Origin: Romanomermis culicivorax
Taxonomy: Eukaryota; Nematoda; Enoplea; Mermithida; Mermithidae
Assembly: GCA_963922205.1 (NCBI GenBank)
Contig: CAWUHX010000111.1
Location: 248,001-312,000, forward strand
Length of the DNA: 64,000 nt
Reading direction: 5' to 3'
Shown: positions 1 to 64,000 of the stretch, piece after piece
Layout of the letters: each line of letters opens with the position of its first letter
Numbering within the stretch: the stretch's first letter is position 1
Made by a program: the position numbers and the translations under genes
Notes under the pieces: model-generated
Database searches by the model: none
Told to the model about the DNA's origin: nothing
What the model saw: only the letters and a program-made list of their open reading frames with translations

Positions 1-7
1 TTTTTAG

Positions 8-1437
8 ATCGGCGATCGATGCCAAGTTGAACTAGAAGGACAAATGCCCAAACGTGGGACTATAATGTATTTCGGTAAAATTTTTCTATGTTCTTTAGAA
101 GTGAAAAAATTAAATATGCAACCCTGAGTTTTTTCATCATTGTTTTAGTCGCACATAATGATCACACAATGAATTTCTTGGTCGGACTTGCGATCTCTGT
201 TAAAGCAAGATGAATATATACACTTTTTATGTATTGGTTGAAAAACTTCTTGGCGCATGGCGTTAGATCTGTATATCAACATTGTGACAAGTAGTATTTT
301 TGTTTTTCAAAATGATCAGAAGTAGTTTTTTTATTTTTTAAACTCATCCAACAATTGAGTTACGAGTAGATTCACGTTTTTCTCACGAAATCGTGAATTA
401 GAAAAACGATTATGTAATTTAGGGAACAAGCTGGAACTTCTGCAGTCTGTAGGTATCATCAGGTCAAAGTAAAACTGAATGAGTGCGTTGAAAAAAATCG
501 GTAGCAGTTATCCTTGTTCGTTGAAATTTAGGCGTTTTTTAATGCCAGATATCGTGGAATTGTACATTCTACAGAATACCTTAAATGAATGCAAAAGAAA
601 ATTGTCTTATTCGAAACTGCAATTGTTATTCACGTGTTATAGAAATAAAAAAACAGGGTGACCAACAGATCTGTAAAACCGGGAAAAGTCAGGGACTTTC
701 TTGGAAGAAAATGAAACACGTGATGATAAACTCAGTGTTTTTATTTCAAATTGTCAAAAAAATTAACGTACTCTGTAGAGATGATTTTGAATAAATTTTT
801 TCGCTGTCTATCATTTTTCGTGTAGCATAACTAGGAAATGTTTTCGTTTATTTACATTTATGAAATATCTATGTATAATAGTTAATTTCAATATCATGTT
901 GAATATATTTCAAAGAAAAACATGCTCGAATCGAGCTAGATGAGCTGGAAGATGAAAAGCGCAAATTAGACCAAGTGGCAAAAGCAGAAAAAACATCTAT
1001 TGATATTCAAATGGCTGAGTTGAAAAATTGATGTAACAGTAAACTACTGAATATAAGTCGGAATAAATTTTTTAAGCGGGCTACCTATTGCCTTGCCATT
1101 TCATAAAAATGTCATGTAAAATGCATTTATTACTCAAGAAACCTGGAAAATCCTGGGATTTTTTTTCTGAAAGTGTTGGTCACCCTGTATAAAATTATCG
1201 TTTTATTCCTTGCGGACTTCTGGTTTAATTTCAGGTGATACTCATTTCAAACCCGGTCCTTGGGTCGGCGTACAATACGACGAGCCTGTGGGAAAACACG
1301 ACGGTACTATCGAAGGCAAAATTTATTTCCAATGTCCACCCAAACGAGGCGCTTTCGTTCGACCCGATTTTGTTACCACCGGTGATTTTCCTGAACTTTT
1401 TGATGAAGAAATGGGTGATTTGCTCGAAGAATTCTGA
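8..1437 (+). CDS. TBCB: Tubulin-folding cofactor B, 3' part (CAP-Gly domain)
   Basis: Two exons, 8-74 and 1235-1437, are joined across an intron with GT at 75 and a TTTCAG acceptor ending at 1234; phase 1 is preserved. They encode the CAP-Gly domain at the C-terminus of TBCB, the chaperone that works with cofactor E to fold and release alpha-tubulin. Visible motifs are RGTIMYFG at the junction, then [18 protein letters not shown], a GKHDG turn and GAFVRP, which match the TBCB type of CAP-Gly. The protein ends [18 protein letters not shown] and then TGA at 1435. Vertebrate TBCB ends soon after GDFPEE, with a short acidic tail, so this tail is slightly longer. The 5' end (ubiquitin-like domain) lies outside the window. 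The 1160-bp intron holds a transposon. Confidence 0.93.
654..1187. mobile_element. Mariner-like non-autonomous element in the TBCB intron
   Basis: The left end CAGGGTGACCAACA at 654 is repeated inverted at the right end, TGTTGGTCACCCTG ending at 1187. The inner bases also pair loosely (CCGGGAAAAGTC against the complement of ATTTTCCAGG). CAGGGTG termini are typical of mariner/Tc1-type elements. TA follows the right end but is not clear on the left, so one flank is degraded. It contains no transposase. Confidence 0.7.
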
Positions 1438-3295
1438 AAGTTGTACAAATTAAGCCTACATGATTTGGTTCAAGGATTATCGATCGACAAGTATATTAAC
1501 GTTCAACAAAATCAGATTTCTTGTTAATTTTTGTTGAAATCCTTGAAAAAATATTTCACTCGAAAATTCGTACACATTATGTTTCGTATAAATAATTTTT
1601 TTGCCTAGAACTTTTATAAAATCCTGCTTGCATATTTAAGTAAAATTATTCTTAATTTCCGCAATGAGCGATTAAAGCATTTTTCCCGGTGTCACACAAC
1701 GTCATTTTTTTCTCTTGTGCACATTCATTTTTATTATTGTATGCATAATATATACCATCTGACGAATTATTTTCATTTTGTATGAATAATATGCAGATTT
1801 CTTGTGCATTTACGTACTGATGTGCGATATAAACAAATTACATACCTGTTATCCTTTTACAAAAGAGATCACCTATACTCTTTGGTAGGCGTTGTGCGTC
1901 ATTGTAATTGACTCCCACGTGTCTATTTTGGTGAAGAATATATATTTGATCAAAATACTTTTTTTTCGTGCGACAATGCAGCTCATTCTCGTAGAAATAA
2001 TGTTCTATAATAAGATGTCTGAGAATTTTAATTTTGATTGAAAGAAAACATGTGTGATGTCAGCAGGAGATAGCCTGAACAAATTATGTTTTAGATGTCA
2101 TACGGCAAAAATGATAATGCATGTACCCGCTGCGTATTTTCAGAAATCGATGCAGAGGTTCATCATTGGGCACAAATAGTTTTTTTACGTGCTTTTACAG
2201 TACTATCTTCGTACTACGGTACAGTGTTGGTCAGAGTCATGATCTCCATATCCCTGAATCCGTTCAGTTGAAAAATGTTCAATGATTCGTGAATTGCTGG
2301 TATCTTTGTATTTGATTTTGATTCGGAAGAGTTTCCTTTTACACGCTTATTTCAAGTTTAAAGTTACTGTAAATAACTTCCATACTTTCGTTCGCACATG
2401 ACCTGATAATCTTGTCTACGTCGAATTCACGCATTTTCCGCGTACGATCCTTGTCAATTTTCGAGTCCGAATTTTCGATCGTCAAGTCCTTACTTCTACG
2501 TACCAGCCGTTGCTTGGCAACGGGCCGCATTGCGGTCTTTGCGCGTCGCTCACTATCCGGTTATTCAACTTTCGATCATTTTTCAACGCGCCCATCTTAA
2601 TATATGTAACCTATGGGACGACGTTGCGGCTACTGTGTAGTAATAGATGTCATTGAGTCGGGTTTAATTTACTACTACCCGGTCCGCTCCGCGTGCATAC
2701 ACACGGCGTGACGGAAGATTATTCTCCTTTTTCACTGGCTGCTTTTTTGTTATATACATATAGGTGCGCAGCGCAATACAAGGGGACGACGACGCAGGCT
2801 ACCGGCGGCGGTGAGCCTTCGTTTTTTGTTGCTGCTGCTGCTTTTTAAAACTAGCCTCGCTAGCTGAAAGAAAGGAGGGACTTTAGTACAACAATCGAGC
2901 AGTTTATCGAAAAATCGATTTTCGGCTTTGCCTATTCGTTACATAAGCGAAAATATTCCTCGAGAGGCGTAAGGAGAAGTATATAGATTGAGAGAGAAAG
3001 AGCGAAAAGGAAAATGGAGCGCTCAGTTTTATGTAGCTTCAGGTTTGAAAGGAGTTCGGTTGGTTGCTCCGGAAAGATTTTTAGAGTATGTGCGCGTTGC
3101 GTTTTGTTCCCTGGGTTCCATTTTTGAAAAAGGGCGCCTGCGGCAACGAAATTGACTCACAACTTCGCCAATATATAGCTCTTCTTCCTTTTTAAAAAAG
3201 TCGTCTGAAAATGTTTTATTCCCTCAAAACTCGTTTATTCCAGGATGATTTTTTTGCTCTGTCTCTTCTCTTCCTTAAATTCATCCTTTTCTTTT

Positions 3296-3300
<5 letters not shown>
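1438..3300. other. Intergenic region between TBCB and calmodulin
   Basis: No gene is supported here. Short open frames on both strands around 2339-2600 overlap each other and show no family motif. The stretch from about 2600 is richer in GC (TCCGCTCCGCGTGC near 2687, a GCTGCTGCTGC run near 2833) and probably holds the calmodulin promoter. No TATA box could be assigned with confidence. Confidence 0.4.
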
Positions 3301-4583
<1,283 letters not shown>

Positions 4584-5089
4584 AAAATACTTCGAACGGT
4601 TTGTGGTAACCCTTATATTTTGTGTTCCTATCTCTCTCTCTCATTTTTTGATGTTATACACTATTTTTCTTTCAATTCTATTTTTTCGTTTTGTTCTCGT
4701 TTGTTCCATATAAACTATATATAATATACATTTGCGCCATTTTTTGCATGGTGTAACGTATAAGCAACAAAAATTTCGGCATAAAATTATGAAATTTGTG
4801 ATGAGAAACTGAAAACAATTATTGGTTATTTCAGGCTATCCGAGTCTCTTTGAAAAACTTTCCGGTTTGTTGATTTTCCACACAAAATTTGAGGTCGCGC
4901 GAGTTTTTTTTTTTTTGAGGAGGAAAAACATTTTCGCCTTTTTGTTTCATTTTTCGCATATTCCGCTTATATTATCTTGTATTTTGAGCAAGAAAATCTT
5001 CATTATATATAATTTATCAAATATAGTCGTATACTTCTGCGATAAAATGCCGGTAGTTATGATGACACACATTTCGAAGTACAAATTTG

Positions 5090-5095
5090 AATAAA
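5090..5095 (+). terminator. Likely calmodulin polyadenylation signal
   Basis: AATAAA lies 507 nt after the calmodulin stop codon. No other canonical signal was noticed between the stop and this point. Confidence 0.5.
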
Positions 5096-5109
5096 CCCCA
5101 TTTTCGAAA

Positions 5110-6850
5110 ATAGATTTGAGTTATAGTGACAAAATTACTATTAAGAAAAACTGGAGCTTTCTGGAGAATCTGGAAGACTGGAAGTAAAATGATGTAAAAT
5201 AATTGGCTTGTCCACAATACAACGAAACTTAAAATAAGTCCCAAAACAGCGATTCTCGCTACAGCGAATAGTAAAAGCAAACATCATTTTAATTATAAAT
5301 ATGGAAATTAGGTATGTTAAAATCGTTTTTGCTAGTTGAAATAGTCTATTTGCATTTAACCATCTAAGTTTCACATGCTATTGTGCTGTAGTTACGGTAG
5401 ATATGCACGAATGAACTATTCCAAAATCACAAAAAAATCTGTCGGAGAAACATTTTTGCGAAACGTTTGAAAACGAAAACCAAAAATTATCGTAAGGATG
5501 ATTAAAGTTGTTCTGAATGGAGCTTAATTGCGAAAAAATGAATTAATGAAATAAATAACACAAAATGAAATAAGCTGATGAAATGAATAAAATAATTGAG
5601 CAGTTAAGGCAGAACAAAACAATAATTAAGAAACAAAAATAAAATAGTGTAGTAAAAAGTAGGTAAAAAATATAGCAGAACTATACACCACCTGAAAAAG
5701 TTAAACAAAAAGTGGCTCGAAATAGAATATAAAAAAACATTTCAAAAGAAACAACAAACACGCATGCAGATATGTTAATAATAAACAACCAGAGTAAAAA
5801 GCCGTAATGTGCCATAGAGCCATAATGTCAGAAACCTGGCGATTGATAGCAAAATGTGTGACAATCAGCATCCACCAGATCGAAATGGAGGACCAATTAG
5901 GTCACGCACCAAACCGTTTACTTTCTTGAAAATTCGCTATTTTGAGAATCTGTTCGGAGACTTTGCTGTTTTGAGACCTCACTTTTTTGAGAATCGTGTA
6001 TTGGGAATTGCTGTTTTGAGTTTCGCTGAATAGGGGTAAAATCAAATAATTCACTATTTCATCCATTTTTAATTTATGAGCATTTTATAACAAAGAATCC
6101 TTCCACACTTGACAAAATCATGTGTTTATGCGGGAATGAACAATTATCACGGCTATCAAGTTCTAATGCTCGTACACTGCACAGTTGACAAAAGCTTGAA
6201 ATATTCTTGAAGTCGTTGCAGGAGATCGCTTTTGCTCTATAAAAATATAAGTCCATACGATATTGTGAAAACTGCCAAAGAAAAAATAAGTGCATTTGGA
6301 AACATTTGTTCCATAATTCCTTACTGTAGCAAAAGGTGTAAAAATCGAATCATAGCTAACTATCCTCCGATGGAAAAAAAGTACATCTAAATAAATTTTT
6401 CAATGCCCTGTAGAGTTTTACCTTGTCTTTACATGTTTAAAAAAAACAAATTTTCGAATTGACGAATCTTTTTTCTGAGCTCAATGTTTTCCTGATCAGA
6501 AGAACACTTGGGACTGATAGGATCACTATAATCTCTTTTAGCCCCAAAGAACGTGAATTGCATGCGAGTTATGAACAATCTGAGTACTCGGGCAGCCTTT
6601 ACTCAGATTGAATGCGGCACTGACGTCACTGCATCTGTCATTCTGTGCATCTTCAAAAATATAGTTTGTCGGCACTGCAAGATTTCAAACGACTATACAG
6701 TTATAACTACAAGGTAGTGATTGGGGATTTGAAGTCGATTCGGTAAAATTGAACTTCATTCTGAAATGATTTCCCGTTTTTTTGGAAATACATTGATTCG
6801 ATGAGTGCAAGATATTATATCCTGAAATTTGAAAAGTTGTTTAAAAGGAT
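5110..6850. other. Region with no supportable gene upstream of the 6854 exons
   Basis: The stretch is A-rich (notably 5540-5760). Between about 5930 and 6030 a TTTTGAGA-like phrase recurs four or more times. A possible small exon near 6703-6741, in the frame YNYKVVIGDLKSIR and ending at a GTAAAA donor, may belong to the plus-strand gene that ends at 7104, but its phase does not fit the favoured reading of the next exon. Confidence 0.3.
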
Positions 6851-6853
6851 TAG

Positions 6854-7104
6854 TTAGTCTGGACACTTCCGGTTGGAGGACAACCGTAAACGGGAAAATA
6901 TTTGCATCATGCAAGCTGTTAAACTTGACAACTTTTGAAATTTTCGTTTGCAGCAAAAAATTTACATTTCTTTACCCACCTTCGATTCTTTCGAAATATC
7001 CTCCCGTTTATCGTACAAATATAACAAATTATCTAGACAAGAGTAAGGCAGCCAAACAGGCGGTTTTTCCGCCGACAAACGATTCTAAAAAGAAAATAAT
7101 TTAA
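6854..7104 (+). CDS. 3' end of an unidentified plus-strand gene
   Basis: The last two exons are read as 6854-6885 and 6954-7104. They are separated by a 68-bp intron (GTAAAC...TTTTCGTTTGCAG), a classic short nematode intron. Joined, they read LVWTLPVGGQPKKFTFLYPP, continue through SKYPPVYRTNITNYLDKSK, and end in a basic tail DSKKKII with TAA at 7102-7104. The family is not recognised. Third-base choice (TCG, CCG, GCG, AAC) looks like the real genes nearby. The next bases, 7105-7107, are the stop codon of Nup160 on the other strand, so this segment is not a shadow of a Nup160 exon. An alternative splice phase would end earlier, at TAA near 7050. Exons further upstream were not found with confidence. 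Confidence 0.4.
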
Positions 7105-10100
7105 TCAAATTTTAGAATCACCGAGGACATTGATGTTAACTTGTAGATTGAATTCTTCGAGGCTGACGTTAAATAACAAAGATTCGATGTATAATCTGAG
7201 GCAATCGGCGGCTTCGTTCAAAAAATCGTATTCCATTAAAATTCGCAAATATTCGGGCATATCGATTTTCTAAAAAATTTGGTGATTGAAACCATAAAAT
7301 GTGAAAAATTGGTAAAAAGTCTCGATGCCTAAACAAACGTTGTATCCCGAGATAAAAAAGTTGAAAAACTCTCAGATCAATACTTTATATTGCTGCGAAA
7401 ACCAGGCCGGCAGAACTTGGCCGTAAGACAATAAACGACGACAAACGCAAGCGTACAATCGCGGCGCCGCATAAATTGTCGAAAAATGTTCCAAAAAACT
7501 TCGCAAAATTTGCCAACTCAATTCACCTAACGTTGAACGGCATTGCGAAGGCGTAAATTTTAACAATAATTTATTTTCGTCCAACCAATCGAATTCTTTA
7601 GCGTTATTTTGATTTTGATCTAGGCTCGATTTGCTGCAGACGCTGACTAAAATGCAGCTAAAAAATGGCGCTTTAGAATAAAGTCGAAAAGTTGATCTCT
7701 CAAAAGCTTCGGCCTCAAAAATCTTTTGCAATCCAATTTTTGTCCAATTCGTCTATTTTATAATATCCAATGGTATCGATCATCTCAATTGGCAATTTTT
7801 TCTTATACTATGTACCATTTTTGAAAATTATAAGCCAAAAAATCTATACGAAAAAATCTTTTTGTACAGTAAGAAGACCAAAAAGTGTACTTTGCATACA
7901 ACAAGTTTCATCCAGGTTCATAATTGACAAAAAAGCAACATGCATTTAAAAAAAGTTATATTTCATTGATGGTACCCGAAATCCATCAGAATGACCGGTT
8001 AGATACTATTCAAGCCTACTCTCTTATATGACTGAAATCTACAAAAATGTCGGTCGTTTCAAAGGCTTATCAAGACCCTATTTTTGATTTTTTAAGCTAT
8101 TCGAAGGCCAAACTTCGCCTTTTCTACCGTTTCTACTATATTACTTCGAAAAAATGAGTCACGCTAGCCGATTACATCTCAGAGAGTGAGTTTTTCCTGT
8201 CATACCTGAACGTTAAACTATCAAAAACTGTTTCCAATTTGAGATCGTAAGCTAACGACAAGCTACACGCCAAGTCGTAACGTTTAATATTGTTCAGTTT
8301 TGATACGGTTTCTTCAGCAGAAAGATATGCTGAAAAAAAATCGTCGGCAAACTCTTCATTATGCTCTAACTAATTTATGTAAGAAAATGAGAGGTTTTAG
8401 TTTTAAGGGGGTGTGAACGTGAACAAGTGGAAAAAAGCTCACGAAGAGCAGCTTACAGTAAATTTCCTGTTGTCGCGCGATAGTTGATAAACATTGAGCT
8501 AATAGAAGTTCACGTTTTAGATCGGGTACATAAAAAATTCGGCTTCGTTTTGCTAAAAACGTAATCATTAAGTAAAAAAACGCAAAAGCTATATTTCTAA
8601 AATTGTCTTGGACATCAAAAATTGGACGAGACAAAAGCCGTCAGAATCAAGCATACAGTTTACTTGAGAATCAGTTTTATAATTTCTGATCGGTATTGAA
8701 GTAAAAATAATCAATAGAAATAAAAAACGAGGCTCAAATTGATCTTTTTTGTAAGTGTTCATTTTTTATTTGCATTTCTAGAACAAATTTTCTATTTTCC
8801 CTATTCATTATTTCGTACCCTAATATTTTTCGCTTTCCTCGAATATGATACAATTCATTTCATTCTACAGATTTTTGGAAATTTTTCTAATGATATAGAA
8901 ATTATTCTACAAAAAAATCCCTACCTCGAACATTGTCAATTTCCTCGTCGTCGGCCGTCCTTTTGGGAGATTTCTTACCTTGATCTCGATCCTAGGAATT
9001 TTTCGAGTGCATTTATAAATCGTAGAGACGCTTCGACATTCTTACATACTTCATGTTGATAGGCGTCCATGGTTGTCATTACGAAGGCTGGCTTAGTCTC
9101 AACTAACAGTAAATTTTGCACGCAAAAAGACAAAGCTTTGAGCCGTTGATCGAGAATTTCTTGATTAACGGAAGTTTCGGCTTTTAGCCGATTAGCTAAT
9201 TCGTAATAATAATTAGCGGCTGAAAGGGGAGCAAGCTTAACATACAGGAAACTAGAAATTTAGTTTGTCTTGACTACAATTATGTAGGGATGGGACGTTT
9301 TTTAGGCGGATCCGGATACATATCCCATCTCTAAAATTATGCAACTGTCATGATGTCTTCGAAAACCGTTAAGATTTTTAGTCGTAAGATTATCGTTCTA
9401 CTTACAAGATTTTTGTAACATTACACGGTGTCCTGCAAATGGAATCGTGACTCACCTTTTTCAAAATTTCGAAGTTTGACGGAATATAACGCTAAAACGT
9501 TGTAGACGTTTTCTTGTTGAATATCGGCGTTGCGCGCTCGATTTTCAAGAATATCGATAAACTAAAATACGATAAAAATCTACGCTACTGTAAATTAAAT
9601 TAAATCTTAAGCATTGTCTCTAGATTTGATTAACGAAAAAAATGTATTTCGTTCTGATGTGTCACTAATAAATACAGCGTAAAAAATTTATAAGTGTAAA
9701 ATCGCGAATTTGTTTCGTGGCATAAGTTTCATTTCAACGTTAATTCGGTGCATATTTCGTTAAAAGCTGAAAATCGTTGTTTGATCAGAATTTCAATAAA
9801 TTGCAAATGAGACAAATGATCTCGAACGACAACACTTTTCATGAAAATTGGATAAAAATGAGCTTCTGAAAATGTTTATACTCAAAATTAAAATTTTGAT
9901 AAAGCAAGTTCAGTGCAATCTATCGAAAAGTATTTTTGGATGTTATCCAGGCTGTCCTGTAGGGAGGGGTATTGGGGGGTATTACACCTACCCGAAGTCC
10001 TAAAAATTGATCACAGGAAAATAGAGTGTTTAGTAAATATTTAGCTACTCTATCCTCGGCAAATTTCTAACTTTACTCCTACCTGTATATCTGGTCCTGG

Positions 10101-13100
10101 AGACCTATGATTATCACTTAATTTAAAACTATTATTGCTTTTAAGGAGAAACATTACTTCATCTTCAAAAGTGCCGTAGTCAAATGCGATTAATTTCGTA
10201 TGATTTTTAGTTTCCAAAAGACGAACGACGAACAATCGTAGACACGTTTTGCGACTAAACAAGAGAGGGAACAAAGTCGAATATCGGCATGTTGGGGACT
10301 TTCCTCATAAAATTGACTTGATAGAATACAATAAACTATTATAAAATTAATTTTAAGAAAAATAGTTGGAAGCATTTGACATAACAAGGAATTAAGCAAG
10401 AATATTACAATTACCTAGACGAGTTAGGATTATGCTGTAAGGATAAAAACGCTTTTTCGAACTGCGAAGTCGCCAAATAATGCTTGAAGAGCATAGTCCA
10501 TAACAAATGCTAAAAATTCTATTCGTCAAAATCGGCGGAAAATTCGACAACAGAATTTACTCTTTGACTATTCTCGGTTTGACACTGATTCTGTAGACCA
10601 TCTTGACATAGCTCGATAACTTGTTCATCGAATCCACGTTGTTCGAACATCTCAGCGATCTACATTGCGTGCGCAAAACTGAGATTACATGACATTTGGC
10701 GAGGATGAAAAATTTTCGAACTTACCTTCAGATAAAACTGAATTTGGCATTCTTCTGAGGACATATTTTCGAAGCCGAGTCGACTCAATAAGTGGACGTC
10801 TTTGTGTTCATCTTCTAATCCACCGTAAGCTTGTCGAAAAGCAACTAAAGCCTGAAAACTCGAAACATTCAGTAAGGTACTTTTAAGAAAAAGTCATCTT
10901 CAGCTGCTTTAAAGTTGTCATTTTAAGCAAATTGATGTTAGTTTACCTCAGAAGCTACATCTAGTTGCAGCAGCGCTTGACCACGGATGAAGTGTCGTAC
11001 GAATCTCATTTCTCGGCAAAAAACGTCCAAGTAATCGCACAATTTCTGAAAAAATATCCAGAAAAATTAACAAGCTGCTATTTTCCGAAGATCTAATTTT
11101 TCTAAAAAATTCATGTATATTCTACTGGCATGTATGCAGCTACGCAAACTCCATTGGCTCAAGAGGTATGGTGCAGCCAATAAGTTCGGTTAGTGCACTG
11201 GTTCTTTATTTGAATCGTTCCATGGAGGGTTCACGCATTATCTTTTGATGCCAAGTGTGTCTTCATCAAATAATTTTCCGCTGTTTCGTTGGGGTTTTCA
11301 TTTGTTCAAATTCCTTTTAAACGACCCCCCTCCTTGCACCGTGCAAAAAGGTCTAAAAAAGTTCTTGCACGGAGAAATTTTTTTGTATCCAGATAATAGA
11401 GCAAAAGTACCATATTCGACCTAGTTCATTAATATGAAAGTATTTTCTTCGATAACATTCAATATTAGTATTAAATATGATGCAAAAAGTTGAAAAGCTA
11501 AATGTTATCCTTTAATATCGTCAAAAATTATGTTGTCGCGCAAGAGACAGTTTAAACTATTTGGTTCCAATTTGACTTTCAAGAAACTGTATGAAACGCT
11601 TTAAAAAACGAAATCAATGTCATAATGTTTTCAGAATCAGAAAATCATGAATTTTAGAAAAGTACTTGATAACAAATACAGATACTCGGAAAATTGATTG
11701 AAATATTAAAATTTATTCAGTTCAACAGAAATTTTTTCGTTTTTTCAGTTTTTAGGCGCCCCAAAATCCAATTTTTATTTTCAAAAAGTTGATGTCTGAC
11801 CTTTGCAGCGTGTGAAAGCTGGGCTGTTTCATAGGCTACTTTGTTATCCAGAATATTTAATATGAGCTGATGCTGAATATAAGCCTATCTGCTATAGAAA
11901 TTTAGCCATTTGATACGTACATTTTCCAGGTCTTAGTCTACTCATTTTGTAATGGCAGATGTAGGGTCGCAGCATAAGTACTATTCAAAAAATCAGAACG
12001 CTTGAGAACAGTATTCATGAAATTTTTTATTCATTACTTCGATTCCTTAATAGTGGACGGCTGGGACAAGCTTTTTCACCCTGACCGGGGCCATAGCGAT
12101 AAAATTACCCCTATCCATCGCACTCACACGTTAACTATCCAATGAAAGTGAAATGATATTACTTGAGTAAAATTAATTAGCATGTAGATTAGAATCAAGT
12201 TTTATTAAAGAGAAATGATCAAATTTGCAGTCTGTTAATAAAAACTTGTGACCAACAAAGTTGGAAGGCAGGTACTTCGACATTGTCCACATTAAGTTGC
12301 TCATCAGTAAAAGCTTTAATTGAACGATTTTGTTGAAAATTTTGTAGTAAGTAGAAATCAAAACAAAACAGCCTATTTTTCTTTAACAATTCGCATTGGT
12401 ACACTCGTAACATATTCAACGAAATTCTCACCTATAGTACAATTATTATATTTTAAATTTTCATATGATGAAAATAAATAGCAACAGAAGCGAAAGTCAG
12501 AACACCAGAATAAATTAATCTGTCAAGAAGTCACTAATTCTCAATCTCAATTTAATCATCCTACATTAGAAGAGATACTTCCTAACTACAACGCCAATTT
12601 TCATAAACGAGAGAAAATATTCAGTGTGGAGATTTGAGCAACCATCAGTTGAATAACCGAGTATGATAATGTTTGCAATTTTTTGGTCGATTAATGTTCT
12701 GGTAAATCCTCAACTTTAATCACCCGTCTGCCGGCCATTTTTGGAAAATGTTCCAACAGGGGTCGGAGCCAACAACTTTCGACTTCCCCTATCGGTGGCC
12801 GCAGAACGATGTTCCATGTTCTTTGATAGTGTTTTTGTTCAATGATTCTGAGATCATAATAAATGATTTTATAGTCTAGGATCAGTCATTTCGCTGAAGC
12901 TGTCATGCTAAAATAGACTATACGTGCATAGATCCCTTCAACTTACAATGACTGTCTCGTATCGACTGTTGTTTAACAAAAAATCGAATAAATCCAACGA
13001 AACTCCCGTCGGCCAAATATATGATAAAGAAATATTAATCGTTTTGGCACAAGTTTGACGAAAAAATGAGGTGGTTTCTTCGTTCGTGCCCCGCAGATAT

Positions 13101-16100
13101 CTATTTAATAACTGATGAAATTGTGAACCGAAAAAATTGTCCATCAAATAATGATCTGTAAATTCTGTTTTCGTATTATCTTCCATTAGTGATAATTTCG
13201 CTAACGATGAACTGTACGTCGTACTGAGGTCGAAATTGATCGTTTGACTAAAGAATATATAATTTCTACGTCTTAAAAGATCGCATATGGCCCTTGAAGG
13301 ACAGAAACTTTTATTATAAGGTAAAGCGAAGAAATAGTGGCCCTCGATTAACATAATTGGATTCATAACGTTCAAGCGTGAAAATAATAAAAAAATATTT
13401 TCATCAGAAAGTTCAGCCTGGGGCGATGAAACTTCCACTGAAATGAAACTTTCCTAAAAAATGGAAATTTACCTCTGCAAATATACAATTTACATTCACT
13501 ACAGGCAGTAACTTCCATGTAAGTTTACAGATTCTAATTCGCAAGTTCAGCTCAATTTCTGACATAGAAATTGAAACTTACTCGAATTTCTCTACCGGCG
13601 AATTCTGATGCAAATTCATCAACCAATTCAAAATCGCGTAAAAACGAAATAAGATATCAAGGGCCGGCAAAAATTCATTTTGAATTTTATTGTAAATTTC
13701 ATCGGATAAGTGAACCTGAAATAAGGGGTCAATATTGTGATGACTTAACTTCTGGCATGTATGAGATTTGGTGTGATTTTACGCAAACAGAGCTAGTTTG
13801 ACCTCAAATAAAATGCATTTTCCAGGTGAGCATAAATCGTCTACGTTAAACTACAGAAAAATAGGACGCCAATGGATAGGTCTCACACAGCGTTACACAG
13901 AAATGGGGGTAAAGTTATCCTGCATTCTTGATCGAGATGGGCGGCCAATGTTAAGCAAAATTCTGATTGAATTCCCAAACCAAATTTTTTTCTACATCAA
14001 ATTTTTCAAAAAGACAAGAAATTCTTCATGCTCACCGATACCCCGTATCTATGTATATAATTGAACAAAAATATCAAATCACGACAGACGGCGACTCGAA
14101 TTTTGATTGACGATCGTAGCAACTGCGGCAAAAGTCCTGCAACGTTCTTTCTACTGAAGACCGATTCATCATCCGTGCAGCCAATTTGCGCATTATCGTT
14201 GACACCTCAAAATTAGACTTTATATTGAATAAATGAAATGCAAAAATTTTCTAAAACGTCGTGCTTTTACTTCTATACAATTCTAAAAATTCTTCGAAAT
14301 TCGGTTGCATGAATTGTAAACACGTCTGGCAATTCATCAAAAAGGATTTTTCAAATTTGGATAACCAAATCTTAAACGTTGCTTCCTTTTTCGTCGATAT
14401 TCTACACATACGAAAAGTAATAAAAAATAGAAATAAAATCCAAGGAAGTGGCGGGCTTACAAATAGGACAAAAATTTGCTCATCAACGGATCAATGTTCG
14501 AATTGGAAGGAAACGGGGCATTGTTTAGCATTACATGATTAAAATGAGTCGCGTTAGCAGAATGATTTGCTTCGAAAAAATCGTGGGTAAAATTTAGACA
14601 TCGCGTAGCGTGATTGTTGTGAAACTCATGATGACCTAGAAAATAATTTCAAACAGTATTCGTCGCAGAAAAATTAAAAAATTTCTGAACATTTTATGAT
14701 ATAAAATCTTACACAAATTATAATTGCTACACGATTGACCATGTAATGAGCAGCATACTTCTTTGTCGATTACTGGTAGAAACGTGATTCTATCCTAGAA
14801 GAGACTAGATTATACACCAAAAAGCGATGTATAAATTTTAAAATGCTGTATATGTACTTGCGATATAAGGCCATAAAAATCGCTCGACACAACGAAAAAT
14901 CCCTGGATTTTTGACGAAACCTAAAATGGCTTATGATTGCTAACAAATTCATAATTATTGGAGTACGGTTTGTATGCGTAACATACATGTAATTGGGGAG
15001 GTAGTGCTATATGAACCCCCTTTCAGAAATGTCGGCCATACGACTAGCCATAGGATTTTCCATTTCCATGGCTAGATATATGGTAGTCATAGGGACCCCA
15101 TACTTTTAGTCGGAAAAATACTGAAACATGTCAATTTTTGAAGAAACATGTCGCTTTTCGAACAAAAAATGGTCAAAAACGTCAATTTCCTCGTTGCCTC
15201 GCGCCATGAATACATTTTTATTGTTTTTAGACAAGAATTACTTTTCTTAAACCGTTTTTCGGACATTTTTAGTGAAAAAATCAAATTTTTTTCCCTCAGA
15301 GACCTCTCTCCACAAACTTTGGGGAATCACTGATCCCCGGCCCAAAAAAAATCGCCCGACCCTACCCTCCCCTAGGCCTCGGGACCCCGTTACATGTATG
15401 CGACCGACCTTCCCATACCTGGGGATCCCGTTACATGTATGGCGTAATGAGTCATCAGTTTTCCTCAACTAAAATACTAAAATATAATGAAGTATTCTTT
15501 CTGAAGTACAGCAGGTTTTATAATCTTCGCTATTTTGAGAAAAGATACTCAAAATTGTGTTTTCATGTCGTATAATTTTACGGCAGAGACAATTGTTCCG
15601 TACCATACTGAAAATTTGCATTTTTATGAGGTAAGAAAACAATGACAATGAAAGCCTTCTTCGAAGGACTGTCCGCTAGATTACGAAGGATTGATTCTAA
15701 CCTTGTTGTATTGCAACAAACACGATTTTAAATTTTCTAAAACACGAAACACGCCCGATTCTTCACAATTTCGTTCAATACTTATATGTTTCGACAAATA
15801 TTTCGTTAACTGTGATTTTAAAGACGACGCTTCTTTTCCGTGTTCTGATTTCAGTTTCAAACCTTTGCAACAAATCTATTTATGAAAAATATCATTGATT
15901 TGTACACGCAGATGCGTAATAAAGAATCTTGGAATTGAAAAATACTTTGATCGCTTTCAAAATAGTCTCTTCGGAAAATAGAGCCGGTCGGAAAACGTAG
16001 TCCATAAATCGATCGATGACAAGGCTAACTTTATCGGCGGAATTATCGCCAGTAAACGTTTCAAAGAAAAAATCCTCCAAAAGCACCAAATTTTTTGAAA

Positions 16101-18128
16101 ACCACGGGCAAGACCGATTCCAATTTTGTCTTAATGTTTAAATTTAGATTATTATTGTTAGAAAATGTAATAGACTCACAAATCAATAGGAGTATATTTT
16201 AATTGAGTCGAAAAAATCGTATCTTCTTCGTCGAATCGCCAAATAGTTAATAAATGATCGTTTAGATACTGAAAATCTACAAGTGCAGCCTATAAAAAAC
16301 GAAGAAGAAGTAGAATATTTCAGAAAAGAGAGCGCTAAATTTTACAAACTTCGGCGAATCCTTCAATAGATTGTAAAACCGAATATTTATTCATCGAATC
16401 ATTATCGTAAGTAAGAAATATAAACTAAAAATAAGAAAGTAAAAAGTTCTAAATTGGGTAGCTTTCGCATAAGCGAGATTAGTCAAAAAGACCCTCAATT
16501 TATAGCCAAAAATTGTCACTTGAGACGTTTTGATATTGAATTCCAGATGTGGTTAACTACTGGGGATATTTCACATACTTACTTTAGATTCCTCGTCAGA
16601 GCATAAGTATAACATTAAATAATTCAAATCAGTTGAAATATTCGCTTTTGGGATCGATTTCAGTGACCATTTATCTGCTGAAATGGAAGCCACATACCAA
16701 ATGTATACAACTTCTATAAATCACTATTTTCTAATTTACAATGAAATCCGACATCAGAAAGACTTCTTTGTTGATTGAAAAAATTTGGAACTAAATCGAA
16801 CGTTGTCAGCAATTCCTTCCGCTTAAAATAAAAAAAACGGATCGAAGGTGAAGAAACATATTTTTTACATGACATTATTATATAATAACACCTTGCAGGA
16901 CCAGGAACGTAATTTACAATCGGCGTGTAAAGAATGCAATCGTAAATCGTCAATTAATAATTCGAGGCATAAAGAAACGGGCTTTTCTTTAAATGATGCA
17001 GCGTCGTTCGACTGACAATTTGCCGAAAACGCAGACGCGACGGACGACGCCGAAGAACCGAAATTTACCAGGCCGGAAAATATTCGTTTTATAGTCGAAG
17101 AAAAGTGAAATATATCTTGCACGGGCGTTCCTATGAAGTTTAAGAAACGTGATATTTATGAAAATGAAAATTTCAGCAGTAAGAATGTTGGGAAGGAGCC
17201 AAAATCATAAAATTGGGCGAAAATTTCAGCTAGCTATTTCTGGATCCACAAAATTCGAGAAATCTTATCAACAATGGAATTCATACCGTATTCGTCCAAG
17301 TTAGGCAAAGTAATTAGTAAAATTGATCCGTCCAATTTCCCTAAGGCGAAAATAGCTTCTTCTCCAGCGCTTAAGCATGCGGTGGCGCAAGAGGGCAGAA
17401 AATTCAATGAACAAAAATTCTTCGACTCGCTAATTATCGAATTTCCGATATCGGCGAATACCGAAGCTTTAGAACCCTGGAGAAAATTTCATCCTCCAAT
17501 TCTATTAAAACGAAAACAGATAGAAAACGAGGACTAACTTTGTCCGTCAAACTTTTCGGATGCGGTAGGACGATTCTATGCACGGAAGATACTGTAGTTA
17601 CCAAAACTACAGTATGATCTAACGTTTCGAAAACTTGAGTAGCGTTAGGCAAAATTACTGTATTCATGAAATTGAATGCCACGGCGTTATTTTCCAAATC
17701 CGTTGATAGACAATGTTCTTCGAGATACAGGTTGGCGTCGCGCGAGCGCCTTAATTAAAAAAAGCATTCATAAATACAGCGAACATGTATAATGGAAACC
17801 TGGCCACCTCACCAAATGATAAATCGGTTCGGTCGCGTTTTGTACGAAAAACTACCGATACCATCGATTTGTTTAAAATCGGAAAGCGAACTTTGACCAC
17901 AAGCTAAAGAAAAATTCTGATTAGGAGCTTTTAAGACAAAAGGATACAAAATTTTTAAAATTAAAATTGCCAAATTTGCGACATTAGTACGGATAAAAGA
18001 ATCGAAAATTTTCAATGAAGTCTTTTAATCTATTAGTGATTTATTTTCAACTAACCGGATTGAACTTCCACTTTTCGGAACTTCGGTTTGAATAAATCAT
18101 TTGTCGCTATCAAATTCAAAGGATTCAT
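7105..18128 (-). CDS. NUP160: Nuclear pore protein Nup160 (Y-complex scaffold)
   Basis: Exons, 5' to 3': 18128-18056, 17927-17813, 17749-17539, 17476-17287, 17130-16892, 16821-16740, 16677-16583, 16424-16350, 16289-16180, 16129-15946, 15875-15702, 14772-14713, 14635-14461, 14401-14271, 14205-14083, 13715-13582, 13292-12947, 11045-10947, 10851-10726, 10659-10561, 10509-10415, 10254-10158, 9561-9456, 9219-8979, 8542-8457, 8329-8206, 7657-7384, 7269-7105. They total about 1340 residues, against about 1436 in human. Colinear landmarks include TRPNRFIIW, VHRIVLPHP, SVFADIG, CKLRSWSCK, ELYRSVND, IKIRVAVCR, LSYIWP, ENRARNADI, SAEETV and VLPAWFSQQYK. The N-terminal part is a beta-propeller, the rest helical repeats, as in Nup160, a subunit of the Nup107-160 ring of the pore. 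Phase agrees at every junction except 15702/14772 (an exon is missing) and 14083/13715 (border unsure). The start ATG lies 9 nt after a TTTTTAG acceptor. Confidence 0.93.
9285..9333. mobile_element. 49-bp hAT-like mini-element in a Nup160 intron
   Basis: TAGGGATGGGACG at the left end faces TATCCCATCTCTA at the right end as an inverted repeat, with GGATCCGG in the middle. Eight flanking bases are nearly duplicated: CAATTATG at 9277-9284 and AAATTATG at 9334-9341. It shares its ends and the GGATCCGG core with the larger elements at 19588 and 30388. Confidence 0.75.
11046..12946. other. Largest Nup160 intron (1.9 kb)
   Basis: This lies between the exons ending at 12947 and starting at 11045. 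No exon, transposon ends or long repeat could be supported inside it. GCACCGTGC and TTGCACGG near 11336-11373 form a weak inverted pair. Confidence 0.6.
14773..15701. other. Nup160 intron with a missing exon and repeat-like sequence
   Basis: The exon before this interval ends in phase 0 and the next begins in phase 1, so at least one exon is unlocated here. In human Nup160 the missing part would correspond to the stretch after CCLQYQ. Between 15380 and 15440 the phrase CCCGTTACATGTATG occurs twice within about 55 bp, in a GC-rich patch unlike the surrounding intron. Related CATACATGTAACG occurs inverted near 30195. Confidence 0.5.
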
Positions 18129-18137
18129 GATCTTGAT

Positions 18138-18148
18138 CTAAAAACAAA
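18138..18148 (-). promoter_or_regulatory. Acceptor just upstream of the Nup160 start (probable trans-splice site)
   Basis: On the minus strand, TTGTTTTTAG is followed after nine bases by the Nup160 ATG. The attractin stop codon lies only about 356 bp upstream on the same strand. That geometry fits a downstream operon gene receiving a spliced leader. No leader sequence itself is visible here. Confidence 0.6.
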
Positions 18149-18493
18149 AGAAAAAGTTGAAACATACAAATTTCGGCTTTCAAAATAATGTATATGACGA
18201 TGACGAACGAAAACTGTAGAAAAAAGCACAAAAACCGCCAGGATAATATTTCATTTCACCTTTCAAAAGATAAAATTTAATACAAATAACATGTGCGATA
18301 TCCACGATTCATTATCCAGTTTCTACTACTTCAAAGACGAGATTTTTCGAATCTCAAAAGAAGTATGGGATCTAAGTCAAAAATTATCAAAGCCCGATTT
18401 ATGACAAAAATTATCAATATTTCCAATTTCTCAAGTGGTAGAAGCCAAACTTTTCTTCAAAATATAATTAGAGACTAAAATATATACTACAAC

Positions 18494-21400
18494 TCATGAT
18501 ATACAAGTAGGCCTGCGCCGTTTGGGCGTTTTTTCTTCGATTTGGGGCGTAGGCGATGTTTGCAGTTGTAAAACCTGAGCGGGCGTCATGTAACAGAGCG
18601 CCGAAGCCAGGGCCAGCCCCGGCTGACCAATGGGCGGATAAGGCCGGCCGCCGGTCGGCATTTTTAAAGCGACCGTTACGACGGCAGCCCGGAAATTTTC
18701 GCACGGCTCGACAGCAACGGCGGTTGGGTATTGCTACAGAAAAAAAGAAAGAAATTGACGCTAAAAAATTCTAGTCAATTTTCCGCCAACCTTTATAGAA
18801 GGCTTCGTATGCGACCAATCCAAAGTCATTACACCGAAAGGTCGACTTGCCATTTGAGCCATTTCTACGAATAATCTCTGCAAAAAATAATTTCAAATAC
18901 AAAATCACTAAAAAACTAAACTGCCATGAAATCCAAAATTTTCAAATATATATTAAGAACGAGTAGCGAAAATAACTGAAGTATATGTATACAGTATAGC
19001 GTCTTGACGGCAGTTTATTAAAATTTCACTTAATTTTTGTATGCATCAACGTGAGAAATTTGGAAAAACTCGCAATCTGTGGAAAAGTGAAGAAATATCA
19101 ACCACCGAATCTGAAAATTTTACAACAGATGTTGAATTTTATAGATCATAAAATAAAATGTCCGCGAAAACAATTTGCTTTTGGATGAAAATCATATTTT
19201 AGAATAAAATTGACTGATTCTAATTTCACCCGATATCAACAATTTCATAACCTACAATTTAGAAAGTACGTAACGGGAATAAGATATTCGATGCATTTTG
19301 TGATTGAAGCAAGTTTTCGATGTGTTACAAAAAAAATTCATGTCTGCTTATGATGGAAGCGCAAATTTCGAAAAACAACAATTCCTAAAATAACATACTT
19401 GCCGCCTTCTATACAAGTCAACTTTTTGCTTGATTTTCCATAAAACGAAAGCTACGACGAGTAAAAAAAAGAAGCATAGAGCGAAAGTGACGAAAAATCG
19501 CATCCAATCGATATTCTGAGTTTGCGCGAAGGATATCTAAAAATTATTCCAGTTCATTAATTGTATGCATAGTATGTTAATAGAAAATAGAGATGAGACG
19601 GATCTACTTTTTTGATTAAATCGGATCCGGATCTTAAAAAATTGCTTCATCGAATCTGGATCCAGATCTAGAAAACTGAAATCTTCGAATCCGTATCCTA
19701 AACAGCAGATCCGACTGAATTCGGCCTCTAATATTTATCTTGACAGTTTAATAGTTATTATTACAATCATTGGAATTAGAATCAAATTGAAGCAAGAGCT
19801 GTTCTAAATAAATATTTTTAATACTTTCGGTTCAAATTGTCATTAGAAATGATGGTATTAAATAAATAAAGGAAGAGTGTGAGAAAAATTAATGATTTCA
19901 TGTTTACCGCAATGGGAAAATTTCATTTTCACCATAATTTTACAGAAAATCTCGAGTTTTACTCAATTTAATGAGATAAGACATTGTAGATTTACAGAAA
20001 CGATAAGAGATAACTGAGGAATAGAACTACACTTCTTTTTGGCCATGTCTCATCCTAATTATGCTGAACATTATAGGTAATTGTCATTGAGAATTTGACC
20101 TTATAAATCGCAACGGCCAAAAAATTTGCATTGTGCAGAAAGAAGTCTGCTCAAGCACAATATTTATATTCGGTATTACGACAATTAGACAAGTGAAGTT
20201 AATGGCCGGAAGCGTGGCAGAAAAGATGCAAATTATGTTACATCTATTGATCCAGCGCACATTTTTAGGAAATTTTTAGATTTTAACCTGATATAATGCA
20301 CCTTTTCATCGATTCTCTCAGTAGAAAAAACAACGAAAACTCAGATAGCTTCGCGATCAGAAATTTCTGTTGTATGCAGAACATACTCAAAAAATTTCCT
20401 GCATGGCCAAAAACACCGTGCTGTGCAAAAAAAGCCTGCTTTACATTCTTGTTTTATTCAGGAAGTAAAATTGCATCTATAAAGTCAATAACAGATCAAG
20501 ACTTACTTTATAAACCATTTTTTACAGACAAAACTAATCCAAGTTAACATTTAGAGGCCTAACAGAAATATTACAAATTGTGATACAATTGAAAAATTAC
20601 TGTTCATGAAGTATAATGTGGCTACTGTTGATTTGGAAAGTTAAAAAAATCGATGCAAACCCAAATGAATATAGTCATCATTATGACCGGATGTCAGTCC
20701 TCGGCAGCGTCGGATCCGGAACCAGAAAATTCCAATGATTAGATACGGATCGTATCCACAAAAAATGGTGGATATCCGTCCCATCCCTGATGGAAAGTAA
20801 AGGTTTTCAACAAATATTCGACGTAAAATCTAAAATCTTCAAAACAAATCCTTGCACTTTTGACTACAAACTAAGATTTTAAACCTAATGTAAATCTAAG
20901 ATGAATTCAAGAAAATCAAATTATCTGAAAATACTTCACCTGAACGGAAAGCGGCGACCGAAATCCATAAACCGTAACATAGAAAGTTGTATTGATTTCC
21001 GTACCGAAATGAAACTGATCAGTTGAATAAATTTTTTGTATCGTCGACCCCGTGCATTGTTCGCCTTTCATGAGCCGTCTGGGTGGAAAGCCTCTAGCGA
21101 GGTCAAAATCGTCTGAATATTATGGCAGCTTTTAATATTTTAGTGCAAGAAAATTTACGTAATATTGAAGATTCGTGGAGGAAGTGTTTTTCGGACCGAT
21201 GCATTCACAAAATAGTCAATTATTTATCTGCTTACTGGTTATGTTCAAATCGATGCGGCCAATCGCATCGTCTGACCAAACCGAGCACGTTATTTTGAAA
21301 GTGACGTCAATATCAGGCTGAAGTTGTAGTAAAAACAAAGTCGAATTCATTCCACTACTTTAAACACCGCATTGCAATAATTCATTATCAAAAACTCTTA

Positions 21401-24400
21401 CCCTGCTAGGTTTGGAAATGAAATTTATTCGATCGACGAAAACATCTTCATCATTGTTCAAATTGAATGCGAAAGAATAATCGACGAAAACTTCGTCTAA
21501 AAATTGTTGTGAAAAGCCAGAGAAACGGGGAAATGGTCAAAATGTGATTTTACTCACAATAACATGTAGAATTCAACGGATTCCCGACATATTTACTGTC
21601 ACACCTAGAAAATGTTGATGGCGATATTCACTTTAAACGAAAATTGGAAGAAGATATATACCTGTCGCATCTATGACCAACAATTCCTTTTGTGGAGCAA
21701 TAGCACCTACCAGTTAAAGGGTGGCATAGCTGGGCATGATTATTGCATTCGCAAGCTATATTAAGAAATTGAAAAAACGTAAACGAAAGCGAGTTAGAAA
21801 GTCCAAATACATTAAATTTGACGTATAAAAATTTCCGACGAGCTCACAGACTTGGGAAGATATAAAAAGCGTCCATGTTTGAAATGAATAAAATCGTTTT
21901 GGCTATCAGCAAATCTCAACTTGCCTGTACAATTTCCACCATTTAAAGCATTGCCAAAGAATCCATCTTGACATCGTTCACACTGTTCACCTAAAAATAA
22001 GCGACGATCAATTCCTCGGAAACTACTAGATACTTCACTAATATTCCAACAACCGGAATATATACAACCGAAAAATTTGTGGTTTCAAACTTCGATCATT
22101 CGGAAAGCTCAAAATTTCGATCATTCAGAATTCTCAAAATTTCCGTTCCGCCTACTTTATGACAAAATCTTACCTGTCGTTTTATGAGCACATTGTTTGC
22201 ACATCAAATTCAAATTGCTCATTTTAGAAGGCGGCGGCGTTTTACTATACGTCGATGTTTTCGACATTAATAACGCTTTGAAAACGCGACCACCCATCAA
22301 CGGGTGGCTCGTCGACGACGATTCAGCATTGTCATAACGGTGATAATTTTCCATTTTGCTAGTCGTTGCTTTAAACGACGATTCGTCGTCTTCAACTTCA
22401 ATGTCGGATCGACGATTTTTTTTAAACGACTCCGAGTGTTGTTGCGCTTGACGCCACAACGATTCATTGTGTTTACGAACGTTGGAAGAGGGCGACGAAT
22501 CGTCGGCGACAATAAGCGGATCAGCGGATGTACGTTTTGGAAATGGAATGCATGTAGAATGGCCATTGCATTGACAAGCTTGAAAAAATCAAAATTGTTG
22601 AAATTCATAGATGATTTTTTTGCGTTGGTAAACTTCCTTGATTGATCATAGATATATATATTAGAGATCTGAATTTCACAAAAGACAAAGCAGAGCAGGG
22701 TACGGAAAATTAAAGTTCAAGAACAAAAATATATACAATTATACAATTTTCACCAATGATAATGTTGGAGGTAAACCCAGAAAATGAATATATTTTCATC
22801 TGATCGTAAACGAGGAGGCCATAATGGAATCCAAAATCCCATTCTCAAATACCTCTCAAGCTGTTGCAAAGCTTTGTGGCAATATTTGTTATAGAAAAAG
22901 TATGACGTTCAGTTGTACCACTTCGACAACATTTTAAAATGAATTAGAAAAAAACTTCAACAGTCAATATCTAAATAGTATATAATCTATTTTTTCATCC
23001 AAACTTAATTTGAGATACACTCGAAAAATTTGCGGCATGACTTTTATTTCCACAAGCTGCATAAATGACAACTTTTAATGTGGAAATCGTCAAGAAATAC
23101 TGATCGGCTTTTGATTTTGATCTAGCAGTTCATGAGCATAAGATGGTGGAATAAATCTAAAGCCCTGTTACGTAATTGGAACATTTTCTATGTAACACGT
23201 CAACAAAATGGCTTTTATGCAAGAAATATAACTATTTCGTTACTTAGAATGGGAAAATTTTGTTCCCATTGTGTCAATTCGTATATTTTTTGGGGGGATT
23301 CTAGAAAAATTATACCAGAGTTCAGAATGAGATGAGAGAAATCACGGTTGTTCAAAAGCATCCGATTAAGAATATCTTCAACTTTTTTCTTTCAAAACAT
23401 GTCAACATGATTCAACAGCTGAAATTACGTACATTACTATGTGTGTTGAATGTTATAACTGAATTGTTAAAAGAGATTGATTATGAACCTACCAGGGCAA
23501 CTAGTGAAATGCCAGCGATTCGCTGGACAACCCCCGATTGCCCTTCGATGCTCCGAACTGATCAACGGTCCGCTATAGCCGCCCTCTATACACCGACCGA
23601 GACCAGTTTGCGATCCATCGTCGCACCAGCCACATTGCGGACCAGCAGCTTGGCATTTGGTGCAGGTTAAATGATATTGACAATCTTGCAAGCCTGAAAA
23701 ATTTGAAGATAGAAAGATGAAACTAAACATAATATTTGTAGTAATAGAAATATTTATGAATCGAAAAATTACAGTTTTCTAAACAATTTTTTTCTTATAA
23801 AAATCAGCGGAATATACTTGGACATTCTTCGGCATTTTTCGCCCAGGCCGAACATTGGCCGTACGGATAAAAGAAATCCTGAGAATTATTGTCCAAACAT
23901 CGCTTAGTCGTGGCGCACCACGAACAACTGGGAAAAAGAAAAATCTAGCGATAGAAAAAAAATTCAAAGCACAAACTGAAAATGTAAAACGGTACCGCGA
24001 ATTTTAAAGTTTTCACAAAATCCAGGTTCTCACGAACACTTGTTTCTCTACAGTAACTGATATAGGAATTCTTACTGGGCCTTCGTGCACGATTCGCAGC
24101 TTGTCAATAATTGACACGGGCGAAAACACAACAAACTGCTCATTTGATCTTTGGTCATTAAAAACGCGGTCGCAAAATCATTAGTTTTATCGACTAATAA
24201 GGCAAAGAGTCTATAATTTGTCTAATAAAATCTTGGAAACTTTTTACCTTGAGTTATATCGATGCAAATTGACGATTCGGGTCGTTTTGGTTGCGGTTTC
24301 CAAAAGCAATAGTCGTAGAATTTGCAAGCAATACACGAATGAAACTGTGAACAGTTGGCCTGCGTGAGCGGGCAAAAGTCGCCATTCACATTAGAAAAAC

Positions 24401-27400
24401 TCTGAAATTGAAATAATTCATTAGAAGAATCAAATACAATGATAATTTTTAAAAACGCTTCAGAATAGAAGAAGGAAAATTTCGCATGAAATCCCATTTT
24501 ACTGAACCCGCAAAAATCTATCTTTTATATAACTGCTTGTCCATCCATGCAACTGACCTGCGAAGAACTTTCGCATGCACTCGTTGAGCATCTTTGCGTA
24601 TCATGACACCAGTTGCAGGATTTCACCAAACTACTAGTGCAAGATTCACAGTCGTAAAATCGATCGCAATAATTTTTTTCGACGGGCGCTTTTTTTATAC
24701 ACGTCATAGACGTTGATGCCGATTCTTCTTCCGCTTCGACATGCGGCGTTACCATAACGTCGATGTTTTCTTTACGACTCTTATCTAATAAGGAAGCTTG
24801 CACGGAATCCAGGGGAAATTTCGATTTCGAAAATAAATCGCTTTCGAATAGGGATTGACACTGGCCTTTGTAAAATCCGCACTTGGCGCCCGAAGCGGGC
24901 GAATTGAATTTGCAATCTTGTTGGGTGGATAATGATGAACAATCGACTGAAAAATTAACTAGAATCTCATTTTGGTGCAGTTTCTTATTTTTTACATTCT
25001 GTATATTGACGGTGTCTTCTACACGATCATTACGCGAACCAGGGTTTTTTTTAGGTCAATTAGGAGCCATGGCTCCTAAAAATTCTGATTGGCTATTAAA
25101 AATTTAGGGATACAAGCCAAATTGGCTTGTAAAATGAGAGCCTAACCACCCTTTTTGATTAGGCTATAGGGCTTCCTGTGCAGAGATGCATTTTTATGCA
25201 TTCTAAAACGAAAAATACCGGAAATTTTCCGGCTTTCGCGCCGGATTTCAAGTCATTTATGATTCTTGGTATCATTTCTGTTGGGCGGTTAGAAATGTCA
25301 TCCTAGCTTATGCTTATAGATTTCAGAAATCAGCATATTATGGATGAATGTTTGACCTTGTATTGTTTTTTCCACGTATTCGACAAAAATCAAGATTTTT
25401 CTAGATTATTTTTACAAAATCGTTTTGCGGCGCTTTAGAATTTTTGGCTTTGGTGAACATAACTTTTTGCATTTGGAAAATGATTAAAACATCCGCATGG
25501 GAAAATGGCAGAGGTTCTCGCTATCTGAAGAAGTCATTCAGATTCATTGTAGCTCGCCTAATTTTTGAATTCTGGTTTGTCCCGCAGAAAACACATTGAA
25601 CTTTTGAAAAAATAGACCCTTCATGCAGGAAAAAGATTTCCAATGCTATAGAACATCATTATCTAAAATTTTCTTTCAGTGCTAAGCGCCGAAGAAATTC
25701 AAGTCCGAAGTAAAATACCTATCGCGCTTTTTTATGTTATAAATCATGCGAAAACAATCGCTTTTGATAAATAATTGTGATTGGTAAATTACTGGCTCCA
25801 GATATATAAGATCCAAAAAGGAGGTAAAATCTTTGACTTCTTCCGCCAATCAAATGGTGAAAAGATCGGTCATCGGCAGTTGCAGCAGAATGTGATTAAA
25901 AATGCATTTTCCGACATTTGAGAGGCCTCGAAATCAAAATTTTTCGGCACCAGGCACCGAACAAGTTACTTTAGCCAGAATTTTGATTTCTCACCAAAAA
26001 CTCAAGAAATTCAATTTTAAAAGTCAGGAACTGACGCGAAGTGAATGAAATACAAGGGAAGTATCTTTTAATCATTTTCCCGATGAAATTGAACGAATTT
26101 GTCAATTTTATAGTGAGCAACTAAAAGTTATTATCTGTGCAACCAAATTTTTCCCCAAGTTACAGATCAACCTGGCTTGTGTCAAAAAAAACTCTGATGA
26201 TTTATTTGAATAATGACTGGTCATTTGTCAGCCTTATTATTCTGTGTGTGATTATGAATGTATTCCAAATGATTGATCTGTTATGCTTGCTTCTACTGTG
26301 ATTTTGAAGAGTGTTTTTGACTAAATTTGTTGAAAAAAACATTGTTTTTTTACTACTAAATTTATTTACAAACTTTTTAATTTTGGCTTGTTGAAATTTC
26401 TATTGGCCTGTAAAATATTTATCCCAGGAGCCAAATGGCCTGTCGAGAAAAACCAAAAAAAAACCCGACGCGAACCTTCACTAATTTTAGAGACTCCAGA
26501 ACTGAAATTTTCACAAAACATGTATGCAGAGAACAAAGTCGGTTTTCATTCATTTGGTCAAAAAATTTAATCGAATGATAATTTATATGCACCTCAGGGC
26601 CGCAACAACTGAATAACTAACCTTTTCAACGATTATAAACAAAACACATGAAACGTTTAATGCAGAGACGCTTCTACACAATATAAGAAGGAACAAATAA
26701 TTTTTGGAGTACCAGTATACGGACAAAACATGAATTTCAAATGTTTTTTTGAATATTTTTTGCTGTTTTTTGAAACATAAATGCAACATGATATGAAATT
26801 AAACTTAAAAAATATCTGATGTGAATAACATTACCAGGAGTGAACTTATACATACGATTCGAGAATCGACCGTCGAAACCGCCGAAAATATATATGCGCC
26901 TATAACAAAAATTATGAAGACAGATACATAAACAGAAGCCCTATTATAGTCGTTACTTTTTATAAACAACAGACTTGTGTCCAAAAACACGGGGCTGTGC
27001 TCCCTTGATATCCATAAAATGCCAATCAGAACAGCCTGAAAAAAATTTTAACGACAGAAATTTTGTAAAACCACTAACCGTTATACAGTAAGTTTTAGAG
27101 ATTTTTCAATATACAGGGTGGCCCAATTATCTATGTGCAAATTTGATTTGTTGTAACACAAAAATTTCGTGTAAACAAACAAAAGTTTCACTGTATGTGA
27201 ATTAGTAATCGGAATTTTATCTATAAAATTTTCGTCATTATCGTTTTCATATTGATTGAACTAGGTAACTTAGCTCATGGTGTACTTTATTTGAAAAAAA
27301 GTGAAGAATTTCGCCCTTAATAAAGTGTCCTGGTAGTATTAGTACCGTTCAGAAGAGGTTTTAAACTGAATTTAACAACAACCAATGAGTCGTAGCAGTC

Positions 27401-30400
27401 TTAAATAGGGCAAGCTTTTCGAACTGGATCAGTTTGTGATGTGAAAAGAATGAGCAGTCAGTCAGTCAATTCTGCTGGAAATTCGTATCGAGTGCAGGAA
27501 CATTGCACAGAAGATCCGTCCTGTAGACGGACGATGTATGTATGTGGCGCCAGGCCTGTAGCCAAAAATTTTTTTCAGGGGCACACATTTTGTTCCCTTA
27601 ATTTACTGAAAAATTGGCCTTCCTGACTTGAATTTATCTTTAAGAAAAAAAATCTAAGTTTCACTGTACCTTCAATTTTTTTCAGCACTCGAAACATTTT
27701 GGGGGGGGCCATGGCCCCTAACCCCCCTGCCTACAGGAATGTGTGGCGCTACTATCATGAAATTTTATGAATGAAAACTGGATAAATAAAATCTTTTTAA
27801 TCCAAAATTTCGAGGCAATACCTCAAAAATTGCTAAATCTAAGGATTGCGCACAGATAAGTCGGCCATCCTGTATAATAAGCGAGTCTGTCGTAAGTTTG
27901 AACTCAATAACTCACCGAGATCAAAAACTTGCACCACTTCTTGGAAGCAATTCTCTTTTATACTTAAATTATTGTTGCGCGTCTTGCCACCGACCACAAC
28001 AATTAAATTATTCAACAAGGAAGCGCTATGAAAGTACGTAGGTAAGCCCGACTCTTGTAACCAGAGCCTATATCAAAAATTTTAAAAAATTTATGGATGA
28101 TTTAATGCGTTTCATTTCTCGATTTTGGGAATCGCAATACAATGTCTGATATTTCAACATTTTAATTTTTACGCAATATGAAATTTTTTCTAGAAAAGTC
28201 TCACCATTTTCTTCTTGAATATTGATACAATAATAAATGATCGTAAACTTTGAAAGTTTGCCGCGGCTGAGAACCGTAGCCGCCGAATATGTAGACATTA
28301 TTATTAGCCGAGTCTAAAACGGACGCATGACCAGCGAATCCGGGAATTTTGGCGCCAGACGTTTCAATAATTGTCCAAGAATCGTTAGCTAAATGTTTGA
28401 AATGCTGGATACTACAGGTTCTTGATGCATTTAGAATAAATTTGTCAATAAAAAATTATAACAAAAATTCTGCAGAATGTTAGAATTCTTTGGTTAAATA
28501 GCTTGTTATAAACTTTTGAGTATTTTGAATAGCTTACCAAAAGTGTACTCCTGCACCAAGTTCATGAAACCTCGGAAAGGGTTATATCCACCGAAAATGA
28601 GCATGGATTTGCCAATCACGTGACACGTATGTCCGAAAACGTTCAACGGAAGTTTCGTGCCGGACGACTGGCCGCTAGTATGTTCGTGTAGCAAGGTGAA
28701 ACGTAATTTTGTGATGATTTTCCGACTTATTTTCTCTTTTTTAGTAATATTCGATAAATTTTCAGCCGAAATGAAGTTATTCAATTTACTATCAACAAAG
28801 GTTGAATTTTTTACATTTTCGTAAACTATGTCTAAACGCCAGCATTCGTTCGTAACATTTAATGAAGAGAATGAGCCGCCAATAATATAAATAGCATCCT
28901 GAAAAAGAGCGAAGTGGCGAACGAAAGTATAAAAAATTATTCCAAGATCAAGAATATCTAATCTATATTCAAGCAAGATCAGAATGAGTTTCTAATCTTT
29001 GATAAATTTCGAGAAAGATATGTTACAAGAAATTTTCGTCACTAAAATCCAATGTAAACAATCGTAAAACTTACATTTACAGTGACAACGGTATGTCCAT
29101 ATCTATTTTTCGGAACGTGACCTTCGAAATGCGTATAGTTGTACTTTGCCCACATATTTGTCAAAAAATTGTACCTATGTATCAGTATAAGTGTAAAGTA
29201 GACGCTGGACCACAAAAATATAAATAAACTTTACTCAGAAACAGTCAAATTCTGTTCAACGTCGAAATTTTCTCCACCGATAGCAAATAAGGAATCGTCT
29301 AGAAGAACCACGTCGTGTCCAGCCTTCGATGTCGTCGAATCCGGTTTAATTTCCGTCCACAATCGACTAGTTGTAATACTAACATTGCAAAATTGGCCTT
29401 AGAGGAAGGAACCGCATTAATGGAAAAGCACTAAAGGCACGATCAGCTTTACATACCTGTGTATAAATCGTCACACTGGCAAAAATTTTCTGGCGAGCAT
29501 TGCCCATGTTTACAAAATTTTTCACACAAAAGATTCTCGCATGAGTGCGTAACCGTTTCATTGTCGACAATGAAAGATTTGCAGACACATTTCCGGGTTT
29601 TCGGATCGCAAAAACCGGTTTGAAATTTCGAACAATCTTCGTTACAAGTTGAGAAGCTGAAAATTTCGAACATCAACCAGAAATATGCTAATTTGAAGGT
29701 TGAATATTTACGTTTGAGAAATTTTCCAGAAATACGTAAAATTACTAGAAATTGATGCCAATAAGTGATCCATTCCAACTATAAATTTAAGTATTAATAA
29801 AAATAAATTTAACTTCAATTTACTTTGCATCAGTCCAGTTCATACATGTTTGGGTGTGAAGTAGCATGGGAACCCCCAATGGTAAGAGGTCTTCACATAA
29901 CCAGGGCGAGCTGGATACTTGAATTCAAGAAACTTATGGCTGGTGTTTGTCGATGCACCACCATTATTAGACCAAGGGACAATGTCAGTTTTTAGGCATG
30001 AAAAAGCAAATTTTGATCGAAGCAGGGTTAAAAATATCAATTTTTTGGCGCTTAAAGCTTTTTTTATAAAAATTCAGAGACTCTAAAGCACATTTACAAG
30101 ACATTTCTGTTATTTCTGAGGTCAAAATTTGATTTTTCCGGTAACTTTAGACTCCCTCATCTCGAAAAGGCGTGTATCCTCAGCATCAGGGTCATACATG
30201 TAACGCAAAATTGGTCAGACATCACTTGGCCAATAGAAAGGGGGAGTCACTTCCCTTTTTGGGGTTAGTGGAGGGAGAGGGTGAATTTCTGTAATAGAAA
30301 GCATGGAGCAAAGAAAACTCTTCTTTTAACCCTTCTCAGCTCAATAAGATATATATATATATTTTACATTATAAATATCATGACCAGTAGAGATTAAACA

Positions 30401-33022
30401 GGTACCTAAATCCGGATCCGTGTTACCTGGAAGGTTTCAGGATCCGGATCCAGGAGAAGCATTTTTAATTACCCGGATCTGTAAGAACCCGCCAATGTTT
30501 CCTGTTTCCTTTTTAAGCCGAAATTGCAATTTTTTAATCAGTATTTTTCTGCAAGCTGTGCAAACAGCGTAATCATAAATATTGGAAGGCATTGCTGTAA
30601 ATATAAACTCTAAATTGTTATATTGATTTGTATTCATACCTGTACTAGGGGGGTTGGGGGGACCCCCCCCCCCCAATTTGGCCAACCTTGTACCCAACAT
30701 CATCCAACCCCTCCCCAGTTTGGAAAAAATTAAAAAAATTTGCAAAGTGTATGTTTTTTGGCCTTTTTTGGGGAAAATTTCGACTTTTTTCTACCCCCCT
30801 CCAACTGGTCGGAGGTCTTACAGGTATGTTTGTATTAGTACAACCGTAGGAATCATGAAGTATGGTTTTTCATGAAAACAAATTACGGATTAGACTTGAA
30901 TGAAGATAAAGTTTTTGTTCGATTTTCACAACTTTGCATTACATAAGTTTAATTGATTCACCATTGAAGATTTTATCATGCAATTTTCTATATTAATTTA
31001 CATTCCTGAAGTTCTGTAGTAGCTGATTACACAGCAGATCTTACTCATCTAATAAACACTTCAACAGAATCGTTTGAAGATACACGAATTAAAATTTCTG
31101 CGTAATCACAGCAGCTGTGATTATTACTACCCGTATCCGGATTCGTATTTAGTTGAGCTGATTACCCGGATCCACGAAACTCATTTTCAATCACCCGGAT
31201 CCGGAACCTGATAGAGGAAAGTTGATTACCTGGATCCGGATCTGGAAGATTGAAAATCTTGGGTCCGTTTTATCTCTAATGACCAGCCTTTCTTGTGCTG
31301 TGCCCACTCTGATCTGATCGCAGTTGTCGGTATTAAGCGTAATTTTTCTCTTCAAATTCAGCTTCCTTCCTACAGTAATCGGACAGATTAAGCACTGAAG
31401 TTGCCCACATTGAACACCTTGAAAAATATGCTTTTTAATAGAGAAAGAAAAGGAACTGGAACGGAAAGAAAATGGTGCAGACTAAGAAAAGACGCAAAGA
31501 ATCAAGTTCTTGGATAAGCCAGGTACAGACTCAGGTACCTGTCACATGAAATTAAAGAGAATTAAAATCTTAGGTAAGGTAAGTAAGACAATCGACTCGG
31601 ACTTAAGCTAACTGTACCTAATGTTATATTACAAATCATAACACTGTACACGCAAGGTAACGCACTAACCATTAATAAAATAACGTACTTGCCGAAGCTG
31701 TAAGGAAATTGAAATTTTTTGGAAAAATTAGCCTACTAAATTAAATTTCATTTTATTTTATATTTTATTTCGCTATACTACGGTAGCTGTGTGAAAATTT
31801 GTCGGAGCGTGTGTAGAATCTTGACTTTACTTATACTTCACTCCACAAAAAAATGATAGCTAGCTGTCTGCGGGAACGGTAAAGTGAAACCTTACGCACT
31901 TGGGGTCCATCTGCGGGGAGGGTAGTGCGCATAAGGTGGTATATCATTAATAGTATGGTCAGGGTGCCGTTACATGTACCATCCAGTTCTTATCAAAAAT
32001 GGCAAATATTTTTTGGATGCTCAGTTATCACAAACGTTAACAGATCTGTTTTCTAACTGTCAACGGCATTATTCAATCTATATTCTCACTGGTAAGATAT
32101 GTTAAAGCCTGAAGTGTTGGAAACCTGATCGCCGCGGAAATATATAAATGCGTTACTATTCTTCAATTTGAACTGCGTTCCACGCTCTGACGTTTCGTAC
32201 CCGCTTGAAAAAGATAAATTTCAGCCCAAAATAAAGTAAAGAAAGTAGGAAAATCAAACCTTAAAGCCACCAACTTTGGCGAAAAAGCGCTGTCGCCGTC
32301 GAAAACTTGCAGAAAATCGGCGCAACATTCGATAAAAAAACGGTCGAAACGGAAAGTCAAGTAATGAAAAATGTCAGTAGAATTCGACGTAGTATTGCCC
32401 TCCAAAATCCACGTACATTTAATATTTTTCGTGAAATTGGAAAAGCCGTCGGTGATATAACCTGCTTCTCCGATTTGGCTATAATTGAAACAATGTATTA
32501 ATTTTTTTAATTTAATTAATTAATTTTTAATTAATTAATTAAATTTAATTAATTAATTTTTAATTTTAATTTCAATAATTAATTTTTTCATTTAGTTCAC
32601 ATATTTAAATATAGATTATTATGCAAAAAATCTTACTTTGCACGACCGCCACAAAGTTCGCAAAATCGACCGGTGAAATTCGGTGGACAAATACAATTTC
32701 CGCCTGAACAAATGCCACCGTTAAAACAGGGCTTCGTTTTAACGTCGCATTTTAAAGCGGTCGACATTGATAACAGACGATTTTGCCGACGAATTCCGCT
32801 ACCACCGCCGCTGCCATTTAGGATGTCGTCAACAAAATTTCGCGCTTCTTGGCTGCTCGAAGAAGGTTGATATAATTGTTGTACGCTCAATAATTGTTTA
32901 GAATTTAATTTAGGTTCATCTTGTTCGTTCGTGATGCTGGCTTTGTAAGGACGGAATAAATATAGCAGGAGCGGGAGTAGAATGAAAAGACAATTATTTG
33001 CCAATAACGAACATAATGACAT
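18494..33022 (-). CDS. ATRN: Attractin (CUB, kelch, PSI and laminin-EGF transmembrane receptor)
   Basis: Twenty-six exons keep one phase over 4401 nt (1466 residues): 33022-32637, 32478-32260, 32203-32090, 29656-29457, 29397-29235, 29174-29075, 28898-28538, 28388-28205, 28067-27916, 27035-26957, 26899-26835, 24946-24558, 24401-24248, 24193-24076, 23927-23818, 23693-23493, 22578-22174, 21990-21925, 21755-21662, 21604-21558, 21496-21402, 21317-21236, 21091-20940, 19536-19399, 18877-18791, 18733-18494. Order: N-terminal hydrophobic segment (10-24), EGF (~95-127), CUB (~129-240), EGFs, kelch blades (RYGHT, YIIGG, YIFGGY, IYIFGGF), PSI repeats (CGWCDD, GLGRCIEG), laminin-EGF, transmembrane segment (~1326-1347), then a cytoplasmic tail with the family motif MASRPF (1367-1372) and VEPC...GQPGLALASAL. 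Attractins act in melanocortin/mahogunin signalling and neural maintenance; this membrane form matches. It lacks the C-type lectin domain and has an insertion in the first laminin-EGF. Confidence 0.96.
19588..20789. mobile_element. hAT-like non-autonomous element in an attractin intron
   Basis: The left end TAGAGATGAGACGGATC faces the right end, whose complement reads CAGGGATGGGACGGATATCC. Flanks ATAGAAAA (19580-19587) and ATGGAAAG (20790-20797) look like a worn 8-bp duplication. Subterminal GGATCCGG and GGATCCAG repeats lie at both ends. At 1.2 kb it fills almost the whole intron between the exons at 19536 and 20940. No transposase reading frame was seen. Confidence 0.8.
25040..26467. mobile_element. 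hAT-like element with exact 8-bp duplication
   Basis: The ends CAGGGTTTTTTTTAGG and (complement of the right end) CGGGTTTTTTTTTGG are flanked by identical ACGCGAAC at 25032-25039 and 26468-26475. Both ends also carry a GGAGCCA/TGGCTCCT motif and a subterminal GGCTTGTAAAAT or GGCCTGTAAAAT phrase. The 1.4-kb body fills most of the attractin intron between 24947 and 26834. No intact transposase was found. Confidence 0.88.
27114..27872. mobile_element. Mariner-like non-autonomous element with TA target site
   Basis: The ends CAGGGTGGCCCAATTATCTA and CAGGATGGCCGACTTATCTG (complement of the right end) match at most positions over about 29 bp. TA dinucleotides lie at 27112-27113 and 27873-27874. 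The interior around 27545-27745 holds another GC-rich inverted structure: GGCCTGTAGCC, then GGGGGGGCCATGGCCCC and GCCTACAGG. It lies in the attractin intron 27036-27915, ending 43 bp from an exon. Confidence 0.85.
30388..31278. mobile_element. hAT-like element with exact 8-bp duplication
   Basis: The ends TAGAGATTAAACAGG and (complement) TAGAGATAAAACGGACCC are flanked by identical ATGACCAG at 30380-30387 and 31279-31286. Copies of GGATCCGGATCC and close variants lie inside both ends, so it belongs to the same family as the elements at 19588 and 9285. A second element is nested inside it. It sits in the 2.4-kb attractin intron between the CUB exon at 32090 and the EGF exon at 29656. Confidence 0.9.
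30635..30827. mobile_element. 193-bp nested element with exact 8-bp duplication
   Basis: CATACCTGTA at the left end faces TACAGGTATG at the right end. Both flanks are TTTGTATT, at 30627-30634 and 30828-30835. The interior has a GGGG/CCCC run. The right end GGTCGGAGGTCTTACAGGT resembles GGTCGGAGATGTTACAGGT near 34350-34373, so the family is dispersed. Confidence 0.88.
32497..32592. repeat. AT-only simple repeat
   Basis: Runs of TTAATTAATT and AATTTTTAATT extend over about 95 bases in the first coding intron of attractin. Confidence 0.95.
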
Positions 33023-33058
33023 AACTTTTAGTTCCCCAATTGTCGAAAAGATAAGCGC

Positions 33059-33072
33059 CTGAAATAGAGAAA
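33059..33072 (-). promoter_or_regulatory. Acceptor upstream of the attractin start
   Basis: On the minus strand, TTTCTCTATTTCAG precedes 36 nt of leader and then the ATG at 33022. It marks either a trans-splice site or a 5' UTR intron end. It defines the chosen start, which begins just before the hydrophobic N-terminal segment. Confidence 0.6.
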
Positions 33073-33463
33073 AACGATGCAGATAATAAAGGGGTAATAT
33101 TGTAAGTTTCAAATTGCAAGAATCAAAATTTTGTAACGATCCAATGATATGACGAACACGTAAAAAAAGGTAAAAATCGTGTCAACCCTATTTTACATCG
33201 ATTCCCGCCAGTGACATAAGAAAATCTGTACGAGAAAACGGTTTACGACTCACAAAAAAATGGAATACTGTGAGTATTCAAATATCTCTATGGAATTTTT
33301 AGGAAATTTTCCATTCATTTACAGCTACGAATTTCTTTCTAACAGCGACGTAAAGATCGATGTTGTTTATATACTTGCTTAATTCTGAAGAAATTGAAGT
33401 TAAAAGTTGCACAAACAAATTAGACATGCCTGCAGTCGAACCTTAGCTGGGATACGGACAATT

Positions 33464-33533
33464 CGCCCCTAGCAATTCGCCCCCGGATAATTCGCCCCTG
33501 AGCAAATCGCCCCCCCCCCACAATTCTCCCCCC
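33464..33533. repeat. Tandem AATTCGCCCC-type repeat
   Basis: AATTCGCCCC is repeated four or five times with small spacers (CAATTCGCCCCTAG, CAATTCGCCCCCGG, TAATTCGCCCCTGA). A related but inverted array occurs at 57198-57325. Confidence 0.85.
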
Positions 33534-33716
33534 GTAATTGGCCAACAATTCACTGTTTTTTAATTTAAAAAATTCAGATTTAAAAATAATTCCACTAGGT
33601 TGTCAGCAGTTAATAGCATTTCTACACATCGATACACAATACCTAGAAATTTTTCCCAGCCGAAATAGCACGTATATTTATGAATTCTGCATGCAGAGTG
33701 CAAGTATTATGTACAA

Positions 33717-34340
33717 GCGATTATTTCTTTGCTAACGTAAAATCAATTCAAAAGCTTCATGGAAATATCTTTCGGAAATTTATACTCTTCTTACTCATGT
33801 ATTTTCGACCAAGTTCGTTAGAGTTCACAAATAAATTACAGATTTTGAAATTTTTCAAGTAAAATTCTAGAAATTACGACTCTTGAACACAAAATTGGAA
33901 TCTAATTCTTGAAATAAATGTTCGGAAAATTGATTTTCCAGCATCCCAGAATGTCACTATACCCAAAAAATTTTCCGGCGCTTGGCGCCGGAAAAATTGG
34001 GCTTTCATTTGTCATCATAGAGGACTTGACCATTTGATTTCTTGTGTAATTCAAGTCAATTATGCTCTTGGATAGTTTGCTAGAAAATTTGTTCGACAAT
34101 GCTTGTAGATTAGGCTTTTAAGTCGAACATTTCAATTTTCTCTTCAATTTTAATGAATTAACTTCTCTAAAAACACCGGAAGGCTTGAAAAAGCTCAAAA
34201 ACAGTGCGATAAAGCGTCTGTGAGCATTTATAAGCCAAAAAACGAGGATTTTAAGACGAAAAAAATTTTTTTCCACATGTGGAAAAAAAAATTTGACCCC
34301 TTTCCACATTTGTGGAAAAAAGTTCGTGGAAAAAAACAGT
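33717..34340. repeat. Left arm of a fold-back element
   Basis: About 624 bp starting GCGATTATTTCTTTGC and ending GGAAAAAAACAGT. The sequence is repeated inverted at 35394-35523 plus 38347-38827, with scattered differences. It contains the palindrome CCGGCGCTTGGCGCCGG (33975-33991) and paired CCACATGTGG motifs. There is no coding sequence. Confidence 0.85.
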
Positions 34341-34859
34341 GCCCCCAACGGGTCGGAGATGTTACAGGTATGCCTAAAATAACTAAAAATCAAGGAAATT
34401 CAGCCTTCGACCAGTCAAAAAATTTGCACCAATTGGCACAAATGCCCAAAAAATTTTGTGCAATTCCAAATTTTTTGTGCCAAAAACCATGTTTTGGCAC
34501 ACAAAAAACACTGATTGGATGCACGTTTTTTTCCTCGAAGATTTTTCCCTTATGAGAACCGGACCCAAAATTTTTTTCCTCATTTTCCAAAATTTTTCCT
34601 CATTTTTAAAAACGTTTATAATGTGGCTACGGATGCTTTTTTACGCATTTTAGGAGCATACCCAAGCATTTTGTTGTATTTGTAGTCAGAAACCTGCAAA
34701 AATGAGGAAAAAAATTGCGAAAATTCTGGTTGAGCTCATGAAGAATATAATTGGTGTTCTATAGGAGCGGATAAAGCAAGTTAACGATAGAGTTCTCATG
34801 AATTTATCCGCTATCAACATTTCTGTGATTCCGATTAGAATCATCTAATTTTATTTAGT

Positions 34860-35365
34860 TCTTGGTTCGGCGCGGAGCGCCGGGAAAATTTTTGAATTTT
34901 CACTTTCTAAAACGCTGGAAAATAAACCTTCATAACGTTGGGAAATAAATTAGAAATAAAAAATTTGCTCTCCATTCCGGCGCGAAGCGCCAGAAAAATT
35001 TTCGGGTTTTTATATCCTAAAACGCTGAAAAATAAATCTCTCCAAGAGATAATTCGTGAAGAAAAGTTTTAAAATCGCAGTCTAGAATGATGTCTTCAAT
35101 TTCTACTTTCAATAAACGCAAAAGTTCAGATTGCAAACGTTTAAAAATTCCAATCATCGAGAGAAAAAATTGAGAGAATTGATGAAAAATCTCTCTTTTC
35201 GGCGACATAATTGACTGTAAACGATTAGAAAATGAAACGAGCTAGCACGATTGATAGAAACTGTTGAGCATTAATTAGAAAGTCAAAGTAGATATGCTAA
35301 CGGCCGCGCCTGATAGAATATAGTCATCATTATACCCATGACCGGCGCGGAGCGCCGGAAAATTT
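34860..35365. repeat. GC-palindrome repeats in the fold-back spacer
   Basis: GGCGCGGAGCGCCGG near 34870, CCGGCGCGAAGCGCCAG near 34978 and CCGGCGCGGAGCGCCGG near 35342 each precede AAAATTTT. The first two are about 109 bp apart and share the following phrase TAAAACGCTG(G/A)AAAATAAA. A fourth palindrome lies in the left arm at 33975. Confidence 0.8.
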
Positions 35366-35393
35366 TGAGATTTTGACCTTTTAAAGTCCACCA

Positions 35394-38300
35394 ACTGTTT
35401 TTTTCCACGAACTTCTTTCCACAAATGTGGAAAGGGGTCAAATTTTTTTTCCACATGTGGAAAAAAATTTTTTCCGTCTTAAAATCCCCGTTTTTTCGCT
35501 TAAAATGTTCACAGACGCTTTATGAAAGAAAGAAAGAAATTTATTAAATGCGAATAAATACAAGAGTAAATGCGACTAATACAGAAAAGCTCATGGACGT
35601 GACAAAAGCACGTGCGAATTGAGCTTTAAAAAACGACTCAATTTATACCGAAAACAGGGCATATTGTTCGAATGAATGATATCATTGGGTAGGGAATTCC
35701 AAACATCAATATTTCGCGAGCAAAAATCATGTTTTAAAGCGTTAGAGTTATATTTCGATTTATACAATCTAAATAAGCTAGACGCGCGATAATTGAATGG
35801 ACTCAAAGTTAAAAATAGGTCGGGTGGAATAACTTTAAATTTCAAAATTAAGAACATGTAAGATAGGTCGATACACTACGTCTAAATGCAGGGTCATCAA
35901 GGCCAGATTTGTTGAGGCGCTCCTTATAGCTTAAATATTTATATCCAAAAAGTCTTTTTGTAAACCTTCGTTGAACTTTTTCTACCAATTTAGTATCCTC
36001 AGCCAGACAAGGATTCCAGAGTGGTGAACCATATTCCAGGATGGGGAGAACATAGGATTTAAAAGCCCTAATTTTTAATTCATTGAAGTTAGAGTGAAAA
36101 CATTTTAAAATCAAATTTGCCACCCTAGATGCTTTTTTAACCACATAATTACAATGGGCAGTTGCTGACTATTTTTCATTGAACATAACACCAAGATCCT
36201 TCATCTCTGAAACAGTAGGAATCAGAAAATCGTTTACATAATACTCAACTTTGGGGTTATTACTCCCAAGATGCAAAACAGAACATTTTTCCAGAGAAAT
36301 AGATAATTGCCATTTCAATGACCATTCATAAACTTTGACAAGATCGCCTTGTAGTACTTCAGCATTTTTTGTGCTATTGAATATTTTCACATCATCAACA
36401 AAAAGATAAATTTCACTGCTAATACCATCAAATATATCATTTATGAAAATCAGGAACAATGTTGGTCCCAATACACTAGCCTGAGGAACCCCACTAGTAA
36501 CCTTAATTGGATTAGAGAAGCAATTGCTAATTTTTACCTGTTGAGTCCTATTAAATAAAAAACCATGTAACCATCTCAATAAAAAACCAGATATGCCATA
36601 GGAAGCTAGTTTTCCAAACAGTTTTTCATGAGAAACAGTATCAAATGCTTTCTGAGAATCGATATAAATTGAATCTGTTGCTAGTTTTTTATCGAAATTT
36701 TTAGCCCATAATGTTTTACAACTTAAAAGCTGAAGGACACAAGATTTTTTCTTTCTAAATCCAAATTGTCTATCATTCAGAAAATTATTTGGCTCAAAAT
36801 AAGCCAGCATGTCTACATTTATAATACTTTCCATAACCTTACATGAGACACAACATAAAGAAACTGGTCTATAATTTTCTACCTTTGCTGGGTCCTTTTT
36901 TTGAAAATAGGTACCACATTTGATGTTTTCCAAATATCTGGTAATTGTCCAGTTCTAAATGAAATTTCCAAAATTGTTCTCAAAGGTTCTGCCAAAACTA
37001 GATATAATTTTTCCAGGAAAAAGGCACACAGACCATCAGGACCAAGAGACAGTGTAGGCTTCAAATATTTTGGAGTCAATAGGACTCTTAAGAAATCAAA
37101 TTTGATTGATAAATCTTTATTAAACTGCTTTTGAGAATATTCAGGGATTTTTTCATTGTCCAAGATGAATACTGATCCAAAATATTGGTTGAATATTTCA
37201 CTTTTCATTTTATCATCAGTTATATCACACTCACCAGAAACAATAACAGGGATAGTGTGTCTCAACTGAGTTTTATTATTGATAAATCTATAAAAATCCT
37301 TGATTGAATTCGATTTTAGCAAACATTCTTCCTTTCTAGCATAATATTTGATCACTGCAGTTTTCAAGACTTTGGAATTGTGTTTCAGTCTATTTTTGTT
37401 GGCAAAACTACGATTTTTAACATAATTTTTCCACAAGTTTTTCTTTATTGATTTTAATTTCAAAAGATACTTTGGCAATTTAGAGGTTTCTGAGAATTTT
37501 TTCTTTTTGGGAACAAATTCCAGTATTAATTTCTTCATTAGTTCTAAAAAGACAAGATAGAAGTCATTAACAGTAATGCATTGCTCGAAAAAATCTGTCC
37601 AATCGACTTTTGCCAAATAGATTTGAAGAGATTCATAATCAGCTTTCCTGAAATCAAATTTATCATCATAAATGATTTTATCCTTGATTCTAACATTGAT
37701 ACTAAAATTGATAGTACAATGGTCACTTGTAAAAAAATTTTCCCCTACGGTGCAATTATTCATAAGACCAGGGAAATTACAGAATACTAAATCCAGAAAA
37801 TTATAGCCACGAGTTGGTTTCATTACAAATTGCTCAAAACCGTTTCTTGTCAAACAATTGTGCAGTGGAAGGGCAAAATTGTCAATATGGGAAGAATATT
37901 CATACTGTTTCAAAGATGGTAGATTAAAATCTCTAAGAATTATACATTTGGAATTATCTGCAACACAAAATTCAAAAAGTAATATTAATTTACCCAAAAG
38001 TTCAATGTCATATCTGGGTGGTCTATAACAGTGTATGCATTTAAGTTTGACACCAGTCAAAATAATTTCAAAAGTTACAACATCGGGTAGAGATTTTTCT
38101 GGGGGTATCTAGACATTTTAACCTTTAAATTGTTTCGATATACAGCAGCAACGCCACCTCCATTCTGACCTTTTCTATCACAGCGTAATACTTCATAATC
38201 GGCGTCAACACAAATGAGAGCATCTGGGATCTCATCAGATAACCATGTTTCAGTTATGAAAATAATGTCAAATTTTAAGGACATCAGTAAGTTTTGGAAT

Positions 38301-38827
38301 TCTGTGAACTTATTTACAATGCTACGGGCATTGAATAAAATAAAATCGCACTGTTTTTGAGCTTTTTCAAGCCTTCCGGTGTTCTTAGAGAAGTTAATTG
38401 ATCAAAATGGAAGAAAAAATTGAAATGTTCGACTTTAAAGCCTAATCTACAGGCATTGTTGAATAAATTTTCTAGCAAACTATCCAAGACCATAATTGAT
38501 TTAAATTACACGAGAAATCGGTGGTCAAGTCTTCTATGATGACGACAAGTAAAAGTCCCAGAAAGATGGTAAATTTTTGGGGTATATTGACATTCTAAGA
38601 TGCTGGAAAATCAATTTTCCGAACATTTATTTGAAGAATTAGATTCCAATTTTGTGTTCAAAAGTCGTAATTTCTAGGATTTTACTTGAAAAATTTTAAA
38701 ATCTGTAATTTATTTGTAAACTCTCATGAACTTGGTCGAAAATATATGAGTAAGAAGAGTATAAATTTTCGAAAGATATTTCCATCAAGCTTCTGAATTG
38801 ATTTTACTTTAGCAAAAAAATAATCGC
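35394..38827. repeat. Right arm of the fold-back element, interrupted by a LINE
   Basis: Bases 35394-35523 mirror the inner part of the left arm and 38347-38827 mirror its outer part. Without the insert, the junction reads GACGCTTTAT then CGCACTG. This agrees with the left arm complement CAGTGCGATAAAGCGTC, so the LINE entered after the arms had formed. Confidence 0.85.
35524..38346 (-). mobile_element. Decayed non-LTR retrotransposon (endonuclease plus reverse transcriptase)
   Basis: On the minus strand, the 5' end begins inside the endonuclease domain (NARSIVNKF, then FITETWLSDE, GGGVAAVYR, TSDHC). The reverse transcriptase follows (FGFRKKKSC, IDSQKAFDTVSHEKL, GVPQASVLGPTLF, LFVDDVKIF), and the distal segment includes YGSPLWNP and VEKVQRRFTKRL. 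The reading frame is broken near 38075, 36900, 36160 and 35850, so it cannot make a full protein. The catalytic motif reads FVDD rather than the usual F/YADD, and the GVPQGS motif has A for G. The 3' end carries a TTTC-repeat tail (35524-35540). The layout fits a jockey/CR1-type LINE. It is 5' truncated. Confidence 0.9.
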
Positions 38828-39109
38828 ATTAGAAAGCATAGAGACTTGACGTATTGATCTTTATCAAAAGGAAATGATGCGAATCATCATTAAATATCAT
38901 GATAAAATATTGAAGATTACCAATTAAAACATGAGATAATACGTTTAAGATGATGAAAACTATTATAGATTAAGTGATAATGAAGTTGGACATGATTGAA
39001 GCCGCGCCTGAGCTACTTAATAAATAATTATAATTAAGATTAAAGTTTTTTGAGATTTGGATCTCCTAAAATGCACCAAAATGCATCTTTTCAATATTAA
39101 AACCCCAAA

Positions 39110-39330
39110 TTTGTCCTCCACATTTGTGGAAAGACCTCAAAAATTTTTCCACATTGCAGATTTTTTTTCCACAAGTGCAAGTGTGGAAAAAAACAGTGAT
39201 CAAAACGCATCTTTTCGGTTTAGAGTTCCCTAAACATTTTTCCACAATGAGAACCATACCCAAAATTTTTTTCCTCATTTCGAAATTTTTTTCCTCAAAA
39301 GACCCCATTTCAGGAAAAAAACGGTGAGTG
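39110..39330. repeat. Dispersed repeat sharing CCACA and CCTCATTT phrases with 34250-34600
   Basis: CCACATTTGTGGAAAGACC, TTTTTTCCACAAGTG, GAGAACC(A/G)(T/G)ACCCAAAA and TTTTTTTCCTCATTT here recur in the fold-back region (34290-34600). It is a diverged copy of that material, lying just outside the fold-back element. Confidence 0.65.
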
Positions 39331-39642
39331 GATGGCATTTGGCACAATTAAAACTGCATGGATTTGTGAACCGTGCAGTACAGTAAACTATCATCTACAG
39401 CGAAAGTATTTTGTAAAAGCTGTACGTTTACAGCAATATAGATTTGTGACATAAAATATGTCTGTATACATCAGGAGCTTGCCGATTCGAATGTGTTTTC
39501 TCGTTCAAAATCAGAACTTTTTCGATTTTTATGAAGTAGACGAAAAATCGAAATTATAGTTCATTTATATCGAAATGGTTGGTGCAGCGGCAACAAAACA
39601 AAATAGGTTAAAATGCGCAATTTTCAGGAAGTGAAAAATTCG

Positions 39643-39887
39643 ATAGTCTGTTTTTATTGAAATGCGTCTAAATAATAAAAGTGGAAAGCAAGTATTATTT
39701 CACATTTTCACGATTTTCCGATGAACACTATGCCATATAGGACTTGAAGTTTGGGAGCATGCTGAACTAACCATTGACAATTTTTCTAAGGGGAAAATCT
39801 TACTGTAAGAGCTCAAGCGATTTTGACGACATCACTGGTTTGTGTCAGCTTTCAGTTTGAAAGCATTTTATAAATAAAAGACTATAT
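39643..39887. mobile_element. AGTCTG MITE family, copy 1
   Basis: Left end TAGTCTGTTTTT...AAATGCG; right end AAGCATTTTATAAATAAAAGACTATA. The body phrase AGTGGAAAGCAAGTATTATT is shared with most other copies. It lies in the intergenic region upstream of the peptide gene. Confidence 0.85.
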
Positions 39888-40824
39888 ATTGTTGGAATCA
39901 TGCAAAGTTCTGTCATGACAACGGAGGGCGAAAATCTATAGTAGCAACGTCATGGTACGCACCTTCTGGTTTGGAAAGAACTATATCGACACCTGCTACA
40001 TGCTGCTCCGAAAAATTTCGACCATCTGACCATGTTGTTCAGGGAAATATTATCAGGGTCAATTTATTTACCGCTGATTAACGAGAAAAATTTTGTCATT
40101 GATTACAGTAATAATACTAGTTTTCCGTGTTAATCTATCGTATTGCGGCATCCATCATCCAAAATGGACGACGACTTCATTATTCAGCTTATAATGACTC
40201 TCCTCGGAAATTTTCACTCCTCTTCAGAGATGCGTGCTTTCTAAAAGAGCTTATCTAACAAAATTCAGACCACAGAAATCGGCAGCGTATGTTTAATTTA
40301 TTTGAATCTTAGCAGCTTTCATACGGTATAATTATTTCGACCTATTGGATCAAATATGTGCAGGAGGTGTTGATGGCTGTTCATTCTATTTTTCAAATAA
40401 GTATATCGTAGCTCTCTAGAGATCTTATTCTTACCTAAAACTGAATACAGTATGCAAAACGTAACCGGAGACTCTTTTGACGATAAAATGAGGTTTTTAA
40501 CTGTTACGTTTTTTAGTTGAGATCTGAGAAAAAGAAATTTTATATCCCTTCACCTGAACTGATACGGTCGTCCTCCACTTTGCCCCTGCGAATTGGGAAG
40601 TAACTTGAACCCTGCTAGAACGCAAACTACCTGGTTCATCGTGTGACCTTTCAATCCTAATATTGAAATTATTGTTTCGTGATCTTTTTTTCACCGAATT
40701 AATCCACCGGAAATTATCAGGTTCAAGGTGAGTGGGATAATACAGTGAAATAAAAATCGTTTTCTTGGCTACTAAACTTCCTTTGATCACAAATTAAGTC
40801 AAGATGACTTTTTATGTTGCATAA

Positions 40825-40918
40825 AGCCCAAATCAGAAGTGCAGTCGCCGATTGTGGCCGACCGTCGCCGATGGTCGGCGACAAGAATCCTAGGATTTTT
40901 TCACTTCTGAATAGGGCT
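40825..40918. repeat. Small inverted repeat with GC-rich centre
   Basis: AGCCCAAATCAGAAGTG faces CACTTCTGAATAGGGCT. The centre holds GCCGACCGTCGCCGATGGTCGGC, itself an inverted repeat. It may be a very short transposon relic. Confidence 0.7.
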
Positions 40919-41696
40919 CAAGGGATACACTACAGGCTATCTCAGATGCCATTTTCAAGCATTTAAAACATGCTCCTCAGTCATTCCTTTGTCTTCTTTG
41001 TGAACTGTTCATTTATGGCGGCACAGTTACGCTTCATGATAAAAGATTTTGTGGACATGCTATTTATCGGCCACCTAATTTTTTTCGTTCATTTCATTTA
41101 TATCATGCTTTGAATGACTTATTTGTTTTTGAATTTGGAGAACGGAGAATTGTTATATTTTGTCAAGGAATACTCCTTCACCAGATTTGTCGAACTAATT
41201 TCGGTCCTACGCCACAATTCATGCTCTGGACATGTTTGTATGTTTTCAACCATACAATAATTTGTTTTGAAATGTCAATCCTATGCTCCAAATTTGATTG
41301 TCACTCAAATTTTTCATTTTGTGAAATAAAATCGGGGAATAAATGTGAATATTTTGACTTCAACAAAATCTTGATTTTATATATTTTTCTTTCTCGATTT
41401 CAAATCCAAAAATTAAAAATGTGTAGCCTGTCTTCTGAACTTCAAACCGCAAAGAAGAAAATCATATTGTCGTACATTCTTACTATAAATTATTTGAAAT
41501 CATCAGAACTGTCTGAAAATTTATGTTCCTGAGAAAGTTTTTTCTTTACTAAATTACAGTGAAGTACAGCGTTTTGTGTAAAACTCTCGTATATGACCAA
41601 CACATTCACCCAATGATCAAATGGTCCAATAGTTTAGAGTTTGGTGTATTCATCAATCTTTTTTGGAATTGCTGTAGTTTACCGCAGCTTGTTTCA

Positions 41697-42065
41697 GATC
41701 AGTTGTCATGATTTCCCATCCTAAAATCATTTGCGTATTCAACTTACTGATCATGAGTCAATTTTTGAATTTCGATTTCGGCGGCGGTGCTGGAGCCGTC
41801 GTAGCGGCGGACGCCAGCAATTATTTTGAATCGGACAAACGAGCCGCCCCGTACGAGGCCGTGCACCGGGAATTGCGCGGCTCGCGCACCTACGGCGTCA
41901 GCTTCCCGCGCGGCGGTCTAGGATTCGGTTTTCAAAAATCCAAGTATAGGCCCAATCGGTACGGCTCCCTTTATAAGGTTGTTCGGTGAAGAACTTGAAT
42001 TTGATATTGAAAATAGCTGTCGTTCAGTTATAGCGTTGGAGCGTAATCAATTTTTTAAGAATAAA
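41697..42065 (+). promoter_or_regulatory. Transcript borders of the small peptide gene
   Basis: An acceptor GCTTGTTTCAG ends at 41697, ten bases before the first ATG. AATAAA lies at 42060-42065, 71 nt after the stop. Together they outline a compact transcript of about 0.4 kb with no intron. Confidence 0.6.
41708..41989 (+). CDS. Unrecognised small secreted protein, possible peptide precursor
   Basis: A single exon of 93 residues. The N-terminus is hydrophobic (residues 7-20, IICVFNLLIMSQFL), like a signal peptide, followed by a small-residue stretch GGGAGAVVAADA. A dibasic site ESDKR is followed by AAPYEAVHRELRGSRTYG, then VSFPRGGLGFGFQ and KYRPNRYGSLYKVVR. GC content rises sharply over the coding part compared with its flanks, as in the real exons of neighbours. 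An acceptor sits 10 nt before the ATG and a polyadenylation signal follows. No family was recognised. It could be a neuropeptide-like or antimicrobial-like precursor, or an alternative first exon of the channel gene 4.3 kb downstream. The last is less likely, because the frame stops at once after a weak donor (AAGGTTGTT). Confidence 0.65.
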   Translation: MISHPKIICVFNLLIMSQFLNFDFGGGAGAVVAADASNYFESDKRAAPYEAVHRELRGSRTYGVSFPRGGLGFGFQKSKYRPNRYGSLYKVVR

Positions 42066-42069
42066 ATTT

Positions 42070-43670
42070 AGAGTATGAAACTTGGTATGCATGGTGGAGA
42101 TAAATATTCAATTAAGTCAGCAGTCGAAATTTCAAGTTCTGTCATTACTACTCCAAAATTTTCTGTTCATCTTGCTCATTCCGACATCTAATTGTCAATT
42201 TTTTCCATGACATGGATACGTTTCTCCATTTCTGACTTGATTTGATCAAGTGAATTTTCTTTCAAAGTCAAATCTGGCACGTAGAGGATCAGAAAGAAAC
42301 TGAATCACTACTGTTCTTTCATGTTCGATTTAGTATTTCACCGGTTACTGTACGTTATCTCAGTATTTCAGTCTCACTACTAACAGCACAATAATGTTTA
42401 TTATGCGCACTCGAGCTGGGCAGATGTAAGAGTGATTCACGGTTTTGATTTACAAACTGAATCGCCATAAAAAAAACACTTGATTTTCATTGGGATGATT
42501 ACGAATTCATCACATAAACGATTTATTGGTTCCTCGGCTCTAAACTTCTCAAATTTATGAAATCTAGTCTTTTCTGAGTCTGTTTTCCTGGCAAGGACAA
42601 AAACACATTGCACGTGTATTAATAATTTATGACTTACGTTATGTTGAAGTGAACACTTACCAGCAGACATGCACATTGAGGGGGGCATTGGAGGGTCTGG
42701 ACCTGCAGCAGATTTTGGTTGACTCTCAGCAGATTCTTACTGATGCCCAGCAGATTCTGCTCTCCAGCATTGATCAAAAGGATGATGAAGGAAACTGAGA
42801 AAGAAGAGAAGAGAAAGACGTCATAGGAATGAAAATGATGATGTAGATTGACGGTTTTTCTGAACAAAGCATACATCATTCCAAAGAAGTAACATTAAGA
42901 CCTTCAAAAAAGCAGGTCAAGCGATTATTTTCACATATCTGACTAGTTTGCTGGTTGGATGTTAAAAAAATCCTTCTTTTTATAATCAAGAAAAAAATTC
43001 TATTCCAGCCCTTGTCCTGACTGACCCCCAACAGAATTTCCACGCTGCGCATGTATACATACCAGTATCTCTTTTTCAAAAAATACACCAGAAAAAAAGA
43101 TAATTTGAGCTGACGTCAGAAAAGCGAGAAGCGACTTTTGAACAGTATTTTAACACGATCTTGCTGACGCCGTATATTTTTTCAACAGTCTTTTTTAAAG
43201 TTGTATCAAGAAAATTGAAAAAAAAGGAATTCCGGTTTCAACTTGATCTTCTTTAACTCACGATTATATCGAGTTTTCAGAGAAATGATTATGCCGAAAA
43301 AAAAATCCAAGCTTGCACTTTATTTCAAGGAATTCTTAGAAATAAATTTCAACTCTAAAAAGGCATTGTTTCAAGTCTAAGTGGGAAGGAATGTTTCATA
43401 AGGCTTTCCGATGAGCTAAAGCTGATGAAGTATCGCATAATAAAAATTCTGCTTTCCCCACAGAAATCTGCTCAATGAAACTCATAGCATAAATGAGCTT
43501 TGTAGAATGGGATCATGCGACCACATTCGCACCTTATTTGAAAATTCTATATTTTTGAGTACTCAATAGACCTCTCTCCAAGTCATTAGAACGAGGTGTT
43601 ACTTTTATTCCGATTATTGAAGAAAAAATTAGTCCTACAGCGGTCCGCTAAAAGTTCTGAAACCTGTAGT
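42070..43670. other. Intergenic, no feature supported
   Basis: Short overlapping frames only; no repeat ends or gene motifs were recognised. A CAGCAGATTYT phrase recurs several times at 42703-42760 (GCAGCAGATTTTGG, AGCAGATTCTTACTG, CAGCAGATTCTGC). Confidence 0.4.
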
Positions 43671-43675
43671 TACCT

Positions 43676-43923
43676 ATAGTCTGTTTTTCCAAAAATGCTT
43701 CTAAATAATGAAAGTGGAAAGCAAGTAGTATTTCAGATTTTCACAATTTTCTGATAAACAATATATCATATAGGACTAGAAATTGGTGAGTATACTGGCC
43801 TAACCTTTAACAATTTTTCGAGTGAAGAATTTTACAATGAAAACTCTATGTAAACGATTTTGACAACGATACTGATTTGTGTCACTTTTCTATTTGGAAG
43901 CATTTTATAAAAAACAGACTATA
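43676..43923. mobile_element. AGTCTG MITE family, copy 2
   Basis: Left end TATAGTCTGTTTTTCC...AAATGCTTC; right end AAGCATTTTATAAAAAACAGACTATA. The body contains AGTGGAAAGCAAGTAGTATT and the ATATAGGACTAGAAATTGG phrase. TA at both outer edges fits a TA target site. Confidence 0.9.
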
Positions 43924-43924
43924 G

Positions 43925-46299
43925 TGTTGAACGTTTTTCAAACTGGTTTAATCGCCTTGAAAATTCATATCCATACACACAGTATACCATAAGTGGTACT
44001 CGTACATAGTAAACCAGTGCTTTTTAATGCCAATTTTTACTCTGGTTTTAAAACAGAGTTAATCAACAATGTTCGAAATGTAAGCCTACTGTATTTTCAT
44101 TTTTCCATTTTTCTGAAATTTTCAACATTTCCTTGATTAGAGCCTGCTGGAGGATCGAAAATTTCGTTGAAAAATCATTAAAATAATTCCTTATAAATAC
44201 TGATTCTATTGTCTGTTTTTGTTCGAAACTATTCAAATTATTCAAACAACTGTTTTTAAATTTGTTGGTTTTTTCAGGAATCGGTCAAAAAATAATCCAT
44301 GAAGAATAATACCAAATCAGTGATTGTATGTTGTGTTGCATATATCAATTTCGTACTCTTCAAATTTTCAAAATGCATGACGTTTGTGTATATGATTATT
44401 TTACCATCGAACACAGAAGACCAGAAGCTCGAATTAGCTTTGTCACACCGGCCATTTTTGAGGCGATTTCATAAACTTGCGGTGTAGTGCATTTTCACAA
44501 GCCGTAATTGCCCACCTTGATTTGTAATATCTTTAGAATGCTTCTAGAGAAATTTTCTATAATCTAGTTTTTCCCTCTTTATCATGGGTTGTTAAAAAAT
44601 GGCGAACTTTAACAAAACAGTCAACATCTTTTACGGAATAAGTTAGTTCGAGTTTTTTTCCGTTCGTGCTTCTGCTGATATGGAAAATATATGAAAGAAC
44701 AACAGGAGCTATGTTTGGAAAAGTGTGAGGCCAAAAATCTCATACCTAGATTATATGGCAATTAGCTCTTTCAACTCTTTCGACGACTACGAGAAAGAGC
44801 AAGAAATTTTTTTGGGGCTTTTGCTTCGTGTTCATCTGCAAGTTTTTTTTCTGCTCACTTTTGCAAGATAACTATATATTTACTGCCGCATAATTTGTCC
44901 ACTCGAATTTTTTTCATCTGTACGGAATGTTTTTTTCTTATACATTAATTAACTTTTGGAAAGTGCCGTTTAGTCTGCTTGATTTTGCGATTTAATTCGT
45001 CAAAAACAGCTGCGCTTTTTTGGGCGAGCCCGGCAGGCAATTTGAAAATACCTCCAACTTTTTTACAGAGGAAAAGAACATAAAATGTTATGTTGCCGAA
45101 TCTGGAAAATGTCGTATATTTGGTCTTGAATTTGAAAACTCCATTCGTTCATATTTGATATTTTATTTTCCCTCAATACCGGCACATTGCCATAAAGATA
45201 ATTTTAAAAGCTGGCTCGTATTTCAAGTCCAGCTAAGTGGTTTTTCATTGCATGGAGTGTAAAATTTCTATTCGAATGAGTACCATAATATTTGGCATAT
45301 TTCTTCGATATTGATAAATGCCGATGAGTTTCAAAGTTTTGTCACCTTACCGTATGACGGTGGCTTTTCGAAAGTTTTTTTCAGTGCGGCTTGACCTTTT
45401 CTGAATTCTCGAGTTCTTTGTGCTGCTGTGAATCGAAACTGATTCTAAATCTACAAATGAGAATACTGTTAAAACTGTAGAAAATATGTGACTTCAGCAA
45501 TCAACGAAATTTTCCAAGAAGCCATAAACTTTGTAAATTCGGAAATGGGACAAAAAGGCAAGCAGCACAATAGCAACACTGACTAATTTCATTGTGATAT
45601 TAGTTTTTCTTGACACGAATTTCGCAAATTTCATCTTTTATCACATTGCCGGATCAACGCTAAATCCATTTCGATCTTTTCTTCTTCAATTTTTCATCCA
45701 GTGTTAGATGAATTTTCAATCGAGAATTTTTCTGCTATTATTGGAGGAGGTTGAAAAATTGGGTGTATTTGGAATGAAATATTTTTTCTTCAATAAATAA
45801 GACAACTATTTATTCGTTTTTCTGACTACATAAGAATGGATGAAAAATCATCTCTTGAGCTGAATTTGATCGAATGACGATAGTTCTTTTAACGAATGTC
45901 GGCGTGACATGACTGCAGATTCTCATAAAATCTGGTTTTTTTTCATTCAAAGTTTTTAGACAAGTTCCTGAAGCCCTTTTTCCGACTTCAGAAAGCACCG
46001 TCATTACCGTTTCTGAGGCTATAATTTCAAAGCACTTCTAGTTCGCCTGTTCTCAAATTGAATTATAAGACTTTTGATTAATGATTAACGCGTGCCACTT
46101 TATCTCCCGGTGAGTTGGCTTACTGTATTCAAAATTTTTCAATCTTTACCGGATGTTCGATTTCTATGTGTATCTCAGTGATATTCTGCATGAAATATCT
46201 TGCGCCCCTAAAAAATTCTATTGAAATATTTGTTATACGCTTTAAAATTTATTTATTTAAGGAGAAGAAATTTTGCGGAGTTTCTTTCCATTTTTCCAG
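43925..46299. other. Intergenic, probable channel-gene promoter region
   Basis: No gene or repeat could be supported. Open frames here are short and without motifs. The sequence runs up to the acceptor at 46299 that precedes the channel start. Confidence 0.4.
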
Positions 46300-46323
46300 G
46301 AAAATTGATATAGCGACAAAATT
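46288..46323 (+). promoter_or_regulatory. Acceptor upstream of the channel start (probable trans-splice site)
   Basis: CCATTTTTCCAG ends at 46299, 24 nt before the ATG at 46324. All three frames crossing this acceptor stop before reaching the channel frame. It therefore cannot join an upstream coding exon, and the start at 46324 is favoured. Confidence 0.65.
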
Positions 46324-49300
46324 ATGAGTATTTGCTTAAACCGTCGGACAGATTTCGGTCGCGGCGTCAAAAATACGTTCATCGATTTTAGTGAACACAC
46401 TTCGGCTCACGGCATACCGTACATCGCCAGGTCCAAAAGGCGAAAAAGTCGCATTTTTTGGACTTTAGTTTTCTTTTGTTGTTTGGCTACTTTCATCTAT
46501 TTGGCTTTAGCTTTATTTTTCAAGTATTTAAAATTCGATAAAACGACTCAAATCGATGTGAGTATACGTGAAGATGCGACTGAAAATTTTTGTTAAAAGT
46601 TTGAACAGGAATAAATCACTCAAAAATCAAGCAAAATTGATTTTTCCAGATAGATCTAGTCAAAATCTATCGAACGATATTTTGAATTTAATTTGAATTT
46701 GAATTTAATTTGTAATTTCATGCATTCACGTAGCAGTAACCCGCAATATTCTTTGATACATTTACTTTGAAATAGACCATACATTTAGGAATTTAGTGAT
46801 GGAAATTCATGAAATATTAGCTATTGTGTGCCCATACTCCATATCGTTTCATGATCATGACCTGTCAGACGTCAGCAAACAGTGTATCAAGGTCTAGATG
46901 GCGTCAAAAAGATAATTCCCTAAGTTTGTAACATTGGTGGCAGGGGCGAATTTTTGACATCATGAAAATTGGCATCTATTGGGTTATCAAGACACATGAG
47001 CTTTCTACATGATTAAATCACTCAAAAATTAAGGGTAAAGATAGCCACCTTTTCAGACAGGTCTTGTCAAGATCAATGTGGACAATTTGAGATCTAGTGG
47101 TGATGGCAGACGTAATCATTCAATGTCGCAGTAGATTTTGAAACTCATTTACATGCGAATCCTACAAAATTTTTCCGGGAGATTAAGACGTGTTTGACGT
47201 CATCAGTAAACAATTCCTCATGATCGTGATGACGTCAGAAAAAGGAATCTCACCTTGGTGAGATCTGTGACTAATTTTTTACATAGAAAAAACCATTTCT
47301 CCCGAATTAGTCGTCAAACTTTATACTTTGTTGTCTGCGTGTCATCGTTCTAAACAATTAATCAAACAAACAAACAACCGTAAATTATTCTTTTTTTTGG
47401 GTTTGTTTGCCTTTTTCTGCTTTTTTCTTCCCTTCGAAACGACGTCGTCGTCATTTTTATAACTTTTGGCCCTGGAAAAGTCGAGCGCGGTTGTCGTCGA
47501 TCATTTTTTTATGGTCTGAATTCCTTTTTGAAAGTAGCACTATTATTTTTCAACAGCTAAAAAGCCGCCAAATTTCGGGACTTTGTTTTTGGAAGAAATA
47601 TAATTTGTTGCTAGAAAAATATATAGCTCCGAAAGCGAAAAGTTTGGCGCTAAAACCTTGCAGACGTCATGTTAAAATCAGCCATTCACATCTGTCGATT
47701 AGTTCAAGCAAGAAAAAATTGATTTACTGTAGCTTCGATTACTCCGGATAAGTTGGTATTTCACGTTCACTTTTACATGAACAGTTTCCATGAGATATGC
47801 GTGATAATTATGTAGCTAATCTTGAACTAACGCCAATCAGGCCTGGCGCAATGCCAGAAAACTGAATAATGACTTTGAACCTTCATTTTTGCTTTCCAAA
47901 AAAGCCAATTTCGTCAAAAATAATTCGTCATTCCGTAAATCATTCTCTGTTTTCGCGAAAAACTATGCCCCATTTTTCATTTCAGTTGGAAAAATTATTT
48001 TTCAAAAAGTTTCTAAAATAGAAAAAAATGGCAAAAATTCTAGAAAATTGATTCATTTTTGAACTTAAAGTTTAAAAATAGTAATTTTGATGCGTTGCTT
48101 ATTTTAGATTTCCAAAATGAAAAATAATGGCTGAAAATTCTACGTCCCATTTGTAAAATAAATAAACGCTATTCTTCCAAATTTAGTATGAAAATGCAAC
48201 GCTGCAAAATGTGCATTTATGAGTCGAAAAATGAGGAGCAAAAATAAGATAAATAAGTGATCCTTCTTTAAAAGACATTTTTTGATTATTGTATTTGCGG
48301 TATAAATTTAATTTTTTGTTTATATCTATTTTCGCTTTCTTTACTTGAAATAGTTCTGAATATAATAAGAGTGGAAAGTGAGTAACATTTCATATTTTTA
48401 CGACTTTTTGATAAACCATATGTCACGTAGAACTGGAAATTGGTGAACAAACTCAACTGACCCTCAACAACTTTTTGAGAAAAAATTCTGCAGTAAAATT
48501 TTTGTATAAATGATTTTGACCAAAGTGCTAATTTTAGTCATTTTTCAGTTTGCAAGCATCTTATAAAAAACAGACTATGGACAAGTGAATTGGTTTTGAG
48601 TGGGAATGGCTGTCAAGCATAAATAACAATTTTTTCTGAAAAATTTAACGGACTTTAATTTTTCAATCTTCGTTTCAGCTCGAATTCCGCAATGCGCCTT
48701 TTCCAGCAGTGACTTTTTGCAATCTCAGTCCATACAAGGCTAGCGAGGCAGCCAAAGTGGACAGTCTGAATAGAGTGGTAAGTCTGTCAAAAGAATGATC
48801 ATACTAAAAAAGAAATTAATCGAAATTTCTTGGTGTCTTGAAATTTGAAAGAGTTTCAAAGTACTGGAAAACTAGTTCTAGGACATCAAAAAATTGTTCT
48901 GCTCCTAAAAACGTTACAACATAGGCATCAATCGATAAATTTAGTCTTGATTGATTTAAAAACACTGTTTAAAATTCGATACGACTTTTTTTGACGAAGT
49001 CATGCATGTCCAAATATTAGGCTGCTCCCTGTAGAATTTCTTTCCTTGAAATGTTATGCATCTGTTTTATTTTGTGTTTGTTAATTTTGTTTCTTTGCTC
49101 TCAAAAATTCTTCTACTGTTTTTTATTGTTTTTTTCTATATTGTCTCTGTCCACATTTTTTATTCTTGCGTTCATCGTTTGAGCTTTTTTCTGTTATTTT
49201 CCTAACATTCACCCGAAATTTCTTTGTTAGGATTCCTAAAGGCCCTGTCATACTTCGCCGCGAGGCGCCGGTTGTCCTATTCATACTAACAAGCGGCGTC

Positions 49301-52300
49301 CCGCTGTACCGCGCGGTGGCTTGTCATACTTCGCCTCGCGGTACCGTGCGGCGCCGTACGGCGCCGCTTTTTTACTTTTGGATTTTGCTCTTCTAAAAAA
49401 ATGTGTATTGCTCGTCTCGACAAATGCAAAATACGAAAAATGCGAAAAAGGTGAAAAATACGAAAAGAATCGAAAAACAAAAAGCGCAAAAGAAAAAGAA
49501 AAATCAATCATTCCTGCATGGTGCAGATGGAAGCTTGCAAAAAAGCCAAGTCTAAAGATTTTGCTTCAATTTGCTTCTCATTCCAACGATTAATAGCTCT
49601 TGAACTGCTGAGAAATATCAATTTATATAAATTGATTTTGAAAAATTGAATATATATACACGCTTATTCATTCACATATGTGCTATATACAGGATCCAGA
49701 TCAGATCTGGACCCGGTCGCACCCGCTGTTTAGGACCCAGATTCAAAGTGGATCTACCTCCTTTCCCTAGTACTCGGGAAATCGGGACGTTCAGGGAATA
49801 GAGACTAATGCATTTTTCGGGGAAATAAAAAATTTATTCATTATTCGGAGAACCGGGACCTACGGGGAATATGAACTTTCGGACAATTGGGATATTTGCG
49901 GAAAAGGGACGTTGGGGGAATGAAGACACAATCGAAATGGAGTACACTTGCTGTAGGAACATGTTTACACCTCCTTTGCATATTCATAATTTTTACACAT
50001 TATAATGTCTTCATTGCACATTGAGTGATCAACTTCTTAGTAAATCTTCATTGAAAATTAAGTAATCAATTTGGTAAAATAATTTGACAAGTGTCAGAAT
50101 TCACCATTCAAGTGAAAAATATGATTCAACTACATGTATAGATGTCTCAGTATGCAAGAAAATGTTACAACAACATTATGCTGCAACTTTATAACACATA
50201 ACTTGTTCGAAAATTTCGGTTTAGTTGAAACTTGATGGCAGCGCCGCGCGGCGCCGCAAAAATTACAAAAACCTATTCATACTTCAGAGGTGGTATCGCG
50301 CGGTACCGCGCGGCGCCGCCTTTTAGTATGGATAGAACAACCGGCGCCGCGCAGCGAAGTATGACAGGGCCTTAAGTCTTTTTGGTACTTTTTTTCATGA
50401 ACTGTGTTCTGTGTCCCATACTGTTTTTCTCGATTTCGCTTCGCCTCTATGATACTATTATTGAACATTACTTTTCGTCTCAGAAGGTAGGCTTACAATT
50501 CCTTAGCTAGCAAAACTATTATCGTCCATTCTACAATAATCCAATCTACTTTAGTTTCTTGCTACCGAATTTCGTGCATTCAGAGCTTTACCCACCTACA
50601 GTAAACTATTGCTTTTCACTATCAATGTTTCCTATCATCATTGAAACTATTTATGAAAAATTACTAAGGTCGAATCTTGGTTTAGATAACGGTTCCTTTG
50701 AGAATAGAATTATTTTAAGTCAAACTATTCATTGATGCTTTTCCACAGTTTGTTGACTATTTTGGGAGAATTTTCACTAATTTGTTCCGAAAAATGGAAA
50801 TAGTTCCATAGAAAAATTCTGCGACTGTTTTTCTCTAACTATCGTGGACTACGATGTTCGTAATGTATCCTCTTGACTTGATGGGAGTTCACTGACTACT
50901 CGAACTCCTTAATGAATAAAAAATTTGCATATTTTTTTAAGATAAGTAGTTTCAACGACGCTTCCGCCAAATTAGCTCCTAATGAAGAAGCGGAAAAGGA
51001 AGTTCCAAAAACCCGAAAAGTGGTTCAAAATCGTAAAAAACGTCAAATTTGGTCATCAACTTCGGAAGAAGAAGACAAATCCAACCGTTTCGTGCCCGTT
51101 TACGCCCACTGTAATTGCCCCCGCGAACCGCCGATCAGGGCGCCGAACGACGACGCCAATCACCGCTCCCGACGAGTCGACCCTACGATAGCGGCCTGCA
51201 CGCCCACCATGAACGAACCGAACACGTTCGACCACCAGTGCCTATGCATCTTCGACCAACTAGAACGCAAGCCTTGGTTGTGCTACGATTTAGACCATTG
51301 GTCCAAAAGGCAATGCACGAAATGCGAATTGACCATCGGCCGGCACGGCCGATGCCCGACCGGTCTGGATTCCAGGTACGCCGGTTTAGCGGCCAGCACC
51401 ATCGAATGTATATGCCCCAAAGCAACGACCTCTTGTCTGGAAGGTTTGGAACCGTACGGCAAATTGTGGACGATGGGCAAAAGCCCGGTCGAATTGTATC
51501 CGGAAAATTTCTACGAACCGTTGCCCGATCCGCCGGATCCCGAAAAACAATTCAAGTTCAAAATGACGTCGGCATTGCGAGCCGACTCGAACGGTACCAA
51601 TGAATCGGAAACGGAGAGGGAGTATCCACCGATTCAAGTAAGTCAGACCACGTTATGTAAGACCATTTGTTCGCAATTTGAACCACAAAAATGCTTGCGA
51701 ATAAGATTACTGTAGAGTTCGAGATTACGATAAAATTACAAATGTTTACATTTTATAGTTCGATAGCTTATGGGAATGCGAGTAACGTTACACTAACTTT
51801 TTTGTCTAAAGGTCATATTTATATTAAAATTAGTATAAATGTTGTCTATAGTGGTAAGTTCACCTTCAACAGTTCAACAACAGTTATTTAAAGAGACTAG
51901 AACATGTATTAAACAGATAATATATGAGCACAATAATGTCCATTAAAAGAAGCGTTCTTTCTGATACACCATGAAATACACAATTCTGAACTATGACGAA
52001 GTCACATATAAAAATGTGGGGGTTCAGGTTGCCTTCTAATGAATAACTTTTCTCATATCAGCAAGCTTTATCGAATGTGATTTTCCACTTTCTTAAATGT
52101 GTTATACTATCTGAGGTAGAGTATAGGTTACATTTATGTGTAAATTTCGGTGTAAAGGAAGCCAGTGGGCCAAAATTGTCAGTTTAACATTACTCAGATT
52201 GTTGTGAACTATTGCACGCACCCGTCAGTCATCGTACGAAAGTGTGGTTTATTTTTTTATACAGTGTTTCTTCTAAATCGATAAATGACACAAATATGCA

Positions 52301-55300
52301 GTGGCTTGAAAATTTTCAACACAAGGCTCTTACTGTAGAATTTTTTACTGAAAATTTTCTGAAGATTAGTTGAGTAATGTCGCAAATTTTCAGTTTCGTG
52401 ACATGTATGATTGATTTTCGGGATTCGTTGTTTAGAAACGTTTAAAGAAATACCGACTATAGGAACAGCGAAAAAAATTAGTGTACAACACTGTATATTA
52501 CCATAATAAAGGATTTTAATTACTGAAGACTAAAGTGCAGAAAACCACTCTGTAAAGGATCCATATGCGATGGAAAATGAGATAACTATGCAATGAGATA
52601 ACTATCTTACAATGGTTACAGTAGGTTACAGTATATTACTTTAGTGGGAAAGATCACAACAGCGTAGATCACTGTAATATATTGTATGGCATGGAAAGCT
52701 ACAAATTAGACAAGAGAACAAGATGAACTAAAATATAGTCTGTTTTTTAATAAAATGCTACTATAATGAAAAATGACACAAATATTAGGTGACTTGAAAA
52801 TCCCATAGATGAAAATTCTACTGTACATTTTGTCACTCAAAAAATTTTGAAGTGTTAGTTGAGTGTCGTCACAAAATTTCACCTCCATCTGATGTGCGGC
52901 TAAGCCGAAAATGCTGAAAATATAAAATAGAACTTGCTTTATAGATTCATTATTTGCAAGCATTTTATGAAAAACAGACTATAGAAAAGTATGCTGATAT
53001 GAAGGGAATAAGAACAGAAATAATGAAGAGCGTGGAAACGTTTCTGCATGCAATTCACTTCCTAGAAACTTGAAAATTTGGGAATAACAACCATAGTCTG
53101 TTTTGCAATGCTTGTGAATATTAAGAGTGGAAAGCAAGTACTATTCCATATTTTCACCATATTCTGCTAATCCTTATGTCACACAAGACTGAAAATTTGT
53201 AAGCCTACTGGACTGACCCGTACTATTTTTTGAGCAAAAAGTTTTCAGTAAATTCACGGCGTAAATCACTTTGAATGCGGTACATTTTTTGCTATTCTTC
53301 AATTTTCAAGCATTTTATAAAAACTACAATGACGGGATGTTTCAACACATTTCATTCTAAAATTAGATTAATATAGCATTTGTTAACTGAAACGTGCTCG
53401 TCATCCACGCTGTCATTTCTAGGCTTTTTGTCGAATGTCGACACATAAGTTTCCGGTTACAAGATTAAATGTACTATATCAAAAAGCCATGTAACAATTT
53501 TAAAGCAGAGAAACGCAAAAGAGGACAAGGATAATTCAGAATATCAGTTTACTGACGTCATTTTCAGCAACTCTTTCCTCAAAATGTTGCTTTTTTTAGC
53601 CCGATGCCACCGACGTCGGAACCATCAGGTCCCAAGCCGAAGATAGTATGATTTTCGCTGCGGCCAACCTGGACGTGGAAACGCGTCGTAAAATAGGCTC
53701 GCAGCCCAAAGAATTCATCAAATTTTGCTCATTCAATCAACGGGATTGTTTTCCATCGTAAGTGATTTCAAATGTTGAGTTTTCTGAACATAAGTCACGC
53801 ACCTTGCTCAGATTGAGAAGTTGGACAATGAATTACATGTTCTGGGAACATTGATAAATTATCGTATTGCAGCAAGAAAAATCAAACTTGCCCAGTCAAG
53901 AATCTTCGGTATTTTCCTCATCTACTGCAATTTTTTATTGTAAAATTTCATGCACATAGCTATACGTTATAAAACCTTTACTGTGGAAATTATTGACCAC
54001 TAAAATTTTCAATATTTAAATGCTACAGATGATTCAGAATTTGGAACTACAGTAATTTTAGCATTGGTTGCAACAAAATCTCAAGAATTTCTCGATTACT
54101 GCAATATATAACACTTTAGGTTTGCATTTTCATCGACTATACATATTCTCGAAGTTTATCAAAAGCAATTGACGTATGCTTGTCGCGCTATGAAATATTA
54201 GCAACTTTTGATTGCATTCACCTCTCGCTGATATCAAATTGGCAACTAACAATAATTACATTTCTTGTAGCATTCATACTGCATTGAGCACGATACAGAA
54301 ATTGGATGATCAGGATTTGGTGGAGGAAAAATAGGACTACCTGATCACTCACGAATTTTCGAATTTCGTTGCTTATGTTCTTTATCATAACGAAATTTCA
54401 TGTTGTAGCTATTCTCGCATTAAAATCGAGTAATTAAGAGTATGCAACCTATTTCGTGCAAATCTTGCTTTATAAATTCTTTGCAAGCATAGTTCCCTAA
54501 ATTTTGAAATCATGGAACTGCTGAAGAAGATTTACAGTAATGTTGGCTGTGATCGCAAAAAACCAGAACCTCACTTACTTGATTACTGTAACACCTTCAA
54601 AAGTTCTTTTTTTCGATTTAACACACATGGTTTTGGGTTTGAAAAATAGGTCTGATATCAACTGTAAAAAAAGATATGCGTCACTATAGTTATTTTAGTT
54701 CATCTTTTAGTCGACGGCATTCACATCTTGCTGACGTCAGATGCCTTTCAATTTTTTAAAATATTTTTTAGGTTTTAAGATCTGTAGGTTACATTAGCTG
54801 TGGTTCAGCATGATCGGTTGTTACTGAAGGTAACATTGCTAATTCATTGCAAAATGAAAAATCATAAAATCATCTTCTGATCAGCAAGACATGTCCGAAG
54901 GAAGTGAACTGTTATCTTCCTTATGATATCTGAAATCATATTGCTGACTTCAAAAGTAGCTTGACCTTTGCATTTTACAGTGATTTTAAATCTTACGTCG
55001 ACGAAAAATTCGGCAATTGTTATACGTTTAACGCTGATGCAAAACAGATTCGAACGAGCACCAGGGCTGGACCCATGTACGGTAAGTATAAGAAGTCTTT
55101 TCAGAATATTGTTAAGTAGTTTACTTAATTAGCAATTAGCGCTTAATAGGTTTATCAGTCGTTCTATATATCAACGCCAGCCAATATTTGCCTACAGTTT
55201 CGGGAAAAGGTGTCAAAATCGCCGTCCATTCGCCGGACGAGTACCCGTTTCCGGATACGTTCGGCTATAACGCACCTACGGGATTTCTGACGTCATTCGG

Positions 55301-58300
55301 AATGAGGATGGTAAATTTTTGAGATCACGTGACCATGCTTTTTGAACCAAGAGTTATGCTTTACCATGTTATAATAATATTAAACCCAATGTTTCAAAAG
55401 GAAAGCTTCATTTGAATTGCCGTCGCAATTTTGACACCGATACTCGTGTTCAAGTTTGCTAACTTTTACTTTGCTGACTTTTAGAAACTGATCGAAAGAT
55501 TGGAATGGCCATCGAAACAATGCGTTGTTGATGGTAGAACGGATAGCTACATTTATGCGGGCTATAATTATACAACAGAAGTAAGAAGGATTGTGTATCG
55601 ATTCATCAGCCATCAGGTAATTTCAGTCATTGAATCGATCCAGACGCCGTTCTTTCACATGGAATGTCAATTTAATCAACTGTGTCGTTTCAACCACTGA
55701 GTCAATTTACTCACTCCAAATTTACACACTTGATGTAAATGTGCATGTGCATGTAGTGAATTAGGATCAGAAATTATGAATAAGCTCTCATGAAGAATCA
55801 GGGCCATCATTCAAAAACGCGTGTCTTAAATTTTTCAAGAGAAAAAGGTCGATATTTGTTTTTTTTATAAATTGACCTGATTATTCAAGTCAAAATCGTC
55901 CGTCTGTCAAGGATTTTTGGAAGCGAAATATTTTTAAAAAATCCTTACTGTACACAGTTATTCCTATATCTTTATGTATATGTTTTCGTTGCTCATTGCA
56001 CATGCCAAAGTGTAGATAATTAAATATAAATGAAAAATTAATTATTTCGTAAAGAAAACAGTGGTTGAATTGAGACAGTCGCTCAAGAGCTTTGGTACCA
56101 TTAGCATGTTTATTCATGAACTCTGTGCGCAAGTACTATGTACAAAAAGAAAAAGATCTACAATCTGTTTTTCGTAAAATGCTTCCAAATAATGAGAGTT
56201 GAAAGCAAGTATTATTTCAGATTTTCACGATCTTCAGATAAATAATGTACGATATAGGACTGGAAATTTGTGAACATGCTGAACCAACCTTAACAATTTT
56301 TTGAGTGAAAAATTTCACAGTAAGAGCTCTATGTAAACGATTTTGACGACAGTACTGATTCGTGTCACTTTTCTATTTGAAAGCATTCCATAAAAAAACA
56401 GACTACACAGTCAGCAATACAGGCTTTTGAGCGGTAGTTCCCTGGAATTGAAGTGGCCGGTTGTTTTTCCACTTGAAACAACAAATTCATATTTTTTCAA
56501 GTTTGTAATGATGGTATCCTAATCCCCAGAAACCATGCCAAATTTTATTCTGATGGCGTGAATACCCGGAAGAATTTGCGCAGAATTTTAATTTGTAACA
56601 CGGATATCGCAGGCAGAATTGTTAGTCATTTATGTTCCTCGATCTGCATTTGTTTTTTATGTTTCTTGTTTCTTTTTTCGTTTAATTTTCTTACTTGTAT
56701 TCCTCTTTTTTGTCTTTCATCTTTCTTGTTTAGTTTCTTTTCCTATATTGTTTTTGATTACTTTTTACTTGTTCTCCTTATCTTATTTATTTCTTTACAT
56801 TTTTCTTGCATTTTTTTCTATTTTTATTCTTTTTATTTGTGCTTTGTTTTTGATACACTGCAAAGTTGTCACTAAAAAGATAGTGAAGAACACGATAGAG
56901 TCACACATAGAATAATTGTGATACTTTGTCATACTTTTGATTGATCTCCATAAATCCCGATAAAAAGTTACAAGAAATGAAGCTGGAAAAGGAAAATATG
57001 TATGAAACCAGAAAAGAAAAGAAAAAAGACAATGTAAAAAAAAGAATAAAAAGGAAAAGAGAGGAGACAGGGCGAAGTGGAAAATCATCTTTTCATCTCC
57101 TTTATGCTTCACATAAAATATGATTACCTAATGGGAAAAATGTCTGGGACTATATTACATTACATAGCATGGAGCATCTAAAACCTAGGAAGTGTTGTAC
57201 CAGGGGCGAATTACTGGGGGCGAATTGATCAGGGGAAAATTTTCCGGGGGCGAACTGCAATGGGAGTGAATTACCAGGAAGGAATTGTGGAGGACGAATT
57301 GCTTGGGACTAATCACTGGGGGCGAAAGTCCTAGAACCGCTTGAACGTCGGCACTTTTGGATTGATGAACAAACTTTCCGAAAAAACTTTGTTGCCTTTT
57401 ATACGCTGAATTTAAAATATTTTCTTCTAAATCTGAAAGTACTGTATCTTTTAAGTAATTGAACTACTATTTGAAATTACAAAGCGAGAATTCTACTTGC
57501 ATGGAAGATTTGCTTCTGAAAACTTTCCGCGTGATTGTTTTTCTGAAACGGTGTCGATAAATCTTGTATTTTCATGTACTGTTCAGCTTTTTCTTTTCTT
57601 AGGGCTGTTTTCGATCGTGCTTCCAATCCCTAATAATCAAAGAATGTCAGTGCGCCGATCCTAAATTTCCGGCTCCTCGAGGAATACAGCATTGTAGATT
57701 TAATGTTTCCAGTGAAAGTATGATTTAAACTACCTTTTAAAAAAGCTTTTTGAGAGAAAAAGACAACTTCAGGAATTTGCGTAAACAAAGTCAACGAAAT
57801 TTTGGGCGGTGTTCATGGTGATTTCGCCGAAAAACAATGTCCCGATTGTATACAATCTTGCAAGTAAGCAATGCAAAAATCGGAACTAATTTTTGATCCC
57901 AACAATTTTTTTCAGACAAAAGGTATTCGACGTTACATTTTCTACTGCCAAGTGGCCACATCCAGCGTCGATGGGAGTAAGTAATTTGTCAGTCAAACGT
58001 CAGCAATATGCGCATTAAATCAACAGTAGTGCATATATTTTTACACAATTTTTCTCAATTCGGCGCATTACTGACTTTAAGCCAACTTCTTCAGCATCAA
58101 TTTGTCTCTCATTTCCATAACGTTATTCCAGGCTTACTACAAATTATGTGACGGGCAAGTGTCGAAAGACGATTGTAAACAGTACCTGGTGTAAGCTGAT
58201 GTATTCGATTTCAGGGAATTTTTCCAACGTGATTGTTCTATTCACAGGGATAACGCTTTGGCACTGGAAATTTATTACGAACAATTGAATTACGAAAGAT

Positions 58301-61115
58301 TGAGGGAATCGGCTGCTTATCCCGTAAATTGAGACCTTGTAAATTATGCGACTTGTACATTTTGCATTTTATTTTTTTGCAGATGGCAAATCTGTTGGCC
58401 GATCTGGGTGGTCAACTGGGACTCTGGTTGGGTAAGTGGAATATGGTATTGGCTGACACTTGTGAAAAATATTCATTGATTTTCACTACAAATTTTTCGT
58501 CTTGAATAGTTGTCATCTGTTTGCTTTTCTGCTCTTATCTTTCATAAATGGTACGGCTGCGAAGTGTATCCCGACTTCATAAAAACTTCTTTCGTTTAAA
58601 ACATTGTGAAAGTGCGAAAGATTCAAATACCGCTTCCCGCTGGTGGGTTCCATTTTGTGCAAATTTGAAACATCGCCTAGAATAGTCATGTGTGGAACAT
58701 GAACATCCAGATATCATGCATAATCTTCAGTATGTCCTTGTATGCTGATCTGCTGTACTTGATAGACTCAGAGTTGTGTACCCCAATATGAGGCTGGAAC
58801 ATTTCAATCTAAGTCTGACAACTATTTATTATATTGTGATGAAACTGTGTGTTTATCATCGACCGTAAGACAAAAGCATGTTAGTTTGATCAACTGAGTC
58901 TTTTCAAAAAAGTCACGCATAGAAGGGATATTTATGTACCTCATATCGTGACACTATTGTGATCATATACGTGCAACAGCCAGAATCTGGTAAGGTTCAG
59001 GCTCTTATACAAATGGATGAACTTTTTATATTATAATATCGCCAATCGTCAATATGTAACACTGACACCACATACATGTATGGAGCAGGAGTAACTCATC
59101 TTCCATGTATTTTGGTTTCGGTTGGGTTTCCAAGACTTTATGTGACTATAGTAAACAATGTTTTGAGTAATATTTGAAAATATTACACTCGATGCAACAT
59201 TTGAAAGCTTGCTTAGGCCTGATGGACTTGTAGATCTACTGCGGCTGGAATTTTGCATTGTGTCAATATTTAGTCTGTATGAGATCAAAACTCACTCAAA
59301 ATCATCAAGAACATATATGATCATGAGTGAATGGTATTCGAGACGATCTAGACGGCTAGTTCTCATAATACATGGCGTCAAAAAGCTTTGGTACAGGGGT
59401 ACAACAATATTCTGTAGTCATGGTATAAATTGGTTCAAATCATTAGATAGACCGTCCAGTTTTATGTGGAAAAAAATTCTTTCTTGTTGATTTTCGTCGG
59501 TTCCAAAGTTGAAGATTTAATTTGAGAAAAGGGCTGATATAATTTTGTCAGTTTTTTGGCAAATTGAATGGAAGCTAGTGCAAAATTTATCAATCGATAT
59601 TGCCAGACGCTTGAAAAGATGAACCCACTGCGCCACAATGAACTAGAAGGAGTCAGTTGATCAACGTATGATTGACAGGTTGACTGGTGCCCATCACTTG
59701 AGATTTTCAAGAATCTGAAGACATCATTTGTGATTTTTTTGAAAATTTGTTAAGCTCATTGCCCTTCCGTTTTGTTGCTGTTCGCGAAGCTAATCGTGAG
59801 CACATCCATTTTCTGTAAACTTTTCTATATAGAATTAAATGCTCTTTCAAGTGATCTATTACATCTTATCAAAAAATAAACCGATTTCTCTGTACTCCCT
59901 GTACCGAAGTTTCTGGACACCCTGTAGCATTGCTCCTGGACCAACCTGACTATGGATTCTCATACGGACATGCTGTCACTAGAATTTTGCTGCTATGTTT
60001 TTCTATGTTTCTTATATTTTTAAATTGTCTGGTTTATTTTGAATTTTTTTGTATTCTTTTTTTCGTCTTTTTTGAATTTCTTTTTATTTTGAATATTTGG
60101 GTCTATTTGTTTTGAAATGGGAGATGCAACGAATCGGTAAAAGTAAATTCAATTTGGGAGAAAATAGTAGACTTATTACTGCAATCAATGAGCAAAACTT
60201 TCTCGTACATCAGCAACAAGCAAACCAACTCAAAATTTTCTTCAGCAATCTGTTCGAATTCAGTGAAGTGTCGTAAGTCTATCCAAATCAAAAACGGATA
60301 AGAACCGTGTTGTTCCTTTGATTTTGGCCTCCCAAAAAATCTTATTTTTTCTACAGTATTGTTCCACTTCATGAAAACTGCGCGTCAAGGTGAACCAAGT
60401 CGTTGTTGCATCTGCCATTTCAAAGTAAATGGACTACATAAAATGCATGGTGAAATGATGAAAGTTTTGTTTTCAAGGATTCAGTGTGATAACCATATGC
60501 GAATTCATATTCCTATTTTTGAATATGTGCCGCCTGTACGTCAAAGTAAGGCGCGAACGACGACATATGCGCATGCTAATGTCTTTGAGCGACAAAAGCA
60601 ACTGCGGCAGTTTAGCAGCCGACGGGAAATTCAACAATAGCACGGTGACCATGACGTTGAACATGAGCCGCGTCGACATACCCAGCGACGTGTTGAGCAG
60701 CATCGGCGCGCCGCGCAACTCCCTCCGCGATGCACGCGGTCGCCGTTACACGTTACGCGTTGTGAGCACGAGCGTCGAGAATTGCGACCAAAACCCGGAC
60801 GACAGCGACAGCAACCCCGAAGTTGATCGGCGGCGCCGCGAGAGGCCGCCGACCAAAGACGATGAGGACGGGGCGTGGCGCGACCGAGCTCAAAGTCAGC
60901 CGCGTAATAGCGGCCACGGCGCGGGTCATTCGTTGCGGCCGGCGGCTTCTGTGTCATTCAGTGATCAGGTGAAGAAAGACGTCAACAATGACGATCGGGG
61001 TTCATCATCATCGTCGTCAATGGATTCGCAAGCCACGGCCAAACATAGGACGTTGAACACGGCCGCCAGGAAGCATCTTGCGGTCAAAGACCATCGAGCC
61101 AGCGTGCCTTATTGA
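46324..61115 (+). CDS. DEG/ENaC-family sodium channel subunit
   Basis: Fifteen exons keep phase over 2634 nt (877 residues): 46324-46557, 48679-48777, 50942-51637, 53600-53757, 54981-55081, 55150-55310, 55485-55580, 57603-57717, 57773-57863, 57916-57976, 58132-58190, 58248-58323, 58383-58431, 60478-61115, with exon 12 using the donor at 58191 (fourteen segments listed; no further exon is needed for phase). Residues 25-34 hold the gating HG motif (TSAHGIPYI), then TM1 (~44-66) and FPAVTFCN (86-93). Later come FGNCYTFN, the family signature [18 protein letters not shown], the cysteine-rich GCFRSCF...CQCADP, AKWP, and the pre-pore [14 protein letters not shown] with its GxS filter (666-668), then TM2 (~667-687). 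Such channels are trimeric, amiloride-sensitive and voltage-independent, gated by touch, acid or peptides. The extracellular exon 50942-51637 adds ~230 residues with an RKKR furin-type site (142-145). The C-terminal tail is long (190 residues), Arg- and Ser-rich. Confidence 0.95.
47342..47471 (-). other. Possible basic coding fragment inside channel intron 1
   Basis: On the minus strand, after a TTTTCCAG acceptor, 42 codons read [20 protein letters not shown], continue lysine-rich (ANKPKKKNN) and stop at 47342. The composition looks like the basic tail of a protein, but no upstream exon or family could be tied to it. Confidence 0.2.
48347..48579. mobile_element. AGTCTG MITE family, copy 3
   Basis: Right end AAGCATCTTATAAAAAACAGACTAT is well preserved; the left end is worn (AAATAGTTCTGAATATAA). 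The body phrase AGAGTGGAAAGTGAGTAAC matches the other copies. It lies in channel intron 1, about 100 bp before exon 2. Confidence 0.8.
49240..50372. mobile_element. PIF/Harbinger-like element with GC-rich terminal repeats
   Basis: The ends AGGCCCTGTCATACTTCGCC and (complement) AGGCCCTGTCATACTTCGCT continue matching for about 75 bp, through GGCGCCGGTTGT and CATACTAA. Both flanks are TAA (49237-49239 and 50373-50375), a 3-bp duplication as made by PIF/Harbinger elements. The terminal regions are packed with GGTACCGCGCGG and GGCGCCGC units, while the middle is AT-rich. No transposase frame was found. It sits in channel intron 2. Confidence 0.87.
49425..49505. repeat. Phased A-tracts inside the Harbinger-like element
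   Basis: A CGAAAA/TGAAAA motif recurs at about 10-base spacing (AATACGAAAAATGCGAAAAA, GGTGAAAAATACGAAAAG and so on). Such phasing is expected to bend DNA and resembles the periodic An/Tn clusters known in Caenorhabditis introns. Confidence 0.6.
52245..52464. mobile_element. Diverged AGTCTG MITE-family relic
   Basis: The body phrases AAATGACACAAATAT and GACTTGAAAATTTTC-like text (here GGCTTGAAAATTTTC), with a right end ACCGACTATAGG, match copy 4 (52735) but both termini are badly worn. Confidence 0.5.
52735..52982. mobile_element. AGTCTG MITE family, copy 4 (opposite orientation)
   Basis: Left end TATAGTCTGTTTTTTAATAAA; right end AAGCATTTTATGAAAAACAGACTATA. The body runs inverted relative to copies 1-3 (it ends in ATAGAACTTGCTTTATAG). 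Confidence 0.88.
53093..53328. mobile_element. AGTCTG MITE family, copy 5
   Basis: Left end CATAGTCTGTTTTGCAATGCTT; right end CAAGCATTTTATAAAAACTA. The body has AGAGTGGAAAGCAAGTACTA. It lies only about 110 bp from copy 4, in the channel intron 51638-53599. Confidence 0.85.
54271..54334 (+). other. Possible stop-containing cassette exon in the channel gene
   Basis: An acceptor TTTCTTGTAG is followed by a frame in the same phase as the true next exon (54981). It reads [20 protein letters not shown] then K and TAG at 54332. If used, it would end the channel after the first part of its extracellular domain. No family match was recognised. Confidence 0.3.
56160..56406. mobile_element. AGTCTG MITE family, copy 6
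   Basis: Left end TACAATCTGTTTTTCGTAAA; right end AAGCATTCCATAAAAAAACAGACTAC. The body GAAAGCAAGTATTATTTCAG is shared with copies 1 and 2. It lies in the channel intron 55581-57602. Confidence 0.88.
56640..57075. repeat. Long T-rich tract followed by an A-rich tract
   Basis: From 56640 to 56860 the plus strand is mostly T and C; from 56970 to 57070 it is mostly A and G, for example AAACCAGAAAAGAAAAGAAA. The two halves could pair. Long open frames here reflect composition, not coding. Confidence 0.7.
57198..57325. repeat. Tandem GGGGCGAATT-type repeat
   Basis: GGGGCGAATTACTGG, GGGGCGAATTGATCAGG, GGGGGCGAACTGCAATGG and GGGGGCGAAAGTCC recur over about 125 bp. It is the inverted counterpart of the AATTCGCCCC array at 33464-33533. 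Confidence 0.8.
59897..59925. mobile_element. Solo mariner-like terminus
   Basis: CTGTACCGAAGTTTCTGGAC followed by ACCCTGTA is a typical inverted end of a mariner-type element. No matching CAGGGTGTCCAG partner was found nearby, so it is a remnant. It lies in the last channel intron, 58432-60477. Confidence 0.5.
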
Positions 61116-61211
61116 TCTTACTATAGTTAAAAAACTTGGCGTTCATTGAAGAACTTCAGATTCAGTCAGCTCAGTGAAAACCAGGCGATGACCATAAATT
61201 GAACATGTTTG

Positions 61212-61217
61212 AATAAA
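61212..61217 (+). terminator. Channel-gene polyadenylation signal
   Basis: AATAAA lies 97 nt after the channel stop codon at 61113-61115, in TTTGAATAAAAAATTTTC. Confidence 0.75.
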
Positions 61218-61219
61218 AA

Positions 61220-63530
61220 ATTTTCAGATCTATAATGTCATTTGCTATATTTGATTAAAAAAAGTCCGGTTCAATGCTGCTTTTGCATTATTGCGTCACA
61301 GAGTACGCCAAGCATAACTTTTCATGCAAATTTATTTGTCGTGAATGGCATTATGGCTGAATGGAATAATTAAATTTTTCATATATCCGAAATATCTCAA
61401 TTAATCAAATTAAGCGTGAAAAATATTTAGCGCTCGCGTAAATAGAATCTAAAGAGGCTGTAGAGACAAAATAGGAAAGAGGTTGCTAATAAATTTCGCG
61501 AGCTGTCAAAATCATACTTTTCATTAGCACGAAAGCCAGACTAATTCTACTCTGTCTTCTGTCATAGGACTGTGTCAATGATTCGTGAAAATCACAATCA
61601 GAAAAACTGTCTCGATTTACTGTAGCTTTTGAAACTGGAGATTCTCAGTATTCTACGTCTTCTGAAAGCCAAATACTGTAATTATACATCCTTTCACTTA
61701 ATGTTGATTTTTGTCCTACTAGCCATGGAATCAATTCATCAAATTTCCAATTGATTCCTGGAAGCTTGCTGACGTCAGGCATACTATCTTTGTGAACAAG
61801 TTTTTTATTGAAATGTATCTTTTACAAGTTGAATATTATCACTGTAGAAAAATAAGAAAAATTTCAACAGTCATGAGCTTCAAAAAATTTATTGTAGCCA
61901 AATCTTGTTCATTGGATTAAGAGTATTCAACTGCAGTTGAATAAAAAAATTTAACAATTAGTTTCATAATATAGTATTTCCGACAATCTTGGATTTGCCC
62001 TTTATCACAATCATTTTGCTTGCTACATTGCTTACAACCCACAAATTTCCTGTTTTCACAACACAATGAATCTTCGCGTGCTAATTAATCACACGAATCT
62101 CATATTTTCCATTCCGATAATTTTTTAGGTTTATACAGTATGCATGAATCTCATTATTTCTACGTGGAAATGGTGTGGTTCTTGAAATAGTACCGTCTGC
62201 TAAGATTTCCGTTTTTATGTTTTGCGGACGTCAGTTTCAATCGCAGATCGTATTTATGTACAAAAATACTTTTTGATGCTTTATAGGAAAATCGTGTCAA
62301 ATAATAAGGATGAAAAAATTGTGACATTTTCTGGAAATAAAAACTGGTTGACGTCAGAAAAATCACGAATGGCTAACCTGGAATTACTGTACCTTGATTT
62401 TTTGTGAGAAGACGCCAAACAGAGTAAACTGTATTCACCAAAGCAACAATAGTTGATTAAATGTGCAAGATGCACTTTCTGACTAATTTTGAGACTACTC
62501 GTCCAAAATTACAGTATTAAAAGTATTTTAATATAGATTTCCATGAGATCAAAAGGAATTTTTCTAGAATCAAATTGAAAACTTACGTTCAGACCATAGA
62601 AAAAAAATGTGCCATGAAAATTTCTTCTCTTCTGGAAGTCCTCTTTATCGGGATTTCGTGGTCATTCAGCCGTCAAATTTTCTTTTTAGAAAAGAAATTC
62701 CATTTCTTTGTTGATTATGCTGATTGGGATAATTGTATACATCCCAAATCCAATCAAGGAGAGCGGCGGGTACCAATTTTTTCCTCCGAACGGCCATCTC
62801 CCTTTTTCTATATCTCAATCTCGGAAGTCTCATTTTCATTTCCGTTTTTATTCCTATATAACCGAATACAATAACTAATGAAGTTATTCTAATTGGCCGC
62901 TCATTTGATGCGAATTTTGCATATTTTTTATTAGATTTCCTGTGTGTGTATTTGTGAGTGCTACTCTAATTAAGCGAAATTAGAAAGTAGAAAATAAAAA
63001 ATGAAGACTCATCTTGATTAAAATGCCTTTCACCCTGCAGCTGCAGTAACGGCGCGCTTTTCTCGTCAGTTATTCCCCTAGGGTGTCGAAACATGTGCCG
63101 TGGAGTGCATCACTCTCATCTGTTTTTCATAGAACATAGAACACGCTGCGCATCATTCTTTCGTCTTTTAATTAGAATCTTTACCGGTACTACAACACCG
63201 TATAATCGTTACTTACTATAAGTTACAGAAAGTTGACGACAGTGCTTCGTGTGTGAAATTACTCTACTCTGTTCAAAGGGATCTGTTTATGGATTTGAGC
63301 GAGATCGATTTTTTTCTATGCGCTACTGTATCAAGTGATTCAGGATCAAAAAGATGATAAATTTATGCAATATTTGAGTAGATGTTCCAATCGGTAACGA
63401 AAACGAAGTGATACAAAAAATTCAAACCCAGAACCAAATCTTACTTGCAGCCGGTTGCAGGACCTAATTACTATTGTATAGTTCTTTTTTCACAAGTTTA
63501 TAATTTTTTACGAGGTAGATAAGCATTACA
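61220..63530. other. Intergenic, no gene supported
   Basis: Open frames such as 62575-62874 lack motifs and splice support. A GC-richer patch at 63030-63160 (AACGGCGCGCTTTTCTCGTC, CCCCTAGGGTGTCG) could be the promoter of a gene beyond the window, but nothing decisive is visible. Confidence 0.4.
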
Positions 63531-63534
63531 TAAT

Positions 63535-63766
63535 CAGTAGTCTATTTTTTATAAAATACTCGTAAATTAAAAAATGACAAAAAAATTAATACCGCATTCA
63601 AAGTCGTTTACACGAAGTCTTTACTGTGGGATTTTCGACTCAAACAATACGAAAGATTAATTGAATAGGCTCACAAATTTCTAATCTTATGCAACACCCG
63701 GTTAAGCAGAAAATTTTAGAAGTATGAAATAATACTTGCTTTCCAAGCACTTAAAAAAGACTGTAG
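63535..63766. mobile_element. AGTCTG MITE family, copy 7 (opposite orientation)
   Basis: Left end CAGTAGTCTATTTTTTATAAAA with TACTCG; the body ATGACAAAAAAATTAATACC and AATACTTGCTTTCCAAGCAC is the inverse of copies 1-3; the right end AAAAAAGACTGTAG is worn. Confidence 0.75.
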
Positions 63767-64000
63767 AAACTGAATCTTTTATCACATCTATGCGGACATA
63801 TGTTTCGATTCTCGTTGCTTACCATGCCAGCGTTTTTTCTGACTTGACATTTAACAAGTCTGTTCATTTATACCAAAACAGTCGTTCAGAGCATACATTT
63901 TTCCAAATACGTATTTTCTCTTGTTCTAATTGGTTACTGTAGTTTTTACTTCAAAATATTTACGCCAAAGTCGTGTGGCATACCAAGTTTTCCATTAATT

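Follow-up and report, generated by a model that had tools for sequence, protein, structure and literature searches.

The window analyzed here, a stretch of 64,000 nucleotides from a contig of the nematode Romanomermis culicivorax (CAWUHX010000111.1), contains on its plus strand a short open reading frame (ORF; Table 1) that lies between two dispersed repeats and upstream of a channel gene. The reading frame is free of stops from 41678 onward, that is, also ahead of the ATG, and 10 nt separate the ATG from the end of a candidate splice acceptor (TTGTTTCAG). Splice sites were scored with matrices built from the 13 introns of the neighboring channel gene, and acceptors scoring at least 10.0 occur at 0.38 per kb on the plus strand of the window. 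An initial annotation of this DNA, made from its letters, had proposed an acceptor, an ATG, and a polyadenylation signal within ~370 bp; all three were borne out, although an AATAAA would be found by chance within 100 nt in about 13% of cases here. The same annotation held the coding part to be far richer in GC than its surroundings. This is correct overall, with a GC content of 0.55 at 41750-41999 against 0.256-0.424 in the bins of 38000-46000 outside the ORF, but not for the beginning of the frame, as the rise in GC starts at about 41774 and not at the ATG. The first 25 codons have GC contents of 0.28, 0.20, and 0.52 at codon positions 1, 2, and 3, respectively.

Table 1. Coordinates, within the window, of the ORF and of the observed and predicted features associated with it.
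Feature	Position	Strand	Basis or remark
Candidate splice acceptor (CGCAGCTTGTTTCAG), cis or trans	41683..41697	+	Matrix score 10.0
ORF	41708..41989	+	93 codons from ATG, coordinates including stop; product of 93 aa
Signal-peptide-like N-terminus, residues 1-30	41708..41797	+	Hydropathy; core at about residues 7-16; predicted cleavage, for example, after A30
GC-rich part with the strongest coding score of the ORF	41774..41968	+	Score 43.6, rank 4 in the window
DKR, candidate dibasic cleavage site, residues 43-45	41834..41842	+	Sole dibasic pair of the product
Predicted 48-residue basic C-terminal peptide	41843..41986	+	Composition; pI 10.7, no Cys, no amidation Gly; processing putative
AATAAA polyadenylation signal	42060..42065	+	70 nt past the stop codon of the ORF

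The dispersed repeats flanking the ORF are located at ~40822-40922 and ~42660-43057. The first is short and has inverted ends as judged by eye, and a query with 40500-41700 gave 64 matches in the genome, the locus itself included. For the second, 150 matches were scored out of 1549 candidates in the genome (again with itself included); its minus strand has an open frame in which NLL units recur and a CPPQCAC motif is found, and the ends of this frame are splice-like. At 42661-42794, also on the minus strand, an exon candidate resembling the N terminus of a leucine-rich-repeat protein had no Pfam match and was rejected as part of this dispersed repeat, up to 423 columns being aligned in all five of the loci compared. 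Just upstream of the ORF, 40915-41529 holds a 205-codon stop-free frame of ~31% GC with no Pfam match. Further away on the minus strand are frames at 36169-38108, which resemble those of a non-LTR reverse transcriptase, and an attractin-like gene with frames within 22157-33181. In the latter, an Attractin/LZTR1 beta-propeller match slightly above the cut-off was obtained at 28509-28991 and is flanked on either side by laminin/attractin EGF and EGF matches below the cut-off.

Downstream of the ORF, a channel gene was found from a match to the ASC family (PF00858) at 46387-46560. It was modeled by hand as 14 exons at 46324-61115 on the plus strand and then checked, giving one open frame. Over its first 696 residues, the product matches both ASC (positions 1-455, E 2.5e-95) and 28 distinct PDB chains of the DEG/ENaC type. 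The gene is presumably of the MEC-4/DEG-1 type. Its exons at 50942-51637 and 60478-61112 are GC-rich. In a channel intron, GC-rich inverted ends (CCTGTCATACTTCGC...) lie ~1.1 kb apart at 49240-50374 and look, by eye, like those of a terminal-inverted-repeat element.

The predicted product of the ORF is MISHPKIICVFNLLIMSQFLNFDFGGGAGAVVAADASNYFESDKRAAPYEAVHRELRGSRTYGVSFPRGGLGFGFQKSKYRPNRYGSLYKVVR. The signal-like N terminus that had been proposed appears in the hydropathy as a hydrophobic start, the best 10-residue Kyte-Doolittle mean being 2.9. Among the 601 ATG starts on both strands of the window that open a frame of 25 codons or more, the ORF itself counted, a fraction of 0.0166 match this value. 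The DKR motif that had been singled out as a cleavage site is also present; the product has no dibasic pair other than K44-R45, this pair does not follow a Gly, and the last residue is R93. The region after DKR had been described as rich in Gly, Phe, Arg, and Tyr, and its 48 residues include seven Gly, seven Arg, and five Tyr, but just three Phe, so that the description holds for the first, third, and fourth of these. Prediction of the fold from the single sequence gave a mean pLDDT of 58.5, with two helices (residues 4-25 and 31-34) and, close to the C terminus, two short strands; in this low-confidence fold, helix 4-25 overlaps the signal-like N terminus.

The coding character of the ORF was assessed with synonymous codon frequencies derived from 2199 codons of its genome. 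These came from 19 kinase-matched segments, namely those without stops among 30 fetched loci. The ORF scored 9.4 bits, compared with -7.2 +/- 6.3 for its dinucleotide shuffles (p = 0.0073). A separate run of 2000 shuffles gave p = 0.0045, and inclusion of the codons of the channel gene in the reference set gave p = 0.0080. About 4% of the shuffles stay open, and against 67 open shuffles alone the value was p = 0.015. The 14 open frames of the GC-rich islands at 49176, 50201, 57176, 33401, and 15276 all had p >= 0.16, while one of three frames of a further island, at 18476, reached p = 0.046 and 0.035. Note, however, that a frame on the strand opposite the ORF (41747-41917) gave p = 0.007-0.017, and that in a calmodulin exon and in the first channel exon an antisense frame beat the true frame. 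Because antisense frames score alike or higher, the codon score alone does not fix the strand. Similarly, in a ranking of coding-like segments across the window, the antisense segment of the GC-rich patch scored 39.5 against 43.6 for the sense segment. The three segments that outrank the latter lie on two GC-rich channel exons, one of them being a shadow frame, and the plus strand from 41990 to 46324 holds none of the window's 45 best segments.

ATG ORFs of at least 80 codons were then screened for the joint presence of an acceptor, a hydrophobic start, and an AATAAA. All three were present in one of the 32 such ORFs on both strands of the window, in none of 150 from other loci of the same genome (217 kb), and in none of 40 simulated Markov windows, which held 13.2 ORFs each; the thresholds were chosen after the ORF had been seen, and these counts are therefore descriptive. 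The abundance of long ATG ORFs, both in the window and in its Markov simulations, is one reason to consider that the ORF may be no functional gene and instead an open frame that arose by chance, or has decayed, within a patch rich in GC, and the similar codon score of an antisense frame and the lack of a homologue in the sets searched (own genome, Pfam, PDB, viral, prokaryote, and phage) are in keeping with this. We regard that explanation as unlikely, given that the ORF is unusual in each of three respects, namely codon usage, acceptor, and hydrophobic start, that their combination is unique in the sequence scanned, and that the open frames of the five other GC-rich islands first named are not coding-like.

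Relatives were sought in a 359-Mb assembly of 595 contigs and in several collections. Within this assembly, 50 matches to the N-terminal family of nematode cuticle collagens point to a nematode. No second copy of the ORF was found in its own genome at the protein level or at the DNA level, where the search passes over very common words and scores the best candidates only. Its product had no relatives in Pfam or PDB, searches of phages and of viral and prokaryote contigs were likewise negative, and five strings from the peptide had no match in the literature searched. An origin from a repeat or transposon was rejected, there being no second DNA copy among the best-scored candidates, and so was a viral or bacterial origin, there being no relative in the viral contigs, prokaryote contigs, and phages. 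Pfam scans of whole plus-strand frames, with X at stops, returned no matches, but such scans carry no weight because they also missed a known channel exon.

The position of the ORF, on the channel's strand and 4.3 kb upstream, resembles that of a DEG/ENaC cytoplasmic N terminus, and it could be a 5' exon of the channel gene, providing either an alternative cytoplasmic N terminus or a leader exon with an upstream ORF. The channel has just 21 residues ahead of its ASC domain, C. elegans MEC-4 having a longer N terminus, and two more GC-rich islands are channel exons. The channel frame is, however, complete from its own ATG behind an acceptor at 46299 (score 8.9), the best for the first coding exon within reach of that ATG, and sequence joined at 46299 runs into a stop whichever of the three frames it is in, before the channel ATG or out of its frame. 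An acceptor-like site further upstream (46261, 10.2) would leave the same stop in the channel frame, and none of the acceptors by which the stops would be avoided (46313, 46328, 46351, and 46391) scores above -0.2. The last possible donor of the ORF, at 41986 (GTGAAG), scores -0.8, under all 13 real donors when each was left out of the matrix (lowest 2.0). Phase-compatible pairs do exist, for example, donors 41986 or 41851 (3.1) with acceptors 46313 (-1.8) or 46391 (-3.1), but they are weak, and use of donor 41851 would lose about half of the ORF. On the other side, one of the 13 real channel acceptors scores -4.5 when left out, and a donor at 42043 (3.6), past the ORF stop, could make a non-coding leader exon. 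Unlike a cytoplasmic N terminus of this family, the ORF cannot be taken as coding by the good acceptor and has weak pairs only. A coding join is unlikely because of the stops behind 46299 and the weakness of the other splice pairs, and from the splice-site scores and reading frames the ORF is probably not the channel's N terminus; membership in the channel gene as a 5' exon of either kind is considered improbable.

Use of a spliced leader at the 5' end of the ORF, as anticipated in the initial annotation, was not supported. The 22-nt SL1 leader, searched in its exact form only, had no match in the genome, and the Rfam SL1 family RF00198 had none among the 50 scored of 149,498 candidates. When a less strict pattern resembling a leader was used, 409 matches were obtained (204 forward and 205 reverse) compared with 59 for a reversed control, many of those listed being recurring near-identical strings, that is, repeats. 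One poly-C group, in which CAAGTACAG is followed directly by GTATG, was read in context at three loci (L054, L064, and L073). It is adjacent to runs of G and C that are complementary to each other, in the manner of a fold-back repeat, and was rejected as a leader gene. This fold-back-like repeat mimics a spliced-leader gene in pattern searches.

A further possibility is that the ORF is a real orphan gene whose product stays inside the cell, either by starting at M16 or because its hydrophobic start does not serve as a signal peptide. The strongest coding signal does start at 41774, and the AxA-type sites are far from the hydrophobic core. Against this, the N-terminal part is coding-like too (p = 0.033 for the first 24 codons by themselves), and the acceptor is placed 10 nt ahead of the first ATG, and an intracellular product is accordingly given little credence.

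The product was also compared with known small secreted peptides. Nematode NLP precursors are likewise small, with a signal-like start, a basic cleavage site, and no recognized domain, but the ORF product differs in its one dibasic site, its lack of a repeated peptide, and its lack of an amidation Gly. Many nematode neuropeptides are unlike a product with one dibasic site and no amidation signal. The RPamide, allatostatin-C, NPYSW, and nlp-98 motifs, which are the NLP motifs in the portion of PMC8764417 available, were not seen in the product when compared by eye. The glycine-rich secreted peptides (GRSP), a comparison group that we assume to be that of nlp-29/cnc, also are shorter than 200 aa and have a signal-like start with Gly and Tyr present; at 93 aa the product is within the length limit of up to 200 aa, but it has no Gly repeats. 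According to PMC10506718, a GRSP has more than 17% glycine in its mature part, and the value here is lower, at 7/48 (14.6%) after KR or 7/63 (11%) after residue 30. The surveys PMC8764417 and PMC10506718 report reduced sets of known neuropeptides and antimicrobial peptides in clade 2 nematodes.

Taken together, the coding-like codon usage, the strong acceptor, the rare combination of features, and a channel gene that is complete without the ORF support a separate small coding unit that would have a signal-like start. This part of the earlier proposal of a separate gene for a secreted, processed peptide therefore stands, whereas secretion and processing at DKR are predictions from the sequence. 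One interpretation of these data, which we favor tentatively, is that the ORF is an orphan gene, small and apparently with one exon, whose product would be the precursor of a secreted basic peptide. The N terminus would direct the chain into the secretory pathway and would be removed near residue 30, and a proprotein convertase could then cut after K44-R45 to release a 48-residue basic, unamidated peptide with a possible signaling or defense role. Counted against this orphan precursor are the lack of relatives in the collections searched, the antisense score, the uncertain fold, the long distance between the hydrophobic core and a cleavage site with small residues, the single dibasic site with no amidation signal, the codon p-values of the island at 18476, and the post hoc thresholds of the combination.

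It is conceivable, though rather doubtful, that the ORF represents an undescribed, lineage-restricted family of peptide precursors, with the 48-residue basic, unamidated peptide acting as a hormone or antimicrobial. The ORF is likely to be an ordinary lineage-specific gene. Taken alone, it would be one among many lineage-specific small genes; if expressed, it would give a nematode genome one more orphan secreted peptide.
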